A stretch of DNA of 64,000 bases from Nocardia amamiensis NBRC 102102. Lineage in GTDB: Bacteria; Actinomycetota; Actinomycetes; Mycobacteriales; Mycobacteriaceae. Of this stretch, positions 1 through 64,000 are shown one piece after another. Below the pieces are notes generated by a model that was given only the letters and a program-made list of their open reading frames with translations, was not told the origin of the DNA and did not search any database. Each line of letters opens with the position of its first letter. The stretch's first letter is position 1. The DNA lies in contig NZ_BDBA01000018.1 in assembly GCF_001612745.1 (NCBI RefSeq), forward strand, positions 1 to 64,000. The letters are read 5' to 3'. The translations under genes were made by a program, and so were the position numbers.

Positions 1-179
1 GCTCGCGGCTGGCGGCGCCCGCACTGGTCGACGGGGGCGTAGGCATCCTGGTCGCGCCGCACGGCCGGCTCCTGCTGGCGCTCAGGGTCGCCGTGCGGTG
101 CGACCGCGTCGACGCCTACGAAGTGATCGCCGATCCCGCCCGGCTGCGGCGGCTGACGATCACCATGCTGCCCGACTGA
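1..179 (+). CDS. ECF sigma factor, C-terminal fragment (SigJ-like)
   Basis: A frame open from the left edge (first full codon at base 3) stops with TGA at 177-179. The 58 visible residues contain LVAPHGR followed by VIADPARLRRL, the usual ending of the SnoaL-like tail that SigJ-type ECF sigma factors carry after regions 2 and 4. The sigma regions lie outside the window, so promoter recognition cannot be judged. The fragment is too short to exclude another SnoaL-like protein, but the closing DPxRLRRL motif favours the sigma factor. Confidence 0.6.
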   Translation, partial: SRLAAPALVDGGVGILVAPHGRLLLALRVAVRCDRVDAYEVIADPARLRRLTITMLPD

Positions 180-287
180 TCCCGATCAACCGCGTCCTTG
201 CGCCGACGGCCGCTCGCGCTTCCCGTGCAAACTGAATCGGCCGCGTAAGCGCGGAGGGGAACCACTCGCCGGGCCACTCCCGTTCGA

Positions 288-1253
288 TCAGCGCGTGGCC
301 AGCGGCTCCCGATCGCCGTTGGGCTCGGCCAGTTCCGCCAGCCTGCGTCGGCGGAAATCCCGTGGTGTCTCACCGAAGCGCGCCTTGAACGCCGAGGAGA
401 ACCACGCGGGGGTGAATCCGGCGTGGACGGCCAGTTCCTGGATCGGGACTTCCTCGCGGGCCGGATCCTCGAGCAGATCACGTGCGGCGCGCAGCGCCTC
501 GTCCCGCCGCACGTCGCGGTAGGTGGTGCCCATTTGTTGCAGCACCGACCGCAGCTGCCGCGGCGACCAGCCCAACGCGCGCGCCACGGCGGGCAGTCGC
601 AGGTCACCTCGTCCGACGTTGGCTCGCACGTACTGCCGGACCTGCGCGGCGATCTTGGCGTGATGGGCTCGCTGCGGGTGGGTGTCGCCGAGCGAGATCA
701 GGCACAGCAGCTCGGCGATGCGGTCGCAGACCGCGTTGAACTCGCGGTCGGAGAGGTTCTCCTGTTCGGTGTGGGTGCTGCGGATCATGGCCTGCGCGAC
801 GCGGCCGAGGCCGGAGTCCAGGTCGATCGTCATGCTCCGCGCGGCAATGGGTCCCGCACGGTTATCCAGTTCCGCGCGCGGAACCTGGAAGGCGTACGCG
901 GACAACAGCGGGATGTGCAACTGGCACAGGTCGTCCAATGCGGTCACCGCGGCCTGGCCGGACCGCGCCTGCGTCACCTCATCCCGGTATCGAACCGAGT
1001 ACACGCCCTGCTGGGGGACGACAACCCAGTAGAAGTCGTCGCACGGCTCATGGCGGATGTTCGTCCGCGTGCGATAGGACGTAGAGATGCCGCGCTGCTC
1101 CCAGCGCAATAGTCGATAGACAGCCGATTCCTGAACCGTCAGCCCCGAATACCACCGCTCGGGATCGCCGTACTCGTAGTCCATGGGAACGAAGCTGTTG
1201 GCGATTGTGGTCCACGACTTCGCATCGCTCGCGGTCACGCCATAGCACTTCAT
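288..1253 (-). CDS. AraC-family transcriptional regulator
   Basis: This 321-residue protein has an N-terminal AraC-binding-like sensor region (about residues 20-180) and a C-terminal pair of helix-turn-helix motifs (about 205-305). The first helix unit includes LPAVARALGWSPRQLRS and the last includes GFTPAWFSSAFKARFG, the classic second AraC helix. It is transcribed away from the PucR-type gene at 1504, so the two share a roughly 250-bp divergent promoter region. The length is normal for one-component AraC regulators of this subclass. The effector is not predictable from sequence. It could regulate itself, the neighbouring PucR gene, or the sigma-factor side. Confidence 0.9.
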   Translation of the reverse strand: MKCYGVTASDAKSWTTIANSFVPMDYEYGDPERWYSGLTVQESAVYRLLRWEQRGISTSYRTRTNIRHEPCDDFYWVVVPQQGVYSVRYRDEVTQARSGQAAVTALDDLCQLHIPLLSAYAFQVPRAELDNRAGPIAARSMTIDLDSGLGRVAQAMIRSTHTEQENLSDREFNAVCDRIAELLCLISLGDTHPQRAHHAKIAAQVRQYVRANVGRGDLRLPAVARALGWSPRQLRSVLQQMGTTYRDVRRDEALRAARDLLEDPAREEVPIQELAVHAGFTPAWFSSAFKARFGETPRDFRRRRLAELAEPNGDREPLATR

Positions 1254-1370
1254 GGTGACAACCTATCGCCGTCGGTTCACCGATGCCCTATTGTCCACCA
1301 ACACAGCACGATCCGCTGGTGTTCCACGCTGCGCACCCGCCCCATCGAGGACCAGCAGTGTGCCCATCCT

Positions 1371-1386
1371 CTGTGACCGTTCACAG
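1371..1386. promoter_or_regulatory. 16-bp palindrome in the AraC/PucR divergent promoter
   Basis: The sequence CTGTGA-CCGT-TCACAG is a perfect inverted repeat (6-bp arms, 4-bp spacer) midway between the divergent genes starting at 1253 and 1504. The position fits an operator for either regulator. It superficially resembles a CRP site, but the spacer is 4 rather than 6 bp. Confidence 0.4.
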
Positions 1387-1503
1387 CGACGCATCGACCG
1401 GCCTCCCGTGCTCGCACAGAACCCGTGGATCGGGTCCGTGACGAGGATCGACGGATTAGTGTGAATGCGCTGCACACCAATTGTGGGCGGAAGGGAGTCG
1501 CCA

Positions 1504-2760
1504 ATGTCCGTCGACAGTTCGGCCCGGCCGAGCCTCACCCTGTCCGGGAAGCCGATGTCGTCCCCGCTGAAAGACGTCCGCGGGGTATCGCGTCAGATGG
1601 TCGGCCACTTCGTCGAGAACGTCATCCCGTGCGGCACCCTGCCGGGCGATGCCATCTCCGGCGACGTCACCACCATCACCCGGGTCTGCCTGGAGCTGGC
1701 GGTGAGCATGCTGGACGGACAGGACCTGCCGGAGAAGCTCCAGCGGCTCGGCGACGCCGCGGCGGGATGGGCGCGCGAGGGCGTGCCGATCGACACCATC
1801 CACCACTCCATCCACGAGGGCTTCAAGATGGGGCTCGACCTCGTGGTGTCCAACGCGTCGATCAAGGACTACGACAACCTGGTCGACGGCGCCAAAATGG
1901 TCGTCGAGATGCTCGACATGATCAACTCGGCGGTCTCCTTGGCGTACGTCCGCGAGCTGCGGGCAGTCGTCAGCGAGCACCATACGGCGGTGCACACGCT
2001 GACCTCCGCGCTGCTGGGCGGGCACAGCACCTCCACCATGGCGCGCGAATGCGGCATCGCCATCGCGTCCTCGTATGCCGTGCTGGCCGTGGCGATTCCG
2101 CCGCACCGCGAGGAACGCAATCCCATGGTGGACGGCAAGGTGGTCGCGCGCAGGAAACTGCGCCGGGTCCAGGCCGAGCTGGCCACCCGGTGTGGCGAGG
2201 CCGCCCTCTCGCTGCTGAGCGTGGACGGCGGCACCGTGCTGATCCCGACCGGCCACCTCGACAACGACCAGCTGGACGCGCTGGTCACCCAGCTTTCGCA
2301 CGCCGCGCAGGTAGGTATCACCGCGACAATGGTCGAGGCCGCCCCCGCACAGATTCCCACCGCCGCCGACCAGGCGCACGAACTGCTCGACATGGTGCAG
2401 CGGTTGCAGGCGGTAGCCGGACTCTACCGCTTCGATGAGCTGGCGCTGGAATACCAGCTGACCCGGCCGGGGCCCGGCCGGGAATACCTCGGCTCCCTGC
2501 TGGACCCGCTGGACGCACACCCCGAGCTGCTGGAGACGCTCCAGCGGCACATCGCCAACAACCTCAACCGGCAGCGCACCGCCCGCGTGCTGCACGTGCA
2601 CACCAACACCGTGGACTACCGGCTCAAGCGGATCGGGCAGCTCACCGGTTTCGATCCGACGCAGCCGTCGGGCCTGTGGTACCTGCGCTCGGCGCTGGTG
2701 GCGCGCACGTATCGCCGCACACCGATGGCCACGTCAGCCGATTCCGACCGCTCGAGCTGA
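1504..2760 (+). CDS. PucR/CdaR-family regulator with C-terminal HTH
   Basis: This is a helix-turn-helix regulator of about 418 residues. The first half is a helical sensor region; the middle has the conserved ARRKLRRVQAEL segment and a GGDEF-like core; the end has the PucR C-terminal HTH (HIANNLNRQRTARVLHVHTN, then TVDYRLKRIGQLT). An in-frame codon exists 39 bases upstream, but ATG at 1504 is preceded by GGAAGGGAG at good spacing and was chosen. It is a full-length paralogue of the gene at 54661. The protein at 38422 shares the sensor part but lacks this HTH. It is likely a ligand-responsive regulator whose ligand is unknown. Confidence 0.85.
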   Translation: MSVDSSARPSLTLSGKPMSSPLKDVRGVSRQMVGHFVENVIPCGTLPGDAISGDVTTITRVCLELAVSMLDGQDLPEKLQRLGDAAAGWAREGVPIDTIHHSIHEGFKMGLDLVVSNASIKDYDNLVDGAKMVVEMLDMINSAVSLAYVRELRAVVSEHHTAVHTLTSALLGGHSTSTMARECGIAIASSYAVLAVAIPPHREERNPMVDGKVVARRKLRRVQAELATRCGEAALSLLSVDGGTVLIPTGHLDNDQLDALVTQLSHAAQVGITATMVEAAPAQIPTAADQAHELLDMVQRLQAVAGLYRFDELALEYQLTRPGPGREYLGSLLDPLDAHPELLETLQRHIANNLNRQRTARVLHVHTNTVDYRLKRIGQLTGFDPTQPSGLWYLRSALVARTYRRTPMATSADSDRSS

Positions 2761-2773
2761 CCGGCGCGACTAG

Positions 2774-2944
2774 CTAGGTCATGTCTCCTGATAGCTTCAG
2801 CCGTTCAACCGCAAGCGCCATGACAATCCCGGCCCGATAGCTACAGGCCGGCTTGTCATAGCGAGTCGCCACACCACGCCAGTGCTCGGCCTTGTCGAAC
2901 GCGTTAGCGCGCGAACGGCGAACCCACCCACGTGCTTCCGCTGA
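2774..2944 (-). pseudogene. IS5-type transposase C-terminal remnant
   Basis: Translated on the minus strand, this stretch gives RRSRANAFDKAEHWRG then VATRYDKPACSYRAGIVMAL and a stop at 2774-2776. That is the conserved C-terminal end of IS5-family DDE transposases (the usual form is ...NRLKxWRGIATRYDK...YRAA). No start, no DDE triad and no clear terminal inverted repeats are present, so it is a dead fragment. It lies immediately upstream of the acyl ligase gene and marks an old insertion at the edge of the biosynthetic locus. Confidence 0.7.
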
Positions 2945-3042
2945 AACTCCCCTCCGAGCATCGGCGTTACCCGTGGATTACCGGCCATCCATATCGTGTC
3001 AGGCAGGGGTTCGCCCGCAGCACAACAGTTTTGGGACGTATC

Positions 3043-4635
3043 ATGACTTCGCACCCAGTCGCGGTTTCCGGTCCGGTCACGGTGGGGCTCGCTTCGGTGA
3101 TCGCCGAGCACAAAGCGCGCCGTCCCGATGCCGTCGCCCTGATCTGCGGTGAGCGGGAAATCACCTATTCAACCTTGCATCGCGTTGCATGTCGTGCTGC
3201 CAATGCGATCCTGGCTGCGGGACTGGAACCCAGCGCCCGCATCGGTTATCTCGGCCTGGACAGTGCACGGTACTACCAGTTGCTTGTCGCCGCGGCGCAC
3301 ACGGGGGTTGTGCTGGTGCCGATCAACCGTCGGCTGACCATGAATGAAATTGCCTATGTTCTGGACGATTCCGATTGCAGCCTGCTTTTTGCCGACAGTG
3401 CTCACGAGACGGTCGCGCGGCAGGCGGTGCGGGGCAGCGCTGCCGATACCCGCCTGCTGCTCCTCGACGGCGACGGTACCCCGGGCTCGGATTTCGCCGC
3501 ATGGTGCGCCCCATTTTCCGAGCACTGTCCTGAGTCCGTTGTCCCGCAGCATGATCCGATATTGCAGCTGTACACCAGCGGCACCACGGGACAGCCCAAG
3601 GGTGTGGTCATTTCGCAGCAGACCCTGTTCGCGGTGCGGGACATGCGGCGCGCGCCGGACATGCCCTGGCTCGCGGTGCCGCAGGGCGAGCGGTGCCTCG
3701 TCGCCATCCCGGGTTTTCATATGGCCGGGCTGACCTGGGTGGTCCAGGGTTTGCTCGACGGCATCACGACCGTTGTTCTCCCGGAGTTCACACCCGGCTC
3801 GGCCGTGCGCACGATTCGGGAGCGAGCGGTCACCGCACTCTGTGCGGTTCCGGCGATGCTGGCGCTGCTCATCGCCGAACCAGATGTGACCGAAGGGGAT
3901 TTCGCGAGTCTGCGTCAAGTGGCCTATGCGGGTTCCCCGATACCCGACGATGTGCTCACCCGCTGTCTGGCCCGGTTCGGCTGCGACTTCCTCCAGTTCT
4001 ACGGCATGACCGAGACCGGGACGCCGATCACGTTCCTGTCGCCGCAGGACCACGTCCCAGGCAGCCCACGGCTCCGGTCGGCGGGCCGCCCGCATTCCCT
4101 CGCCGAGGTCATGGTGGTCGATCGGACCGGAGATCCCGTGCCGCCCCGAGAAGTCGGAGAGATCGTCGTGCTCGGTCCGGCACCGATGCTCGGCTATTGG
4201 AAACGTCCCGATGCCACCGCGGCCACCCTGGCCGACGGCTGGGTCCGCACCGGCGATGCGGGCTGGCTGGACGAGGACGGCTACCTCTTCATCAGCGACC
4301 GGATCAAGGACGTCATCATCGTCGCCGGTGAGAACGTCTATCCGGCCGAGGTCGAGAACGCGATCGCGGCGCATCCGGCGGTGCGCGAGGTCGCTGTCGT
4401 CGGCGTGCCCGACGATCGCTGGGGCGAGGCCGTGCGCGCCTTCGTCGTACTGACCTCCGGGCAATCGGTCACTCCGTTCGAATTGACGCTGCATCTACGC
4501 GACCGGCTGGCCTCCTTCAAGCGCCCCGGACACATCGAGTTCGTCGACGCGCTGCCACGCAATGCCGCAGGCAAGGTGCTGCGCCGCACCCTGCGCGATC
4601 CGTTCTGGTCCGGCCGTGAGCGAGCGGTGAACTAG
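3043..4635 (+). CDS. AMP-forming acyl-CoA/acyl-acid ligase
   Basis: A complete ANL-superfamily enzyme of 530 residues that activates a carboxylic acid as acyl-adenylate and transfers it to CoA or a carrier protein. The P-loop YTSGTTGQPKG is near residue 177, the hinge region GDAGWLDEDGYLFISDRIKD near 405, and the C-terminal catalytic lysine motif NAAGKVLRR near 508. A longer frame begins at 2932, but that part overlaps the transposase remnant; ATG 3043 follows GGGACG. It sits 92 bp before the SARP gene on the same strand, so it may supply an activated starter or chain to the PKS locus. Substrate (fatty acid, or 4-hydroxybenzoate made by the lyase at 23472) is inference. Confidence 0.9.
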   Translation: MTSHPVAVSGPVTVGLASVIAEHKARRPDAVALICGEREITYSTLHRVACRAANAILAAGLEPSARIGYLGLDSARYYQLLVAAAHTGVVLVPINRRLTMNEIAYVLDDSDCSLLFADSAHETVARQAVRGSAADTRLLLLDGDGTPGSDFAAWCAPFSEHCPESVVPQHDPILQLYTSGTTGQPKGVVISQQTLFAVRDMRRAPDMPWLAVPQGERCLVAIPGFHMAGLTWVVQGLLDGITTVVLPEFTPGSAVRTIRERAVTALCAVPAMLALLIAEPDVTEGDFASLRQVAYAGSPIPDDVLTRCLARFGCDFLQFYGMTETGTPITFLSPQDHVPGSPRLRSAGRPHSLAEVMVVDRTGDPVPPREVGEIVVLGPAPMLGYWKRPDATAATLADGWVRTGDAGWLDEDGYLFISDRIKDVIIVAGENVYPAEVENAIAAHPAVREVAVVGVPDDRWGEAVRAFVVLTSGQSVTPFELTLHLRDRLASFKRPGHIEFVDALPRNAAGKVLRRTLRDPFWSGRERAVN

Positions 4636-4692
4636 CGATAAGGGGGCGCGGCATAGGGGTACTGCGCCGAGCGGCCGTGCTGCTACACCTGG

Positions 4693-4709
4693 GTGACCGC
4701 ATTGGTCAC
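4693..4709. promoter_or_regulatory. Inverted repeat upstream of the SARP gene
   Basis: GTGACC-GCATT-GGTCAC (6-bp arms, 5-bp spacer) lies 18 bases before the SARP start codon. A TAGGGGT heptamer lies farther upstream at about 4655-4661. The location suggests an operator controlling the pathway activator. No regulator can be assigned. Confidence 0.35.
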
Positions 4710-4727
4710 TGATCGGGAGGCGGCAGA

Positions 4728-5504
4728 ATGGAATTCCGTATGCTCGGCGCGCTGGAGATCAGGGCCGACGGCGACCGGATCGTTCTGGGCGGCATCACGC
4801 GCCGCGCCGTGCTCGGTTATCTGCTGCTGCATGACAATCAGGTCGTCGCGACCAGCCGGATCCGGGATGCGCTCTGGCACGGCGATCCACCGCCGACGGC
4901 GCGCAAGATCGTGCAGAACGCGGTGTCGGCCATCCGCAAAACGCTTCCCGACGGCGACGGCGCCCCGCGGCTGCTGACCGAAGCACCGGGCTACCGGCTC
5001 CGCGTCGACCCGGAATCGATCGACCTGCATCGCTTTCGGAGATCGAGCCGGCTCGGCCGGGCGGCGCTGGCCGCCGGGGCCGCCGAACGCGGTCGGGTGC
5101 TGCTGCGGGCGGCGGTGGGGATGTGGTCCGGGGACGCGCTCGCCGATCTGGTGGAAGGCGGCATGCTGTGGAACGAGCTGACCGCACTCGAGGACGAACG
5201 GCTCACCGTCCACGAGGACTGCCTGGAGGCCGAACTCGCCTGCGGGCGGCACCGCGAGATCACCCCGGAACTGGAGATGCTCACCACGACGACGCCGCTG
5301 CGGGAGGGTTTCCACCGGCAGTACATGCTTGCGCTGTACCGGTCGGGGCGCCAGGCGGACGCGCTGGCGGTGTATCACCGCTCCCGCGCCGCACTCGTCG
5401 ACAGCCTCGGCATCGAGCCGGGCCGCGAGCTCCAGCGGCTGTACCAGCTGATCTTGGAGCAAGATTTTTCCTTGCAAGCCACCGCTTTTCGGCCACCGGC
5501 CTGA
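4728..5504 (+). CDS. SARP-family pathway activator
   Basis: A short AfsR/DnrI/RedD-type (SARP) activator of 258 residues: an OmpR-like winged helix (about 1-95, with VLGYLLLHDNQVVATSRIRDAL and KIVQNAVSAIRKTLP segments) followed by a bacterial transcriptional activation domain (about 100-250, ending in LVDSLGIEPGRELQRLYQLIL). No NB-ARC or TPR extension is present, as is usual for small cluster-situated SARPs. The start is preceded by GGGAGG. It converges on the PKS gene, with a strong hairpin between them. SARPs normally activate their adjacent antibiotic or lipid cluster, so it is the best candidate activator of the 5.5-25 kb genes. Confidence 0.9.
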   Translation: MEFRMLGALEIRADGDRIVLGGITRRAVLGYLLLHDNQVVATSRIRDALWHGDPPPTARKIVQNAVSAIRKTLPDGDGAPRLLTEAPGYRLRVDPESIDLHRFRRSSRLGRAALAAGAAERGRVLLRAAVGMWSGDALADLVEGGMLWNELTALEDERLTVHEDCLEAELACGRHREITPELEMLTTTTPLREGFHRQYMLALYRSGRQADALAVYHRSRAALVDSLGIEPGRELQRLYQLILEQDFSLQATAFRPPA

Positions 5505-5505
5505 T

Positions 5506-5539
5506 CCGGCCAGGGGCGGGGATCACCCGCCCCGGCCGG
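5506..5539. terminator. Bidirectional hairpin between SARP and PKS genes
   Basis: The inner stem GGGGCGGG/CCCGCCCC encloses the loop GATCA and is extended by outer arms CCGGCC and GGCCGG. It fills the 36-bp gap between two convergent genes. There is no T-run, but I-shaped GC hairpins of this kind are typical actinobacterial terminators. Confidence 0.65.
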
Positions 5540-5540
5540 G

Positions 5541-8500
5541 TCAGTCCAGCTGATCGATGAACTCGAACAGCTCGCTGTCGTCGGCGGTGCCGAGATCACC
5601 AGCGAGCACAGTCTCGGGAGTGTCGTCGTCGAGTTCCCGAAGCACGGCCCGCAGGCGCGCCGCCAGATCGCGACGGTCCTCGGCGGACAGTTCCGCCGCG
5701 GCGCAATCGTGGGCCAGCGCCTCCACCTCGCCCCGCAATCGTGCGGGGGCATCGTCGACGGGCGCGATCTCCTGCCGGATGTACTGCGCGAGCGCGGCGG
5801 GCGTGGGGTGGTCGAAGACCACCGTGGCGCCGAGGTTGATCCCCACGGCCGATTTGAGCCGGTTGCGGAATTCGAGGACACCGAGGGAGTCGAAACCGAG
5901 TTCCTGGAACGGCCGGTTCGGGTCGATCGCATCGGGTGTGGCATGGCCGAGCACCGCGGCGGCGTGCGCGCGGATGGCGTCGACGATGACGCGGGTCTGC
6001 TCGGCTGGATCGAGACCGAGCAGGCCAGCGGCGAATTTCGCCGGTTCACTCGACCGTGCCGCCGCCGCGCGGCGGGAGGTCCGGGCCAGGCCCCGCAGCA
6101 TCGCGGGTAGCTCCGCCGGATCCATGGCCGACAGGACCGAAGTGTCCAGCCGGGCCGCCACTACCGCGGCCTGCCCACTCCCCAGCGCGGCGTCGAACAG
6201 CGCCATACCCTGTTCGTCACCGATGGGCAGCATGCCCTCCCGCCGCATCCGAGCCCAGTCCTGGTCGCCCAGGTGGGCGGTCATTCCGCTGCCGCTGCGC
6301 CAGGCGCCCCAGGCAACCGCGGTCGCCGGGCGACCGGCCAGACGCCGCTGCCGGGCCAGTGCGTCGAGGAAGGCGTTGGCGGCGGCATAGTTCGCCTGTC
6401 CGGGGCTGCCCAGCACACCCGCGATCGAGGAGTACACGACGAAGGCCGCGAGGTCGGCGTCGGCGGTGAGCTCGTGCAGATGCCACGCGGCATCGACTTT
6501 GGGGCCGAAGACCGCGGCCAGGCGCTCGGCGGTCATCGATTCGAAGGTACCGTCGTCGAGCACACCGGCGGTGTGGATCACCGCCGTCAACGGATGCTCC
6601 GGCGCGATCGCCGACACGACGCCCGCGAGCGCGTTCCGGTCGGCGGCATCGGCGGCGACGATATCGACGTGGGCCCCGTGTGCGGTGAGTTCGGCGGCCA
6701 GCTCGGCGGCGCCGTCCGCCGCCGGACCACGGCGGCTCACCAGAACCAGGCGCCGGGCCCCGCGGGTGGTGACCAGGTGGCGGGCAGCCACGGCGCCGAG
6801 GCCGCCCGTGCCACCGGTCACCAGCACGGTGCCCGCCGGATCCAGCGGCACGGGCACAGACAGGACGTTCTTGCCGATGTGGCGCGCCTGACTCATGAAG
6901 CGGAACAGATCGGGCGTTTCGCGGATATCCCATGCGGTCACCGGAATCGGTTGCAACGCATCGGATTCGAACAGCATGGCCAGGGCTCTCAGCATCTCGC
7001 CGAGCCGGTCGGGCCCGGCTTCGGCGAGATGGAAGGCACGGTAGCGCACTCCGGGATGGTCGCGGGCCACCTCGTCCGGGTCACGCCGGTCGGTCATGCC
7101 CATCTCGATGAACCGGCCGCCATCGGACAGCAGCCGCAACGACGCGTCCACGAAGTCACCGGCGAGCGAGTCGAGGACGACGTCGACGCCGCGGCCGCCG
7201 GTGGCGGACCGGAATTTCTCCTCGAAGTCGAGGGTGCGTGAGTCGCCGATGTGCGCGTCGTCGAATCCCAGGCCGCGCAGTACTTCCCATTTCGGTGTGC
7301 TGGCGGTGACGTATAGTTCCGCGCCCAGGTGCCGCGCCAGCTGCACCGCTGCCATACCGACTCCTCCGGTGGCGGCGTGCAGCAGCAGCGTCTCTTCTGC
7401 CCGTAGTCCGGCCAGATCGACGAGCCCGTAGTAGGCGGTGGCGAACACCACCGGTGTCGACGCGCCCTGCGCGAAGGTCCACCGCTGCGGCATCCGCACC
7501 ACCAGACGCCGATCGGTGACGGCGGTCGAGCCGATCCCGGGCAGGAATCCCATCACGCGGTCGCCGGGCGCGAAATCCGTGACGTCCGGGGCGACCTCGA
7601 TGATGACACCGGCGCCCTCACCGCCGATCGTCGCCTCCGGATCGGGATACATGCCGAGCACGATCAGCACATCACGGAAGTTCACGCCGACTGCGCGGAC
7701 GGCGATGCGGAGCTGACCGGGCAGCAGCGGTGCGGACGCGTCGGGATCGGCGGCGAAGCCGAGGTTGTCCGCGCTCAGGGTGCCTTTTCCGAGGGGCCGC
7801 AGCTGCCAGGCGGTGGTGTCGAGCAGCTCGCTCGGCTCGATGGTCTCGGTGCTCGGCCGGCTCAGCCGGGTGGTGAACAGGACGCCGCGGCGCACGGCCA
7901 GCTCCGGCTGCGCCGTGGCCACCGCCCGCTGCACCGCATCCCGGTACCGTTCGGGGTCGTCGAGGTCGAGCAGCACCAGGCGTCCTGGGTTTTCGTTCTG
8001 CGCGCTGCGCAGCAGACCCCAGACCGCCGCGCCCGCCGGATCGGGAGCCTCGGCGTCCTCGACGGCCACCGCCCGCCGGGTCACCACGATCAGTGTCCGG
8101 TCTGCGACGGCCTCGTCGACCAGCAGCCGCTGCACCCGCTCTTGGACGGCGCTCACTTGCCGCAGTGTGAATGAGGCTGCGCTGCCCGCGCTTTCACTTT
8201 CGGTGCCGTCCTCGAAGGCGAACACCACCGCGACGGGGCGGCCGTTCACGGTCACCGTGGCAGCGGCGGCGTCGCCCGGCGCTACCGGCGTGGCCGACCA
8301 CGGTTCATCGAGGGCGGCGGCCGCGTCCGGCACCTGCGTCCAGCTCGCTACCAGCAGATCGGTGTTGGCCGCCCGCTTGACCGTCAGCGATTCGCGCGGC
8401 AGCGCCCGCAGCGATAGCGCGGCCACCTTGCCGACGGGTGCGCCGCCGGCGTCGGCGAGCGTCAGCGCGATGCGGTCGCCGCCGGGTGCGGTCAGCCGGA

Positions 8501-11500
8501 CGCGCAGCGATGAGGCGCCCACGGCATAGAGCGACACTCCTTCCCATGAGAACGGCACCGATACCTCGGCGCTGTCGTCGGCGGGCGGTGCGCCCAGGGC
8601 AATGGCGTGCAGCGCCGCGTCCAGCAGGGCGGGATGCAGCCCGAAGCGCTCCGCCGCCGACCGTGCCTGTTCGGGCAGATCGACCTCGGCGAACAGGTCT
8701 TCCCCGAGCCGCCACAGTGCGGTCAGCCCGCGGAACAGCGGTCCGTACCGGTAGCCGCGCTCCGCCAGATCCCGGTACCCTTCCACGAGGTCGACCGGTT
8801 CCGCTCCTTGCGGCGGCCAGGTGGTGAGTTCGCCTGCGCCAGAATGTCTTTCAGTATCCTCGATCGGTGCTACGAGACCGGTCGCATGGCAGGTCCAATC
8901 GGCGCCGCCGCCGGGTTCGGCCTGCGGGCGGGAGTACACCGTGAGCGACCGTTCGCCGGTGTCGTCCGGCTCTCTCGCCACGATCCGCAATTCGACGCCG
9001 CCCGCCGCCGGAATCGGCAGCGGCGCCTGCAACACCAACTCCGCCAGCCGCGGGCAGTCCACCAGAGTGCCCACGTGCAGGGCCAATTCGACGAAGGCCG
9101 TGCCCGGCAGCAGTACCGTGCCGCCGATATCGTGGTCGGCCAGCCACGGGTGACTGCGCAGCGACAGCAGGCCGCTGCACACGACCTCCGCCGAGTCCGG
9201 CAGTCGCACGACCGCGCCGAGCAGCGGATGTCCGGCATCCTCCAGACCGGACTGCCGCACGTCGGCGGACCCGCCCGGCTCCAACCAGAAACGCCGGTGC
9301 TGGAACGGATAGGTCGGCAGTTCGACCGCCCTGGCCCCGCTGCCAGCAAACACTTCGGCCCAATTCACCTGCGCCCCAGCGCAATATCCCGCAGCCAGCG
9401 CGCCCATCAGCGCCACCGGCTCCCGATCCGTGCCGGGGGTGCGCAGCAGTGGGCCCGTGGTCGGCCGGGCCGGGCCGGTCGCGGCGGCCTGCTGCATCAA
9501 AGTGGTCAGAGCCGCGCCGGGGCCGGCCTCCCACGCCACGGTGACCTGTTCCGGACCTAGTAGCCGCTGCGCCGCAGCGAAGAACCGCACGGGCTGGCGC
9601 ACCTGGCTCGACCAGTAAGCGGGCGAACGCAATTCGTCGTCACTCGCGGGTTGCCCAGTGACGGTCGAGACGATCGGGATCGCCGGACGATGATAGGTCA
9701 GGCCCGCGCAGACCCGTTCGAACTCGGCCAGCATCGGATCCATGCGAGGCGAATGGAAGGCGTGGCTGACGATCAACCGCTTCGTCTTCGCACCGCTCGC
9801 CGCCAGGATCGCGGCGATCTCGTCTACGGCATCCTCGTCACCCGAAAGTACCAGCGACCGTGGCCCGTTCACCGCGGCGATACCGACGCGATCGGCGCGG
9901 TCGGCGACGAACTCGGCGACCTCGGCCTCATCGGCGGTGACCGAGACCATGGTGCCGCCTTCCGGCAGCGCCTGCATCAACCGCGCCCGCGCCGAGACCA
10001 GCGTGCACGCGTCCGACAGCGACCACACCCCGGCCACATAGGCTGCGGCGATCTCGCCGATGGAGTGGCCCACGAGGTGATCCGGGGTCACGCCCCAGGA
10101 TTGCAGCAGCCGGAACAGCGCGACGCTGATGGTGAACAGGGCGGGCTGGGTGTATTCGGTGCGATCCAGCAGCGCCGCCTGCGCAGTGCCGGGCGCGGCG
10201 AAGATCACCTCACGCAGGCGCACCGGCCAGTCCCGGTTGGTGGTGTCGAACTGCTCGCAGACCTCGTCGAACCGTTCGGCGACCACCGGATAGGCCCGGT
10301 AGAGACGGGCGCCCATGCCGGGCCGCTGTGCGCCCTGGCCCGGGAACATGACCGCGGAGCGGACGTCGCGCCCGGCGGCGCCGCGCACCACAGCAACCGA
10401 GTCCTGCTGTGCCGCCAAGGATTCCACGGCACCCAGTAGTTCAGCGCGATCGCTGCCGAGCAGGACGGCACGCTGCTCGAATTCCGCCCGGGTGACGGCC
10501 AGGGCATAGCCGATGTCACCGGCATCAGCATCCGGTTCGTCCTTCAGGCGGGCGAGCAGCCGTTCGGCTTGCGCCACCACCGCCGCGTCGGTGCGGGCCG
10601 ACAGCACCCACGGCGTCACGGGAAGCGAAACCTTCGGCGGCACAGCGGTTTCCGGCGTGATCGCGGGCGGCTCCTCGATGATCAGGTGCGCGTTGGTGCC
10701 GCTGATGCCGAACGACGACACCCCCGCCCGGCGCGGTCGGTCGCGCCGCGGCCACGGTCGCGCCCGCGTCAGCAGGCGCACACTGTCGGCCCAGTCGACG
10801 TGTTCGGTGGGCCGGTCCACGTTCAGCGTGCGCGGCAGCGTGTCATGCCGCAGCGCCAGCACCGTCTTGATGATCGCGGCGACGCCGGCCGCCGCCTGCG
10901 TATGGCCCAGATTCGATTTGACCGACCCCAGCCACAGCGGGCCGCCGCGGCGCGCCCGCCCGTAGGTGGACAGCAGCGCCTGCACCTCGATGGGATCGCC
11001 GAGCACCGTTCCGGTGCCGTGTCCTTCGACCATATCCACATCGGTGCCGGAGATTCCGGCATCGGCGAGTGCGGCGCGCACCACCCGCTCCTGCGCCGGG
11101 CCGTGCGGCGCGGCCAGGCCGTTGGAGGCGCCGTCCTGATTGACCGCCGAGCCCCGGACCAGTGCGTGGATGCGTCGGCCGTGGCGGAGCGCGCGCGAGA
11201 GCGGCTCCAGCACCAGCACGCCGACGCCCTCCGACCAGACGGTGCCGTCCGCGTCGGCGCCGTAGGGTTTGCACCGGCCGTCCGGGGCGAGACCGCGCTG
11301 CATGCTGAACGCGAGGAACGGCTGCGGCCGCGACATCACCGTGACACCACCGGCGAGGGCCATATCGCATTCGCCGCGCCGCAGCGCCTGCGCGGCCAGG
11401 TGCACGGTGACCAGCGACGACGAGCACGCGGTATCGATGGTCAGCGCCGGTCCCTCCAGCCCCAGCGTGTAGGACACCCGGCCAGAGGCCACACTGCCCG

Positions 11501-12293
11501 TCGTTCCGGTCATCAGATGGCCCACCAGCTCCGGTGGCACGTTCTCGCCGGCGTAGTCGTGGTAGAACAGGCCGGTGTAGACGCCGGTCGCGCTGCCGTG
11601 CATCGACGTGGGGTCGATCCCGGCGTGTTCCAGCGCTTCCCACGACACCTCCAGCAGCAACCGCTGCTGCGGGTCCGTCGCCACCGCCTCGCGGGGGGAG
11701 ATTCCGAAGAATTCGGCATCGAACTCCGCGGCGCCGTCGAGAAATCCGCCGGTACGCACATAGGACTTGCCGAGCGTGCCCGGTTCCGGATCGAATACGT
11801 CCGGCCAGCCGCGGTCGGCCGGGAACTCCGACAGCACCGCCCGTTCCTCGGCGAGTACCTGCCACAGATCCTCGGGTCCGGCGATGCCGCCCGGATACCG
11901 GCAGGCCATGCCGACGATCGCGATCGGTTCCTCCGATCCGGTGCCCGGCGGCCCGGCGGCGCCGTCCGCGACGGGTCCGCCGTCGATCAGTCGCGCCCGC
12001 AACAGTTCCGCGAGCCGGTCGACGGTCGGATAGTCGAAGGTCACCGCCGCCGTCAATGCGATGCCGGTGACCGCACCCAGTCGGTCGCGCAGTTCGACGG
12101 CCGACCGCGAGTCGAAACCGAGGTCGCCGAAGGAAGCCGTGACATCGATGACGTCCGGGCCTGCGGCGCCGAGCACGGCCGCGACCTCTCGGACGATCAG
12201 CTCGCGCAGCAGGCGTCGCTGGTCGCCGGGTGACCGGCGGCCCAGCTCGTCCCGCATATCGCCTGCGCCGTGCCCGCCATTCGCCTCTGGCAT
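5541..12293 (-). CDS. Type I PKS, ACP-KS-AT-DH-ER-KR-ACP
   Basis: A 2,250-residue polyketide synthase with a full reducing loop. Order: ACP1 (Ser in [11 protein letters not shown] near 61), KS (DTACSSS Cys near 288; His motifs near 424 and 463), AT (GHSIGE near 743; HAFH near 846, predicting malonyl-CoA), DH ([10 protein letters not shown] near 1050, [11 protein letters not shown] near 1223), ER ([11 protein letters not shown] near 1641), KR (TGGTGGLG near 1824; LDD signature near 1911, B-type; Tyr in GQANYAAAN near 1968) and ACP2 (LGFDSLG near 2133). No thioesterase is attached. The start at 12293 has GAGGAG seven bases upstream. One reducing module with malonyl specificity resembles iterative Pks15/1-type enzymes that make saturated phenylalkyl chains; iteration here is inference. 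ACP1 probably belongs to the KS-AT protein at 13705. Confidence 0.93.
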
Positions 12294-12400
12294 TGCGATC
12301 TCCTCGAATGTCGTTGCGCTGCATGCCGAATGGTCTTCGTCGACCGGTTCGAGCGTAAGGAGGCGCCGGTCTGCGACCGTCCACCGTGCGGTAATCGCCG

Positions 12401-13702
12401 TTACCGCTGCGCTCCGGCGAGCAGCTGTTCGGCGGCGCCGGCCCCGGATCGGACGCACGCCTCGAGCGACGTGCCCAGCAGGTAGTCACCCGCCAGTGCC
12501 AGGCCGGCGGCGACCGGAACCTCGTGGTTCAGCCTGCCCACGAATTCGCCGTGGAATGGCAGGTAGGCGCAATACGCCCCGGGCCACCGCCATACGGCCG
12601 CCCGCCGCCGCACGACCGCCTCGATCCCGAGTTGGGCGATGGTGCGCTCCTCGGCGCGCGCCAGCCACGTCCGCAGCGCGGCCGGGGACGGTACCGGCCG
12701 GGCGGCGCGACCGGTGAATGTGTAGCGGACGAGCTCGCGCCGGTCGGCTCCGTAGGGGGCGACGGTGCGGCACGGCCCGTCGTCGAAGGTCAGCGAAGCG
12801 ATGCCGGGGGCGAAAATCGGGCGCCGGTACTCGGCCAGCACCACGGTGGCGGGCAGGTACCGGATCTGGCCGAGCAGTTTGCCCAGTGCCGGGAAACCGT
12901 CGGAAACCAGGCCTGCGGCAATCGGCGCCGGGGTGGCCAGCAACACCGCGTCGTACGAGTATTCCCGTGGCGGACCGCCATTCTCGGCGAGTTCGAGGCC
13001 GTGTACGCGTTCGCGGCGGACCATGAGCCGGTGTGCGGCGGTGCGCCGCCGCAGCGTCACCCGCCGCGACAGCGCCGCGATCACCGGCTGCAACCCGTCG
13101 GTCAGCTGGTCGAAATCGTCCAGCACAGTGGCAAGGGTGGCACCGAAGGCGCCGAGATACATCTCGTCCGGTTCGGCGCCGTGGGTCCACACCGTCATCG
13201 GGCGCAGCGCGGTTTCGGTCACTGTGGCGCCGAAGTGCTGGCTGAGCGGTTTGTGGTCGCTGAGCGCGGCGAGCTTGGTGTAGTAACCCGATGGCAGCAG
13301 CCCGCCGGTGTCGCGTGCCTGGCGCGCCAGGTAGGCGAACTTGGCGATATCGGGTGGCGCTGCGCCCATGCGGAACAGATAGCGCAGTGCGGCGGGACCG
13401 TCGCGGTGGTCGACGACGACCGTTGTGTCGTCGGTGCAGCGCAACGGCAGAGTCGCGAACGGTTCGAGCGCGAACGGCCCCAGCGCGGTGAGGAATTCGC
13501 GGAACGCCGTGTATTTGCGCCCGATGAGCCGCCCGCCCGCCATGACCGGTCGCCCGCCGAGCCGGCTGACGCCGCAGCGCCCCCCGGCCTCGCTCTCGCG
13601 TTCGATGAGGTCCACGCGGTGGCCGGCCCGCTGCAGGTGGTAGGCGGCCGCCAGTCCGGACACGCCCGCGCCGACGACGGCGATATGCAGACCGGCCGCC
13701 AC
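12401..13702 (-). CDS. FAD-dependent amine oxidase/desaturase-like oxidoreductase
   Basis: A 433-residue flavoprotein with an N-terminal Rossmann FAD site ([15 protein letters not shown], then [11 protein letters not shown]) and a C-terminal FAD-contacting [16 protein letters not shown] segment. This arrangement is typical of protoporphyrinogen-oxidase/amine-oxidase/carotenoid-desaturase-like enzymes. It begins with GTG two bases after the KS-AT stop, so it is translated in the same operon. It physically separates the KS-AT protein from the PKS that carries the missing ACP. It may oxidise or desaturate the polyketide or the aromatic ring; the exact reaction cannot be read from sequence. Confidence 0.8.
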
Positions 13703-13704
13703 GG

Positions 13705-16188
13705 CTATCCGCCGAGCCAGTAGGCGCGGTGTTGGAAGGCGTAGGTCGGCAGCTCGATCCGCCGCGCTCCGGCTGTGCGGTACAGAGCGCCCCAGTCCAC
13801 CGGGGTGCCTGCCGCGTGAGCGCGGGCCAGAGCGGTGGCGAAGGCGACGGTCTCACCGGGTGGCGCACCGTCGCCGGGGGTGTCGAGGACACCCGTGGTG
13901 ACGACGTCCGTGTCGGCCGCGGTGGCGGCGGCCACGAGGTCGCGTACTCCGGCGGCCGACGCGCCGGAACCGAGCTCGACGATGATGGTGCCGCCCTGCC
14001 GCGCCGCCCAGCCGACGCCGTCGCGCACCGACGCGCTCGCGTGCGTGGCCCAGTAGTCGGGCGCGCGCAGCAGGTTCACGTCGGCGCGCTCCCCCGTCGC
14101 GCTCGATATCAGCGGCGTCCCCGGTTCCCGGGGAGCGAGTCCGGTGGAAATCCGCTGTCGATCGGAGGAGCTTTCCGCACGGACCAATCCGGCCGCGTCA
14201 CGCAACGACCAGGCGCCGGCGACGTGTGCGGCGGCGATCTCACCGGTCGCTTCTCCGAGCACGTAATCCGGCCGGAGACCGAATGATTCGAGTAGCCGGT
14301 ACAGCGCCACCTCGTTGGCGAACGATGCGATACGCACGGCCTCGGACCCGGCGGGAGCAGTGTCCAACAGCGTCTGCGGCGGGCACCCGAAAATCTCGCA
14401 GATTTTGTCGAACGCCGCACGGAATACTGGGAAGTCGCCGTACAGGCCGCGGCCCGCACCGGGTGGCAGGGCGGCTTCCCCCGGGAACAACACCACGGTT
14501 TTCGCCACCGGTGAGGACTGCCCCCGGACGACGGCCGGGGTGGCGCGCCCGGCTTCGAGTGCTTCCAGACCGGCCACCAGATCGTCGTGCTTGCGGCCGA
14601 TCACCAGTGCTCGGTGCGCCATCCGGGTCCGCGTCACCGCCAGCGAGATACCGACATCGCTCGGATGCGGCGGGGTATCCCTGGCGAGGAACGCCGTCAG
14701 CCGCCGGGCCTGGCCGGACACGGCTCGTGCCGAACGGGCCGACACCACCCACACCTGCACGGGCGGATCCTGGCGTTCGGCATACGCTACTGCTCGTGGC
14801 GGAGCCTCTTCCAGGATGACGTGGGCGTTGGTGCCGGTGATCCCGAAGGACGACACCGCGGCGCGGCGCGGGCGCCCGGTCTGCGGCCATGGCTGTGCTT
14901 CGGTCACCAGGCGGATATGCCCCGCCGCCCAGTCGACGTGTCCGGTGGGCTCGTCCACATGCAGGGTGGGCGGCACGATACCGTGCCGCATCGCCAGCAC
15001 CATCTTGATCATGCCGGCCACGCCTGCGGCAGCGAGGCTGTGCCCCATATTGGATTTGATCGACCCCAGCAGCAGCGGCTGCTCGCGACCGCGGCCGTAG
15101 GTGTCCAGCAGGGCGTTCGCCTCGATCGGATCACCCAGGACCGTGCCCGTCCCGTGCCCCTCCACCACCTCGACGTCGCGGCTGGACACTCGAGCGGCGG
15201 CCAGCGCGGACTCGATCACCCGCCGCTGCGCGGCACCGCTGGGCGCGGTGAACCCGTTGGACGCACCGTCCTGGTTGACCGCGGTGCCGCGTACCAGCGC
15301 CAGGATCGGGTGTCCGTTGCGCTGCGCGTCCGAAAGCCGTTCCAGCAGAAGTACTCCCACGCCCTCCGACCAGCCGGTGCCGTCGGCGGCGGCCGCATAG
15401 GATTTGCACCGGCCGTCCGGCGCCATCCCGCGGTCGGTGCCCGAGGCGAACAGGTCGGGTGTCGCCATCACCGTCACACCGGCCGTCATCGCGAGGTCGG
15501 ACTCGCCGGATCGCAGCGAACCGACCGCTTGATGCAGCGCCACCAGCGACGACGAGCAGGCCGTGTCCACGGTCAGCGCGGGACCTTCCAGCCCGAACGC
15601 GTACGAGATGCGCCCCGATGCCGCGGCCGCGGACATTCCGGTCATGAGGAATCCGGTGAGCCCGGCGAGTTGCTCCGCGGTCAAAGTGCGATACGACCCG
15701 TCGACCATCCCGTAGGAATTGCCGAACATCCCGACGAACACCCCGGTCCGGCTGCCGCGCACGGTCTCAGCATCGATGCCCGCCCGCTCGAACGCCTCCC
15801 AGGTCACCTCGAGCAGCTGGCGTTGCTGCGGATCCATCGCCATTGCCTCGCGCGGGCTGATACCGAAGAATCGTGCGTCGAAATCGCCTGCGCCATCGAT
15901 GAATCCGCCCTGCTCGACATAGGTGACCCGATCCGGATCCAGCTCGGCCAGTTCCTCGGCGCGCCAGCCGCGGCCGGACGGGAACCCCGAGATGACATCG
16001 CGTCCTTCGGAGACCATCTGCCAGAGGTCGTCGGGCGAGTCGACGCCGCCGGGATACCGGCAGCCCATCCCGATGATCGCCACCGGCTCGGCGGCACGGG
16101 ATTCCCACCGCAGCAGCCGCTTTCGTGCGGTCTGCAACTCCCGTGCCGCGGTCCGCAGATACGACCGCAGCTGCTGTTCGTCCGCCAT
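13705..16188 (-). CDS. PKS KS-AT protein with degenerate, truncated AT
   Basis: An 827-residue PKS protein with an N-terminal coiled-coil docking element (about 5-30, LRSYLRTAARELQTARKRLL) and an apparently intact KS (DTACSSS Cys near 210, EGHGTG His near 344, KSNMGH His near 381). The AT is abnormal: the nucleophile motif GHSxGE reads GEATGE near 643, replacing both His and Ser, and the stretch that normally holds the HAFH-type motif is missing, so the domain is about 100 residues short. No ACP follows. The downstream PKS begins with an extra ACP that could complete this module. It probably acts as an AT-less condensing module, or as a chain-transfer KS between the Dar ACP and the reducing PKS. 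Confidence 0.9.
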   Translation of the reverse strand: MADEQQLRSYLRTAARELQTARKRLLRWESRAAEPVAIIGMGCRYPGGVDSPDDLWQMVSEGRDVISGFPSGRGWRAEELAELDPDRVTYVEQGGFIDGAGDFDARFFGISPREAMAMDPQQRQLLEVTWEAFERAGIDAETVRGSRTGVFVGMFGNSYGMVDGSYRTLTAEQLAGLTGFLMTGMSAAAASGRISYAFGLEGPALTVDTACSSSLVALHQAVGSLRSGESDLAMTAGVTVMATPDLFASGTDRGMAPDGRCKSYAAAADGTGWSEGVGVLLLERLSDAQRNGHPILALVRGTAVNQDGASNGFTAPSGAAQRRVIESALAAARVSSRDVEVVEGHGTGTVLGDPIEANALLDTYGRGREQPLLLGSIKSNMGHSLAAAGVAGMIKMVLAMRHGIVPPTLHVDEPTGHVDWAAGHIRLVTEAQPWPQTGRPRRAAVSSFGITGTNAHVILEEAPPRAVAYAERQDPPVQVWVVSARSARAVSGQARRLTAFLARDTPPHPSDVGISLAVTRTRMAHRALVIGRKHDDLVAGLEALEAGRATPAVVRGQSSPVAKTVVLFPGEAALPPGAGRGLYGDFPVFRAAFDKICEIFGCPPQTLLDTAPAGSEAVRIASFANEVALYRLLESFGLRPDYVLGEATGEIAAAHVAGAWSLRDAAGLVRAESSSDRQRISTGLAPREPGTPLISSATGERADVNLLRAPDYWATHASASVRDGVGWAARQGGTIIVELGSGASAAGVRDLVAAATAADTDVVTTGVLDTPGDGAPPGETVAFATALARAHAAGTPVDWGALYRTAGARRIELPTYAFQHRAYWLGG

Positions 16189-16191
16189 TGC

Positions 16192-17334
16192 TCAGGCCGC
16201 CGCGTCGACCGCCGTCAAATGCATGAACGACACGATAAAGCGGCCGGATTCGGGCACCATGCACAGCAGCGTGTCGCCCTTGCTGATCAAACCCTCGCGC
16301 AGCATCTCGTCCAAGATGAGATAGATGCTGGCGCTGCCGATATTGCCCACCCGGGTAAGGTTGCTGTACCACCCCTCCAGCCGTCCCGGATCGATGCCGC
16401 GGCGCTTGAACTCGCCGAGCAGCAGTTCCTTCATCCGCTCACTGGAGTAATGCACCGGGAACCACGTCACCCGTGCCGGATCGAATTTGCCCGCGGCGAT
16501 CAGCCGCTGATATTCGGTGATGCCGACCTCGACCAGGTGCGGAAGCAGGGACAGCTTCTGCCGTGGAGCCAGTGCACCGTCGCGCACCGCCTCGGTGGCG
16601 GTCGGATAATCGCCCCAGGTCTTGGCGCAGTCATTGGCGTTGCTGCCGAAGAACATGCACGCCTGTTCGGTATTGGCGTAGGAGGTCAGCGTGATCCAGT
16701 CGATGCGCAGGCTGATTCCCGCCGCATTCGGCCGGTCCGTCAGCACCGCGGCGCCGGCGCCGTCGGAAAGCATGTAGCGCAGGAACGCCGTCTCCATCGG
16801 CAGCGAACCATCCTCCACCACCGATTGCATCTCGGCGTAGCGGGAACTCTTGAAACCGCGAGAGGCGAATTCGCTGGCCACCACCACGGCATTGCGCTTC
16901 TCGCCTGCCACGACCTGAAGGTAGGCGTCCTTCAACGCCATCATTCCCGAACTGCAGATGCCGTGTGCGGTCATGACTTCCATCGGTGCGTAACCCAATT
17001 CGCCGTGGATCATGCTGGCGTGCCCGGGCCCGAGCAGGTCCGGAATAGTGGTCGCGGCGGCGAGCATCTCGACATCGTCGGGACCGAGCCCGGCGCGTCC
17101 GACCGCCTCTCGGACGGCGGCCGCGGCCATCTGCGTATTCGAGAACACCGTCTGCTGGTTCTTGTCGATCGCGTAATGGCGGGTCTTGATACCGCTGTTG
17201 GTGAGGATCATCTCGCGCAGATCAGCCGATGCCAGACCGGCTCGGCCGATGTAGTCCTCGATCTCCTCGTTCGGCACCGGTTCGCCCGGTAGGAAGCGTC
17301 CGGTCGCGGTGATGTAGGCGCCCATCTCGTTCAC
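16192..17334 (-). CDS. DarB-like KAS III ketosynthase
   Basis: A ketosynthase III-fold condensing enzyme of 380 residues. Its segments ILTNSGIKTRHYAID, LLGPGHASMIHGELG, FLRYMLSDGAGA, VGNIGSASIYLILDE and VPESGRF match the dialkylresorcinol-forming DarB group rather than FabH. The catalytic triad looks complete: Cys in AHGICSSG, His in FPVHYSSERM and Asn in GNIGSAS. GTG 17334 overlaps the stop of the ACP gene by four bases (GTGA); an alternative ATG is at 17325. Known DarB enzymes condense two beta-ketoacyl thioesters before ring closure. Here it is coupled to a dedicated ACP and faces a DarA-like gene, so a resorcinol product is likely. Confidence 0.85.
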   Translation of the reverse strand: MNEMGAYITATGRFLPGEPVPNEEIEDYIGRAGLASADLREMILTNSGIKTRHYAIDKNQQTVFSNTQMAAAAVREAVGRAGLGPDDVEMLAAATTIPDLLGPGHASMIHGELGYAPMEVMTAHGICSSGMMALKDAYLQVVAGEKRNAVVVASEFASRGFKSSRYAEMQSVVEDGSLPMETAFLRYMLSDGAGAAVLTDRPNAAGISLRIDWITLTSYANTEQACMFFGSNANDCAKTWGDYPTATEAVRDGALAPRQKLSLLPHLVEVGITEYQRLIAAGKFDPARVTWFPVHYSSERMKELLLGEFKRRGIDPGRLEGWYSNLTRVGNIGSASIYLILDEMLREGLISKGDTLLCMVPESGRFIVSFMHLTAVDAAA

Positions 17335-17597
17335 GCTCCCGCACTGGTCTCGCGAGCCGCCGACTTGAGTGCCAGCAGATCGGTGAAGTCCCCGAAGGTG
17401 CGCACCGAGGCGATCCGCTCGTCGTCCAGCTCGATGCCGTACTTCTTCTTCACGAGGTCCGCGATCGCGAGCAGCCCCAGCGAATCGACGCCGAGCTCGT
17501 TCAGAGCGGAATGGCTCTTGATTTCATCCGGCTCTATCCCGTAATGCGATTCGAGATAGTCGAAGATATCCTTCTGGATTTCGGCGACGACCGACAT
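17331..17597 (-). CDS. Discrete acyl carrier protein (DarC-like)
   Basis: An 88-residue ACP with the phosphopantetheine attachment motif ELGVDSLGLLAIADLV (Ser near 45) and the acidic helices typical of type II carriers. It is the first gene of a five-gene minus-strand operon (ACP, DarB-like KS, KS-AT, FAD enzyme, PKS) and overlaps the ketosynthase gene by four bases. Dar-type loci normally have a dedicated ACP beside DarB, which fits its assignment as carrier for the ketosynthase. Confidence 0.88.
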   Translation of the reverse strand: MSVVAEIQKDIFDYLESHYGIEPDEIKSHSALNELGVDSLGLLAIADLVKKKYGIELDDERIASVRTFGDFTDLLALKSAARETSAGA

Positions 17598-17736
17598 TTC
17601 GTACCTCGTTCCATGCGCGGCGACCGGCCACGAATTTCCACGGTCCTATCCGCGCCCAGTCTGGCACCAGCGATATTTTCCGTCAAGGCCGCGGTTTCGA
17701 AATCGCTTGCGCAAGGCCATATTCGGGCACGTGTCA

Positions 17737-17758
17737 ACCCCTAATCGACCCACCCCTA
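17737..17758. promoter_or_regulatory. Paired TAGGGGT motifs in the ACP/DarA divergent promoter
   Basis: Two copies of TAGGGGT read on the minus strand (17737-17743 and 17752-17758, starts 15 bp apart) lie between the divergent ACP and DarA-like genes. Similar TAGGGG copies occur upstream of the SARP gene (about 4655) and twice upstream of the chorismate lyase (23418 and 23431). This could be the binding site of the cluster LuxR or SARP regulator; the inference rests on recurrence only. Confidence 0.4.
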
Positions 17759-17843
17759 TACCCGGGAATTCGCGCTCTTGACCACACCAACCGGCCGCCG
17801 ATACAGTTTCGACGCGATTCGATTCCGAAAGTTGGCGCAGCTC

Positions 17844-19142
17844 ATGGATTCCGAAAAAACCTCCGACGGCGGCGCGCGGCGTGCGGTCGTCTTCTCCTAC
17901 TCGCAGACCGGCCAGCTCACCGAAACGGTCGAGGCATTCACCGGACCGCTTCGGGCGGCCGGCTGGGCGATCCGCCACGTCGCCGTCGAACCCGCGCGGC
18001 CCTATCCGTTTCCATGGCCGGTGCGCACGTTCTTCGGCCTGTTTCCCGATTGCGTCGACGAACACGCCGTCATCGACCTGGCCACGCCTGCCGAGCAGTT
18101 GCGCACCGAACCGGGTGAACTGGTGATCCTCGCCTACCAGGTCTGGTATCTCGCGCCGTCACTGCCGGTTCGCACCCTGCTCAACGACCATCCCGCGCTG
18201 TTCGCGGGCCGAGAGGTGCTGTCGGTCATCGCCTGCCGCAATATGTGGTATTCCGCGGCGGTCGAGGTCGATCGCCGGCTCGGTGATCTCGGCGCCCGCC
18301 ATCTCGGTGCGATCGCGGCCATCGATACCCGGCCGCAGTTCGTCACCCTGGTCACCACGTTGCGCTGGCTGCTGCGCGGACGCCGGGACGGGCGCGGCGT
18401 CTTCGGTCGCGCCGGTGTCGACGATCGGGAGCTCGACCGGATCCGCGGCTGCGGTGCGGCATGGGCCGACGGCGCTGCCGAGATCGACGGGGCCCGGGTC
18501 GAGTACCCGGTCGCGGCGCCCGATCTGGTGGCGGGCCGGATGTTCCGCCGCTGGGGTGCGCTGATTCGCGCGGCGTCTCGGCGCAGCGGAGTCCTGCGGG
18601 GCGTCGCGCTGACGGCGTTCGTGTGCTGGCTGGCGTTCTCGCTGGCGCTGATGCCGCTGATCGCGCTGCTCGTCCTACCCGTGCACCGCCGCATCGACCG
18701 TGCGATCGACCGCACTCTCGCGGGCATCACCCCCGCGCGCACCGGCACACCGGCCCAGAACGCACCGGCCGCACCGGATCAGGTGGTGCACAGCGTCGAC
18801 GGCGCGGTGCCGGTGTGGGCGCTATCCCCGGACTCGCTGCTGCTGCTGTTCGGCGACGACGCCGAGACGGCGTGGCGCGACGCCCTCGGCTACGTGCACA
18901 TGATGGACACCACCCCGCTCGCCGGAATCGCCCTCACCCGCACCGGCGCGCCGGATGCCGGACGCTGCCACGACCCCTCCGGCGCCGTGATCGCCGAGTA
19001 TGGGCTGCAGCACGGCGCCGCCGTCCTGCTGCGGCCCGGTGGGACGGTCGCGGCGGCGCTGCCCGGCGTGGATCCGCACCAGGAACTGATCCGCGCTCTC
19101 GGCCACCATACCGATCGGGCGGGTGTCACCAGGGCCGACTGA
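17844..19142 (+). CDS. DarA-like aromatase/cyclase with fused TM and thioredoxin-like tail
   Basis: The N-terminal part (about 12-185) has a flavodoxin-like fold with VVFSYSQTGQLTETVEAF, PFPWPVRTFFGLFP, ILAYQVWYLAPSLPVRTLL and VIACRNMW. These match the DarA proteins annotated as dialkylresorcinol condensing enzyme/aromatase. A hydrophobic segment (about 250-282) follows, then a C-terminal region (about 315-425, with VWALSPDSLLLLFGD and GAAVLLRPGGTVAAAL) resembling the thioredoxin-like end of aromatic-ring hydroxylases. DarA proteins are normally shorter, so this is an unusual fusion. ATG 17844 was chosen; TTG 17778 is an in-frame alternative. Divergent from the DarB/ACP operon, it probably aromatises the condensed chain at the membrane. 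Confidence 0.78.
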   Translation: MDSEKTSDGGARRAVVFSYSQTGQLTETVEAFTGPLRAAGWAIRHVAVEPARPYPFPWPVRTFFGLFPDCVDEHAVIDLATPAEQLRTEPGELVILAYQVWYLAPSLPVRTLLNDHPALFAGREVLSVIACRNMWYSAAVEVDRRLGDLGARHLGAIAAIDTRPQFVTLVTTLRWLLRGRRDGRGVFGRAGVDDRELDRIRGCGAAWADGAAEIDGARVEYPVAAPDLVAGRMFRRWGALIRAASRRSGVLRGVALTAFVCWLAFSLALMPLIALLVLPVHRRIDRAIDRTLAGITPARTGTPAQNAPAAPDQVVHSVDGAVPVWALSPDSLLLLFGDDAETAWRDALGYVHMMDTTPLAGIALTRTGAPDAGRCHDPSGAVIAEYGLQHGAAVLLRPGGTVAAALPGVDPHQELIRALGHHTDRAGVTRAD

Positions 19143-19153
19143 TCGGCACCGCG

Positions 19154-20248
19154 ATGTACCGACCGAAAGTCATTGCGCCTGCGCATGTCACATTCCTCGC
19201 CCAACGCCTGCACGCCCACCTGCGAGGCTTGCTGCTGCGGGCGTTGCCGGCTCCGGTCGCCGTTCTGGACATGGCCAGCGGCTGGCTGGTGACCCAGGCG
19301 CTGTACACCGCGGCCCGGCTCAGTGTCGCCGATATGCTCGCCGACGGACCGCTGCCCGCCGATGCGATCGCGACCCGAGCCCGCACCGACCCGGACGCGA
19401 CATACCGGCTGCTGCGCACCCTCGCCGGGTACGGCGTCTTCGCCGAACTGGCCGGGCGGCGTTTCGCGCTCACGCCACTGGCCGATCCGCTACGCGCCGA
19501 TTCCCCGCGGACGGTGCGCCCCATACTGCTCGCCTTCGGGCACCCGGCGGCGTGGGCGACCCAGGGTGAACTACTCGGCGCGGTGCAGACCGGCCGATCC
19601 GGACACGAATTGGCGCACGGCGCGACGGGCTTCGACTATTTGGAGGCAAATCCGGAGATCGCGGCCGATTTTCACGAGGCCATGCGGGTGACCGTCGCGA
19701 TGGCGGAGCGGCCGCTGCTCGCGGCCTACGACTTCACCCGTTTCGAGTCCGTCGTGGACGTCGGCGGTGGATCCGGATACCTGCTGGCGGCCATCCTGCG
19801 CGTGGCGCCTCGCGCCAGGGGCACCCTCTACGATCTGGCAACGGCGACCGTTCGAGCGAGTGAAATCCTCAGCCGGGCAGGAGTTTCGGATCGCTGCGCG
19901 ATCGAGAACGGCTCGTTCTTCGATGCCGTGCCGACGGGCGCGGACGCCTACGTGCTGAAGAACATCGTCCACGACTGGGCTGATGAGCCCGCGCTGCGGA
20001 TCCTGCGGTCGGTGCGCGATGCCATCGCCCCGCGCGGACGGCTGCTGCTGATCGAGTGCGTGGTGCCGGATCGGCGCGGTCGGCCGCACTTCAGCCTGTG
20101 GCTGGATCTGGAGGTACTGCTGCGCATCGGCGGCCGGGAACGCACTCGCGACGAATACGCACAGTTGTTGAGCCAGGCCGGTTTCCGGCTGCGTCGAGTG
20201 GTGCCCACGGCGAGCCCGCTGTCGCTCATCGAAGCGGTCGCGGTGTAG
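19154..20248 (+). CDS. SAM-dependent O-methyltransferase
   Basis: A 364-residue class I methyltransferase of the plant COMT/actinobacterial polyketide O-methyltransferase family. The N-terminal dimerisation winged helix (about 25-125) is followed by the SAM motif VVDVGGGSGYLLAAIL near 199 and the conserved YVLKNIVHDWADEPALRIL segment. ATG 19154 follows the DarA-like stop by 11 bases, so the two genes form one transcription unit. It most likely methylates a phenolic hydroxyl of the resorcinol or of a 4-hydroxyphenyl group. Its last 23 bases overlap the convergent thioesterase gene. Confidence 0.88.
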   Translation: MYRPKVIAPAHVTFLAQRLHAHLRGLLLRALPAPVAVLDMASGWLVTQALYTAARLSVADMLADGPLPADAIATRARTDPDATYRLLRTLAGYGVFAELAGRRFALTPLADPLRADSPRTVRPILLAFGHPAAWATQGELLGAVQTGRSGHELAHGATGFDYLEANPEIAADFHEAMRVTVAMAERPLLAAYDFTRFESVVDVGGGSGYLLAAILRVAPRARGTLYDLATATVRASEILSRAGVSDRCAIENGSFFDAVPTGADAYVLKNIVHDWADEPALRILRSVRDAIAPRGRLLLIECVVPDRRGRPHFSLWLDLEVLLRIGGRERTRDEYAQLLSQAGFRLRRVVPTASPLSLIEAVAV

Positions 20249-20990
20249 GCTCCGCGCCCAGCTGTCGTTCCACGGTCTCCGCGACCGCCTTCAGGTGGTC
20301 GGTGAGGTAGAAGTGTCCGCCGCGGAACGTATGCAGCGCGAACGGTCCCGTGGTGTGGGCTCGCCACCCTTCGGCCTCGGCGCGGGTGACGCGCGGATCC
20401 CGATCGCCGACCAGCACCGTGACGGCGCAGTCGACGCGCGCGCCCGCGGGGCATCGGTAGGTCTCCACCGCCCGGTAGTCGCTGCGGATCACCGGCAGGA
20501 ACTCGCGCGCCACCTCGGGATCGTCGAACAGCTCGATGCCGGGCCCGCCCAGGGTCCGCAGCTCCGCCAGCACACCGGTGTCCGACCGCAGGTGCACCGC
20601 CTCGTGGCGGACCGCCGATGGCGCCCGGCGGCCGGACGCGAACAGCGCGCACGGTGTCAGGCCCTGCTCGGCCAACAGCCGGGCGACCTCGAAGGCCACC
20701 ACCGCGCCCAGGCTGTGGCCGAACAGGGCGATCGGGCGATCGGCCTGCTCGAGCACGCTGGGCAGCGCACCCGCGGCCAGCGCGGCAACCGTGTCCAGGC
20801 AGGGTTCACCGCGCCGGTCCTGCCGCCCCGGGCTCTGCACGCCCAGCACTTCGATCGGGCTGGTGCAGGCCCGCGCCAGCGGTGTGAAGGTGCTCGCCGA
20901 ACCGCCGGCGTGCGGGAAGCAGATCAGGCGTGTGCGGGAATCGGGCTGGGCGCGCAGCCGCCGCAACCACGGGCCGGTCGGGCTCAGCAT
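20226..20990 (-). CDS. Type II thioesterase
   Basis: A 254-residue alpha/beta hydrolase of the GrsT/TEII family: FPHAGGSASTF near the start forms the oxyanion region, the nucleophile elbow is FGHSLGAVVAFE (Ser near 92), and the catalytic His is in RGGHFYLTDH near the end. Such enzymes remove misprimed acyl groups from carrier proteins, or release chains when the PKS lacks its own TE, as is the case here. It overlaps the LuxR-type gene by seven bases (translational coupling) and overlaps the convergent methyltransferase at the 3' end. Confidence 0.88.
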   Translation of the reverse strand: MLSPTGPWLRRLRAQPDSRTRLICFPHAGGSASTFTPLARACTSPIEVLGVQSPGRQDRRGEPCLDTVAALAAGALPSVLEQADRPIALFGHSLGAVVAFEVARLLAEQGLTPCALFASGRRAPSAVRHEAVHLRSDTGVLAELRTLGGPGIELFDDPEVAREFLPVIRSDYRAVETYRCPAGARVDCAVTVLVGDRDPRVTRAEAEGWRAHTTGPFALHTFRGGHFYLTDHLKAVAETVERQLGAEPTPRPLR

Positions 20991-23248
20991 CGCGTGCTCA
21001 GCATGAAGCGCAGCTCGGTTCGCCTGCGCACCTTCAGTTTCCGGTACACTCGCGTCAGATGCTGTTCCACCGTACTGGTGGTGATGCCCAGTTCCGCGGC
21101 GATGTCGCGGTTGCGCATCCCCTTCGCGGCGAGGTCGGCGACCCGGTGCTCGGCCACGCTCAGCGACCCGATATCGCCACCGCCGCCGCCCGCCGGGTCG
21201 GGAACCGTGGTCTCACCGGACAGGCGCCGCGCCAGCGGTTCGGCGCCACAGTGCCCGGCCAGGCGCAGCGCGGCGCGGCGCAACGACCGGGCGCGCTCGG
21301 ATTCGCCGATCAGTTCCCATGCGCCGCCGAGATCGGCCAGGACGACGGCCAATTCGAACCGGTCATCGCCGCGGCGGCTGATCGCCTCGGCCTGCCGCAG
21401 CAGCGCCACCCGATCCGGCGGCGCCGTGGTCGCCGCGATCAGCCGCAGCGACACTCCGCCGGTGCCGTGGCGGCGCGGATCCCCCAGCTGCTCGAGGTGA
21501 CGCTCGGCCCAGATCCGGGCGCGGCGGTGATCACCCGACAGCAGATATCCGAGCGCGAGGTCGTTGCGCCAAGCCACCAGGCCGGGCACATCCATGTCCC
21601 AGCGGCGCATGAGGGCACCGCACAGTTCGAAGTCGACCAGAGCTTCCTCGACGCGGGCGGTGGCCAGCGCCAGATGGCCGCGCGCATGCAGATACGGCAG
21701 TGCCAGCCGGGAATCGAACAGGCTCAATGGAACCTCGCGCTCCAGCTGTGCCCCGGCCTCGTCGTAGCGGCCCGCGACGGTGAGCGCACGCACGTGATAC
21801 GACAGCGGCCGCGCCACCACCGTGCCCTGATTCCCGGCCGGTATCTGGTTGAGCGCCTGCACGGCATGGTCGGCGGCGACATCCACCCGGCCCTGCCGCA
21901 GCGCGATCTCCGCGCGCAAACCGGCGAAGACTGCCCGCCAGGTCGGCGACGAGCGAGCCACCGCCTCGGCCAGCAACGTATCGCACCACGCCGCCGCCAC
22001 ATCCAGTCGCCCGGTGTAGATCAGCGCTTCGAGCGCCGTCGTCAACGCCTCGACCGTTCCGGAGTCCAGCCGATGCCGGGACAGCAGTCCGTGTGCCATG
22101 GCGACAGTCGCGTCCGGGTCGGTCTGGGCGGTGATCCGGGACAGCAGCGTCGTGCCCAGGTGATGCGCCGACGGTGCGGTGTCCGCCGACGATAGGGCAC
22201 CGGCCAGGGCTGACGATTCGGCAGGCTCCGGCGCGGTGGTGGTCTCCGTCATCCCGGCGAAGGCCGGGGGTGTCTCTCGGTCGGCCGGGCTTGGGCCGTC
22301 GCCGCGATGACGAGGAGTCAACTCGGGATAGGTGTAGGCGATCCACGACCGCAGAAAAGCCGACTCCGGACCCGTGCCCGCATCCCGTTTCAGCAGTGTC
22401 CACGCCGATCGGGCGTCGTCGAAGCGGCCGTGCCACAGCAGATAGCGGACCGCTCCGCGTAGTGCGGGCACCGACAACGTCCCGGCCCGGACCGCGGCGT
22501 GCAGGCGGGCGAAATTGCGTGTCGCCGCGGAAGGATTCACGCGCCACTCCAGCGACGCCAGCGCCGCCGCGATCTCCGCCCGGTCATTGGCGTCGGCGCT
22601 CGTGCGGTACGCCAACTCCAGGCAGTCGCCCGCACGGTCGATCCGGTCCAGCGCCAGTGCCTGTTCCGCCGCCGCCCGCAGCACCCGCGGTGCCCATTCG
22701 TATCGGCTGTCACCGGAGCGGATCAGATGATCGGCCACCGCCGTCGCGCCCGCTCCCTCCGCGTACAGTATTTCCGCGGCCCGGTTGTGCAGTTGCCGCC
22801 GCACGTCCACGCGCATCCCGCGCAGCAGGCATGGCACTACGTCGCGATGCGGGAACGCGGTGTGGTCCAGCAGTTTCGCCGCCGACAATTGCCCGCAGAT
22901 GCGCCGCACCGCAGCAGGTTCGGCCCCGAGGATCGTCGCGACGGTGTCGGGCGAGGCCGCCTCGCCGAGCACGGCGATCGCCTCACCGACACGAAGATGA
23001 TCCGGGCCGTAGCGGCGCAGCCGATGCACGATCGCCTCACCGATGTCACGGACCTCCGTCCGCGAATCCGGTTTCGAGGCAGGAGCGGAGGTGCGCCGCG
23101 TCGCGGACCGGGCGGTCGTCGCGGCCTCCGCGTCGACGGCGAACTCGTCCGCTCCCACGGCGGTGGCCAAGACGGCGCCCCCGACCTGTCGTGCGGCGAT
23201 TGCGGATGATCGTCTGTGTTTTCCCCCGTGCGGCATGAGCTGTCCCAT
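20984..23248 (-). CDS. LAL-like LuxR regulator lacking the ATPase domain
   Basis: A 754-residue regulator with a winged-helix-like segment (about 65-140), a long TPR-like helical array, and a C-terminal LuxR HTH (about 690-750: LSVAEHRVADLAAKGMRNRD, ITTSTVEQHLTRVYRKLKVR). This is the layout of LAL regulators downstream of the AAA ATPase, but no Walker A or B motif is present. The 223 bp upstream cannot hold the missing domain, so this is a true N-terminally reduced form, not a frameshift at the visible start. A palindromic repeat is inserted in frame at 22247-22312. It is coupled to the thioesterase and divergent from the chorismate lyase; probably a pathway regulator. Confidence 0.85.
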   Translation of the reverse strand: MGQLMPHGGKHRRSSAIAARQVGGAVLATAVGADEFAVDAEAATTARSATRRTSAPASKPDSRTEVRDIGEAIVHRLRRYGPDHLRVGEAIAVLGEAASPDTVATILGAEPAAVRRICGQLSAAKLLDHTAFPHRDVVPCLLRGMRVDVRRQLHNRAAEILYAEGAGATAVADHLIRSGDSRYEWAPRVLRAAAEQALALDRIDRAGDCLELAYRTSADANDRAEIAAALASLEWRVNPSAATRNFARLHAAVRAGTLSVPALRGAVRYLLWHGRFDDARSAWTLLKRDAGTGPESAFLRSWIAYTYPELTPRHRGDGPSPADRETPPAFAGMTETTTAPEPAESSALAGALSSADTAPSAHHLGTTLLSRITAQTDPDATVAMAHGLLSRHRLDSGTVEALTTALEALIYTGRLDVAAAWCDTLLAEAVARSSPTWRAVFAGLRAEIALRQGRVDVAADHAVQALNQIPAGNQGTVVARPLSYHVRALTVAGRYDEAGAQLEREVPLSLFDSRLALPYLHARGHLALATARVEEALVDFELCGALMRRWDMDVPGLVAWRNDLALGYLLSGDHRRARIWAERHLEQLGDPRRHGTGGVSLRLIAATTAPPDRVALLRQAEAISRRGDDRFELAVVLADLGGAWELIGESERARSLRRAALRLAGHCGAEPLARRLSGETTVPDPAGGGGGDIGSLSVAEHRVADLAAKGMRNRDIAAELGITTSTVEQHLTRVYRKLKVRRRTELRFMLSTRC
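22247..22312. repeat. 66-bp palindromic dispersed-type repeat inside the LuxR gene
   Basis: Near-perfect 14-bp terminal arms (CGTCATCCCGGCGA at 22247-22260; TCGCCGCGATGACG at 22299-22312, one mismatch) enclose a GC-rich centre. Read on the coding strand it contributes a linker containing PPAFAGMTE, the peptide signature left when this class of small hairpin element lands in coding DNA. The element is in frame in a low-complexity linker and does not break the gene. A second copy was not seen in this window, so its dispersed nature rests on general knowledge. Confidence 0.65.
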
Positions 23249-23417
23249 TTCTGTACCCGGAATTCCTCTTCGCGAATTGCTGGGAAGAGTGCGTTGGGCG
23301 ACAGCGGTGTCGCTATCCAGCAGCGGATTCGTCAGTAGCGCAGCATGTTTCGGATAACCCCAGGAAACCCCACGTCGTGAAGGCTGTCAAGCAACCGAAT
23401 CCGGGGGGACGGTGCCG

Positions 23418-23437
23418 TAGGGGAATGATCTAGGGGT
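23418..23437. promoter_or_regulatory. Paired TAGGGG motifs upstream of the chorismate lyase gene
   Basis: TAGGGGA (23418-23424) and TAGGGGT (23431-23437), starts 13 bp apart, lie 35-54 bp before the lyase start codon. They echo the paired motif between the ACP and DarA-like genes. A shared activator site is possible. Confidence 0.35.
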
Positions 23438-23471
23438 TTCTGCGTGATCACAGCGGGGCCAGACTCGCGTC

Positions 23472-24071
23472 ATGAGTTCGGAAAAGACGACGGCGATCGT
23501 GGATCCCGGCCCGGCCGGTATCGGGGATAGCGCGATGGTGACCGACGTCGCCGCCGACACCCTGGTACGCCGGCACTTCCACGCCCCCTCCGCCCGCCCG
23601 CCGGGGTGGGACGAGATCTCCGCCACCGCCCTGAGCGCCTACCACCGCAGCGTCCTGCTCACCGATGGAACCGTTACCCGCACTGTCGAGGCGCATGTCC
23701 TGGAACCCATTGCTGCCCAGACTATTACCCAGTACGAGACGACAGCCGACGTGGACCGCGGCGGGTGGCTGGACGCCTCACCCGGCGAGGCGGTACTGGT
23801 GCGGCAGGTCGATCTCGTCGGCGGGCGCACCGGTGTCCGGTACGCGCGTGCCGAATCGTTGATCTCGCTCGCCCGGTTGCCGACGACGTTCTCCGACGCG
23901 CTGGCACGTGAACCCGCCGGCATCGGCGCCGCGCTGCAGGCGGCTGCCGCCGAGTCCTATCGCCAGCTGCTGTACTACGGGCGGACCCGGGATGCGGTAT
24001 GCGCCCGCTGCTATCGCATATTCATCCAACGGAAACCGGCGCTCGTCATTCGGGAATGGTTCCTGCGCTGA
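23472..24071 (+). CDS. Chorismate pyruvate-lyase (4-hydroxybenzoate-forming, DUF98 type)
   Basis: A 199-residue protein with the chorismate lyase/DUF98 pattern: SVLLTDGTVTRTVEAHVLEP (about 60-80), a central VLVRQVDLVGGRTGVRYARA strand pair, AESLISLARLP, and the closing YRIFIQRKPALVIREWFLR. The spacing matches mycobacterial Rv2949c, which makes 4-hydroxybenzoate from chorismate for phenolic glycolipids. It is divergent from the LuxR-like regulator and 106 bp before a ligase-like gene on the same strand. Expected role: supply of a 4-hydroxybenzoate primer or substituent to the PKS. Confidence 0.82.
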   Translation: MSSEKTTAIVDPGPAGIGDSAMVTDVAADTLVRRHFHAPSARPPGWDEISATALSAYHRSVLLTDGTVTRTVEAHVLEPIAAQTITQYETTADVDRGGWLDASPGEAVLVRQVDLVGGRTGVRYARAESLISLARLPTTFSDALAREPAGIGAALQAAAAESYRQLLYYGRTRDAVCARCYRIFIQRKPALVIREWFLR

Positions 24072-24177
24072 CGCGAAACATTTCCCACCCATAGCCCATC
24101 GCTATCCGAAACTCACGGGATAGCTGTATTTCTCCGGCAGCCGGAACGGCCACCCTATCCGGAAACGGCGGATCACT

Positions 24178-25062
24178 ATGTTTCGTATCACATTGCTGCG
24201 TCCCGTCGCCGCACTGCTGACCGACCGGGCCCGTCGCATAGGCGATCGCATCGCCTTCCAGGATCGGGTGCGTGCGGTCGACTATCGTGCCCTCGAGGTA
24301 CGCACCGCCCGCATCGCCGGGCATCTGGTAGACGCCGGTCTACGCCCTGGCGAGCCGGTGGTGGTCTGGCTGGACAACCGGGTGGAAGCCGTCGAGGCCA
24401 CGCTGGCGGTGACCCGGGCGGGCGGCATCGCCATCCCGGTGCGCCCCACCGTAGCCGACCGCCAGGTGTGCCAGCTCGCGGTTCAGCACAACGCCTTTGC
24501 CGTCTTCGCCGCCCACGACCGCCACCAAGTGTTCCGATGGGCACCGACGCGCGTGATCGCTGTCGCCGAGGACGCGACGACGTCGACGGACGACCCGCCG
24601 TCTCGGTTCGACGCTCTCGTCGCCACCAACCCCCTGGCACCGCCACGGGACGACCTCGGTATCGACGACCCCGCCTGGCTACTGCACGGCACCGGGGAGT
24701 CGGCGCCGCTACTGGCGACCCAGCGCAGCAGCGTGTGGTCGGTACTGGCCTGTTTCGACCGGATCCGCGGCCGTCGCGCGCTGCCGCTGGCGCTGCCCTA
24801 CAGCTACGCCCATCTGATGTGCATTCTGGGTGTCATCGCCCTCGGCGGCACCGCGCGGCTGGCCACGTTCAGCCCCGACGAGATCCTCGACGCCGCCGGT
24901 GGTCGCGACTACACGCTGCTCACCGGGATCGACCCGTCCGTGGAGCGGAGCGAGCCGCCCGCGGTGCGCGTCTGCCTGGCCACCGGCCGACCGATGGACG
25001 GACCGGCCGGCGAGATCGCGGGCAGTCGGCCCGGCGCCGCCGTGCCGCTGGCCATCGCCTAG
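24178..25062 (+). CDS. Truncated AMP-binding (acyl ligase-like) protein
   Basis: The 294 residues align with the N-terminal subdomain of ANL ligases: DRVRAVDYRALEVRTARIAG (about 23-42), then VVWLDNRVEAVEATLAVTRAGGIAIPVRPT. The P-loop position reads LLHGTGESAPLLATQRSS instead of the usual TSGTTGxPKG, and the protein stops before the adenylate-binding core and the mobile C-terminal domain with its catalytic lysine. It cannot be a complete ligase. It may be a decayed starter ligase, or a structural partner of the preceding lyase or the PKS. Overall codon use looks like its neighbours, so translation is plausible. Confidence 0.7.
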   Translation: MFRITLLRPVAALLTDRARRIGDRIAFQDRVRAVDYRALEVRTARIAGHLVDAGLRPGEPVVVWLDNRVEAVEATLAVTRAGGIAIPVRPTVADRQVCQLAVQHNAFAVFAAHDRHQVFRWAPTRVIAVAEDATTSTDDPPSRFDALVATNPLAPPRDDLGIDDPAWLLHGTGESAPLLATQRSSVWSVLACFDRIRGRRALPLALPYSYAHLMCILGVIALGGTARLATFSPDEILDAAGGRDYTLLTGIDPSVERSEPPAVRVCLATGRPMDGPAGEIAGSRPGAAVPLAIA

Positions 25063-25077
25063 CAGCGGCGACCGCGT

Positions 25078-25992
25078 TCAGCGGCGCGTTGCCTCGATGA
25101 GGCGCTGGCGCAGCCAGGTCAACGAGGTGGCGCCACCGGGACCGACGGTGTACAAGGGGTAACTCTGGTGCGCGCCGGACTTCAGGAAGTCGTCGACCTG
25201 ACGCTTCCGCTCTTCGTAAGCGGACGCGTTGAGCTGGTCGGATAACAGGCCGAGGCCCCCTGCGGCCAGTGCGTCGCCGATGAGGTCGTTCGCCTGCTGC
25301 TGGTAGCTGTCGATCTTCGCCGGGTCCGGATTGGAGATCTGGACAAAGAAGCCGGCGATCCGTCCGGCGAAGTCGCCATCCGGCATCGCGCAGTACAAGT
25401 CACCTGGGACGCAGAAGGTATAGGTCCGTGGGGTGAGCCAGCCGAAACCGCCTAAGCGAGGCCCGCCCGCGCCCGCGCCTGGGACGGGTGGGCCGATCAG
25501 GTTGTCGCTGGGTGACCGACGCGGATCGGCGATCAGCCCGACCAACACGACCCGATGCGCTGGCACAACGCCCAAACCGGTACCGATCTCGGCCGCGAGA
25601 TCACCGGCGGCATCCGCACCTTGGCTATAGCCGAGCAACGCGATCCGGGTTGCTTCGCACGACTGCGCCATCGCCGAGACGAAGCCCCGTGCTTTATCGA
25701 TCGCCTCATGCTTGGAGCGACCGTACACTTCCCCTTCCCAAGGGAAGGCGGTCGCCGCGTAGTGGACGTAGTCCACCTGGACGTCCCCGGGGAGATCGTC
25801 CAGGGTCATCGCGAGCATGCCCCTGCCCGGGTCGGAATTGGACGTTTCCCATGTTCCGGGAATCGCCACGACATACATATCGGGACAGTGGCGTGGCGCA
25901 CCCTCCGCGACGGACGCGCCACCGAACTGGAGGGCAGCGGTCACCATCGCGACTACGCACGCAGCGGCGTTGGTCTTCAATCCTGTGAACAT
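25078..25992 (-). CDS. Secreted cutinase-family serine esterase
   Basis: A 304-residue exported hydrolase. A signal peptide (about 1-32, ending ASVAEGA) precedes a cutinase domain with the nucleophile motif LLGYSQGADAAGDLA (Ser near 123) and the C-terminal pair containing CVPGDLYCAMPDGDF, where Asp and two Cys are expected. Cutinase-like proteins of mycolic-acid actinobacteria act on lipid esters outside the cell. It converges on the truncated ligase gene, leaving only 15 bp between. The final 60 residues extend past the catalytic core and look helical. Confidence 0.88.
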   Translation of the reverse strand: MFTGLKTNAAACVVAMVTAALQFGGASVAEGAPRHCPDMYVVAIPGTWETSNSDPGRGMLAMTLDDLPGDVQVDYVHYAATAFPWEGEVYGRSKHEAIDKARGFVSAMAQSCEATRIALLGYSQGADAAGDLAAEIGTGLGVVPAHRVVLVGLIADPRRSPSDNLIGPPVPGAGAGGPRLGGFGWLTPRTYTFCVPGDLYCAMPDGDFAGRIAGFFVQISNPDPAKIDSYQQQANDLIGDALAAGGLGLLSDQLNASAYEERKRQVDDFLKSGAHQSYPLYTVGPGGATSLTWLRQRLIEATRR

Positions 25993-26289
25993 GTGTGCTC
26001 CGTGTATTCCCTACCGAAGATCACTCGGTCGAACCCGTGCCCGACGTCAGTGCGGTTTACAAGGTACATCCCCGGATGCGCAGCGCGCCCGACTCCCACG
26101 TGGCGACGCGACAACGTGTCGCGTCGCGCGTCCCGTCCGTGACCAATGCGTGGCAGCGGCCCGGAGCTGCTCGAGAGTCGACTCGACCGCCTGCTGCACC
26201 CGATCCAGCAGGATCGACGGCGGCCGGCCCGGCCGCTGCTCATCAGCCGACCCGGCAGGCCCGTACTCGATGAACCGGCGCAGGCAACA

Positions 26290-27285
26290 CTAGCTGAGCG
26301 GGACCGCCGCACTGATGCCGAAGATGCGGAACTGCATGGCGCGATAGGGCATACCGGATTCCGCCCACTCGCTCACGATCATGCCGAACGCGCCGTCGAA
26401 TCTGCTGTCCGGGTGGACATAACAGCCGTACAGGCGCGGCACGATGTCCGGGCCGCCCGGCGCCCAGAACGACCCCTTCACGGGCCGGTACGTACGCGCC
26501 GTCCACCAATTGTCGGTGATCCTCCCGACGACTTTGACGAAGGCACCATAGGCTCCGGCGTCGAAGCCGGACATCACCCAGTTCCCCTGTATCCGGCGCA
26601 GCCCGATCTCGCCGAGCCTGGTGCCGTCGGGCAGGATGCCGAATCGCGGGTCGCTACCCGGATTTCGGCCCCATCCCCAGTTCTGGCCGTTCCAGCCCCA
26701 TCCCTCCCAGGCGGCCGGGTCGGTGAGCGCGGCGTGATTCTCGCGCACCCGCCACAGCAGCATGTTCTTGTTGCGAGCGAGCCCTCCGGTGGAGATGACG
26801 TAGACATAGCCGTCACCACCGCGCTCCCAGGAGATCATGGTGCGCTTGCCGCCGAACGCGGTGGTCGACCAGCGAACCCCGCTGTCGGTCCAGCTCTCGC
26901 CGTTGTCGTCGGAATACCGGATCTCGCACCATCGCTCGTTACCCAGACCCTGGGTGACCATCACCCACACATAGATTCGGCCGCCGATGGTGATCGCGTC
27001 GCAGGGCAGGACCGTGGAGTACTCCGGATTGTCGTGGACGTAATCCCAGAGCTGCCGAGCGCCGCGCGCGGCCGACTGGAACTCGATCGGTCTGGACAGA
27101 TCGTGCGTGTTGCTTCGCAGCAGCATGGGCGAACGCCAGTTCGGCCCGCCAACTCTCGGCTCGGTGCCGGAAAACGTGTCACCGGCGAGGAATCCGATGT
27201 CGCCGCTCGGCATCCGAAACGGGATGAACAGATCAGAGCCGCCGATGTCGGCCATCGGGAGTGGATTCAGATTCTTGATCTTCAT
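26290..27285 (-). CDS. DUF4185 domain-containing protein
   Basis: The 331-residue product has repeated WTDSGVRW/ISWERGGDGYVYVIST-type strands, a GFLAGDTFSG segment near the N-terminus and a late GMIVSEWAESGMPYRAMQF stretch, all as in DUF4185 beta-propeller-like proteins of mycobacteria and nocardiae. No signal peptide is obvious from the chosen ATG (27285), which follows AAGGA; a longer frame to 27444 is possible but less likely. The family is of unknown function, often thought to be carbohydrate- or surface-associated. The 297 bp between this gene and the cutinase contain no supported gene. Confidence 0.75.
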   Translation of the reverse strand: MKIKNLNPLPMADIGGSDLFIPFRMPSGDIGFLAGDTFSGTEPRVGGPNWRSPMLLRSNTHDLSRPIEFQSAARGARQLWDYVHDNPEYSTVLPCDAITIGGRIYVWVMVTQGLGNERWCEIRYSDDNGESWTDSGVRWSTTAFGGKRTMISWERGGDGYVYVISTGGLARNKNMLLWRVRENHAALTDPAAWEGWGWNGQNWGWGRNPGSDPRFGILPDGTRLGEIGLRRIQGNWVMSGFDAGAYGAFVKVVGRITDNWWTARTYRPVKGSFWAPGGPDIVPRLYGCYVHPDSRFDGAFGMIVSEWAESGMPYRAMQFRIFGISAAVPLS

Positions 27286-27473
27286 AGCCGGAATCCTTGT
27301 CGATTCTTGGTGCGTCTCGCTTCCCAGATCGGCTCGTAGGGGCTTGCCTCTGCTCGACCAGTATCGGAGGTCGGTAACCGCGGCGTTGCCCGTTCGGGCG
27401 AATCTCCTTGCGCGACGCGCCGAAGAGATTCCGTGCTCGGCCATGACGAGAACCGGTCGCGTTGCCGACTGCG

Positions 27474-28883
27474 TCAGTGGTGGGCGCCGCCGGCCTCTCC
27501 GCCGCTGCGGTAGGCCGCGAGCGTCACGGCCAGTGCCTGTCGATCGAGCTTTCCCCGCGGCGTGCGCGGCAGGCTGTCCACGGTCAGAATCTGCACCGGC
27601 ATGCTGGGACTCGGCAACGTCGCACGCAGACGCCGCCAGATCTCGTCAATGCTCGGTGCGGCGCTGTCCACGACAATTGCGGCCGCGGGCGCCTGCCCCA
27701 TGCGTGCGTCCGCGATGGGAATGCAGGCGGCTTCCGCGATACCGGGTATCGCGGTGAGCGCCGCTTCGACAGCCGCGGGTTCCACATTGAGTCCGGCCCG
27801 GATCAGCATCTCGGAGTCCCGGCCGAACAGGTACAGCCGGTTGCCGATCACCCGGCCCCGGTCGCCCACCGTCAGCCACCCGTCCACCGGGCCGTCCACC
27901 ACGCCGTCCGCGGTGAGGTAGCCGCCGAACAGCATGTCGCTGCGCACATAGACCAGGCCGTCACGGATCCGCGCCTCGACGCCGTCGAACAGTTCTCCTG
28001 CCGAGTTCTCGTCGGTGGCCCCGAGTCCTCGGTCGTAGGACACGAAACTCAGTTCGGAAGCACCGTAGAAGTGCACGAGCGAGGCGTTCGGCAAGACCTC
28101 CTGCAACGCTCGACGTCCCGTGCGCGGCCAGCGGGCCGCCGAGGACAGCACCTCACGGACGCTCTCGAGCGGACCGATGCCGGCCCGCACCACGTCCCAC
28201 GCGATCGTCGGCACCGAATACAGATGTGTCGCATCGTCGGTCAGCGACTGGACGACCGGCCGCAGATCCACCGTCGCGCCCCGGGTCAGAGCATGCAACG
28301 CGCCGTACAGAAAGTGCGTGTGGTCGAGGACGCCGGGCACCGACACCCGATCGCAGGCGCCGATGCCGAACGTGCGGTCGGAGCGATCCAGTGTGGTGGC
28401 CCACGAGCGCTGGTCGCGCACGAAGAGTTTCGGCTCGCCAGTGGTGCCGGACGTAATCCCGACCAGCAGTTCGCTATCCGGCTGCGCACCGCCGACCACG
28501 CCGGCGGATTCCAGTGCCGCCGCAGTCCGCACGCTCCCCTCGAATCCCAGCCTGCGCAGCCGCCGATGCTGGTGCGGCGCGGCCACGACCGCTGCGGGCT
28601 CCGCGAGTTCCAGCACCCTGCTCAGCTGGGCGGGCAGTAGATGGCGGTGCAGCAGTACGACACTCACGCTTGCGTGCATCGCCGCCGTCACCACCACCAG
28701 CGATTCGATATCGGACGTGGGCAGCACGGCGATTCGGCGCATACCGCCGAGCCCCGCGGCCGTGCGGACCACCCGGGACCAGAAATCTTGGTAGTCGATG
28801 CGCTCCCGCCGATCGACCACCGCGCTCGCGCGCGGGATCTTCGCGGCCTGTCCGGCGATCCGCGCGGCAAGCAGGTCAGACAT
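27474..28883 (-). CDS. Acyl-CoA ligase, last gene of the bioY operon
   Basis: An ANL-family ligase of 469 residues with the P-loop GITSGTTGEPKLF near 143, the VGDRGRVIGNRLYLFGRDSEM hinge, and the C-terminal RTPRGKLDRQAL lysine motif near 441. ATG 28883 has GAGGGGAG upstream and overlaps the end of the ECF T-component gene, so it is translationally coupled. Like the ligase at 31276, it lies in a biotin-uptake operon, which suggests a substrate linked to pimeloyl or other acyl-CoA supply. The substrate cannot be read from sequence. Confidence 0.85.
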   Translation of the reverse strand: MSDLLAARIAGQAAKIPRASAVVDRRERIDYQDFWSRVVRTAAGLGGMRRIAVLPTSDIESLVVVTAAMHASVSVVLLHRHLLPAQLSRVLELAEPAAVVAAPHQHRRLRRLGFEGSVRTAAALESAGVVGGAQPDSELLVGITSGTTGEPKLFVRDQRSWATTLDRSDRTFGIGACDRVSVPGVLDHTHFLYGALHALTRGATVDLRPVVQSLTDDATHLYSVPTIAWDVVRAGIGPLESVREVLSSAARWPRTGRRALQEVLPNASLVHFYGASELSFVSYDRGLGATDENSAGELFDGVEARIRDGLVYVRSDMLFGGYLTADGVVDGPVDGWLTVGDRGRVIGNRLYLFGRDSEMLIRAGLNVEPAAVEAALTAIPGIAEAACIPIADARMGQAPAAAIVVDSAAPSIDEIWRRLRATLPSPSMPVQILTVDSLPRTPRGKLDRQALAVTLAAYRSGGEAGGAHH

Positions 28884-29478
28884 CGTCGGCTCCCCTCGCC
28901 GCGAGGGCATCGCCCATCGCGTCGGCGGTCCGCAGCGCCCGCACCAGCGTCGGCGTGACCAGCGCCGTCATCGACCACTGCACTCCGCGGGCGCGCCGCG
29001 CCTCGGCGACGTCGTGCACGATACCGGCCAGCAGCGGGACACACCGGATGGCCAGAGCCAGCAGCAGACCGATCCGCTCGGGATCGACGCCGAACCTACG
29101 CAGCGGCCTCAGTCCTCGGGTGACCGCGTCGAGCAGGTCCGTCACGCGAGTGGTGAGCGTGACCAGCGCCGCGAGCGCCACCGAGATCACCAGGACTCCG
29201 CACACCACCGCGGCCCGCGCAGGCGACGTGATGAGCACCTGGAACACCGCGATGAGCGCCACCATCCACACCAGCGGACGCAGCTGCGCCACGACGACTC
29301 GCCACGGAATCCGGGCCACCGCGAACAATCCCGCCACGACCACGGCGACGATCAGGACCTGCAGCGGGCTGCGCACGAACACCGAGACCGCAACGATCGA
29401 AACCAGCAGCAGCACCAGTTTCGGCCCGGCGGGCACCCGGTGCAGCAGCGAATCGCCCGGACGGTAGACGCCGATCAT
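28876..29478 (-). CDS. bioN: ECF transporter T-component (BioN-like)
   Basis: A 200-residue integral membrane protein with about five hydrophobic helices (from VLLLVSIVAVSVFV to GLLLALAIRCVPLLAGI) and the two short Ala-Arg-Gly motifs of T-components (AEARRARG near 165 and ALAARG near 195) that couple to the ATPase. It overlaps the ATPase gene by four bases (ATGA). With bioY and the ATPase in the same operon it should form an ECF biotin transporter. Confidence 0.88.
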   Translation of the reverse strand: MIGVYRPGDSLLHRVPAGPKLVLLLVSIVAVSVFVRSPLQVLIVAVVVAGLFAVARIPWRVVVAQLRPLVWMVALIAVFQVLITSPARAAVVCGVLVISVALAALVTLTTRVTDLLDAVTRGLRPLRRFGVDPERIGLLLALAIRCVPLLAGIVHDVAEARRARGVQWSMTALVTPTLVRALRTADAMGDALAARGADDV

Positions 29479-30155
29479 TCGACCGAGGCCTGATACGCCG
29501 GGACGGCGTCGGCGGGAGCGCCGTCGAACGCCACCGCGCCGTCGTCGATGACGATGACGCGGTCGAAACCCTCCAGCAGCGACAGCTGATGCGTCACCAC
29601 GATCACCTGCTGATCCACGGCGTCCAGCGCCTCGGCGATCAGCCTTGTGTTGCGCAGATCCAGCAGCGTGGTCGGTTCATCGGCCACGATCACCTCCGGC
29701 CTGCGAATGAGCACGGCTCCGATCGCGAGCAACTGCTTCTGCCCACCGGACAACAGGTGCGCGGGGTGCTCGGCGTGGTCGGCGAGCCCGAACCGCTCCA
29801 GGATCTCCCGGACACGCGCCGCGACCTCTCGTTTGCTCAGGCCGGTTCGCCGCAGCGAGAAGGCCAGATCCTCCGCGACCGTGGGCATCACGATCTGCGT
29901 ATCCGGGTCGGTGAACACGAACCCGACCTTCCGCCGCACCTGCGCGCCTTTGCGGGCGGCGTCCACACCGTCCACCGTGACCGTGCCGGAGGTCGGCGTC
30001 AGCAAGCCGTTGATCATGCGCGCCAAGGTGGACTTGCCGGAACCGTTGGCGCCGATGATGCCCACGCGGCGCTCGCTGATCCGCAAGTCGATGTCGCGCA
30101 GCACCTTTCGGTCACCGAAACGGTGGTGGACCGAGTCGAAGACGATGTCACTCAC
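29475..30155 (-). CDS. bioM: ECF transporter ATPase (BioM-like)
   Basis: A 226-residue ABC ATPase: Walker A GANGSGKST (35-43), signature LLSGGQKQLL, Walker B VIVADEPTTLLD and the switch His in VVTHQ. A much longer open frame extends upstream but overlaps the thiolase; the GTG at 30155 overlaps the thiolase stop by four bases (GTGA) and is the natural start. It hydrolyses ATP to drive the ECF biotin transporter with the T-component and BioY. Confidence 0.9.
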   Translation of the reverse strand: MSDIVFDSVHHRFGDRKVLRDIDLRISERRVGIIGANGSGKSTLARMINGLLTPTSGTVTVDGVDAARKGAQVRRKVGFVFTDPDTQIVMPTVAEDLAFSLRRTGLSKREVAARVREILERFGLADHAEHPAHLLSGGQKQLLAIGAVLIRRPEVIVADEPTTLLDLRNTRLIAEALDAVDQQVIVVTHQLSLLEGFDRVIVIDDGAVAFDGAPADAVPAYQASVE

Positions 30156-31279
30156 GACACACGCTCCACAAGCATTGCGATGCCCTGCCCACCCCCGATG
30201 GCACAGGCCGCGAGACCGAGCGCGGGGCCGTCCGCACGCAGCATCTGACTGGCCAACCGCACCAGCAGAATTGCTCCGGACGCTCCCCAAGGATGCCCCA
30301 TCGCGATCGCACCGCCTTGCGGGCAGATCCTGGCTTCGTCCAACCCCAATTCGTCCGCCACCGCCAGCACCACCGATGCGAACGCTTCGGTGATCTCGAT
30401 GACGCCGAGATCCGCCACGGTGCATCCGGTGCGCCGCAGAAGTTTTCGGATCGCGGGCACAGGACCGAGCCCGGGCAGCGCCGGATCGGATCCGGCGACC
30501 GCGCAGCCGAGGATTCGCAGCGCGGGCAGCCCCGCCGCTACGGCCTCGCTGGTGACCGCCATCGCCGCGGCGCCGTCGGAGATTCCGCACGAATTGCCTG
30601 CGGTGGCCGTGCCATCTACACCGAAACTGGGGCGCAGCCGCGCGAGCCGGGTCTCGGTCATGCCCGCGCGGATGCGCTCGTCCCGGTGCACGTCACCGAT
30701 CGGCACGATCTCCGCGGAGAAGTCGGCGGCCGCGGCGAGGGTGTGCGAGCGTGCCGCGTACGCGTCCTGCCGCGCACGGCTGATGCCGCGCGCTCGGGCG
30801 AGATCGTCGGCGGCCACCCCCATATCGGGGTCGGGAAAACCTTGTGGCGCAAAGGGAGCACGGGTGTATCGCACGGGGTCGGCGTCCGCGACCGGGGGCC
30901 AGAAGCGCCATGGTGCCGTGCTCGCCGATTCGACGCCGCCGGCGAGGATGAGGTCGTCCGCGCCGCTGCGCACGCGCAACGCCGCCTGCATCACCGCGTC
31001 GAGGCCGGATCCGCACTGCCGGTCGACGGTGACGCCAGGAACGTACACGCCCAGACCCGCCCGCAATGCGGCGACCCGCGCCGGATCGCCGCCCGGACCG
31101 AGACAGTTGCCGAGGACGACGTCGTCCACCTCGCCGTCGATCCCGGCGCCGCGCAACGTCGCAAGCACCTCGCGCAGCACAGGAGCAGCCAGATCGGTGG
31201 TGGTCAGATCGGCGAATCCGTGCCCGGCGTTGCCGATCGCTGTGCGATGCGGCGCAACCAGAACGGGGACGGGGCTCAT
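30152..31279 (-). CDS. Thiolase-family acetyl-CoA acetyltransferase
   Basis: A 375-residue thiolase with the acyl-accepting Cys in VDRQCGSGLDA (Cys89), the His of GGAIAMGHPWGASGA, and the C-terminal Cys of ACAIGGGQG, so the catalytic set is intact. ATG 31279 overlaps the preceding ligase stop (ATGA). Its place between a ligase and the biotin ECF ATPase parallels Bacillus subtilis yhfS, which lies with yhfT (ligase) and yhfU (bioY). Likely substrate: a medium-chain or dicarboxylic beta-ketoacyl-CoA; this is inference from context. Confidence 0.9.
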   Translation of the reverse strand: MSPVPVLVAPHRTAIGNAGHGFADLTTTDLAAPVLREVLATLRGAGIDGEVDDVVLGNCLGPGGDPARVAALRAGLGVYVPGVTVDRQCGSGLDAVMQAALRVRSGADDLILAGGVESASTAPWRFWPPVADADPVRYTRAPFAPQGFPDPDMGVAADDLARARGISRARQDAYAARSHTLAAAADFSAEIVPIGDVHRDERIRAGMTETRLARLRPSFGVDGTATAGNSCGISDGAAAMAVTSEAVAAGLPALRILGCAVAGSDPALPGLGPVPAIRKLLRRTGCTVADLGVIEITEAFASVVLAVADELGLDEARICPQGGAIAMGHPWGASGAILLVRLASQMLRADGPALGLAACAIGGGQGIAMLVERVS

Positions 31280-32397
31280 GTCAGCAAGTCTTTCAGCTGA
31301 CCCCTGGCGACCTTTCCTGCGGCAGTCCTCGGCAGCGCCGAAAGCGGCACCCACCGACGCGGCATCGCCTCTTTCGTCAGCACCCGCCGCGCTCGCGACC
31401 GGATCTCGTCGAGGCCGGCCATGCCGTCCAGTTGCACTGCGGCCGTGACAGTTTCACCGAAAACGGCATGGGGTGATCCGATCACCGCCGCGGCGGTGAT
31501 TCCGTCGAGCGCCTCCAGGACCCGCTCGACATCCTCGGCAACCACCGTGGTGCCGCCCACGTTGATCGCGCAGTCACCTCTGCCCCGCACCGTCAGCGTG
31601 CGGTCGTCCCCCACTTCGGCGAGGTCACCGACCCCGAACCACTCGGGCGCGCCGAGCACTGTGTAGGGCGATCGAACGTAGAGCAGGCCGCCGCGCACGT
31701 CGGCCTCGACTCCGTCGAGCAGGCGCAACGGCTCGGGAACATGCCGCGCCGCCACCAGGGAGACTTCCGAGGACCCGTAGTACTCGACGACATCGAGGTG
31801 GCCGGCGGCGGCCAGTGCACCGTCGTCCACCGCGATGCCCGCGACGATCGCGGTACGCAGGTGCGGGCAGGTACGCGCCACCTCACGCAGCACCGCGGGT
31901 ACCGCATGCACCACGGTGGCCCGCGACGCGTCGTCGGTGACGCAGGCGCCGCGCCACAGCGCGTGCAGCGCGCCGAACAGATGCATGGTCGCGTGCAGCG
32001 GGCCGGTGATCAGTACGCGGTCGGCCTGCGCCACGCCGGTGATCGCGGTGAACGCCGGGAAGCTGTCGTACCAGGAGGCGGCCGTCCGGGCGAGCGGTCG
32101 CGGACACCCGGTCGACCCGGACGTCGCCACCAGCAGAAACGCCGAAGGTGGAATGCTCGTCCGGTGCGGACGGGCGTCCGGATTCTCGACCATCACCGGG
32201 ATGCCGCGCCGGACCGCGGCACAGACACAGATCAACGCGTCCGGAACCGAGAGGGTCGAGGCGTCGTACACGGTCGCGTCACCCTGCGCGGAGATCCACT
32301 GCTCGATCGCCCGGTCGAGGTCGCGATAAGTGTGAATGCGGCCGTCGAAGTCGAGGGCAGGCGCATCGCCCGTGCCGCCGAGTTCGGGACTAAGCAC
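31276..32397 (-). CDS. Compact AMP-binding acyl-CoA ligase of the bioY operon
   Basis: A short ANL ligase of 373 residues that keeps the essential elements: ATSGSTGCPRP P-loop near 93, YYGSSEVS in the adenylate site, GVGDLAEVGDDRTLTVRGRG hinge and RTAAGKVARG with the catalytic Lys. It is about 100 residues shorter than usual, with the loss in the N-terminal subdomain before the P-loop. It overlaps bioY by eight bases. Same gene neighbourhood as yhfT of Bacillus subtilis. Probable role: activation of an acyl substrate for the adjacent thiolase. Confidence 0.85.
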   Translation of the reverse strand: MLSPELGGTGDAPALDFDGRIHTYRDLDRAIEQWISAQGDATVYDASTLSVPDALICVCAAVRRGIPVMVENPDARPHRTSIPPSAFLLVATSGSTGCPRPLARTAASWYDSFPAFTAITGVAQADRVLITGPLHATMHLFGALHALWRGACVTDDASRATVVHAVPAVLREVARTCPHLRTAIVAGIAVDDGALAAAGHLDVVEYYGSSEVSLVAARHVPEPLRLLDGVEADVRGGLLYVRSPYTVLGAPEWFGVGDLAEVGDDRTLTVRGRGDCAINVGGTTVVAEDVERVLEALDGITAAAVIGSPHAVFGETVTAAVQLDGMAGLDEIRSRARRVLTKEAMPRRWVPLSALPRTAAGKVARGQLKDLLT

Positions 32398-32974
32398 GGA
32401 TCAGACCGGGATACGCACGGTGGACCCCCTTGGCCACCACCGTCGCGACGACTACTTTTGCCAGGTCGCCGGGAATGAACGCGACATTGGTGGAGATCGC
32501 GGCCCCGATCCCCAGATCGGTGCGCAGCAGCAGACCGACGATGCCGCAGAGGTAGATGACCAGCATCCCGCCGGCGGCGTTGCTCAGCAGGCCCAGCACG
32601 ATCGGGTATTTCGGCAGGATGCGGGCGGTGAGCAGCCCGATGAGCAGCGCCGCGGGAATCCAGCCGAGCAAGTATCCGGCACTGGGCCCGGCCAGCGCGG
32701 TCAAACCGGTTCGGCCGCCGGACAACAGCGGTAGACCGATCATCGTGAGTGCGAGGAAGACCAGCACCGCGGCCGTGCCCTTGCGCGCCCCCAGCACCGC
32801 CCCGGCCAGGATGACACCGAGAGTCTGCACGGTGATCGGCACGCCACTGAAGCCGACCGTGATAGCCCCGGGCAGACCGAGCGCGGCGATCAGCGCCGCG
32901 AAAACAGCGATCTGCGCCATATCGCGCGCCGGAATACCGGCCCTCGACTCCCGGGAGTTCTCGACACCCTCCAC
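32390..32974 (-). CDS. bioY: BioY biotin-binding S-component
   Basis: A 194-residue membrane protein with about six helices and BioY hallmarks: GFSGVPITVQTLGVILAGA near the N-terminus, GGRTGLTALAGPSAGYLLGW in the middle, and NVAFIPGDLAKVV near the end. GTG 32974 has GGAGGG five bases upstream. It is the first gene of a six-gene coupled operon that also encodes the ECF ATPase and T-component, so a complete high-affinity biotin importer is present. A BioQ-like operator precedes it. Confidence 0.92.
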   Translation of the reverse strand: MEGVENSRESRAGIPARDMAQIAVFAALIAALGLPGAITVGFSGVPITVQTLGVILAGAVLGARKGTAAVLVFLALTMIGLPLLSGGRTGLTALAGPSAGYLLGWIPAALLIGLLTARILPKYPIVLGLLSNAAGGMLVIYLCGIVGLLLRTDLGIGAAISTNVAFIPGDLAKVVVATVVAKGVHRAYPGLIRA

Positions 32975-32992
32975 GACAACCCTCCGCTGAAA

Positions 32993-33009
32993 CTTGAACG
33001 ACGTTCAAG
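32993..33009. promoter_or_regulatory. BioQ-like operator upstream of bioY
   Basis: CTTGAAC-GAC-GTTCAAG is a perfect 17-bp palindrome 19 bp before the bioY start codon. It contains TGAAC-N3-GTTCA, the core reported for BioQ, the TetR-family biotin regulator of corynebacteria and mycobacteria. The position would block transcription of the bioY-ligase-thiolase-ECF operon when biotin is sufficient. bioQ itself is not in this window. Confidence 0.75.
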
Positions 33010-33147
33010 ATAGCAGGCCGGGGTGGTGGCAGGCGCATCCCCCGCGCCGAGAATTCCGCGACAACGGTGACCTTGTCCTCTGGCGCCGGAACCGGCTTCG
33101 AGGGATTGTCGAGTGGCAATCGGCCCGTCACGTCGAGGAGGTTCAGC

Positions 33148-33600
33148 ATGATCACCGCCGGAACTGTCATGCGCCCCGATGTCGAGTGCATCAGCGTGCG
33201 GGACACCATGGGCTTCGCCGCCGAGCGGATGCGCCAGCTCGACGTCGGCGCACTCCCCGTCTGTGATGGCGAAGGCCATCCGGTCGGAATCGTGACCGAT
33301 CGCGACATCGTCGTGAAGGTTGTCGGTGTCGGGTTGAATCCCGGGACGACCACAGCGGGCGAACTCACCCAAGGCGCGGACAAGATGCACACCGTCGACG
33401 TCAGCGCGGACATCAGCGACGTTCTCGCGTGTATGACCGAGTTCCGTATCCGCCGGCTCCCGGTAACCGCTCAGGGCCGCCTCGCCGGCATCATCACCGA
33501 GGCGGATCTGGCCCGGCAGCTGCCCGAGCACCAGGTCGGCGAATTCGTCGAAGCCATTTGCGCCGCGAATCTTCCGACTCCGGGCGAAAGCACGTCTTGA
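33148..33600 (+). CDS. Tandem CBS-domain protein
   Basis: A 150-residue protein made of two CBS motifs: residues about 5-60 (DTMGFAAERMRQLDVGALPV, GIVTDRDIV) and about 75-130 (DVLACMTEFRIRRLPVTAQG, AGIITEADLARQL). Such stand-alone CBS pairs bind adenine nucleotides and are frequent in actinobacterial stress regulons. ATG 33148 follows GAGGAGG. It is divergent from bioY and similar in layout to the CBS protein at 56026. No partner enzyme is adjacent. Confidence 0.88.
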   Translation: MITAGTVMRPDVECISVRDTMGFAAERMRQLDVGALPVCDGEGHPVGIVTDRDIVVKVVGVGLNPGTTTAGELTQGADKMHTVDVSADISDVLACMTEFRIRRLPVTAQGRLAGIITEADLARQLPEHQVGEFVEAICAANLPTPGESTS

Positions 33601-33671
33601 CACACGTCACAACATATTTCGGGCGTGTTCGAATGTTCTGGTCAGCACACGTCGTGGGTCGACACCCCCGT

Positions 33672-33710
33672 GCCCACCGAGCGGCGGGTGCGAAGGTCCG
33701 CTCGGTGGGC
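33672..33710. terminator. Strong bidirectional hairpin between the CBS and lipase genes
   Basis: Arms GCCCACCGAGCGG (33672-33684) and CCGCTCGGTGGGC (33698-33710) are perfectly complementary over 13 bp with a 13-nt loop. The hairpin sits in the 268-bp gap between two convergent genes. There is no T-run, as is common in high-GC actinobacteria. Confidence 0.65.
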
Positions 33711-33868
33711 TCACCGCCGCGCGCCGGAATGTGCGCGCCAGGACAGGGGCGGGTTCTGAGGGATCCTGTCCGGCGAGCAGCGAACGCGAGGCGGCCGGTG
33801 CCCTCGTCGAGCAGGCGCGAAGTCGGGCACAGTGCACGCCGCGCGACGAAGGCAGGTCTATCGGGTGG

Positions 33869-35074
33869 TCAGAGCGAGCCTCCGCCGCCGATCAGCCACG
33901 GGTTGAAGGTGCACTCCAAGTTGGGGTGGCCGACCGGGTCCAACGCACGCAGCGCGATGGACAGCGCACGCGGCGAGTACATGATGGTGAGGTGGTCGGA
34001 CACGTCCTGCTCGCATCCGTCCTGCAGGGTGATATTCCGCACCGACACACCGGGCGCCGCCTTCAGGAAGGTCAGGTCGTAGGGGTTGGTGATCTCGTCG
34101 TAGCGGGTGGCGACGATGGTGTAGTCGACGCCGGGGATGGTGTCGCCGTTCTCGTTGAGCTTGTTGACGAAGTCCGAGCCGACCGTCTGCTGGATGCCCG
34201 CGTGGCCGACGAAGATCTCGATGAAGCCGAGGATGTCGATGCCGAAGTTGTTGATCGCCCGGCCCAGCGCGCCGATGCCGATCAGGCTGGTGCCGTGGTG
34301 CGTGGCTCCGTAGGTGACCAGGTTCCCGACCTTGGCGGCGCCACCCTCGAACTTGGTGTACCAGTTCGACATCGAACCACCCTGAGAATGCGCGACGATG
34401 TCCACTTCGGACGCGCCGGTCGCGGCCAGCACCCGGTCGACGAACGCGGCCAGCTGCTCGGCCGAATCCTGGATATAGCCGGTGCCCATCACGCCGGGGA
34501 GCACCGACCCGAGACCGCCTCCTTCGAGCAGGTTCGACCGGCCGTAGTTGACGGCGAACGTGCAGAAGCCGGCGTCCTTGATCGGCTGGCTCATGTACGC
34601 GAACCCGTTGTAGGCGTTCATCCAGGTGCCGTGCACCATGACTACCGGGCGCGGATGCTGGGCCGTCGGTGTGCAGTTCCAGTCGTTGGCACCGGGTGGA
34701 GCAACGTCCGGATGCGTCAGCCCGTAACCGAACGCGGCCAGCCACGACGTCATCGGCGGGCCGTAACCCACGGTGTCACTGGCGTATCCGCCGGAGGAGC
34801 CCGAGCTGCTGCCCGACCCGCCGTAGCAGTTTCCGGAACCGTTGCCGGATCCCGCGCCGCTGCCCGACGTGCACGCCGAGCCGGTGCCCGAGCTGCCCGA
34901 ATCGGCGATCGGAGCGGCCTTGCGCCCGGCCGCGATGTAGTCCGCGAGCGTCTGCTCGGTCGGCTGATCCTCGGGCGCGGCGTTCGCGCCGGCGCCGGTC
35001 GAACCGACAGCGAGCACCGACACGCTCACCAGCACCGCCGCGATAGACCAGCGCCCGTGGGTACTTCGTTTCAT
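33869..35074 (-). CDS. Secreted triacylglycerol lipase-like alpha/beta hydrolase
   Basis: A 401-residue exported hydrolase. A signal peptide (about 1-33) is followed by a Ser/Gly-rich linker (about 57-95) containing two Cys, then a lipase domain with the oxyanion segment PVVMVHGTW and the nucleophile elbow DIVAHSQGGSMS (Ser near 229). Later come THHGTS and, near the C-terminus, DVSDHLTIM with the probable catalytic His. ATG 35074 has a strong AGGAGG. The domain resembles lipase class 2-type enzymes of actinomycetes. The flexible linker suggests the enzyme is anchored or held away from the cell surface. Confidence 0.85.
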   Translation of the reverse strand: MKRSTHGRWSIAAVLVSVSVLAVGSTGAGANAAPEDQPTEQTLADYIAAGRKAAPIADSGSSGTGSACTSGSGAGSGNGSGNCYGGSGSSSGSSGGYASDTVGYGPPMTSWLAAFGYGLTHPDVAPPGANDWNCTPTAQHPRPVVMVHGTWMNAYNGFAYMSQPIKDAGFCTFAVNYGRSNLLEGGGLGSVLPGVMGTGYIQDSAEQLAAFVDRVLAATGASEVDIVAHSQGGSMSNWYTKFEGGAAKVGNLVTYGATHHGTSLIGIGALGRAINNFGIDILGFIEIFVGHAGIQQTVGSDFVNKLNENGDTIPGVDYTIVATRYDEITNPYDLTFLKAAPGVSVRNITLQDGCEQDVSDHLTIMYSPRALSIALRALDPVGHPNLECTFNPWLIGGGGSL

Positions 35075-35640
35075 TACCTGCCTCCTGCGGAACCGCGATG
35101 TTCGAGGGCCGGTGCCGTTCCTGCGGGTCGGCGGCACCGAAACTGCGCCAACGCTAGAACCGCGCGGCGCGAGCTGCCCACGCCGAACAATCGAATCTGG
35201 AGAGCTCACGAATGCCTTTGTCGTGGCTAGGGATACGCCACAAGGTAGCGACAATTCCCGGTATCGGGAGCCGACCAGGCAAGCGGCACAAAAATTCCGC
35301 GACGAAACGGTGAATTCTCCAGATCACCATGCGATCACAGTTCGGCATCGGCGTGCGGGGGCATCATGGACACAACCCGCACTTCGCCGTCGGTGGCCAT
35401 CTGATGGCTAACCGCTTGGAGATCCTATGTCCGTCAGCATGGTTCCAGCACATGCGTCGGCTCTCGCGCGAAGCCGTGCGCCGTCGACCATATCGACTGC
35501 GGGATGGCTCCCTTCACGACGGGGACGTCGGCATCGCCGCCACCATGACAGCCGAGCGGATGCCTTCGCCAGTCCGGAGGATCGGCCCGCTCACCACCGG
35601 AGCCCGCCGGCCAGCACTGTTTCGCAATACAGGAGCAACC
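35075..35640. other. 566-bp intergenic region without a supported gene
   Basis: This is the divergent region between the lipase (minus) and the MaoC-type gene (plus). The MaoC reading frame stays open upstream to 35329, but the added sequence lacks family homology and a good start, so it is treated as leader. No RNA gene or clear operator was recognised. Confidence 0.5.
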
Positions 35641-36699
35641 ATGAACGAGACCGCCGTGAATCCGGCTGATCAGGCGAGGGCGCTCGTCGACCACCGTTAT
35701 CGTTCCGCCGTCCCCTACCAGGTGGAACGGGAAGAGATCCGGGAATTCGCCCGCGCTATCCAGGATTACCATCCGGCACATTGGAGCGAGGCCGCCGCGG
35801 CCGAACTCGGATTCTCCGGGCTCGTCGCGCCCCCGACCTTCAGCTCGATAATTCTCACCCGGATGCACCGCGAAATCATGGATTCGCTGATCACCGGATA
35901 CGACCCGACCCGGATTCTGCACGCGGACCGGGTATTCGATTTCGGCAGGCCGCTGGTCGCCGGGGACCGCCTGACCTGTGACGTCTACGTCGAATCGTTC
36001 CGGCACTTCGGCGACTACAACGTTCTCGCGATCAAGAGCGTACTCATCGACCAGGACGGCACGGTGGTGCAGACCGGCTCCAGCGCGCTGCTCGCACGCG
36101 TCGGCGGCCCCGATCCGGGGCCGGCCGAGGCGGTACGCACGGTCACCACCATGTCCCCTGTCACAACTAGACAGGGCCGAACCGAAGCCGTCGTCCCCGC
36201 CGCGGCCGACTCACTTGCGCCACCGCCCGGGCCCCGGATCGCGCAGCCGGATGTCGATTTCGCCGACCTCGCGGTCGGTACGGAATTGCCAACGCGGACC
36301 ATGCGCTTGTCTCGTGAGGACCTGGTCAACTACGCCGGAGTGACCGGCGATGCCGATCCGGTGCCCTTCGACGAACGAAGCGCCGTCGCCAGCGGTCTGC
36401 CGACCGTGGTCGCACCCGGCATGCTGAAGCTCGGCCTGGCCGCTTCGTTCCTCGGCGCCTGGCTCGGCGACCCCACGGCGCTCACCCGTTTCCGCGCACA
36501 GTTCGCGCACAACACGCACTACTTGCGCATTCCGCCCTTGGCGGCTGGGACGGTCGAGTTCCGCGGCCGGGTCATCTCGATCGATCCGCGCAGGCGGCGA
36601 GCGACCGTAGCGGTCGACGCACGAGCCGAAGGTCGCAAACTGTTCGGCTACGCCGCCGCGGAAGTGCTCTTCCCGCACGCGATTCGGGCTGGCGACTGA
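35641..36699 (+). CDS. HadA/HadB-like fused dehydratase homologue, catalytic His lost
   Basis: Two hot-dog domains are fused in 352 residues: an N-terminal FAS1-type dehydratase half (EEIREFARAIQDYHPAHWSE, then GLVAPPTFSSI) and a C-terminal MaoC half. The C-terminal hydratase-2 motif, normally GDxNPIH, reads GDADPVPF near 240: the Asn is Asp and the catalytic His is Pro. The paralogue at 43435 keeps GDSNPIHF. Either this copy is inactive or binds acyl chains without dehydration. ATG 35641 follows CAGGAGC. Known relatives act as 3-hydroxyacyl-ACP dehydratases in mycolic-acid elongation. Confidence 0.85.
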   Translation: MNETAVNPADQARALVDHRYRSAVPYQVEREEIREFARAIQDYHPAHWSEAAAAELGFSGLVAPPTFSSIILTRMHREIMDSLITGYDPTRILHADRVFDFGRPLVAGDRLTCDVYVESFRHFGDYNVLAIKSVLIDQDGTVVQTGSSALLARVGGPDPGPAEAVRTVTTMSPVTTRQGRTEAVVPAAADSLAPPPGPRIAQPDVDFADLAVGTELPTRTMRLSREDLVNYAGVTGDADPVPFDERSAVASGLPTVVAPGMLKLGLAASFLGAWLGDPTALTRFRAQFAHNTHYLRIPPLAAGTVEFRGRVISIDPRRRRATVAVDARAEGRKLFGYAAAEVLFPHAIRAGD

Positions 36700-36915
36700 T
36701 CACGCCACCCCGTCGGCCCGGCTCATATCCGGTCCGTCGACCCGGGCGCGGCCACGCAACCGGCCGGTGACCAGTGCCAGCCTGCGGTGCGATGCCAAGC
36801 GGGCAGCACGATCATAGGTACTGGTGTGCACCGAAATCTCACTGCGCCGACGGTGCTCGCCGCCGCGACATCCCGGATCCGGATCGGCACCGGCGGCGTG
36901 ATTCCGCGGCGTCGT

Positions 36916-37959
36916 TCAGGAGGACTCGGAAACCTCGAGTGCCGACGCGAGCACTTCCCACATCTTCGGCAGCTGGGCCTGGAAATCCGGCCAGGTGTGC
37001 ATCCCCGCGGCGAAGTATTCCACGGTGGCGGGAATCTTCAGTTCCGCCAAGCGCGCGGCAAAGCGCTCGGTGCACGCTCGGGCGCCCGCCTCCAGCGCGG
37101 CGCCGCCACCCGCGGTGCGCAGCGCCTCCGCGATCGTCGGCGAGCTCGCGACCGCGACCAAGTCGGCGCCGGTGGGCAGGCCGGTGGCCGCCGACAGGTA
37201 GATCCCGGTGCCGCGCAACCCTTCCGCGTGCAGCAAGCTGTCGTGCGCGGACCATTCCGGTGAGGTCGGCGGGCCCCAGAGGTTGTCGACGTTGCCGCCG
37301 CGGGAGGCCACGGTGATGGTGGTGACGGCGTGACCGAGCGGGTCCGAAGTCGAGTAGCAGCCGCTCATCCCGGCCACGGCGCGATACCAGCCGGGATGGC
37401 GCTGCGCCAGCATCATCGCCGCCTGCGCTCCCATCGACACCCCCGCGATCGCACGGCGGCCGTCGGTGCGCAGCAGCGATTCCACGATGGGTGGAAGCTC
37501 GGTGGTGAGAAAGGTCTCCCAGCGATTCAGGCCGAGCGCGGTGTCGTGGCGAATCCAGTCGCTGTACATGCTGCCGGTGCCGCCGCCGGTCAGCACCACG
37601 TCGACCGGCTTGTCCGCGAAGAACTCCGCGGCGTTGCCCTTGGTCAGCCACGCGGAGGTGGCGTCGCCGTCGACGCCGTCGAGCAGATACAGGACCGGCC
37701 AGGGCCCCGTGCCGGTACCGCGCAGCACGTCGACGGTGATGATCCGGCGCATGGCCGCCGATGCGATCGCCAGCCGTTCCCGGCGCGGCGCGACTTTCTC
37801 TATCGAGATCAACCCGGTGCGGGTCATCGAGGGGTCCACGGCGGGCGGCGGGGCCACCGGTGCCTGCGGGGCAGGCGTCACCGGATCGGCCAGCACGGGC
37901 GCGGCAACCACCGCGGCGATGACCGCCATCGCCGCGGTGATCGGTCCACGCGGCCTCAT
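36916..37959 (-). CDS. Antigen 85-like mycolyltransferase/esterase
   Basis: A 347-residue exported protein with a signal peptide (about 1-25, ending APVLADP), then an esterase D/antigen 85 fold: WPVLYLLDGVDGDATSAW, the nucleophile elbow AIAGVSMGAQAAMMLAQRHP (Ser near 174), and AAGMHTWPDFQAQLPKMW near the C-terminus with the catalytic His. Members transfer mycoloyl groups to trehalose or arabinogalactan in mycolic-acid bacteria. It starts within the stop of the small gene at 37956 (ATGA), so the two are translationally coupled. Which acceptor it uses is unknown. Confidence 0.88.
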   Translation of the reverse strand: MRPRGPITAAMAVIAAVVAAPVLADPVTPAPQAPVAPPPAVDPSMTRTGLISIEKVAPRRERLAIASAAMRRIITVDVLRGTGTGPWPVLYLLDGVDGDATSAWLTKGNAAEFFADKPVDVVLTGGGTGSMYSDWIRHDTALGLNRWETFLTTELPPIVESLLRTDGRRAIAGVSMGAQAAMMLAQRHPGWYRAVAGMSGCYSTSDPLGHAVTTITVASRGGNVDNLWGPPTSPEWSAHDSLLHAEGLRGTGIYLSAATGLPTGADLVAVASSPTIAEALRTAGGGAALEAGARACTERFAARLAELKIPATVEYFAAGMHTWPDFQAQLPKMWEVLASALEVSESS

Positions 37960-38363
37960 AGCGCCGTGGCGGCCCGTTCCGCCTGCCGGGCCGCTGCGCG
38001 TTCGCACTGCTCCTCGAATCGGTGCGCCTGAATCTCGAGTTCGTTCTCCTCGGCGCTGCACCGGCCGCTCCGGGCAACCCACACGCCGTCGCAATCGAAG
38101 GACGCCGAGATCTTCCTGTGATAAGATGACACCCCGTCTGGGATACGCAGCTTCTCGATGACCGCGGTTTGCACTACGCCGGGAAATTCGGATCGGCCCG
38201 GCTCCTGATCAACTCGCCCCATCGCGCTGAATTCGCGTCGATCGCCGCACTGCACGGAATCATGCGGATTCCAGGCCGTGGGCTTGCGCAGATGATCGCT
38301 GGGTGGGCGTTCGGCGGGCTCGAGTTCGCGCGGAATATGGCGATCGGACAACGCGGTGGTCAC
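37956..38363 (-). CDS. Small hypothetical protein coupled to the mycolyltransferase gene
   Basis: No family was recognised for this 135-residue product. Coding is supported by GTG 38363 with AAGGAG five bases upstream, by GC-rich third positions, and by a four-base ATGA overlap with the mycolyltransferase start. The N-terminal half is polar and proline-rich; the last 40 residues (from EENELEIQAHRFEEQ) are acidic then Ala/Arg-rich and probably helical. It has no signal peptide or membrane helix, so it would be cytosolic. It could be a translational leader cistron or a partner protein. Confidence 0.5.
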   Translation of the reverse strand: MTTALSDRHIPRELEPAERPPSDHLRKPTAWNPHDSVQCGDRREFSAMGRVDQEPGRSEFPGVVQTAVIEKLRIPDGVSSYHRKISASFDCDGVWVARSGRCSAEENELEIQAHRFEEQCERAAARQAERAATAL

Positions 38364-38421
38364 TCGCACTCCTTAGCTCACCCTCGACAACAGGGCACAA
38401 TCGACAATAGCGGATGAATAG

Positions 38422-39402
38422 TCATGCGGAGCGTCCAATTACGTGATCGTTGGGCGCGGTGACGATGCTCATAGGCCCCTGCTGGGGTAACTCACAACCC
38501 GGACCTTCGTCACCTTCGGCCACCCGGTACAACCCCGGCGGCCCGCCCGCCGCCCGCAGCCGGTCCAGGAGATCGTGCGCGTGACCGGCGAGTTCGGGGA
38601 TGCGCGCGGTGCGGCCGGTCGCGACCGCGGCGGTCAACGGCACCTCGGCGGCGTCACCGACCATGGCCAGTACCTCGTCGGTCATGCTGAACGATCCGGT
38701 GCGGGCGAGCGCGTCATCCAGGGGCACCAGCACCGTGCCGCCCGCGGCGGACAGCACCGACAGTGCCCGGGAGCCGAGCGGACCGGCCAGCGCGGCCTGG
38801 ACACGGCGGAGCTTGCGGCGGGCGGCGAGCGCGCCCGCGCCAGGTCTTCGCTCGTCCGGGTGCGCGGGAATGCCCAATGCCACCACCTGGTAGCACCGCG
38901 CGATCGCAATGCCGGTCTCCCGGGCGAGCTCGCCGACCGCCTGTCCGCCGAGCAAGGCCGAGACCAGCGTCTGAGCAGCGGTCTGATGTTCCCGAGCGAC
39001 CGCGCGATGCTCGTCGACATAGGCGGTCGACGCGGCCATGGTCACCATTTCCAGCACGCGGACTGCCAGTCGGGCGCCGGCGAGAAAATGATCGGCCCGC
39101 TCGTCGGCGACCTGGTCGGCGAGGAATTCCAATCCGCTTCTGATTTCGTCGTGGTACGCGCCCAGCACCGTTTCCAGCGCGATTCCCTCGCGTGCCCACC
39201 GTGCGGCGAATCCGGCGATCTCCTGAGCCTGCGGTTCAGCCGGTGACGTGCGTGGAGCGAGGAGTTCGACGGCCGCGGCCAAACAGTTTCGCGCGGCGGT
39301 CGCCACATCGCCGGACGCGTCGTGGCCGGAGTGCCCGGCCAGATGTGCGACGAGTTTCGATGTCAACATCTCGGTACTCGTTCCCGGCTGCCTGCCCATC
39401 AT
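38422..39402 (-). CDS. PucR/CdaR-like protein lacking the DNA-binding domain
   Basis: The 326 residues share the helical sensor region (FAARWAREGIALETVLGAYHDE, EHRAVAREHQTAAQTLVSALLGG) and ALAARRKLRRVQAAL core with the full regulators at 1504 and 54661. The protein stops right after the segment GPPGLYRVAEGDEG, where the paralogues continue for about 100 residues into their HTH. The short tail ending PNDHVIGRSA is unrelated. It may act as a sensor or dimerisation partner without DNA binding, or be a decayed regulator. Confidence 0.75.
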   Translation of the reverse strand: MMGRQPGTSTEMLTSKLVAHLAGHSGHDASGDVATAARNCLAAAVELLAPRTSPAEPQAQEIAGFAARWAREGIALETVLGAYHDEIRSGLEFLADQVADERADHFLAGARLAVRVLEMVTMAASTAYVDEHRAVAREHQTAAQTLVSALLGGQAVGELARETGIAIARCYQVVALGIPAHPDERRPGAGALAARRKLRRVQAALAGPLGSRALSVLSAAGGTVLVPLDDALARTGSFSMTDEVLAMVGDAAEVPLTAAVATGRTARIPELAGHAHDLLDRLRAAGGPPGLYRVAEGDEGPGCELPQQGPMSIVTAPNDHVIGRSA

Positions 39403-39951
39403 GCCTACCGAATGTTAGCGACTGATCGTGATGAAATCGAGATATGCCCGGACGAATCGGGAAACTCATCAGGGACCACCCGGCGTGTTGGGTGGGATCA
39501 CAAGCACTCGAGCCGTTCGGCGAATACCGCGGCCCAGTTTCGGATTTCCGGCACGCGGCCCGCGGGGTGCGAGGTAGGTGACGCAGCGCCGACCGCGCTT
39601 CCGGCGCTGCGTCGTGGTCACCCTAGAGCCGTGCCGGCTGCCCTGAGAAGCCCCGGTCCGCGCCCTCAGGAGGGATCATCGGCACCGGTCACCGCGATTG
39701 GGACATCGCACAAGCCGCGGCGCGCCGGCGTCTCACGGCATTCGTGGGCACTCGGGTTATGTTGTGTCACAACGCAAGCAGATGGCCATAGTGGGATCTC
39801 TGACGATCGGCGCCGGAACGGGCGAACCCGCCGGTCTTGGCTTACCGTCGCAGCAGTGCCGGGCCTCTCGTTCGCCGCGTTGCGGCCCGGCACGCGACGT
39901 GCCCGCTGCGCGGGTCCCTACCCTCGCCCGGCGGGCACGCCGCACTCGGGC
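39403..39951. other. 549-bp gap containing a hairpin and a palindrome
   Basis: No supported gene lies between the PucR-like gene and the Rv1733c-like gene. It contains a strong hairpin at 39580-39613 (12-bp arms GACGCAGCGCCG and CGGCGCTGCGTC) and the 13-bp palindrome GTTGTGTCACAAC at 39761-39773. The hairpin could end leftward transcription from the TetR/Rv1733c pair. The palindrome resembles GTGTGTCACAAC at 52568-52579, just upstream of an XRE regulator. Confidence 0.45.
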
Positions 39952-40533
39952 TCAGCCGTGCCCCCAGGTGAGATCCGCGGCAACCCATTCGGATTCCCAG
40001 CGCCGCAGGCGCCGCCGGTCCAGGCCGCGGCGGAGGAGCCAGTAGCTCCCCCCGAGCACGACCGAGACGCCGAGCAGCGCGCCCGCGGTGAGCAGCACCG
40101 CCGCGCTGGCGGCCTGGGTCGAGGACGGCGGCTCCACGATGGCCCCGCCGTCGTTCAACCAGATCGACACGGTGGAACCCGGTTCCACGACCGTGGTCGA
40201 CTGGTAGTCGGACGTGTGCGTCCCGCCTTCGGCGTCCTTCCAGGACACTCGTGCGGGCACGACCGGCGCGTACAACGGCGCTTTTCCGGTCTCGATCACG
40301 GTGGCCTCGACCTGGTGCAGCCGCGCCGTTTCGGCTTGCACCGCAGCCGTTTCCACCCGGTAGACGGTGCCGCCGACGGCCACCGCCAGCACCGGAACGA
40401 CGATCAAGAACACCATGGCGAGCAGCGCGGCCACGCCGGTTTGCAGGCGGTCTTCCCTGCGGCGCAGCGGATTTCGGTCCAGCCCGACGCGTCGGCACGC
40501 CCGGCGGTACCTGCTCACCGACCCGGTAGACAT
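39952..40533 (-). CDS. Rv1733c-like two-helix membrane protein
   Basis: A 193-residue membrane protein with a positively charged N-terminus (LDRNPLRRREDRLQT), a first TM helix (about 35-57), an extracellular part with TSDYQSTTVVEPGSTVSIWL, a second TM helix (about 140-163) and a short basic tail ending in a Trp-rich segment. This matches the Rv1733c family of mycobacteria and nocardiae. ATG 40533 has GAGGAG upstream and overlaps the TetR gene by 19 bases, so the TetR probably controls it. The family function is unknown. Confidence 0.85.
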   Translation of the reverse strand: MSTGSVSRYRRACRRVGLDRNPLRRREDRLQTGVAALLAMVFLIVVPVLAVAVGGTVYRVETAAVQAETARLHQVEATVIETGKAPLYAPVVPARVSWKDAEGGTHTSDYQSTTVVEPGSTVSIWLNDGGAIVEPPSSTQAASAAVLLTAGALLGVSVVLGGSYWLLRRGLDRRRLRRWESEWVAADLTWGHG

Positions 40534-41174
40534 GACGGTGACTCCTCGGAACGGAATTCGGCAGTGAGGGTGACGAGGGTGTCGAAGAACTTTTCGACGA
40601 GGCCGGGCAGGCCCATCGGGTCCGGTCCCGACGCCCAGCTCTGCAACGCCGCGAGCAGCATGCCCGCACCGGCGGCGACGGCGGCGGCCGGACGTGGATC
40701 CGTCAGCGGATCCACCTCCAGCCTCGCCGCGATGATCCGGACGGATTCGCGCTGTCCGTCGATGCGGATGCGCTGATAACCGGCGAACAGCCCGGGCTCG
40801 TCCTCGAAACGCTGGAACAGTGCCCAGCGCCGCGCCAACAGCGCGGCGCGGGCGCCACCGTACTCGGTGGCGAGCCAGTCGTGCACGGCGTTGCGATAGG
40901 CGACCAACGGCGGCTCGGACGGCGGTCGACGGCACAACGCCTCGTTGAACAGGTGCACGTCCTGATCGACATCGCCGAGGACGGCCTCCTCGATGGAGGC
41001 GAAGTGCCTGCTGAAGGTGCGCCGGGTGACGCCGGCACGCACCGCGATGTCTTCCACGGCGACCGCCTCGAGCCCCCGCTCGGTGAGCAGGTCGAACGCC
41101 GCGCGCGACAGCGCCTCGCGGCTGCGGCGAGTGCGCAGCCGACGGCCGTCCAGACCGACTCCGTCGTCGCCCAT
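40515..41174 (-). CDS. TetR-family transcriptional repressor
   Basis: The 219-residue product has an N-terminal TetR HTH (about 18-65: ALSRAAFDLLTERGLEAV, then RAGVTRRTFSRHFASIEEAV) and a helical ligand domain that keeps the FFDTLVTL-type C-terminal helix. It lies directly behind a 10-bp-arm palindrome and overlaps the Rv1733c-like membrane gene, a layout typical of self-regulated efflux or membrane-protein operons. Ligand unknown. Confidence 0.9.
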   Translation of the reverse strand: MGDDGVGLDGRRLRTRRSREALSRAAFDLLTERGLEAVAVEDIAVRAGVTRRTFSRHFASIEEAVLGDVDQDVHLFNEALCRRPPSEPPLVAYRNAVHDWLATEYGGARAALLARRWALFQRFEDEPGLFAGYQRIRIDGQRESVRIIAARLEVDPLTDPRPAAAVAAGAGMLLAALQSWASGPDPMGLPGLVEKFFDTLVTLTAEFRSEESPSCLPGR

Positions 41175-41191
41175 GGACCCAGACTACGCCT

Positions 41192-41212
41192 TATTGTCCC
41201 ATTGGGACAATA
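41192..41212. promoter_or_regulatory. TetR operator candidate
   Basis: Perfect 10-bp arms TATTGTCCCA and TGGGACAATA are mirrored around one T, 17 bp before the TetR start codon. The sequence contains TTGTCCCA, an AT/GC pattern unlike the surrounding DNA. It probably overlaps the promoter and mediates autoregulation. Confidence 0.75.
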
Positions 41213-41262
41213 CACCACTGTGGCCCAACTCACTCCACGCGCGACCACGCACGGCCGTGTCG

Positions 41263-42222
41263 TCAGGCTCCCGACTCTGTCACGCGTGCGCGGGTTCCTG
41301 GTTCGTCGACCGTCGGCGGCGCGTCGTCGCGCAGCGCTTCCAGTAGCCGCCGGGAGTGCTCGGGCGGCGGCGCCAATACCGAAAGCTGGTTGAGCACGGC
41401 GTAATACGCGTCCAGATCGGCGACCTTGTCCAGATACAGCGCGCCGGTCAATTGCTGAAGGTAGACGATGTCGGGCAAGTCCGTCTCGGCGAAACGCAAT
41501 ACGGTGAAGGCGCCGTCGGCGAGTGCGGGCCCACCAACGTGGTCGGCAAGGATCTGGATGGTGATGTGCGGCCGCTGCTCCGCCCGCAGCAGATGGTCGA
41601 TCTGGGCACGCCAGACGGTGGAGCCGCCGATCCTGCGGCGCAGCGCGGCTTCCTCGATGATCATCCAGAGCTGTGCGGGTTCCGGCCGGGACAGGACCTC
41701 CTGCCTGCGCATACGCAGAGCGACACGACGCTCGATCGACGCCGCCGATTCGCCCGCATGGGCCAGGCCGAGCACCGCGCGGGCATACGCCTGCGTCTGC
41801 AGCAATTCGGGCACCGCTCTGGGCTCATAGCTGCGAATCAGCCGCGCCGCGTGCTCCAAACCCAGGTAGGTGTCGAACCACTTCGGCAACCAGTCGTTGT
41901 CGCGCGCCCACCAGCCCGAGGCGTTGGCTTGCCTGGCCAGCTCCAGATATCGCTCCCGCTCGCCGGGGTCGGTCACCCGATAGAGGTCGAGCAGGTCCAC
42001 CAGGTCACGCTCGCGGCAGCCGGTGCGCCCGAGTTCCAGCCTGCTGATCTTCGAATGCGACCCGCGAATGGCTTCGCCCGCGGCCTCCCGGGTGAGGTTG
42101 CGGTCCTCGCGTAGGCGGCGCAGGCGGCCACCGAGCACCATCCGCAGAACCGTGGGACCGCCGCCGGCCACAGGATGGTCACCGGAGCCGAAATCCACCT
42201 GTCGCACCTTCGAAGGAGGCAT
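41263..42222 (-). CDS. XRE-family regulator with DUF5753 domain
   Basis: A 319-residue protein with an N-terminal Cro/C1-type HTH (about 27-85: LGGRLRRLREDRNLTREAAG, then SHSKISRLELGRTG) followed by the DUF5753 domain (about 105-285: WLPKWFDTYLGLEHAARL, RMRRQEVLSRPEPAQLWMII, DLPDIVYLQQLTGALYLD). It is a close tandem paralogue of the gene at 42310; a third copy is at 51646. These proteins are abundant in Streptomyces and Nocardia and often pair with DUF397 proteins. ATG 42222 has GGGAG almost adjacent, so an internal GTG near 42198 may be the real start. Confidence 0.9.
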   Translation of the reverse strand: MPPSKVRQVDFGSGDHPVAGGGPTVLRMVLGGRLRRLREDRNLTREAAGEAIRGSHSKISRLELGRTGCRERDLVDLLDLYRVTDPGERERYLELARQANASGWWARDNDWLPKWFDTYLGLEHAARLIRSYEPRAVPELLQTQAYARAVLGLAHAGESAASIERRVALRMRRQEVLSRPEPAQLWMIIEEAALRRRIGGSTVWRAQIDHLLRAEQRPHITIQILADHVGGPALADGAFTVLRFAETDLPDIVYLQQLTGALYLDKVADLDAYYAVLNQLSVLAPPPEHSRRLLEALRDDAPPTVDEPGTRARVTESGA

Positions 42223-42309
42223 CTCCCGAGTGTGCCACGGGCGCCCATCGTCAGCTACGCCCGAAATGCCTTGTACGCACGGGTATTCATGGTACGCGGG
42301 CGGATCCGG

Positions 42310-43254
42310 TCAGGCCGGGCCCGACGGCCGGTCCATGGTCTCCGGTTGACGCTCGCGCAGCGCCGCGACGAGTTCCCTGGTGTATTCCGGTGGCGCGGCG
42401 TGCACCGAAAGCAGGTTCGCCACCGCGCGATAGGCGGCGAGATCAGCCTGCTTGTCCAGATACAGCGCACCGGTGAGCTGCTGGAGGTAGACGATGTCGG
42501 GCAGGTCCGCCTCGGCGAAGCGCAGCATGGTGAAGGCGCCGTCGGCGAGCGCGGGACCGCCGACGTGATCGGCCAGCACCTGCACGGTGATGTTCGACGC
42601 GTCCGCGGCCCGCAGCACATGCTCGAGCTGGGCCAGCCACACCTGCGACCCGCCGATCCTGCGCCGCAGCGCCGCCTCCTCGACGATCAGCCACAGCTGC
42701 GGCGGGTTGGGTCTGGCCAGGATTTCCTGGCGGCGCATACGCAAGGCGACGCGTCGCTCGATCGACTCCTCGTCCTCATGGGGATGGGCGAGAACCAGCA
42801 GGGCACGCGCGTAGTCGGGAGTCTGCAGCAGTTCGGGTATCACCCGCGGCTCGTAGCAGCGAATCAGCTGTGCCGCCTGTTCCAGCCCGAGGTAGGTGTC
42901 GAACCACTTCGGCAGCCAATCGGAGTCGCGGTGCCACCACCCCGAGGTGTTGGCCTGCTTTGCGAGTAGCTTGAATTCGGCCAGCTCCTCCTCGTCGGTG
43001 ACGCCGTACAGCTCGAGCAGGTCGACCAGATCTCGTTCCCGAAACCCGGTCCGGCCCAGCTCCAGCCGGCTGATCTTGGAATGCGAACCGCGAATGGCCT
43101 CGCCCGCCTCCTCGAGCGAGATGCCGCAAGCCTCGCGCAACCGTCGCATCCGCCCGCCGAGAATCATCCGCAAAACGGTCGGGCCACCCTCGACGGCCGG
43201 AGCCGTTGTGCGAGCGATGGTTTCAGTTCGGGGCCGCACTACCGAAGCACGCAT
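42310..43254 (-). CDS. XRE-family regulator with DUF5753 domain (tandem paralogue)
   Basis: Layout as in its downstream neighbour: HTH at about 28-88 (LGGRMRRLREACGISLEEAG, SHSKISRLELGRTGFRERDL) and DUF5753 at about 105-285 (PKWFDTYLGLEQAAQLIRCY, MRRQEILARPNPPQLWLIV, LADHVGGPALADGAF). The two share long identical stretches, so they arose by local duplication. ATG 43254 was chosen over a longer upstream frame. An inverted-repeat motif shared with other genes of this zone lies 65-86 bp upstream. Confidence 0.9.
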   Translation of the reverse strand: MRASVVRPRTETIARTTAPAVEGGPTVLRMILGGRMRRLREACGISLEEAGEAIRGSHSKISRLELGRTGFRERDLVDLLELYGVTDEEELAEFKLLAKQANTSGWWHRDSDWLPKWFDTYLGLEQAAQLIRCYEPRVIPELLQTPDYARALLVLAHPHEDEESIERRVALRMRRQEILARPNPPQLWLIVEEAALRRRIGGSQVWLAQLEHVLRAADASNITVQVLADHVGGPALADGAFTMLRFAEADLPDIVYLQQLTGALYLDKQADLAAYRAVANLLSVHAAPPEYTRELVAALRERQPETMDRPSGPA

Positions 43255-43318
43255 GTTTCGAGTCTCCCATGTGCGTTCGCGACACTCCAGCACCAACCCG
43301 GTGGAATCGAAGCGTATG

Positions 43319-43340
43319 CGCAGGTGTAAGCACATCCGCA
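43319..43340. promoter_or_regulatory. Degenerate copy of the shared TGCA-type inverted repeat
   Basis: On the plus strand the half-sites are CGCAGGTG and CATCCGCA, with a 6-nt spacer. They align with the operators at 50957 and 54051 (TGCARATG/CATCTGCA) in the reverse orientation, matching about 16 of 22 positions. It lies upstream of the XRE gene starting at 43254, consistent with autoregulation. Confidence 0.4.
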
Positions 43341-43434
43341 AGATCAGGGCCAGCCCAGCCGCTGATCCAGTGGACTCCACAGCGATGGCGACCGATGCCC
43401 TCTGCCAACCTGAACGGGATGCCGCTGCGAGGTA

Positions 43435-44496
43435 TCAGCGCAGCAGCACTGTCGCTGTCGCCCGCCCGAACAACTTGCGCCCCTCGGAAGTGGCACTCAG
43501 TGCGATGGTGGCGGCACGACGCTCAGGATCCAATTCCTTTACCCGGCCATGAAATTCGATCGCACTCGCCTTGGTTGCCGGAACCGGTGCGAACCCGGCG
43601 AATCGGACCGCGTAGTTCACCATGGCGGCTGGATCGCCCAGCCATGACGTCAGGTACCCGGCGCCGAGCCCCATGGTGAGCAGTCCGTGCGACACCACGT
43701 TGGGCAGCCCCGCGCTGCCTGCCACCAGGTCGCTGAAATGGATCGGATTCGAATCACCGGACACACCAGCGTAATTCACCAGATCGCCACGGGTGAGCAG
43801 CGTCGTTCGAGTGGGGAGCGCCATACCGACGGACAACTCCTCGAAAGCGGGGACCGACCGTGGCGTTCGCGGCTCGTCGGACGAATCCGGTTGCGCCGGC
43901 TCGTCGAAGCACTCGACCAGACCGGCGTCCTCGATCGTTCGCGTCGCCGCCGCTGCCGACCGGTCGGCAGCGGACTGCCCGGTCATGATCACACCTTCGA
44001 CCGTGGCGCGCAGGTCGGGGGCGAGATCGACCCCGGTCTGCGCCACCGCGGTGCTGTACGCGGTCTGCAACACGTCTTTGTGCTGGTTGGTGAGCACATT
44101 CTTGGTGACCATGAAGTCCTTGTCACCGAACTGCCGGAACGACTCGATATAGGAGTCGCAGCGCAGTTGGTCGCCCGCGACGATCGGGCGGTGCACCTGG
44201 ATGGACTGCTCGGTCTGCAAGACCTGGCCGAGATCGTAGCCGGTGAGCACAGACTCGAACATCTTGCGCTGCACCAGCAGCAGGACGATCGAGGAGAAGG
44301 TCGCCGGCGCGACCAACCGGTCGAAGCCCAACTCCGCGGCGGCGTCCTCGTAGCGGTGCGCCGGATGGTCGTCCTGCAGCGCTCGCGCGAACTCACGGAT
44401 CTTCTCTCGGCCCACCTCGTAGTGGTCGGTCAAGCGGTAGTGCCGTCCCACCAACGCCATTGCCTGCTCGGACGCGGTGGTCGTGCTGTCGTTCAT
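43435..44496 (-). CDS. HadA/HadB-like fused (3R)-hydroxyacyl-ACP dehydratase
   Basis: Two fused hot-dog domains in 353 residues. The N-terminal half carries EKIREFARALQDDHPAHRYE and RLVAPATFSSIV; the C-terminal MaoC half carries the intact hydratase-2 motif GVSGDSNPIHF (catalytic Asp and His near 247-252). Homologues act in meromycolate or fatty-acid elongation by dehydrating 3-hydroxyacyl-ACP. ATG 44496 follows GAGAGGG. A long linker (about 165-215) joins the domains. It is a paralogue of the gene at 35641, which lost the His. Confidence 0.87.
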   Translation of the reverse strand: MNDSTTTASEQAMALVGRHYRLTDHYEVGREKIREFARALQDDHPAHRYEDAAAELGFDRLVAPATFSSIVLLLVQRKMFESVLTGYDLGQVLQTEQSIQVHRPIVAGDQLRCDSYIESFRQFGDKDFMVTKNVLTNQHKDVLQTAYSTAVAQTGVDLAPDLRATVEGVIMTGQSAADRSAAAATRTIEDAGLVECFDEPAQPDSSDEPRTPRSVPAFEELSVGMALPTRTTLLTRGDLVNYAGVSGDSNPIHFSDLVAGSAGLPNVVSHGLLTMGLGAGYLTSWLGDPAAMVNYAVRFAGFAPVPATKASAIEFHGRVKELDPERRAATIALSATSEGRKLFGRATATVLLR

Positions 44497-44587
44497 GTGC
44501 CCTCTCGCGGATTCAGCTTCCCCCGCCCAGACCGGCACACCGCTGCCATACCGCGTTACCCGATACCTCCCCCGCGCCGTCACATGG

Positions 44588-45991
44588 TCAGCACTCGTCG
44601 GGAGCCTGGATCCCGCGCAGCCGATCGTCCAGCCAGATCATGGCCTCCGGATAACCGAGCGCCCCCGCAATGATGTGCTCACCGAAAACACTACGGTACA
44701 CGGCGGGCACACCGAGGCGGCACTGTTCCCAATAGAGGTTGTACGCGCCCTCGGCCGGGATCCAGAACTCCTGCTCCCCGTTGTAGATATAGAGCGGCGC
44801 CGCCGACTTCATCCCTTCCATCCTGGTCACCCGATAGATGTCCCCGGCCAGTGCCGAGTTCAGCGGATCCGGGATGTTCGCCGCGACATCGATCGGCAGC
44901 ATCAGCACTCCTACCAGTCCATAACTGCTGCCGCACATGTCTTTCACCGGCGAGGTCGCCACCCACTGGGCGAGATTGTTCATCCTGGCGAGGATTTCCG
45001 GCCGCTCGCGGCCGATCCCGAACACCGCGCCCATGAACACCGCCGACGCGAGATTTCCGTTCATGCTGCGGGCCAGGATCTCGTAGTCCGCGGGCACACC
45101 GCCCAGCGCAGCGCCCACGATCACATCCGCCAATTCCGGTGCGTAACTCGCGATCAGCTTCACCGCCCCATGGGTCGCGATGGCTCCGCCGGAATAGCCG
45201 GCCATACCGAACTTGCTGGCGCCGAACTCCTCCGGCAGCAGTTCCCGCACCGCCCTGATCGAGTCGAGCACCGCGTGACCTGCCACGAACGGCTCGGCGT
45301 AGGCCATCGACGGACCCTCGTGGTCGGGAATCAGCACGGCGTACCCGCGCAGCGCCGCGATATGCGTTGTGGGCGGGATGAAGTCGGTGATGCTGGTGTC
45401 CGGGTGCAGCCCGTGGGCGAGGGTGTACCCCGGGGTGCAGACACGGCCGAGTGCGTCGATCGGCAAGTTGTTCACCACCACCGGCCGCGGGCCCGGGCCC
45501 GCCCAGGCCGCCGCGGGAACGACCAGCGTGGCCGTGGCGTACGACGGCGCGCCGTGCGCATCGGTGGTGCGGTACTTCACCAGCAGGGCGCGCTGGATCG
45601 GGAGCAGCATCAGTGGCGCGGTCGTCGCGCTGACGTCACGGACATCGATGACCTGACCCTCGCTCAGCTCGCCGAGGTTCGCAGGGCGGTGATCGAACAT
45701 CGGGTCACCGACGGGCGCGGGCAACGTGGCCAGGCGCAGCGCCGCCAGCGACGGCGACAATGTGGTGGCTTGCTGCGCCGGCGAACTCGACTCCGGCAGC
45801 GGTGCGATCGGCGGCGGTGGGATCACCCGATCGATGAGCTGTTGCAACTCGGGCAGCAGCCCACCGGGCGGCGGGAAGACTCCGGACACGTCGGGCAGGG
45901 GCGGCACGGGCGGCGGCTCCGCGGCGGCAGGGCCGGCCAGGACCGAACCGGCGGCGAGCAATGCGACGGCAACGGCACGCAGATATCTCAT
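44588..45991 (-). CDS. Secreted lipase (LIP family), copy 1
   Basis: A 467-residue exported lipase with a signal peptide (about 1-25, ending AGPAAAEP), a proline-rich segment, and an alpha/beta-hydrolase domain with the nucleophile motif GMAGYSGGAIATHGAV (Ser near 265), late YIYNGEQEFWIP and FGEHIIAG that probably hold Asp and His. Several Cys could form disulfides. It belongs to the secretory lipase family (LIP, Candida-lipase-like) expanded in mycolic-acid actinobacteria, and precedes a second copy in the same direction. Confidence 0.87.
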   Translation of the reverse strand: MRYLRAVAVALLAAGSVLAGPAAAEPPPVPPLPDVSGVFPPPGGLLPELQQLIDRVIPPPPIAPLPESSSPAQQATTLSPSLAALRLATLPAPVGDPMFDHRPANLGELSEGQVIDVRDVSATTAPLMLLPIQRALLVKYRTTDAHGAPSYATATLVVPAAAWAGPGPRPVVVNNLPIDALGRVCTPGYTLAHGLHPDTSITDFIPPTTHIAALRGYAVLIPDHEGPSMAYAEPFVAGHAVLDSIRAVRELLPEEFGASKFGMAGYSGGAIATHGAVKLIASYAPELADVIVGAALGGVPADYEILARSMNGNLASAVFMGAVFGIGRERPEILARMNNLAQWVATSPVKDMCGSSYGLVGVLMLPIDVAANIPDPLNSALAGDIYRVTRMEGMKSAAPLYIYNGEQEFWIPAEGAYNLYWEQCRLGVPAVYRSVFGEHIIAGALGYPEAMIWLDDRLRGIQAPDEC

Positions 45992-46220
45992 GGCACACGC
46001 CTTTGGGTGCGACGGCAAATTTCTCTGGCACCCGGGCGTTACGGCGTTCGACCCCCGAATCTCCCCCTGTCGGACCGGGAGCCAGGACGTCAGGCTACGT
46101 CAGTACCCGCAACTCGAGGCGGGAATGCGCTCGAGTTGTGTTGTCGCGTATCCATATCGCAACAACCGGGCCGAGACCCGTGCGGAGACAACCGGTCCGG
46201 CTCGGCCGTCGCGTGCTCGA

Positions 46221-47465
46221 TCAGCAATTGCTCGGTGCGGGCTCCCCTCGGAAACGGGCGTCCAGCCAGTTCAATGCCGCCGGAATGCCGAGGACCGCCG
46301 CCGTCAGGTGGTCGGGTACCGGGATATGCTCGGATTGCACCTTGACGCCGGCGGCACACCACCGCTTGTCGGTGTTGACGACCGAGTCGATCGGGATGAG
46401 ACCGTCGATCGGCGAATGCCATTCGAAGATCGGCGTCTTGGGCACACCGTCATAGAGCTCGAGGCTGTTCTCCTCGACGACCGCACGCGCGGTGTCGTCG
46501 TTCATCATCGAGGTCGTTTTGGCGAAGTCCAGCGCACCGCGGCCTGCGCCCGCGGCCAGGATGTCGTTGGTGCAGCTGTTGGCGATCTGCGCGCGAGCGG
46601 CCAAGCCCCGCTCGTTCAGCTGGTCGCTGAGCGGGAAGCGCTGCGGATATTCCCGTTCCAGCCCGAATCCCGCGGCGAGCGCGAGCCCGAACACCGGATG
46701 CGGGTTCAATCCCAGCCCCTCGAGCATCTTCACCAGATTCATCGGCACACCGCCCATGGCCGCGCCGGCGATGTCCAGCTCCGGCGCGTATTTCGGCTGC
46801 AGGGCTGCGGCCCACGCGGTCGCCATACCGCCGCCCGAGTATCCGACCATGGACACCGGGCTGCGCTGCACGCCGAGTTCGGCGACCTGCTTCACGGCGC
46901 GAATGCCGTCCAGGGTGATCTGCCCGCCGAGTTTGGCCGCGCCGTAGGCGAAGTTCGGCCCGAGGTGGTCGGGCAGCGCGACGCTCCAGCCCCGGGCGAG
47001 CAGCACGTTCCAGCCCGGCGCTTCCCGCACGACCAGGTTCGGGTCGCCGGTGTAGAGGACACGCGAGACCGAGCACTCCGAGCCGAGCCCGTTGATGATG
47101 TGCTGGAACGACAGCAGCGGCCCGTCGGCACGGTGCGCCTTCGGGGTGAGCACCGTGGTGGTCGCGGCGATCGGCTTGCCCTCCGAGCTGGTCGACCGGA
47201 ACCGCACCACGGTCACGGTGGTGTCCGGGAAGACCGCCAGCGGTGGCATCACCCGGGTCGCGAGCACATCGCCCGGCTTGCGGTCGGCGATGTTCGCGGG
47301 TGTCGCGTAGAAGGGATCCGGATCCGGCTCCGGAAACAACGGGGCGCTGGTTGCCGCCCCGGCCATGCTCACCACCAGCGCCAGGCCCGCGGCCATCGCG
47401 CCGATCGCACGTGCGAGACGTCGTCGCCCCACTCCCCTACCCAACGAACGTGGGTCCTGACTCAT
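46221..47465 (-). CDS. Secreted lipase (LIP family), copy 2
   Basis: A 414-residue exported lipase: twin-Arg-like N-terminus (RRRLARAIGAMAAGLALV), signal end near ATSAP, nucleophile elbow SMVGYSGGGMATAWAA (Ser near 209), FEWHSPIDGLIPI near the Asp, and HIPVPDHLTA near the catalytic His. Same family as the gene at 44588, but only moderately similar, so an old duplication. ATG 47465 has AGGAGG upstream. The 276-bp upstream region also serves the small divergent gene at 47742. Confidence 0.87.
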   Translation of the reverse strand: MSQDPRSLGRGVGRRRLARAIGAMAAGLALVVSMAGAATSAPLFPEPDPDPFYATPANIADRKPGDVLATRVMPPLAVFPDTTVTVVRFRSTSSEGKPIAATTTVLTPKAHRADGPLLSFQHIINGLGSECSVSRVLYTGDPNLVVREAPGWNVLLARGWSVALPDHLGPNFAYGAAKLGGQITLDGIRAVKQVAELGVQRSPVSMVGYSGGGMATAWAAALQPKYAPELDIAGAAMGGVPMNLVKMLEGLGLNPHPVFGLALAAGFGLEREYPQRFPLSDQLNERGLAARAQIANSCTNDILAAGAGRGALDFAKTTSMMNDDTARAVVEENSLELYDGVPKTPIFEWHSPIDGLIPIDSVVNTDKRWCAAGVKVQSEHIPVPDHLTAAVLGIPAALNWLDARFRGEPAPSNC

Positions 47466-47549
47466 CGAACGTGTGCCTCCTGATCGTCCAACGCTGTGAT
47501 CATCCTCGACAACATGACCCGCGTAAGGCACCCTTGCACCACGAATATG

Positions 47550-47577
47550 TTGACAATTCACAAGTTTGGGGTATCGA
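47550..47577 (+). promoter_or_regulatory. Possible sigma-A-type promoter for the gene at 47742
   Basis: TTGACA (47550-47555) is followed after 16 bp by TATCGA (47572-47577) in the region upstream of the small plus-strand gene. The distance to the start codon is long (about 165 bp), so the assignment is weak. Confidence 0.3.
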
Positions 47578-47741
47578 GCCGGTGGCCGCGACACTGCCCG
47601 GCTCGTGACTGTACCTCACCGCCGGGTGCCCGATCTGTGAAATTTCCAGCCGATAACCTGGAACATGTTCTCAGCATTGGCGGCCCTCTACCGTCAGGGG
47701 GTACGGCGCGGTTACCGCGCCGTCCGGAAGGAGACGGTGGC

Positions 47742-47984
47742 ATGGACGGCACTGCGCAACGACTCGCCCACGGCGAGAACACCCAGGAGGCGCCGACCCG
47801 GCGGATCACTGTCTACTTCGACGGTTCCACCCCCGAGGACACGTTGATCCTCGAGTACGCGGCGACTCGGACCGAGGCGTGGGAGTTCACCTCGGCCGCC
47901 GTGCATGCCGGGCTCACCGTCACCGTTGACGGCGATGTCCGACCCGACCTGCGCAGGCTACCCTGCCGCTCGCTCTGGCGCTGA
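47742..47984 (+). CDS. Small hypothetical protein
   Basis: An 80-residue protein that starts at ATG 47742 behind GGAAGGAG. It contains RRITVYFDGSTPEDTLIL and TSAAVHAGLTVTVDGDVR, a likely alternating beta/alpha fold, and a basic C-terminus. No family was recognised. It converges on the lipase at 47995 with only 10 bp between. Codon use is normal for the genome, so a real cytosolic protein is likely. Confidence 0.65.
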   Translation: MDGTAQRLAHGENTQEAPTRRITVYFDGSTPEDTLILEYAATRTEAWEFTSAAVHAGLTVTVDGDVRPDLRRLPCRSLWR

Positions 47985-47994
47985 GTACGCGAAC

Positions 47995-49122
47995 TCAGGG
48001 CCGATCCAGCACCGCACGCAGGAACGCGAGCGCGTCGGGAAACGCTTCGCGCGCCGTGCCAAGATGATCGCCGGGATACCAGCCCACGCGCAGATCGGTT
48101 CCGGACGAGCGCAACTGCGCGATCAGTTGCAGCGTCAGCGGCGCGGGCACCTCCAGGTCCGTCAGCCCCTGACCGAGAAACAGCGGCACCGAGTAGCCGC
48201 TCGTCGGCACCCGCAGCATCGCCCGCAGCGCGGCGAGCAGGGCGGGATCGTCCAGCGGCCGCGACAGCATGGCGCCGATGCCGATACCGGAAACCTTCGC
48301 GTCCGCCTCGACCGCGCACTCCGCTTCCACGATCCGCAGCACGTCACGGCCCACCGGCGTCAGATACCCGTCGATATCGAGTTCCGGTGCGTTCGACCGC
48401 AGCCCGGCCAGCAGCATGCCGAAGTAGGCGGTGGTCTTCTGCAGCGGCAGCCGCGGCAGCCACGGCCCGGCGAGCGGAGCCACCAGATCCAGATTCGACG
48501 GCGTCCCGGTGGCGGCCGCGCCGCGTAACTCGAGCTCCGGCGCGTCATCGGGTGCGAGCCGGGCGGTGAACATCGCCGCATGCCCGCCTTGGGACTGGCC
48601 GAACACCGCCCAGCGCGTGCCGAGGGAGGGGGTCACCGCGCGCGCGGCGCGCACGCCGTCGATGATGCTGCGAGCCTGCGCCGGCCCGTCCAGATAGGGA
48701 TGGACGCCGGGCGTGCCGAGCCCGACGTAGTCGGAGACCACGACCGCGTACCCGGCGCGCAGGAGATCCGGGTACACCGACGTCAGGTAGTAGTCCCGCG
48801 GTTGCAGCGTGAACGCGCAGTGGTCGGCGATGCCCGACGTGCCGTGCGCGTAGGCGACGATCGGCCACCCGCCGTGCGGCGGCCTGCCTTCGGGCAGGTA
48901 CAGCGCGCCGGTGCTCTGCATCGGCCCGCGCGGGCCACGCGACCAATAGGTGAACCGCTCGGCTGTCACGGCTCCCTGCACATGCAATCGCCCGGCCAGT
49001 TCCACCAGATTCGTCACGGTCCCCGGCGCCTCGCCCACCCGCGCCTCGGCGGGCCCGCCCAGCACCACCGTCATCGAGACCACGACCCCCGCCGCCCCCG
49101 CCATGATCCGTCCACAACGCAT
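47995..49122 (-). CDS. Secreted lipase/esterase (secretory lipase family), copy 3
   Basis: A 375-residue exported alpha/beta hydrolase: signal peptide (about 1-27, ending GGPAEA), VAYAHGTSGIADHCAF oxyanion region, nucleophile elbow AVFGQSQGGHAAMF (Ser near 177), LFLGQGLTDLEVP near the Asp and YPGDHLGTAREAFPD with the His. It resembles secretory lipases of Nocardia and Mycobacterium and is the third lipase in this 4.5-kb block. Probable role: hydrolysis of host or environmental lipids, or envelope lipid turnover. Confidence 0.87.
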   Translation of the reverse strand: MRCGRIMAGAAGVVVSMTVVLGGPAEARVGEAPGTVTNLVELAGRLHVQGAVTAERFTYWSRGPRGPMQSTGALYLPEGRPPHGGWPIVAYAHGTSGIADHCAFTLQPRDYYLTSVYPDLLRAGYAVVVSDYVGLGTPGVHPYLDGPAQARSIIDGVRAARAVTPSLGTRWAVFGQSQGGHAAMFTARLAPDDAPELELRGAAATGTPSNLDLVAPLAGPWLPRLPLQKTTAYFGMLLAGLRSNAPELDIDGYLTPVGRDVLRIVEAECAVEADAKVSGIGIGAMLSRPLDDPALLAALRAMLRVPTSGYSVPLFLGQGLTDLEVPAPLTLQLIAQLRSSGTDLRVGWYPGDHLGTAREAFPDALAFLRAVLDRP

Positions 49123-49306
49123 GACCGACTATCTCCAGCCCGGGCCGCACCGGCAAGCCACAACAATCGGTGGCGCCTGCCTCCCAGCCGGCGACCTCCG
49201 CTTTCGCTCCGCCCGGTGCGGGCTGGGACGGACCTCGTCCGGCCGCGCCCATTAAGCTCGACAGAGCACGCCCGACGGTGCCGAGGAGAACACAGGAGGT
49301 TCGATC

Positions 49307-49825
49307 GTGGCGCAGCGGTACCCGCATCGCCTCGTCCTCTGGCGCCGGGCCGCTGCGGCGTTGTCGATCGGACTACTGCCATTCACGGCGTCTTGTGGTT
49401 CCGATGAGCCCATCTCGGCGACGACCACCGACGCGACGACCACCGCCACGCCCGTCCCACCGGCATCCCCGGCGCCGACCCCGCTGGGCGCGGCCCCGAC
49501 CGCCGACCCCTACGCGGGGCAGCCGCTGGTGGACCACGTCACCTGGACCGAAACGATCGACGGCCCCCGGCTGCTCGTCGTTCCGACCCAGGCAGGGCGA
49601 CAGACCACCTTCCCCGGCTCGGACGAGCGGGCGTGGCAGGAGGTCCTGGCCCGCTCCGCGGACGCCGACGCGCCCGGTATGCGCGACCAGTTCCTCTGTC
49701 ACTGGGCGTGGGCGCGGCTGGTGCAACCGGACAAGCCGAGCTGGAATTTGGAACCCTGGCGTCCGGCGGTCGGTTATCCGGCCACCGTCGAAGCACGCTG
49801 CAATCCCGGCGGGCCCGAGCGCTAG
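49307..49825 (+). CDS. DUF2599-containing lipoprotein
   Basis: A 172-residue protein with a lipobox (LPFTASC, Cys near 30) after a basic, hydrophobic leader, a Thr/Pro-rich spacer (about 38-62), and a C-terminal DUF2599 domain recognised by QFLCHWAWARL and KPSWNLEPWRPAVGYPATV with the final conserved CNP. GTG 49307 follows AGGAGG. Expected to be attached to the outer face of the cytoplasmic membrane. DUF2599 has no established function. Confidence 0.85.
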   Translation: MAQRYPHRLVLWRRAAAALSIGLLPFTASCGSDEPISATTTDATTTATPVPPASPAPTPLGAAPTADPYAGQPLVDHVTWTETIDGPRLLVVPTQAGRQTTFPGSDERAWQEVLARSADADAPGMRDQFLCHWAWARLVQPDKPSWNLEPWRPAVGYPATVEARCNPGGPER

Positions 49826-49859
49826 TGCGGGCACCGCCCAGACGGAAAGGAGCGATTCC

Positions 49860-50519
49860 ATGCGCGTCGTCATCGCGGGCGGACATGGGAAGATCGCGTT
49901 GCTGCTCGCCCCCATGCTCACCGCGGACGGCCACGAGGTCGCCGCGCTCGTCCGCAATTCCGAGCACGCCCCCGAGGTGCGCGCCGCCGGCGCCGATCCG
50001 GTCGTGTGCGACCTGGAGAAGGTCGCCAGCGACGACCTGGCTGACGTCGTAAAAGGCGCCGACGCGGCGATATTCGCCGCCGGCGCCGGTCCGGGCAGTA
50101 GCGTGGAACGCAAGTACACCGTGGATCTGGGCGGATCGGTCCGGCTGGCCGAGACGGCCGAGCGGACCGGAGTGCGTCGCTTCCTGCAGATCTCCACGAT
50201 GGGCGCCGGTCGGCCGCCCGCGCCCGGCACCGACGAGGTGTGGGCCGCCTATGTCGATGCCAAGACCCAGGCCGAAGACGACGTGCGAGGACGGGATCTG
50301 GACTGGACCATCCTGCGTCCCGGCGTGCTGATCGATTCCCCCGGCACCGGACTGGTGACTCTGGCCCCGCCGCCGGTCGGGCGCGCGAAAATCCCCCGCG
50401 CCGATGTGGCGGCCGTGCTGGCCGGGCTCCTGCCCGCCGCGCACACCTTCGGCAGGACGCTCGACCTCGTTTCCGGCGACACTCCGATTAGCCAGGCGAT
50501 AGCGCAACTGGCCGACTGA
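49860..50519 (+). CDS. NAD(P)-binding SDR-like protein (NmrA/YwnB type)
   Basis: A 219-residue atypical short-chain dehydrogenase-like protein with the Rossmann motif MRVVIAGGHGKIALLLAP at the N-terminus, ADAAIFAAGAGP in the NAD pocket, FLQISTMGAG where the catalytic Ser would lie, and YVDAKTQAEDDVR with the YxxxK pair, then WTILRPGVLID. ATG 49860 follows GAAAGGAG. Members are often redox sensors or reductases of unknown substrate. It is followed on the same strand by the ABM-domain gene. Confidence 0.87.
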   Translation: MRVVIAGGHGKIALLLAPMLTADGHEVAALVRNSEHAPEVRAAGADPVVCDLEKVASDDLADVVKGADAAIFAAGAGPGSSVERKYTVDLGGSVRLAETAERTGVRRFLQISTMGAGRPPAPGTDEVWAAYVDAKTQAEDDVRGRDLDWTILRPGVLIDSPGTGLVTLAPPPVGRAKIPRADVAAVLAGLLPAAHTFGRTLDLVSGDTPISQAIAQLAD

Positions 50520-50582
50520 GCCGGACGAACCTCGCTGCAGCCCTTGCCGATCGACCCAAACGGTCACGATGGGAGAACAACC

Positions 50583-50885
50583 GTGTTCAGTCGTATCGTC
50601 TCGATGAGGATCCGCCCCGGCTCCCGCGCCGAGTTCCTTGCGGCCATATCCCGCAGCGCCGACGCCTCCGTGCGGACCGAGCCCGGCTGTCTGCGTTTCG
50701 ACATCTGCGCAGATCGGGTGGACCCCCACCGCTTCTTCCTGTACCAGTTGTACACCGACGACGAGGCGGCCGAGGCACACCGTTTCACGGAGCATTTCCT
50801 CGCTTGGCGGGAAGCGGCCGATCAATTCGTCGAGCCGGGTACACAGATCGATTACAGTACGGACGTCCTATTCGGTCGCGAGTGA
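50583..50885 (+). CDS. ABM-domain (antibiotic biosynthesis monooxygenase-like) protein
   Basis: A 100-residue dimeric ferredoxin-like-fold protein with FSRIVSMRIRPGSRAEFLAA, EPGCLRFDICADRVDPHRF, and the YQLYTDDEAAEAHRFTEHF segment characteristic of ABM proteins. GTG 50583 follows GGGAGA. Family members include cofactorless quinol monooxygenases such as YgiN. Just after the SDR-like gene; co-transcription is likely, and both could act on quinone-like or reactive carbonyl compounds. Confidence 0.85.
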   Translation: MFSRIVSMRIRPGSRAEFLAAISRSADASVRTEPGCLRFDICADRVDPHRFFLYQLYTDDEAAEAHRFTEHFLAWREAADQFVEPGTQIDYSTDVLFGRE

Positions 50886-50956
50886 ATTCTTCTCGCGAGC
50901 ACCACGTCCGCAAACTTACGCAGCCGAAATACCCGCTGCGCACGTGCAATCGATCG

Positions 50957-50997
50957 TGCAAATGTGCTTGCATCTGAAAGCCGCAGCGGCATAAACT
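50957..50997 (+). promoter_or_regulatory. Operator-promoter of the small gene at 51103
   Basis: Half-sites TGCAAATG (50957-50964) and CATCTGAA (50971-50978) are separated by six bases. A -35 TTGCAT (50968-50973) overlaps the right half-site, and a -10 TAAACT follows after 18 bp (50992-50997). The same arrangement, nearly base for base, is found at 54051-54091. Confidence 0.65.
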
Positions 50998-51102
50998 CAG
51001 TGCCGCAACGCTTTACAGGGGACCACCAAGGGGAGGCGTGTTGGCGAGCCGAAGGCCGAAGTCGCCGCGGGTCCGCTGCCGCCGAACAGCAGGGGCATTC
51101 GA

Positions 51103-51408
51103 ATGGAACAACCACTTACCGGCGGCAGGCTCGGATCAGCCGACGCCGCACTGGCCGACCAGCCAGCGAGTGACAGAGATATGAGTACATACTCGGCCCG
51201 AAGCGGCCACGCGACCACCACGTTCTCCCGGGAAACCGCCGTGGCGTACGTCATCGATGCCGTCGAATCCACCGGTGCGGCAACACGGCACGACTTCGAC
51301 ATAGAGCGAATCGTCACCACCGCACACGCTATGGCCGACGATTGGGATCTCGACGCACTACAGCCCGCGACGTTCTGGCGAATCGCCTCCAGCTGCATCA
51401 AGCAGTAA
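51103..51408 (+). CDS. Small orphan protein of the XRE/DUF5753 zone
   Basis: The 101-residue product begins with a Gly/Ala/Asp-rich part and continues with ETAVAYVIDAVESTGAATRH, FDIERIVTTAHAMADDW and LQPATFWRIASSCIKQ, predicted helices. No family is recognised. It is driven by the conserved operator-promoter at 50957 and has the same short leader before ATG (GGGGCATTCGA) as the gene at 54186. It converges on an XRE/DUF5753 regulator gene. Small cytosolic proteins of this kind are common next to such regulators. Confidence 0.7.
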   Translation: MEQPLTGGRLGSADAALADQPASDRDMSTYSARSGHATTTFSRETAVAYVIDAVESTGAATRHDFDIERIVTTAHAMADDWDLDALQPATFWRIASSCIKQ

Positions 51409-51577
51409 ACCGCCGGTCCCGCCGTCCGATGCCCGGCGGGTACCGAAACAGGTTGTGCCGTACGGACTTCCGTCGCGCACGCCCGACGCCTGCGCAGAGT
51501 CGGCTGCGAGCGGCGCCGGGCGTTCACCCATGTCCACCGTCAGTGCGATCACGAGCGCGTTGTAGCGAGAACATGCC

Positions 51578-51607
51578 GACGTCCACCCCGATTCCGGGGT
51601 GGACGTC
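51578..51607. terminator. Bidirectional hairpin between 51408 and 51646
   Basis: Arms GACGTCCACCCCG and CGGGGTGGACGTC pair perfectly over 13 bp with the loop ATTC. It lies in the 237-bp gap between the convergent small gene and the XRE regulator. Confidence 0.7.
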
Positions 51608-51645
51608 TCAGGGTTTCGAGCCGTTCGGCATGCCGCCGCGCGGTC

Positions 51646-52533
51646 TCAGCGACCGGCGGCGTACTGCGCGATGATCTCGATCGATTTGTCCGGGCGTTCG
51701 GCCTGGACACTGAGCCGGTCCATGACCGACAGATAGAGCGCCAAGTCCTGGCGCCGTTCCAGATACAGCGCACTGGTCAGGTGTTCGAGATACACGATGT
51801 CGGGAAGCTCCGATTCCGCGAAACGCAGAATACTGAACGAACTGCCCGCCGCGGCGTGCTCGCCCGCGGAATACGGCAACACCTGGATCGTCACGTTCGG
51901 CAACTCGGCCAAGGTGATCAGGTGCAGCATCTGCGCCCGGTGCACCTGCGCGCCGCCGACCGGCCGGTGCAACGCAGCCTCATCGATCACCGCCCAGACC
52001 ACCGGCGGGTCGGGCCGGAACAGGATCTCCTGCCTGCGTTGCCGCACCGCGACCCGCCGATCCGTGTCGGCGTCGTCATACCCGAGCGCCACGACCGCCC
52101 TGGCGTATTCGGGGGTTTGCAGCAGGCCGGGCACAAGATGCGCCTCGTAGGTGCGGATCTTGCTCGCGGCCTGTTCCAGACCGAGGTAGGTACCGAACCA
52201 CTGGGGCAGCAGATCGTTGTAGCGATGCCACCACCCGGGCTCATTGGCCTGCCTGGCCAATTCGAGGAACGACTCGCGCTCCTCTTGATCGAGGACGCCG
52301 TACAGGGTCAGCAGGTCCCGGATATCGCGTTCCTTGAAACCGGTACGGCCCAACTCGAGACGACTGATCTTGGCGTGCGAACCCCGGATCGCATCACCCG
52401 CTGCCTCGCGGGTGATGCCCTTCTTCTCCCGGAGCTTGCGCAGCTGGCCACCCAATGCGATGCGTAGCACGGTCGGACCACGTTCTGCGACAATGGATTG
52501 TACGTGGCCATCATCATTGGGTTCAGCGATCAT
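51646..52533 (-). CDS. XRE-family regulator with DUF5753 domain (third copy)
   Basis: A 295-residue HTH-DUF5753 protein: HTH at about 22-80 (LGGQLRKLREKKGITREAAG, SHAKISRLELGRTGFKERDI), DUF5753 at about 95-285 (PQWFGTYLGLEQAASKIRTY, LPDIVYLEHLTSALYLERRQ). It is more divergent than the 41263/42310 pair, and the GGxHVGGPAL-like segment is replaced by SAGEHAAAGSSF. ATG 52533 with GGAG was preferred; GTG 52566 is an alternative. A DUF397 gene lies 90 bp upstream in the same direction, the common regulator-partner pairing. Confidence 0.88.
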   Translation of the reverse strand: MIAEPNDDGHVQSIVAERGPTVLRIALGGQLRKLREKKGITREAAGDAIRGSHAKISRLELGRTGFKERDIRDLLTLYGVLDQEERESFLELARQANEPGWWHRYNDLLPQWFGTYLGLEQAASKIRTYEAHLVPGLLQTPEYARAVVALGYDDADTDRRVAVRQRRQEILFRPDPPVVWAVIDEAALHRPVGGAQVHRAQMLHLITLAELPNVTIQVLPYSAGEHAAAGSSFSILRFAESELPDIVYLEHLTSALYLERRQDLALYLSVMDRLSVQAERPDKSIEIIAQYAAGR

Positions 52534-52623
52534 CGAGTTCGTCTCCGATACTCCGGGGTTGCCCACAGTGTGTCACAACCACCAGTCGCGAAGACACACC
52601 GCACCGACCGCTAATGCTACCGC

Positions 52624-52845
52624 TCAGCTAGTCAAATAGTCGAACTCCCCGGCCTTCGCGCCGCGGACGAACGCATCGATCTCCGGACGCGTATAGAACA
52701 GTACACCGCCTTCCGGATCCCGCGAGTTACGGACCGCGACCTGGCCATTGGACGCTTCGGCCAGCTCGACGCAGTTGCCGCTCGGGTTGCTGAAGGAACT
52801 CTTGCGCCACGTTCCGATGATCTTGTTGGTGGATGTATCCGACAT
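52624..52845 (-). CDS. DUF397 protein
   Basis: A 73-residue small protein with the DUF397 signature WRKSSFSNPSGNCVELAE, then VAVRNSRDPEGGVLFYT and a final EIDAFVRGAKAGEFDYL. ATG 52845 has GAGGAG upstream. DUF397 proteins are actinobacterial and frequently encoded next to XRE/DUF5753 regulators, where they are proposed to modulate the regulator. Here it is divergent from a DUF574 methyltransferase across a 320-bp region containing an extended copy of the zone operator. Confidence 0.9.
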   Translation of the reverse strand: MSDTSTNKIIGTWRKSSFSNPSGNCVELAEASNGQVAVRNSRDPEGGVLFYTRPEIDAFVRGAKAGEFDYLTS

Positions 52846-52887
52846 CGTGCCCACTCCTCGGTTACCGCAGTTCGGCGAATCGGTTCG

Positions 52888-52921
52888 TGCAGATGCACGC
52901 TCAAACGTTCTTGCATTTGCA
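52888..52921. promoter_or_regulatory. Wide-spaced copy of the zone operator
   Basis: Half-sites TGCAGATG (52888-52895) and CATTTGCA (52914-52921) are the same elements as at 54051 but separated by 18 instead of 6 bases, about one extra helical turn. It lies between the divergent DUF397 and methyltransferase genes and overlaps TTGCAT (52911-52916) that could be a plus-strand -35. Confidence 0.55.
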
Positions 52922-53165
52922 CCAACACCGGACGATAGCACGAAGTTCGCCCCTTGCGCCCCTGCGCATTCGGGCCACGGGGGCGCAAATGTGAAACACG
53001 ATTGCGTCGGTGCCCGAACGCAGTGATCAGCTCGCCGATCCCACCGGACGAGGGATCCCGAATCTTGTAGTGTCACAGTGCACATCGGATGTACCAGTCA
53101 TTCGCGACACCCGCAGCGCCCACCCGCACGGCAGTGCCGCACATATGTTTCGCGAGGAGTCCCTC

Positions 53166-53963
53166 ATGCCCGAAGACCACAGCCCCCTCATCCGGACCGA
53201 CATCCCGCACTCCGCGCGGATCTGGAACTACTGGATGGGCGGAAAGGACTACTACGAGATCGACCGCATCGCCGGCGACGCGGGCATCGAGGTCGACCCC
53301 GACATCACCACCATGGCGGTGCAGTCGCGCCAGTTCCTCATCCGCGCGGTGCGCTACCTCGCGGGCGAGCAGGGTATTCGCCAGTTCCTCGATATCGGAA
53401 CCGGCCTGCCCACCATGCAGAACACCCACGAGGTGGCCCAGAGCGTCGCGCCCGAATCGCGGATCGTCTACGTGGACAACGACCCTCTGGTGCTCACACA
53501 CGCGCGGGCACTGCTCACCAGCACGACACCGGAAGGCGTGACCACCTACATCGACGCCGACTACCACGACCCCGAGCGAATCGTCGCCGACGCCAAGAAC
53601 GTCCTGAACTTCAATGAGCCGATCGGCGTGATGTTCATGGGCGTGCTCGGCCACGCGAAGACCTATGACGAGCTCCTGCGGATCGTCCGGACCGTGCTGG
53701 ACTCGGTGCCCTCCGGCAGCTATCTGGTGATGTGGGACGGCACCGACGACAGCCAGGCGTATGTCACGCTGTGCGAGAACTACACCGGCACCGGCGGCAC
53801 TCCGTACATTCCCCGCCCCCAGGCTCAGATCAAAGCCGTCTTCGACGGTTTGGAGTTGGTAGAGCCGGGTTTCGTGTCCATTACTCAGTGGCGCCCGACC
53901 GAGACCCAGGTGGGCGAGATCCGTCCGATCTCGGCCTATGGCGCGGTCGCCCGCAAGTCGTAA
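53166..53963 (+). CDS. DUF574-type SAM-dependent methyltransferase
   Basis: A 265-residue actinobacterial methyltransferase (PF04672 type) recognised by TDIPHSARIWNYWMGGKDYY at the N-terminus, FLDIGTGLPTMQNTHEVAQ (SAM site near 75) and IVYVDNDPLVLTHARALL, and the late GLELVEPGFVSITQWRP. ATG 53166 follows GAGGAG. These enzymes typically occur in many copies in Streptomyces and Nocardia genomes, often next to XRE/DUF397 genes as here. Substrate unknown. Confidence 0.9.
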   Translation: MPEDHSPLIRTDIPHSARIWNYWMGGKDYYEIDRIAGDAGIEVDPDITTMAVQSRQFLIRAVRYLAGEQGIRQFLDIGTGLPTMQNTHEVAQSVAPESRIVYVDNDPLVLTHARALLTSTTPEGVTTYIDADYHDPERIVADAKNVLNFNEPIGVMFMGVLGHAKTYDELLRIVRTVLDSVPSGSYLVMWDGTDDSQAYVTLCENYTGTGGTPYIPRPQAQIKAVFDGLELVEPGFVSITQWRPTETQVGEIRPISAYGAVARKS

Positions 53964-53994
53964 GGCCCCTGAACGCCAAACCACAAGCGGCACA

Positions 53995-54037
53995 GCGGCG
54001 ATCGCCGGTACGACACCGACGATCGCCGCCGCTTTTT
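53995..54037 (+). terminator. Rho-independent-type terminator after the methyltransferase gene
   Basis: Arms GCGGCGATCG (53995-54004) and CGATCGCCGC (54020-54029) form a 10-bp stem with a 15-nt loop, followed after three bases by TTTTT (54033-54037). This is one of the few hairpins in the window with a T-run. Confidence 0.7.
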
Positions 54038-54050
54038 CTACCGCCGATCG

Positions 54051-54091
54051 TGCAGATGTACTTGCATCTGCAAGTGACGGAGGCATAGACT
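54051..54091 (+). promoter_or_regulatory. Operator-promoter of the small gene at 54186
   Basis: TGCAGATG (54051-54058) and CATCTGCA (54065-54072) are perfect 8-bp inverted repeats with a 6-nt spacer. TTGCAT (54062-54067) serves as -35 and TAGACT (54086-54091) as -10 with an 18-bp spacer. It is almost identical to the element at 50957. Confidence 0.7.
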
Positions 54092-54185
54092 CGGGTATGA
54101 AATCAGGGAGGTACGCAGGGAGTTCGATCCCGCGTCGCCAGCACGTCAGCCTCCCACCCGCACGTTGGACGCAAGGGGCAGTCGA

Positions 54186-54422
54186 ATGATCCAGCCATTC
54201 CGAACTCCCCATCCGGTTGGCGTCATCAATGGCACCGGTGCCGAGCCCTTGCGTCAGTACCCGGCACCGGATTTCGCCATGTCCGACTGCGCCGTGGAGC
54301 CACGCGGCCTCACCTATCGGCAGGCCCGCGACATCCTCACCGCCCATGAGGTGCACGGACCGCAATGCAGGCAGTGGCTGGCCGCCGCCGCCTACCTATC
54401 CGCCGGGCTGGATGACGAGTAG
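54186..54422 (+). CDS. Small orphan protein with a zone-type promoter
   Basis: The 78-residue product contains VEPRGLTYRQARDILTAHEV and CRQWLAAAAYLSAGLDDE, predicted as two or three helices; the rest is unstructured. No family is recognised, and it is not visibly homologous to the product at 51103 although both have the same promoter/operator and leader (GGGGCAGTCGA before ATG). It sits just downstream of the DUF574 methyltransferase terminator. Likely a small regulator-associated protein. Confidence 0.68.
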   Translation: MIQPFRTPHPVGVINGTGAEPLRQYPAPDFAMSDCAVEPRGLTYRQARDILTAHEVHGPQCRQWLAAAAYLSAGLDDE

Positions 54423-54436
54423 ATCCCTGAATCCGT

Positions 54437-54460
54437 GGCATGCAAAAGTTTTGGCATGCC
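54437..54460. promoter_or_regulatory. GGCATGC/GCATGCC inverted repeat
   Basis: Seven-base arms GGCATGC and GCATGCC flank a 10-nt AT-rich centre (AAAAGTTTTG). It lies 15 bp after the small gene and about 200 bp before the PucR-type gene. Either an operator of the downstream gene or a weak terminator. Confidence 0.4.
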
Positions 54461-54660
54461 GTCGCGCTACATTCCAGCGCGCGTGACGTACCGGCCGCAA
54501 TGGACCGTCTCGAGTCACCCAGCAGCTCATCCAGCAATGCACTAGGTCGCAATCGATCTCAGCGATCACTCCCCGCGGACACGACCGTTTCGTATAGTGA
54601 TCCGATCGACTCGGGCACCATTTTTCGCACGCCTGATGTGGCATTTGGAGCGAACTCGTC

Positions 54661-55923
54661 ATGACCTACTCCGCGTTGGACCTGTCCGCTGGTTCGTCCG
54701 ACCCGGCGCTGGAGATCGCCGGACAGCCGGCTTCGGTGCCGCTCCAGAACACCGACCGCGTCGCCTCCCGCATGGTCGGATACCTGGAGAACAACATGGC
54801 CCCCTGCCGGACGCTGCCCGGCGAGCACTTACGCGGAGACGTCACCAAACTCACCCGAAGCTGTCTCAGCCTGGCCGCCGAGATGCTCGACCGGCGCGCC
54901 GTGCCGAACGACGAACAGCTCGGCGCGGTGCGCGCGGCCGCGACCCGCTGGGCCCGCGAGGGCGTGCCGCTCAGCACCATCCTGCGCGCCTACCACGAGG
55001 GGCTGCGCATCGCGCTCGGCCTGGTCACCGCGCGAGCCGAAGCGGATGACGTGGGCGAGGTGCTGATCGCCACCGACCTCATCCTCGAACTCCTGGAGGC
55101 GATCACCGCGGCGGTGTCGGACGCCTACGTCGAGGAGCAGCACCTGGTCGCCAAGGAACACCAGACGGCCGCGCAGACCCTCGCCTCGGCACTGCTCAGC
55201 GGTCGCGGCAGCTCGGCACTGGCACGGCAGACCGGCATTCCGATCACGGAGTCCTATCAGGTTGTCGCGCTGTCGATTCCGGAGCACCCGGACGAGCGCG
55301 ATCCGCGCGTCGACGGCAATGTCGCCGCGCGCCGCAAGCTGCGCAGGCTGCAGTCGGAGCTGGCCACCGTGTTCGCCTCACGCGCGCTCGCGCTACTCAG
55401 CATCAAGGGCGGCACCCTGCTCATCCCGCTCGGCGACGAGGCCGACAGCGCCCTCACCGACGCGACGCTCGACCTGCTGGCCATCGCGGCCGAGGTCCCG
55501 CTCACCGCGACGGTGGTGGCCAGCGAGACCGATCGGATACCGGAATCCGCCGATCAGGCCCACGAGCTGCTCAATCTGGTCCGCGTCGGCGACAGACCGC
55601 CCGGTCTCTATCAAATGTCGGATCTGGCCGTCGAATACCAGCTCACCCGCGGCGGCCCGGCGACCCGGCGGATCGCGACCATCCTCGATCCGCTCGACGC
55701 CCATCCCGAACTGTTCGACACCATGCGCGCGTACCTCGGCAACGACATGAACCGCCAGCTCACTGCACGCCAGCTCTACGTGCACCCGAACACCGTCGAC
55801 TACCGGCTGCGGCGCATCGCCCAGCTGACCTCGATCGACCTGGCGACCTCGGCGGGCATCTCGCAGGCGGCGATCGCGCTGCTGGCGCGCGACCTCGACC
55901 GCAGCGTCGCCCGGCGCCTCTGA
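54661..55923 (+). CDS. PucR/CdaR-family regulator with C-terminal HTH
   Basis: A full-length 420-residue paralogue of the regulator at 1504: sensor region (MVGYLENNMAPCRTLPGEHL, AAATRWAREGVPLSTILRAY), central ARRKLRRLQSEL core, LYQMSDLAVEYQLTRGGPA linker and the C-terminal PucR HTH (MNRQLTARQLYVHPNTVDYR). Start ATG 54661 has no strong Shine-Dalgarno but is the only one preserving the N-terminal similarity. The gene stands alone between the XRE zone and a CBS-protein gene. Ligand unknown. Confidence 0.87.
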   Translation: MTYSALDLSAGSSDPALEIAGQPASVPLQNTDRVASRMVGYLENNMAPCRTLPGEHLRGDVTKLTRSCLSLAAEMLDRRAVPNDEQLGAVRAAATRWAREGVPLSTILRAYHEGLRIALGLVTARAEADDVGEVLIATDLILELLEAITAAVSDAYVEEQHLVAKEHQTAAQTLASALLSGRGSSALARQTGIPITESYQVVALSIPEHPDERDPRVDGNVAARRKLRRLQSELATVFASRALALLSIKGGTLLIPLGDEADSALTDATLDLLAIAAEVPLTATVVASETDRIPESADQAHELLNLVRVGDRPPGLYQMSDLAVEYQLTRGGPATRRIATILDPLDAHPELFDTMRAYLGNDMNRQLTARQLYVHPNTVDYRLRRIAQLTSIDLATSAGISQAAIALLARDLDRSVARRL

Positions 55924-56025
55924 GGCCCGCGCCGTGACCGAATCGTGGCCTGTAACGGATTCGTGCTGGTCACCGGGCCGTGAACTTGCGATCCTGGTAG
56001 TGCCGCGACGTCTGGATGGTGAAAT

Positions 56026-56460
56026 ATGCAAATTTCGGAGATCCTGCGCAGGAAGGGCAGCGACGTAGCCACGGTCGCACCCGACACGACGGTGCGCACG
56101 CTGCTCGCCGCGCTGGCCGAGCGGAATATCGGCGCGGTGGTCGTCTCGCCGGACGGGAACGCGATCGCGGGCATCGTCTCCGAGCGCGACGTGGTGCGCA
56201 GTCTGCACGCCCGCGGTGCGGACCTGCTGGACACGCCCGTCTCGGAGATCATGACCTCCGACGTGCGCACCTGCGCCCTCGACGACCGGGTCGACGGCCT
56301 GCGCCGGATCATGACCGAGCACCGCATCCGGCACCTGCCCGTGGTGCACGAGGGCAGGCTGGTGGGCATCGTCAGCATCGGCGACGTGGTGAAGAGCGCG
56401 ATCTCCGAACTGGCGGACGAACGCGAACACCTCGTCGAGTACCTGCAGGGCCGGTACTAG
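56026..56460 (+). CDS. Tandem CBS-domain protein
   Basis: A 144-residue protein with two CBS motifs: about 5-62 (PDTTVRTLLAALAERNIGAV, AGIVSERDVVRSL) and about 72-130 (LDDRVDGLRRIMTEHRIRHL, VGIVSIGDVVKSAI). It resembles mycobacterial stress-type CBS proteins that bind adenine nucleotides or NADH. Its end overlaps the convergent PNPOx-like gene by four bases. Similar in architecture to the protein at 33148, but of a different subgroup. Confidence 0.9.
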   Translation: MQISEILRRKGSDVATVAPDTTVRTLLAALAERNIGAVVVSPDGNAIAGIVSERDVVRSLHARGADLLDTPVSEIMTSDVRTCALDDRVDGLRRIMTEHRIRHLPVVHEGRLVGIVSIGDVVKSAISELADEREHLVEYLQGRY

Positions 56461-56906
56461 TACTGACTGAGGTCGCCCAGATCGGCCGAGAGCCAGTGCT
56501 CCGGCCGCAGATAGACCGCGACCTGTTCACCGAAGGCCTCGGCCGCCCTCAGGTACCCGTCGACCGACTCGGCGGGCAGGTACCGCGCGACCATCTCGCG
56601 GTGCATCTCATCGGTCATCGGGGTGATCCGGGTGACCGGACCCTCCACGCTCACATACCGGACGGTCGGCTCGAGGCACTGCGCCATCACACTGAACCGG
56701 CCTGCTTCCCGGATGTAGCGCATCTTCTGCGACTCCGGGCCGGTCAGCACCCACACCTCCCCGCCGGGACGGTACTGATACCAGATCGGGACGGTCAGCG
56801 GGCCACGACCGGCTCCCGCGGACACCGAGAACGCCGCGATGTGCGGCCGCGCGAGAAACTCTTGACGCTCTTCCAAGGTCAACGGCATGTCGACCAGGCT
56901 AGTCAT
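56457..56906 (-). CDS. PNPOx-fold flavin/F420-binding family protein
   Basis: A 149-residue split-barrel protein: LTLEERQEFLARPHIAAFSV at the N-terminus, then PLTVPIWYQYRPGGEVWVLT and RYIREAGRFSVMAQCLEPTV, the usual strands of pyridoxamine-5'-phosphate-oxidase-like proteins. In actinobacteria many of these bind F420, FMN or haem rather than acting as true PNPOx. ATG 56906 was chosen; ATG 56888 is possible. It is divergent from the class V aminotransferase gene and might assist its redox chemistry, though this is only positional. Confidence 0.85.
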   Translation of the reverse strand: MTSLVDMPLTLEERQEFLARPHIAAFSVSAGAGRGPLTVPIWYQYRPGGEVWVLTGPESQKMRYIREAGRFSVMAQCLEPTVRYVSVEGPVTRITPMTDEMHREMVARYLPAESVDGYLRAAEAFGEQVAVYLRPEHWLSADLGDLSQY

Positions 56907-56997
56907 GAAAGCCGTTGTCCACGACAAAACTTCGTAGTCCGTACCAAAAATGCGTATCGTGGGTGGCGTCCGAGCAGCCGATGAAGGGAGCGTCACG

Positions 56998-58281
56998 TTG
57001 CGGTCCCCTGCCTCGAGATCGCCGATCGCGCAGGCGGAGGCTCCCCGGCTATCGGCAGCATCGGCCCCTGCCGCGGTGCGGTCGCTGTTCCCCGCGCTCG
57101 CCGACGCCACCGAGGTCTACCTCGACAGCGCGGCGACAACACAGAAACCGCTGCCGGTCATCGAGACTATCCACCGCTATCACAGCGGCGGCACCGCCAA
57201 TGTGGGACGCGGCACCTACCCGTGGGCCACCGGCCTCACCGCGCGGATCGCCCGCGTCCGGGAGCGCGCCGCCGCCTTCATCGGCGCCGAGCATCCGGAC
57301 GAGGTGGTCTTCACCGGCGGAGCCACCGCGGCGGTGAACGCCGTCGCACTGTCCTGGGGCTTGGCCGCGCTCGCCGACGGCGACGAAATCCTTTACAACC
57401 CTACTGATCATGCCTCGAACGTGTATCCGTGGCTGCATCTGCGGGGGCTGCTCGCCCGATTCGGGCGCCGCATCGAGCTGATCCCCTACCGGGTGACCGG
57501 TGCCGGTGAGGCGGACACCGACGACATCCTGGCCAGGATCACGCCGCGGACCCGGCTGATCACGACCAGCCATCTGCACCACGTTTTCGGCGGGCTGAGC
57601 ACGTTGGAGGAACTGCGCGGGCGCATCGACCCCGCCGTCCTGCTGTGCTTCGACTGCTCGCAGAGCGGCGGGCATCTCCCGGTCGACGTGACCGCGCTCG
57701 GCGCGGATTTCGCGATCTTCGCCGCGCACAAGATGTTCGGCGCGCCAGGCACCGGAATCCTCTACTGCCGCAGGCGCGTGCACGACCGCCTCGTGCCGTT
57801 CCTGCCCGGCGGCAACTCCGGCGTGCGGCCGGACGCGACCGGACTCACCGCGGGCACGATGCCCGAACTCCTGGAGGGCGGCACCCCCAATATCCCCGGC
57901 ATCCTGGCGCTCGGCAGCGCGCTGGAGGTGCTGGAGTCCTTCGGCGTCGGCGCCATCGCGGTGCACAACCGCGCCCTGACCCTGCGCCTGATCGACGGAT
58001 TGCGGCCGGTCCCCGGCGTCGAGTTCCTGCCAGGACCCGCGCATGCGGCGTGCGCGGTGGGCTACGGCATCGTCTCGTTCACACTGGACGGGATCTCGGC
58101 GACCGACCTGGGATTCGTGTTGAGCGAGCTGGGTTTCCTGGTGCGCACCGGCGCGCACTGCGTCCCCGCCGTGCACGACGGCGCGGGCTCGGTGCGGGTC
58201 AGCACGCACATCTACAACACGCCCGACGAGATCGACCGGTTCGTCGCGTGCGTGCAGTCCGTCGCCGAGGAGGTCACGTGA
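56998..58281 (+). CDS. Class V aminotransferase, SufS/cysteine desulfurase-like
   Basis: A PLP enzyme of about 427 residues with VYLDSAATTQKPLPVIETIH near the N-terminus, TSHLHHVFGGLSTLEEL, the PLP-binding Lys in FAAHKMFGAPGTGIL (near 243) and the SufS-type loop Cys in RTGAHCVPAV (near 387). Both residues needed for cysteine desulfuration are present. TTG 56998 has AAGGGAG upstream; ATG 56950 without a Shine-Dalgarno is the alternative. It heads a coupled four-gene operon with a CysK-rhodanese fusion, so sulfur transfer for a specialised product is more likely than housekeeping Fe-S assembly (no SUF genes nearby). Confidence 0.85.
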   Translation: MRSPASRSPIAQAEAPRLSAASAPAAVRSLFPALADATEVYLDSAATTQKPLPVIETIHRYHSGGTANVGRGTYPWATGLTARIARVRERAAAFIGAEHPDEVVFTGGATAAVNAVALSWGLAALADGDEILYNPTDHASNVYPWLHLRGLLARFGRRIELIPYRVTGAGEADTDDILARITPRTRLITTSHLHHVFGGLSTLEELRGRIDPAVLLCFDCSQSGGHLPVDVTALGADFAIFAAHKMFGAPGTGILYCRRRVHDRLVPFLPGGNSGVRPDATGLTAGTMPELLEGGTPNIPGILALGSALEVLESFGVGAIAVHNRALTLRLIDGLRPVPGVEFLPGPAHAACAVGYGIVSFTLDGISATDLGFVLSELGFLVRTGAHCVPAVHDGAGSVRVSTHIYNTPDEIDRFVACVQSVAEEVT

Positions 58282-59582
58282 ACACCGACACCCTGAGCTA
58301 CGACCGGAGGGCCGCGTCCCGGGTGCTGGCCGAGCTGGCGCAGCCGGGGCTGTTCACCGCGGCGACGCCGCCTCCAGCGACTGACGCGGTATGGTCGCCG
58401 CGTCGTTTCGAGTTCACTTGCGCCGCATTACGTCCGGAGCCGGGAAGCAATCTCACCTATTCACAGCGACTGTATCTGGAGCGGTTCATGCGGCCGTGCC
58501 GCGCGGATCAGGTGACCAGCGCCACGCACCGCATCGCCTGGACCGACAGCGACGGCATCCCGAATACGGGACATTTCCGCGCCGACGGACTCGGCCCCTT
58601 GGTGCCGATCGCGATGCGCGAGACGGTTCTGGCACTGTGGCACGAGCTGGACGCGAATCCCGGTTTCGCCCAGCGTGTCTCGACGCTCGGACCACGGGAG
58701 AACGCGGTGCTGGCGGGCACCACCACCGATCACGATCCGCGCGACATATTCCGGGTCGGCGTCGAATCCGCTGGGCGCACGCTCGCCCAGCACGCGCTGG
58801 TGGCCGGGCAGACCCCATATCGCGATCCCGCCGAATTCGCCCGAGCCATACGCGATTCCGGCTTGTTCGCCGCGGTCGCCACCCGCTGGTACTGGGAGTT
58901 GCAGGCGTCGACCTATCGGCGCGGCATGATTCCGGTCGGCCTTGTCGTGCAGACCGACGGCACCCTCCGCTACTCGGCGGAGACGGTGGCGACGCTGCGC
59001 GCGATGAAGGACGCCACCATCGCCGACGCGCACGCCGTCATGCACCGCGCCACCACCGCCGAGGGCCTCACGGTCGCGGAGGCGATCGCCAAGTACCACG
59101 ACGATCTCGACCTGATCTCCCGGCAGTACGCGCTGCTGCCCGCCGGGAACCACCCCGCTTGCCTGGCGGCCATGCCGCATCAGCTCGACAGCGGGCATTA
59201 CAGCATTCTCCCGGCGCTGGTCGACCGGTTCGTCACCGTGTTCACCGAGACCGTCGAACGCTGCGAGGTCATCGAGGTGAGGGCCGAACTCGACGAGGCG
59301 ACCGCCGACCGCGCCGCCACCGCCGAGGACCAGGTGTTCTACGTGCCCGACATGACCTGCAAGCATTGCGTCCGCACCATCGGCGGCGTGCTGGAATCGA
59401 TGGACATCCGCGTGCTCGACATCGATCTGGACAGCAAACGGGTGGTCGCGGAGTTCCGTAGCCCGCGCAACCGGGCCAGGGCGTTCGAGGCGATCCGGGA
59501 CGGCGGCTACAACCCGGTCGCAGAGCAGCCGGACGCCGCCGCGCGGGCCGCGGCCACCGAACCATCGGAAGCCGCGGTATGA
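58278..59582 (+). CDS. Unknown protein with C-terminal heavy-metal-associated domain
   Basis: A 434-residue two-part protein. The large N-terminal part (about 1-340) matches no family I recognise; it is mostly helical with scattered His, Glu and Tyr (for example HRIAWTDSDGIPNTGHF and RWYWELQASTYRRGM), so an iron enzyme is possible. The C-terminal part (about 350-415) is an HMA domain: VFYVPDMTCKHCVRTIGGVL with the metal-binding CxxC near 360-363, then VVAEFRSPRNRARAFEAIRD. GTG 58278 overlaps the previous stop (GTGA). Metal delivery or metal-dependent catalysis is inferred from the HMA part only. Confidence 0.75.
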   Translation: MNTDTLSYDRRAASRVLAELAQPGLFTAATPPPATDAVWSPRRFEFTCAALRPEPGSNLTYSQRLYLERFMRPCRADQVTSATHRIAWTDSDGIPNTGHFRADGLGPLVPIAMRETVLALWHELDANPGFAQRVSTLGPRENAVLAGTTTDHDPRDIFRVGVESAGRTLAQHALVAGQTPYRDPAEFARAIRDSGLFAAVATRWYWELQASTYRRGMIPVGLVVQTDGTLRYSAETVATLRAMKDATIADAHAVMHRATTAEGLTVAEAIAKYHDDLDLISRQYALLPAGNHPACLAAMPHQLDSGHYSILPALVDRFVTVFTETVERCEVIEVRAELDEATADRAATAEDQVFYVPDMTCKHCVRTIGGVLESMDIRVLDIDLDSKRVVAEFRSPRNRARAFEAIRDGGYNPVAEQPDAAARAAATEPSEAAV

Positions 59583-61081
59583 CGGGATGGCCCCCGGCGC
59601 TACCGGCGAAGCTGCATCCGCTGGTACGCGCCTTCCTCGACACGCCAGGCGCCGTGGCCGGAACGCTCGACCGGTTCGGCTCTCCGGCGCACCTGGTGTT
59701 CCCTCAGGTCTACTCGGACAATCTCGCCGACTTGCGCGCCGTACTGGAGCGCGGGCTGCTGCGGCACCGAATCTGCTACGCGCACAAAGTGAATCAGTCC
59801 CGCGCGTTCGTGCGCACCGCGGAGTGCGCCGGCATCGCCATCGACGTGGCCTCACCGTTCGAACTCGCCGGCGCACTCGACGCCGGGTTCGATCCGGCGC
59901 GCATCGAGGTCACCGGCCCGAAGGGCCAATCCTTTCTGCGGGATATCACCGGCCGCGGCGTGACCGTCAACGTGGACAACCTATGGGAACTGGGCCGGAT
60001 CGCCGAACTGGCCGACGATGGCACGAAAGTTCCTGTGCTGCTTCGCGTCTCCGGGTTCGAAGCCGGACAGGTGAGCCGGTTCGGCGTGCCGCTCGCGCAG
60101 CTGGGGCAGGCGTTCGACCTGTTGTCGGCGCATCGTGGGCGGCTGGCGTTCCTCGGCTTCGCTTTTCACCTCGACTCCGGCGATCTCGGCGAGCGGGTTC
60201 GCGCGATCGACGCCTGCCTCCGCGCGATCGAACAGGCCTACGAGCGCGGGCTGGCGCCGTCGGTGCTCGACATCGGCGGTGGATTCCGTCAAGTGTTCAC
60301 CGCCGACGCCGAGCGGTTCGACGCCTACGTACTCGCATTGCGCGACTCGCTGCTCGGCCGGGGCGAGTCGATGAGCTGGGGCAGCAATACCTTCGGCTAT
60401 CACGTCGCGGGCGGCGCTGTGCACGGCACGCCGGTGTTCCACAAGTACGCCAACACCATCCCGGCCGCACGCATGCTCGACGACCTGCTGGCCGCGCCGT
60501 TGGATCGGCACGCAGGGCGGACGGTAGCGCAGGTGGCGGGCGACAACCTGCTGGAGGTGTGGCTGGAGCCGGGCAAGGCGCTGGTCGACCACGCGGGCGT
60601 CACGGTGGCCACGGTCGAGTTCGTCAAGGAGGTCGCCGACGGCAGCGTCCTGGTGCACGTCGATCTCAGTCGCGATTCGGTGACGCCCGCGGATCAAGAA
60701 GTCATGGTCGATCCGCTCCTGCTGCCGACCGACGCCGCCGATTTCCGCCGCGGACCGGTCGGGGTGTACCTGGCCGGACGGCTGTGCTTGGAACGAGACC
60801 TGATCACCAATCACAAAGTGTGGCTGCAGGCCGAGCCCCGGCCCGGTGATGCGATCGTGTTCCCGAATACGGCCGCCTACCATATGGATTTGTCCGCGGC
60901 CACGGCATCGATGCATCCACTGCCTGCGAAACTCGCCGTCACCCGGAACACCGACGGCTTCCAGGTCGTCCCCGACGCGGACTACGAACCCGGCGTACGC
61001 GTCGAACCGACGCGGCCCCACCAGTCCGTGCCACCCGAACACCGCCCCACCAGGCCGGTCCGATCCGTCGAGGCTTCCTGA
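59579..61081 (+). CDS. Y4yA/DAP-decarboxylase-like PLP enzyme
   Basis: A fold-type III PLP enzyme of 500 residues. PLP Lys70 lies in ICYAHKVNQS; LGFAFHLDSGDLGERV and VLDIGGGFRQVF match the substrate and phosphate loops of diaminopimelate/ornithine decarboxylases; LLEVWLEPGKALVDHAGVTV matches the C-terminal barrel. It most resembles the Y4yA family found in specialised-metabolite and rhizobial plasmid loci. ATG 59579 overlaps the HMA gene (ATGA). It probably decarboxylates an amino acid or amino-acid conjugate formed by the adjacent PLP enzymes. Confidence 0.85.
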   Translation: MTGWPPALPAKLHPLVRAFLDTPGAVAGTLDRFGSPAHLVFPQVYSDNLADLRAVLERGLLRHRICYAHKVNQSRAFVRTAECAGIAIDVASPFELAGALDAGFDPARIEVTGPKGQSFLRDITGRGVTVNVDNLWELGRIAELADDGTKVPVLLRVSGFEAGQVSRFGVPLAQLGQAFDLLSAHRGRLAFLGFAFHLDSGDLGERVRAIDACLRAIEQAYERGLAPSVLDIGGGFRQVFTADAERFDAYVLALRDSLLGRGESMSWGSNTFGYHVAGGAVHGTPVFHKYANTIPAARMLDDLLAAPLDRHAGRTVAQVAGDNLLEVWLEPGKALVDHAGVTVATVEFVKEVADGSVLVHVDLSRDSVTPADQEVMVDPLLLPTDAADFRRGPVGVYLAGRLCLERDLITNHKVWLQAEPRPGDAIVFPNTAAYHMDLSAATASMHPLPAKLAVTRNTDGFQVVPDADYEPGVRVEPTRPHQSVPPEHRPTRPVRSVEAS

Positions 61082-62406
61082 TGCGCTACGACCACATCAC
61101 CGAACTCATCGGCAACACACCCTTGCTCCGGCTCGATCCGGCGGTGCACGGGCTGGCGAACGTCGAGCTCTACGCGAAGCTGGAGTCGCACAACCCGTTC
61201 GGCTCGGTCAAGGACCGGGTGGCCTGGGGGATGCTCCGCGACGACCTGGACGAGATCCGCGCGAGCGGGCAGACGCTCATCGAGGCCTCCAGCGGCAACA
61301 CCGCCAAAGCGCTGCGCGTTCTCGGTGCGGTGCACGGCATCGGCCTGCGCGCGGTGACCAATCGGATCAAGGTGGCCGAGGTCCGTGACCTGCTCGAGCT
61401 GTTCGGCACCGAGATCGTGGAACTGCCCGGACTCTCCGAATGCCCGGACCCGACCACACCGAACGACGTCTACTCGGTGATCGAGTCGACCATGGCGCAG
61501 CGGCCCGGCGCGTACCGCCATCTGTCGCAGTACACCAACGAGAAGAACGTCGAGGCGCATTACCAGGGCACCGGACGGGAGATCCACGAGGACCTCGCGA
61601 CCGATGGCATCACCAGGATCGACTACCTGATCGGCGGGCTCGGCACCACCGGCTCCACCCGCGGCACCGCCACCTATCTGCGCAAGCACAATCCCGAATT
61701 GCGGACCGTCGCGGTGGTCTCCGAACGGTCGGACTTCATTCCCGGTATCCGGTCGGAGAGCGAGATGTGGGATGTCGGACTGTTCCAGCCCGATTTCTAC
61801 GACTCGATCGTCACCATTGCCGCACGCGACGCCGTGGACGCCACACTGCGGCTGGCGACCGGGTACGGTGTGCTGGCCGGGCCGACCAGCGGCGCGAGCT
61901 ACGCCGCGGCCTTGGAAATGCTTGGTGCGCTGGATCTTTCGGCAGTGGACCCGGACGATCCGATCGTCGCGGTGTTCATCGTCTGTGACCGGCTGGAGCC
62001 GTATCTGTCCTACGTCAAGAAGCGCAGGCCGGAGCTGTTCGGCCGCGCCGAACGCGAGGCGGAGCCGACCGCGCAGGAACTGGCCGCGACACCGGTCCTG
62101 ACCCCCGCGCAGCTCGCCGAGCTGGACCGGACCGGCCGCCCGACCATCGTGGACACCCGTGGCGCGATGGCCTACCGCATCGGCCATGTCCCCGGCGCGC
62201 TCAACATCCGCGACGACCAGCTCGACGACATGTTCGGTCACGGCATCCCGTTTCCACGGTCGCGCCCGGTGGTTTTCGCCTGTCCCGTCGGCGAGCTGTC
62301 GCTGCGGTTCGCCGCGCGGGCCCGGCGGGCCGGATACGACGCCGCCAGCCTGGCGGGCGGTGTGGTCGCGTGGCGCGACGCGGGACTGCCCTTGGAGCGC
62401 GGCTGA
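61081..62406 (+). CDS. Cysteine-synthase-like PLP enzyme fused to a rhodanese domain
   Basis: A 441-residue fusion. Residues about 1-320 form a CysK/CBS-type beta-replacing enzyme: ELIGNTPLLRL, PLP Lys44 in FGSVKDRVAW, substrate loop EASSGNTAKAL, phosphate loop GGLGTTGSTRGTAT. Residues about 345-440 form a rhodanese domain (IVDTRGAMAYRIGHVPGALN) whose active Cys is kept in VFACPVGELS (near 400) while the usual Arg of the loop is missing. The start overlaps the preceding stop by one base (TGATG). It could make a sulfur-containing or 2,3-diaminopropionate-like amino acid, with persulfide supplied through the rhodanese part. Confidence 0.85.
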   Translation: MRYDHITELIGNTPLLRLDPAVHGLANVELYAKLESHNPFGSVKDRVAWGMLRDDLDEIRASGQTLIEASSGNTAKALRVLGAVHGIGLRAVTNRIKVAEVRDLLELFGTEIVELPGLSECPDPTTPNDVYSVIESTMAQRPGAYRHLSQYTNEKNVEAHYQGTGREIHEDLATDGITRIDYLIGGLGTTGSTRGTATYLRKHNPELRTVAVVSERSDFIPGIRSESEMWDVGLFQPDFYDSIVTIAARDAVDATLRLATGYGVLAGPTSGASYAAALEMLGALDLSAVDPDDPIVAVFIVCDRLEPYLSYVKKRRPELFGRAEREAEPTAQELAATPVLTPAQLAELDRTGRPTIVDTRGAMAYRIGHVPGALNIRDDQLDDMFGHGIPFPRSRPVVFACPVGELSLRFAARARRAGYDAASLAGGVVAWRDAGLPLERG

Positions 62407-62428
62407 CCTTCGGGAGGCCGCTGGGCTG

Positions 62429-63934
62429 CTACCCCACCGCGAACGGGCGCGTGGCGTGACCCAGTAGTGGAGCGAGCGGACCGCGGTAGCCGGAAGCGAA
62501 CAGTTCGACTGTGGCCGTGAACAATTCGACGAATGCCGCCGCGGTACCGCGCTCGAACAGCGCGGTCGGATAGATGAAAACGCCGTCGATGCCCGCGGGC
62601 GCGCCCACCCGGTCGTAGCGGTCCACCAGGCCGAACTCGAGATCGTGCTTGGCGCGGATCACGCCGGTGTCGATCTCGGTGACGGTCAGTTCGCCGCCGG
62701 CGCCTGCCGGCTGGGCGGCCGCACCGCGCTGGAGGATGAGGGTCGCCTGGAACAGCGGGCAGGTCGCGTCTTGCAGCAAACAGCGTTTCAACCGCTGATT
62801 CGGGGTGTCGGGGTGGGCGAACGCGGCAAGCGCCACCCTGCGCACCTGGTCGAGCAGTTCGTCTACGTCGGCGGCGCGGTCGAGACGCACACGCAGCAGT
62901 ACATCGTCGGCGAAGTTGCCGACCAGGTCGTCCAGCAGGCGATGATCGCGGCCGGCCACGGCGGTGGCCACCGTGACGTCGTCGCTGCCGGAGAACGCGC
63001 CGACCGCCACCGCGAACGCTGCTTGCAGCACCATGAACAGGCTGGCTCGCGCTTCGCGCGCTCGCTCGAGCAACGCCCGGTGCGCGTCGGGGCCGAACGC
63101 CACCGGCGCGGTTGCCCCGGCGCCCGCCCTGCCCGTCCTTCGGGCCGGACGCGGGCGATCGCACGGGAACTCGAGCACCGCGGGCCGACCGGCCAGCGTG
63201 TTGGCCCAGTAGCGCAGCTGTTGGGTGGCACGACTCCATTCGTCCGCATAGTCGCCGAGCTGGGCGTGTTTCCACAGGGTGTAGTCGACGTAGTCGATCG
63301 GCAACGGCGTCCAAGCCGGTGCGGCGCCCGCCGCCCTGGCGAGATATGCGGTGACGAGGTCGCGCAACAATGGGGCCACCGAACGGCCGTCGATCGAGAT
63401 GTGGTGCACGACCAGAACCAGCACGATGTCGTGCGGACCGAGCACGCACAACTGTGCCCGCAGGGGAAGGCCGGCGGCCAGGTCGAATTCGCGTGCGGCG
63501 AATGCCGCGATGCGGTATGGCAATTCGGCTTCGGAGACCGCGACGAGTTCGGGCCGCACAAGGGCCTCGGCCGCCGGGACGACCACTTGGGCCGGACCGG
63601 AAGCGGTCTCCGGATAGCGGGTGCGCAGCGGTTCGTGCCGGGCGACGACGTCACCGATCGCCGCGATGAGCGCCTCCGGTCGTAACGCGGGTCCGGACAA
63701 GCGCACCGCGCGTGCCACATTCCAGTCACTCGAGTTACCGGCCCGCGCGGCGTGCCACATCCGTTCCTGCGCCGGCGCAAGCGGCACGTGCGCCGGACGC
63801 GGACCGCGAGCGAGCAGCACGGGAGGCCGTGGCGGCGGAACAAGCCGAACCGCTGGTCGTGCACCGCGGGCCGAGCCGGGCCGCAGGCCCGCGCCGATCG
63901 GCTCGGACAAGATCCCCGCAGTGGAGTTGTTCAC
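62429..63934 (-). CDS. Standalone NRPS condensation-domain protein
   Basis: A 501-residue protein consisting of one condensation domain: VPLAPAQERMWHAARAG (C1-like, near 55), the catalytic VHHISIDGRSVAPLLRDL (HHxxxDG near 176), YTLWKHAQ, and DLVGNFADDVLLRVRLD. No adenylation, thiolation or thioesterase domain is attached. GTG 63934 has GGAGG upstream; the frame is open to 63961. It converges on the PLP operon with 22 bp between. Such free C domains form amide or ester bonds between carrier-bound and free substrates, or act as acyltransferases like PapA. Partners are expected beyond the right edge. Confidence 0.87.
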   Translation of the reverse strand: MNNSTAGILSEPIGAGLRPGSARGARPAVRLVPPPRPPVLLARGPRPAHVPLAPAQERMWHAARAGNSSDWNVARAVRLSGPALRPEALIAAIGDVVARHEPLRTRYPETASGPAQVVVPAAEALVRPELVAVSEAELPYRIAAFAAREFDLAAGLPLRAQLCVLGPHDIVLVLVVHHISIDGRSVAPLLRDLVTAYLARAAGAAPAWTPLPIDYVDYTLWKHAQLGDYADEWSRATQQLRYWANTLAGRPAVLEFPCDRPRPARRTGRAGAGATAPVAFGPDAHRALLERAREARASLFMVLQAAFAVAVGAFSGSDDVTVATAVAGRDHRLLDDLVGNFADDVLLRVRLDRAADVDELLDQVRRVALAAFAHPDTPNQRLKRCLLQDATCPLFQATLILQRGAAAQPAGAGGELTVTEIDTGVIRAKHDLEFGLVDRYDRVGAPAGIDGVFIYPTALFERGTAAAFVELFTATVELFASGYRGPLAPLLGHATRPFAVG

Positions 63935-64000
63935 GCGCCGTTTCCTCCACCACAGAACCACCGATAGATTCGGCGAAGGTAACCGACTCGAGTAAACCTT

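Follow-up and report, generated by a model that had tools for sequence, protein, structure and literature searches.

A conserved Nocardia operon of SufS-like, HMA-bearing, Y4yA-like and rhodanese-fused proteins with a related C-D-A module

SbnA and SbnH are enzymes of staphyloferrin B biosynthesis, SbnA being a 2,3-diaminopropionate synthase. Mycobacterial CysM takes its sulfur from a protein carrier, the thiocarboxylated CysO. The aminopolycarboxylate metallophore [S,S]-EDDS is under Zur control (PMC6103462). The SbnA/SbnH-type metallophore enzymes are the closest relatives of the operon analysed here. We found nothing in the open-licence PMC literature on this operon or on the related module described below, and the four articles containing 'y4yA' all name rhizobia in their titles or at the start of their abstracts.

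The locus in Nocardia

The window, i.e. the whole stretch of DNA that was analysed, corresponds to positions 1-64000 of contig C18 of the 8.24 Mb genome of Nocardia amamiensis. Pfam and NCBIfam profile searches found all five genes at the positions given in the initial annotation. Gene A (56998..58281, + strand) codes for a SufS-like class-V PLP enzyme resembling cysteine desulfurases (PF00266, 284 bits). Gene B (58278..59582, +) codes for a domain of ~345 residues belonging to a family without match, followed by a C-terminal HMA domain with an MTCKHC motif, which is the only part of the protein with a profile match. Gene C (59579..61081, +) codes for a Y4yA-like fold-III PLP decarboxylase (PF02784, with tblastn matches to annotated Y4yA proteins), and gene D (61081..62406, +) for a CysM/CysK/SbnA-like synthase of the PALP type fused to a rhodanese domain (PF00291 and PF00581). 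The four genes overlap on the + strand, by 4 bases between A and B (GTGA) and between B and C (ATGA), and by 1 base between C and D. They form a tightly coupled operon. On the opposite strand, gene E (62429..63961, -), an accessory gene coding for a stand-alone condensation domain (PF00668, 174 bits), ends 22 bases past D.

The absence of adenylation domains noted initially holds for the operon genes, in which Pfam detects neither adenylation nor carrier domains, and for the 12 kb that separate the window edge from the contig end, in which none were recognized by eye. Similarly, no siderophore NRPS, metal transporter, carrier or metal regulator was recognized by eye in this right flank, which contains regulators, a repeat-rich protein of 1008 aa, a DNA ligase and other genes. 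No SbnB-like dehydrogenase was found among the operon genes with Pfam or NCBIfam, or by eye in the same 12 kb. The window also harbours a modular PKS at positions 5541-17334, which was considered as a member of the system and set aside, no link between them having been found.

None of the A, C and D proteins reaches the cut-off of any of the specific NCBIfam models listed. Gene A gives 295.7 bits with the sufS model, under its cut-off of 475.1. A cargo desulfurase of family 2A encapsulins was considered for A and rejected (NF041166, 238 bits for a cut-off of 800). The N-terminal domain of C is that of Orn/DAP decarboxylases. Annotated Y4yA homologues share 30-36% identity with C among the matches listed, and no Y4yA model was returned for C in Pfam or NCBIfam. 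Ninety-eight plasmid records match C, with less than 60% identity in the best places, and many of the 40 listed are annotated as Y4yA.

The B protein is 434 residues long. Its HMA domain scores 26.1 bits in Pfam, for a cut-off of 24.8, and its AlphaFold2 model matches Atx1 (2xmt) with a Z score of 9.1. Both residues of the CxxC motif, C361 and C364, are invariant in both alignments. AlphaFold2 models were computed for the whole protein (pLDDT 80.3) and for residues 1-345 (pLDDT 82.9, pTM 0.85) from shallow alignments, with 35 Nocardia sequences for the former and 34 for the latter. With the shallow-alignment model of the N-terminal domain, no PDB match was obtained at E≤0.001, and the best Z score in fold comparisons was 3.9, mostly with P450s, which is meaningless; none reached 5. 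We also looked for a relation of B to heme-oxygenase-like diiron oxidases (HDO): that family gave no Pfam match at E values up to 10, nor was there a sequence match, or a fold match with the model from the shallow alignment. B has no match among plasmid records or PHROGs. Among named loci, those of N. amamiensis (92%) and N. pneumoniae (90%) match it best; all 80 loci retained are from Nocardia.

The distribution of the operon was analysed at several taxonomic depths. In a set of 148 Nocardia genomes, for which A, B and D were tallied, both B and D are present in all 148, and core A in 138 (E 1e-100). B matched 60 genomes in a set of 99 relatives, i.e. all 59 Nocardia including N. amamiensis itself and one of the 40 others (G089). 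It was found in 11 of 397 genomes of an order-wide sample, which are ten Nocardia and again G089, and in three of 396 genomes of a phylum-wide sample, all of them Nocardia. Outside Nocardia, B therefore occurs in a single genome in the samples searched, where A-B-C-D is present in a fragmentary state (L044). Of 80 Nocardia loci fetched, 8 were too short and were dropped. In the 72 with enough flanking sequence, the order and strand of A-B-C-D are identical throughout; each of the 72 has complete copies of B, C and D, and 71 have a complete A. This conservation of order is far beyond chance. The initial annotation had named a lack of joint conservation of the four genes as a refutation; this check did not refute it, and the four are conserved as one operon. 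Even where B lies far from C and D, in G021 and G893, it is retained.

Gene E behaves differently from the four operon genes. Its translation shows the HHxxxDG motif, but it is intact in only 8 of 69 testable Nocardia loci, and in L060 it survives as three broken pieces. Some branches have it more often; for example, of the core loci in the 19 genomes that also contain the sister module described below, 7 have it. The condensation domain had been put forward as a member of the system; this was not borne out, and we rejected E as a core gene. Among solved structures, it is most similar to the C domain of 5u89 (263 bits), followed by that of the 8fx6/7kvw PCP-C didomain (188 bits), both of which we take to be domains of siderophore NRPSs. 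A putative VibH-like acylation by E of the amine made by the operon is possible.

Upstream of A, a conserved box, GAAAnnnGTTGTCCnnGAnAAnnCTTCG (56907..56934, +), is a candidate operator or activator site, and the hexamer TATCGT (56955..56960, +) is a candidate -10 element within the conserved TGCGTATCGT, whose promoter role is predicted. The TTG at 56998 chosen in the initial annotation is most likely the start of A, since the in-frame ATG upstream, at 56950, falls inside the conserved promoter-like element, and the presence of GAAAnnnGTTGTCCnnGAnAAnnCTTCG and TGCGTATCGT before A supports this choice. When the left part of GAAAnnnGTTGTCCnnGAnAAnnCTTCG is defined strictly, 36 of 79 Nocardia loci fit it in front of A. 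TATCGT is the strongest block of a 77-locus upstream consensus that was aligned on this very hexamer. The N. amamiensis genome contains one exact copy of GAAAnnnGTTGTCCnnGAnAAnnCTTCG and one other place with 3 mismatches, so that searching with the box for a regulon gave no further lead. The box is faintly Zur-box-like, with a score of 12/15 at L065, 11 at L067 and L121, and 8-10 at most others on the scale used below.

A sister C-D-A module with Zur-like boxes

A search of 394 genomes of the class detected homologues of D at E≤1e-70 in 19, which belong to 4 of 137 genera. Around the non-core homologues of D (45-52% identity), the genes are found in the order C-D-A at 18/18 loci, forming a sister module without B. 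These 18 loci comprise 16 that include a second copy in Nocardia (L180) and two records named as Streptomyces plasmids; at L183 and L184, D is matched in two separate pieces. In nine of them, a related methyltransferase gene comes directly next on the same strand; it is found ~4 kb further at L181 and on the opposite strand at L180. Some single loci have further neighbours, including ones of metal-uptake type, namely an MFS gene and an SBP_5/oligo_HPY importer at L181, an ABC-3 permease at L177, and at L041 a CobW GTPase beside S14/L28-type paralogues (the ribosomal paralogues were named by eye).

The sister module is present in 19 of the 148 Nocardia genomes, with second copies 78-100% identical to that of G003. 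Two D matches were found in 20 genomes, from which we dropped G009, whose single D is split over two contigs. In a tree of D proteins, the 12 core sequences group together (96*), and so do the 19 Nocardia sister sequences (100*), which stand next to L181; the outgroup attaches through long branches, and its placement is unsafe.

Catalytic residues were compared in 62 proteins, namely 26 core, 19 Nocardia sister and 17 others. The Lys, Cys and His positions of C are kept in all 62, as are Lys44 of the PALP domain and Cys401 of the rhodanese domain of D. For A, the PLP Lys and the Cys at the catalytic position are both present in the 17 of 26 core loci that reach the two positions, and in 36/36 module proteins. 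In the remaining core loci, A is absent or a remnant, and one remnant reads R at the Cys position. The Cys is thus found in every A that reaches it bar that one. The conserved Cys residues of A and of the rhodanese domain strongly suggest a sulfur relay, as had been proposed from the N. amamiensis locus.

To look for zinc control, we scored a Zur-like box, TGAAAATNATTTTCA, out of 15. It agrees with the published Streptomyces Zur motif, tGaNNatSatNNtCa (PMC5472717). Sister loci of the 19 Nocardia genomes harbour a box of at least 12/15 in 19/19 cases and of at least 13/15 in 18/19 (363,912 bases), against 1/19 and 0/19 for the core loci of the same genomes (366,868 bases), ten of which lack A and two of which also lack a linked B. 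The difference at the higher threshold is significant (Fisher 1.1e-9). In all 17 Nocardia sister loci with a methyltransferase match, a box lies at most 100 bases from the methyltransferase start, and several loci have a further box before C. Outside Nocardia, the boxes are less regular, and 4 of 17 C-D-A loci have one of at least 12/15 at any position in the stretch. A stricter search of the N. amamiensis genome returned 12 sites, against none in a reversed control, and none of them on contig C18. Four of the eight sites inspected precede an NRPS, a COG0523-like gene, an ABC-3-like zinc transporter and ribosomal paralogues (identified by eye), and provide a positive control for the search; the other four are next to genes with no obvious zinc role.

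The sister module likely functions in zinc supply. Direct Zur control of the core operon, with none of the 19 core loci reaching 13/15, was rejected. A link of the system to metal, part of the original proposal, is likely in view of the CopZ/Atx1-like HMA domain of B and the Zur-like boxes of the sister loci.

Core A is absent only from genomes with the sister module. Ten Nocardia genomes out of 148 lack core A, and each of them belongs to the 19 that have the module; none of the 129 genomes without the module lacks A (Fisher 9.1e-11, kinship ignored). In a C+D tree of 55 genomes, which covers all 19 with the module and 36 of the 129 others, at least 6 changes are needed to account for the loss of A. 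Independent pairs gave a mean of 4.8 for the pattern and 0 against (median p 0.0625), so that support corrected for kinship is modest. Remnants of A persist in three of the ten A-less genomes (G038, G012 and G032). A frame break in the core A of G028, which has no sister module, is either real or a sequencing error, and if real it counts against the pattern. Other partial A matches in genomes without the module were read again: in G901, A proved to be complete and in a single frame, and in G047 it is cut by the contig end. As A is missing only where the A of the sister module is present, it is probably a sulfur donor common to both systems, with C and D making different products. D, kept in 148/148 genomes, is not replaced. 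We interpret the pattern as a replacement of core A by its counterpart from the sister module, A thus supplying something that both pathways need, most simply sulfur.

Proposed pathway and alternatives

Our preferred reading, to which we give a probability of roughly 0.4, is that A-B-C-D directs the biosynthesis of a small sulfur-bearing molecule, made through a relay from A to D to C, with B handling metal. Judging from its family and conserved residues, A would take sulfur from cysteine or a similar donor to form a persulfide, which would be passed on to Cys401 of the rhodanese domain of D. The PALP domain of D would turn an activated serine-like amino acid into an aminoacrylate and add the delivered sulfur, or a thiol bearing it, at the beta carbon, yielding a beta-thio amino acid. 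Decarboxylation by C, either of this amino acid or of a conjugate formed from it, might then give an aminoethanethiol-type amine. In the weakest step, B may use its CopZ-like domain to bind Cu(I) or Zn(II) and, with the help of its N-terminal domain, finish the product or load it with metal. The route would be circular if A used cysteine and D made cysteine, and therefore either the acceptor would not be serine or the donor not cysteine. By analogy with the sister module, the product is probably a metal ligand. What speaks against this explanation is that neither a Zur-like box nor a recognized transporter adjoins the core operon.

A broader and more tentative proposal is that C-D-A and A-B-C-D represent two branches of one undescribed sulfur-relay family, a 'thio' counterpart of the SbnA/SbnH logic, in which a shared cysteine desulfurase would feed rhodanese-fused synthases. 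The branch with Zur-like boxes in Nocardia would make a zinc-scavenging thiol compound in actinobacteria, and the branch nearly restricted to Nocardia another product, probably handled with copper through B as a metalloprotein of new fold.

The same lack of a box and of a transporter alongside the core operon would fit intracellular handling of sulfur and copper with no secreted metallophore, either by the making of a thiol cofactor or by the buffering of sulfane sulfur or Cu(I). The conservation of B and D in 148/148 genomes and the CopZ-like domain of B are also consistent with such a role. Nevertheless, the sister module is near genes of metal-uptake type at some loci and has Zur-like boxes in Nocardia, and decarboxylases of the Y4yA kind are found in metallophore-type clusters, which makes a purely intracellular function rather doubtful.

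Those clusters bear in turn on another alternative, that D and C act like SbnA and SbnH. D would then join an amine, not sulfur, to activated serine, leading to a diamine or aminopolycarboxylate metallophore, and A and the rhodanese domain would serve e.g. in thiolation. Pairs of Y4yA and CysK-like proteins do cluster with IucA/IucC genes, or with ornithine-cyclodeaminase-like and MATE genes, and D reaches 143.6 bits with the SbnA model (cut-off 349.95). However, D scores higher with CysM (173.6 bits), the operon has no SbnB-like or octopine-dehydrogenase-like gene, and the rhodanese Cys, present in all 62 core and C-D-A proteins, is unmatched at the comparison loci L040, L043 and L200, which have no match reaching that residue and no A match either. 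We thus regard the joining of an amine by D as unlikely.

Lastly, that A, C and D make a sulfur-containing cofactor or a Cu-S centre for B as the end enzyme would agree with the retention of B by every one of the 148 genomes, including G021 and G893, where it is not linked to C-D, and with the fusion of a metal-binding domain to its conserved N-terminal domain, but it is improbable given that C-D-A modules exist without B and that, to our knowledge, there is no precedent for such an enzyme set making a cofactor.

In the preferred reading, that of a sulfur-bearing product made by the relay, a new class of sulfur-based metal ligands would be added to bacterial metal acquisition. Nocardia is a genus of medical importance, and genes that each of its 148 sampled genomes retains point to an unrecognized piece of its physiology. 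The sister locus offers an experimental handle, as zinc starvation is expected to turn it on, and the pattern of A loss predicts that one enzyme serves two pathways.

Comparison with known systems

Like SbnA/SbnH and the EDDS type, the core operon pairs a CysK-like synthase with a fold-III decarboxylase, and this pair occurs elsewhere in a metallophore-type context. Unlike them, its synthase is fused to a rhodanese, it contains the SufS-like A and the HMA-bearing B, and it has no SbnB-like gene, recognized transporter or Zur-like box. On the Sinorhizobium plasmid pNGR234a, y4yA is likewise followed directly by a CysK-like gene. Nevertheless, octopine-dehydrogenase-like, IucA/IucC and MFS genes are found there, and no rhodanese fusion, SufS-like or HMA gene is annotated. 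In pMAH135 of Mycobacterium avium, Y4yA is encoded with cysteine-synthase-like, ornithine-cyclodeaminase-like and MATE proteins, near CsoR and a multicopper oxidase. A cluster on contig C41 of N. amamiensis codes for a Y4yA homologue at 33%, SBP_5, TauD and MatE proteins and an ornithine-cyclodeaminase-like protein (identified by eye). As the same genome holds this Y4yA-type cluster, the core operon is a separate system beside that type.

The C-D-A(-methyltransferase) module of Streptomyces and other actinobacteria contains the same three enzymes as the core, with the same catalytic residues. It differs by the absence of B, by its gene order and by its Zur-like boxes of at least 12/15, at 4/17 loci outside Nocardia and 19/19 in Nocardia. 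Similar to mycobacterial CysM, D has a CysM-like domain that would be fed protein-borne sulfur, but its carrier would be the fused rhodanese rather than CysO. Finally, the fluopsin C pathway of Pseudomonas aeruginosa, whose product contains copper, would share with the core operon the making of a small copper ligand if our reading is right. It does so with different enzymes, including the heme-oxygenase-like FlcD, of which no relative was found here.

Other features of the window

A modular PKS locus with KS, AT, DH, ER-like, KR and PP-binding domains occupies positions 5541-17334 of the window, and no link between this locus and the core operon was seen. The same stretch also harbours a second KS protein, an amine-oxidase-like gene and a KAS III-like gene. 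ARAGORN called a tRNA-Ser(GGA) on the minus strand at 54696-54780, inside a PucR-like gene (54661-55923); this is probably a false call.

Genes E and B and a repeat protein in other genomes

In one Nocardia locus (L060, 13353-14421), the stand-alone condensation-domain gene E survives as three separate fragments, consistent with a gene in decay. A short second match to the HMA-containing protein B, covering 51 model positions (E 8.3e-17), was found apart from the operon at G879:C15:42760-42912. In several Nocardia, the core operon lies close to a gene coding for a 1008-residue protein with repeats at its C-terminal end (2737-5763 in the fetched locus L009).

Putative metallophore-type clusters with Y4yA genes

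Elsewhere in the genome of the window, on contig C41 (L200, 4824-12838), genes for an SBP_5 importer component, TauD, a Y4yA-like protein and MatE likely constitute an aminopolycarboxylate-type metallophore cluster. An ornithine-cyclodeaminase-like gene, named by eye, also belongs to this cluster. On the Mycobacterium avium plasmid pMAH135 (L043), CsoR and multicopper oxidase genes are found near CysK-like, ornithine-cyclodeaminase-like, Y4yA and MATE genes, a set that may direct the synthesis of a copper-linked metallophore.

Zur-like boxes elsewhere in the genome

An NRPS gene identified by eye on contig C8 (L201, 5276-10498), whose start lies at a one-mismatch Zur-like box, is a candidate for a Zur-controlled zincophore NRPS. 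Two ABC exporter-like genes adjoin it. Another Zur-like box, this one with two mismatches, lies on contig C46 at a gene whose product resembles the 1008-residue repeat protein at its start. Lastly, on contig C351 (L207, 1943-2831), a Zur-like box that also has two mismatches stands immediately at the start of a methyltransferase-like gene, likewise recognized by eye. This is the same arrangement as that of the methyltransferases of the sister loci, which lack gene B.
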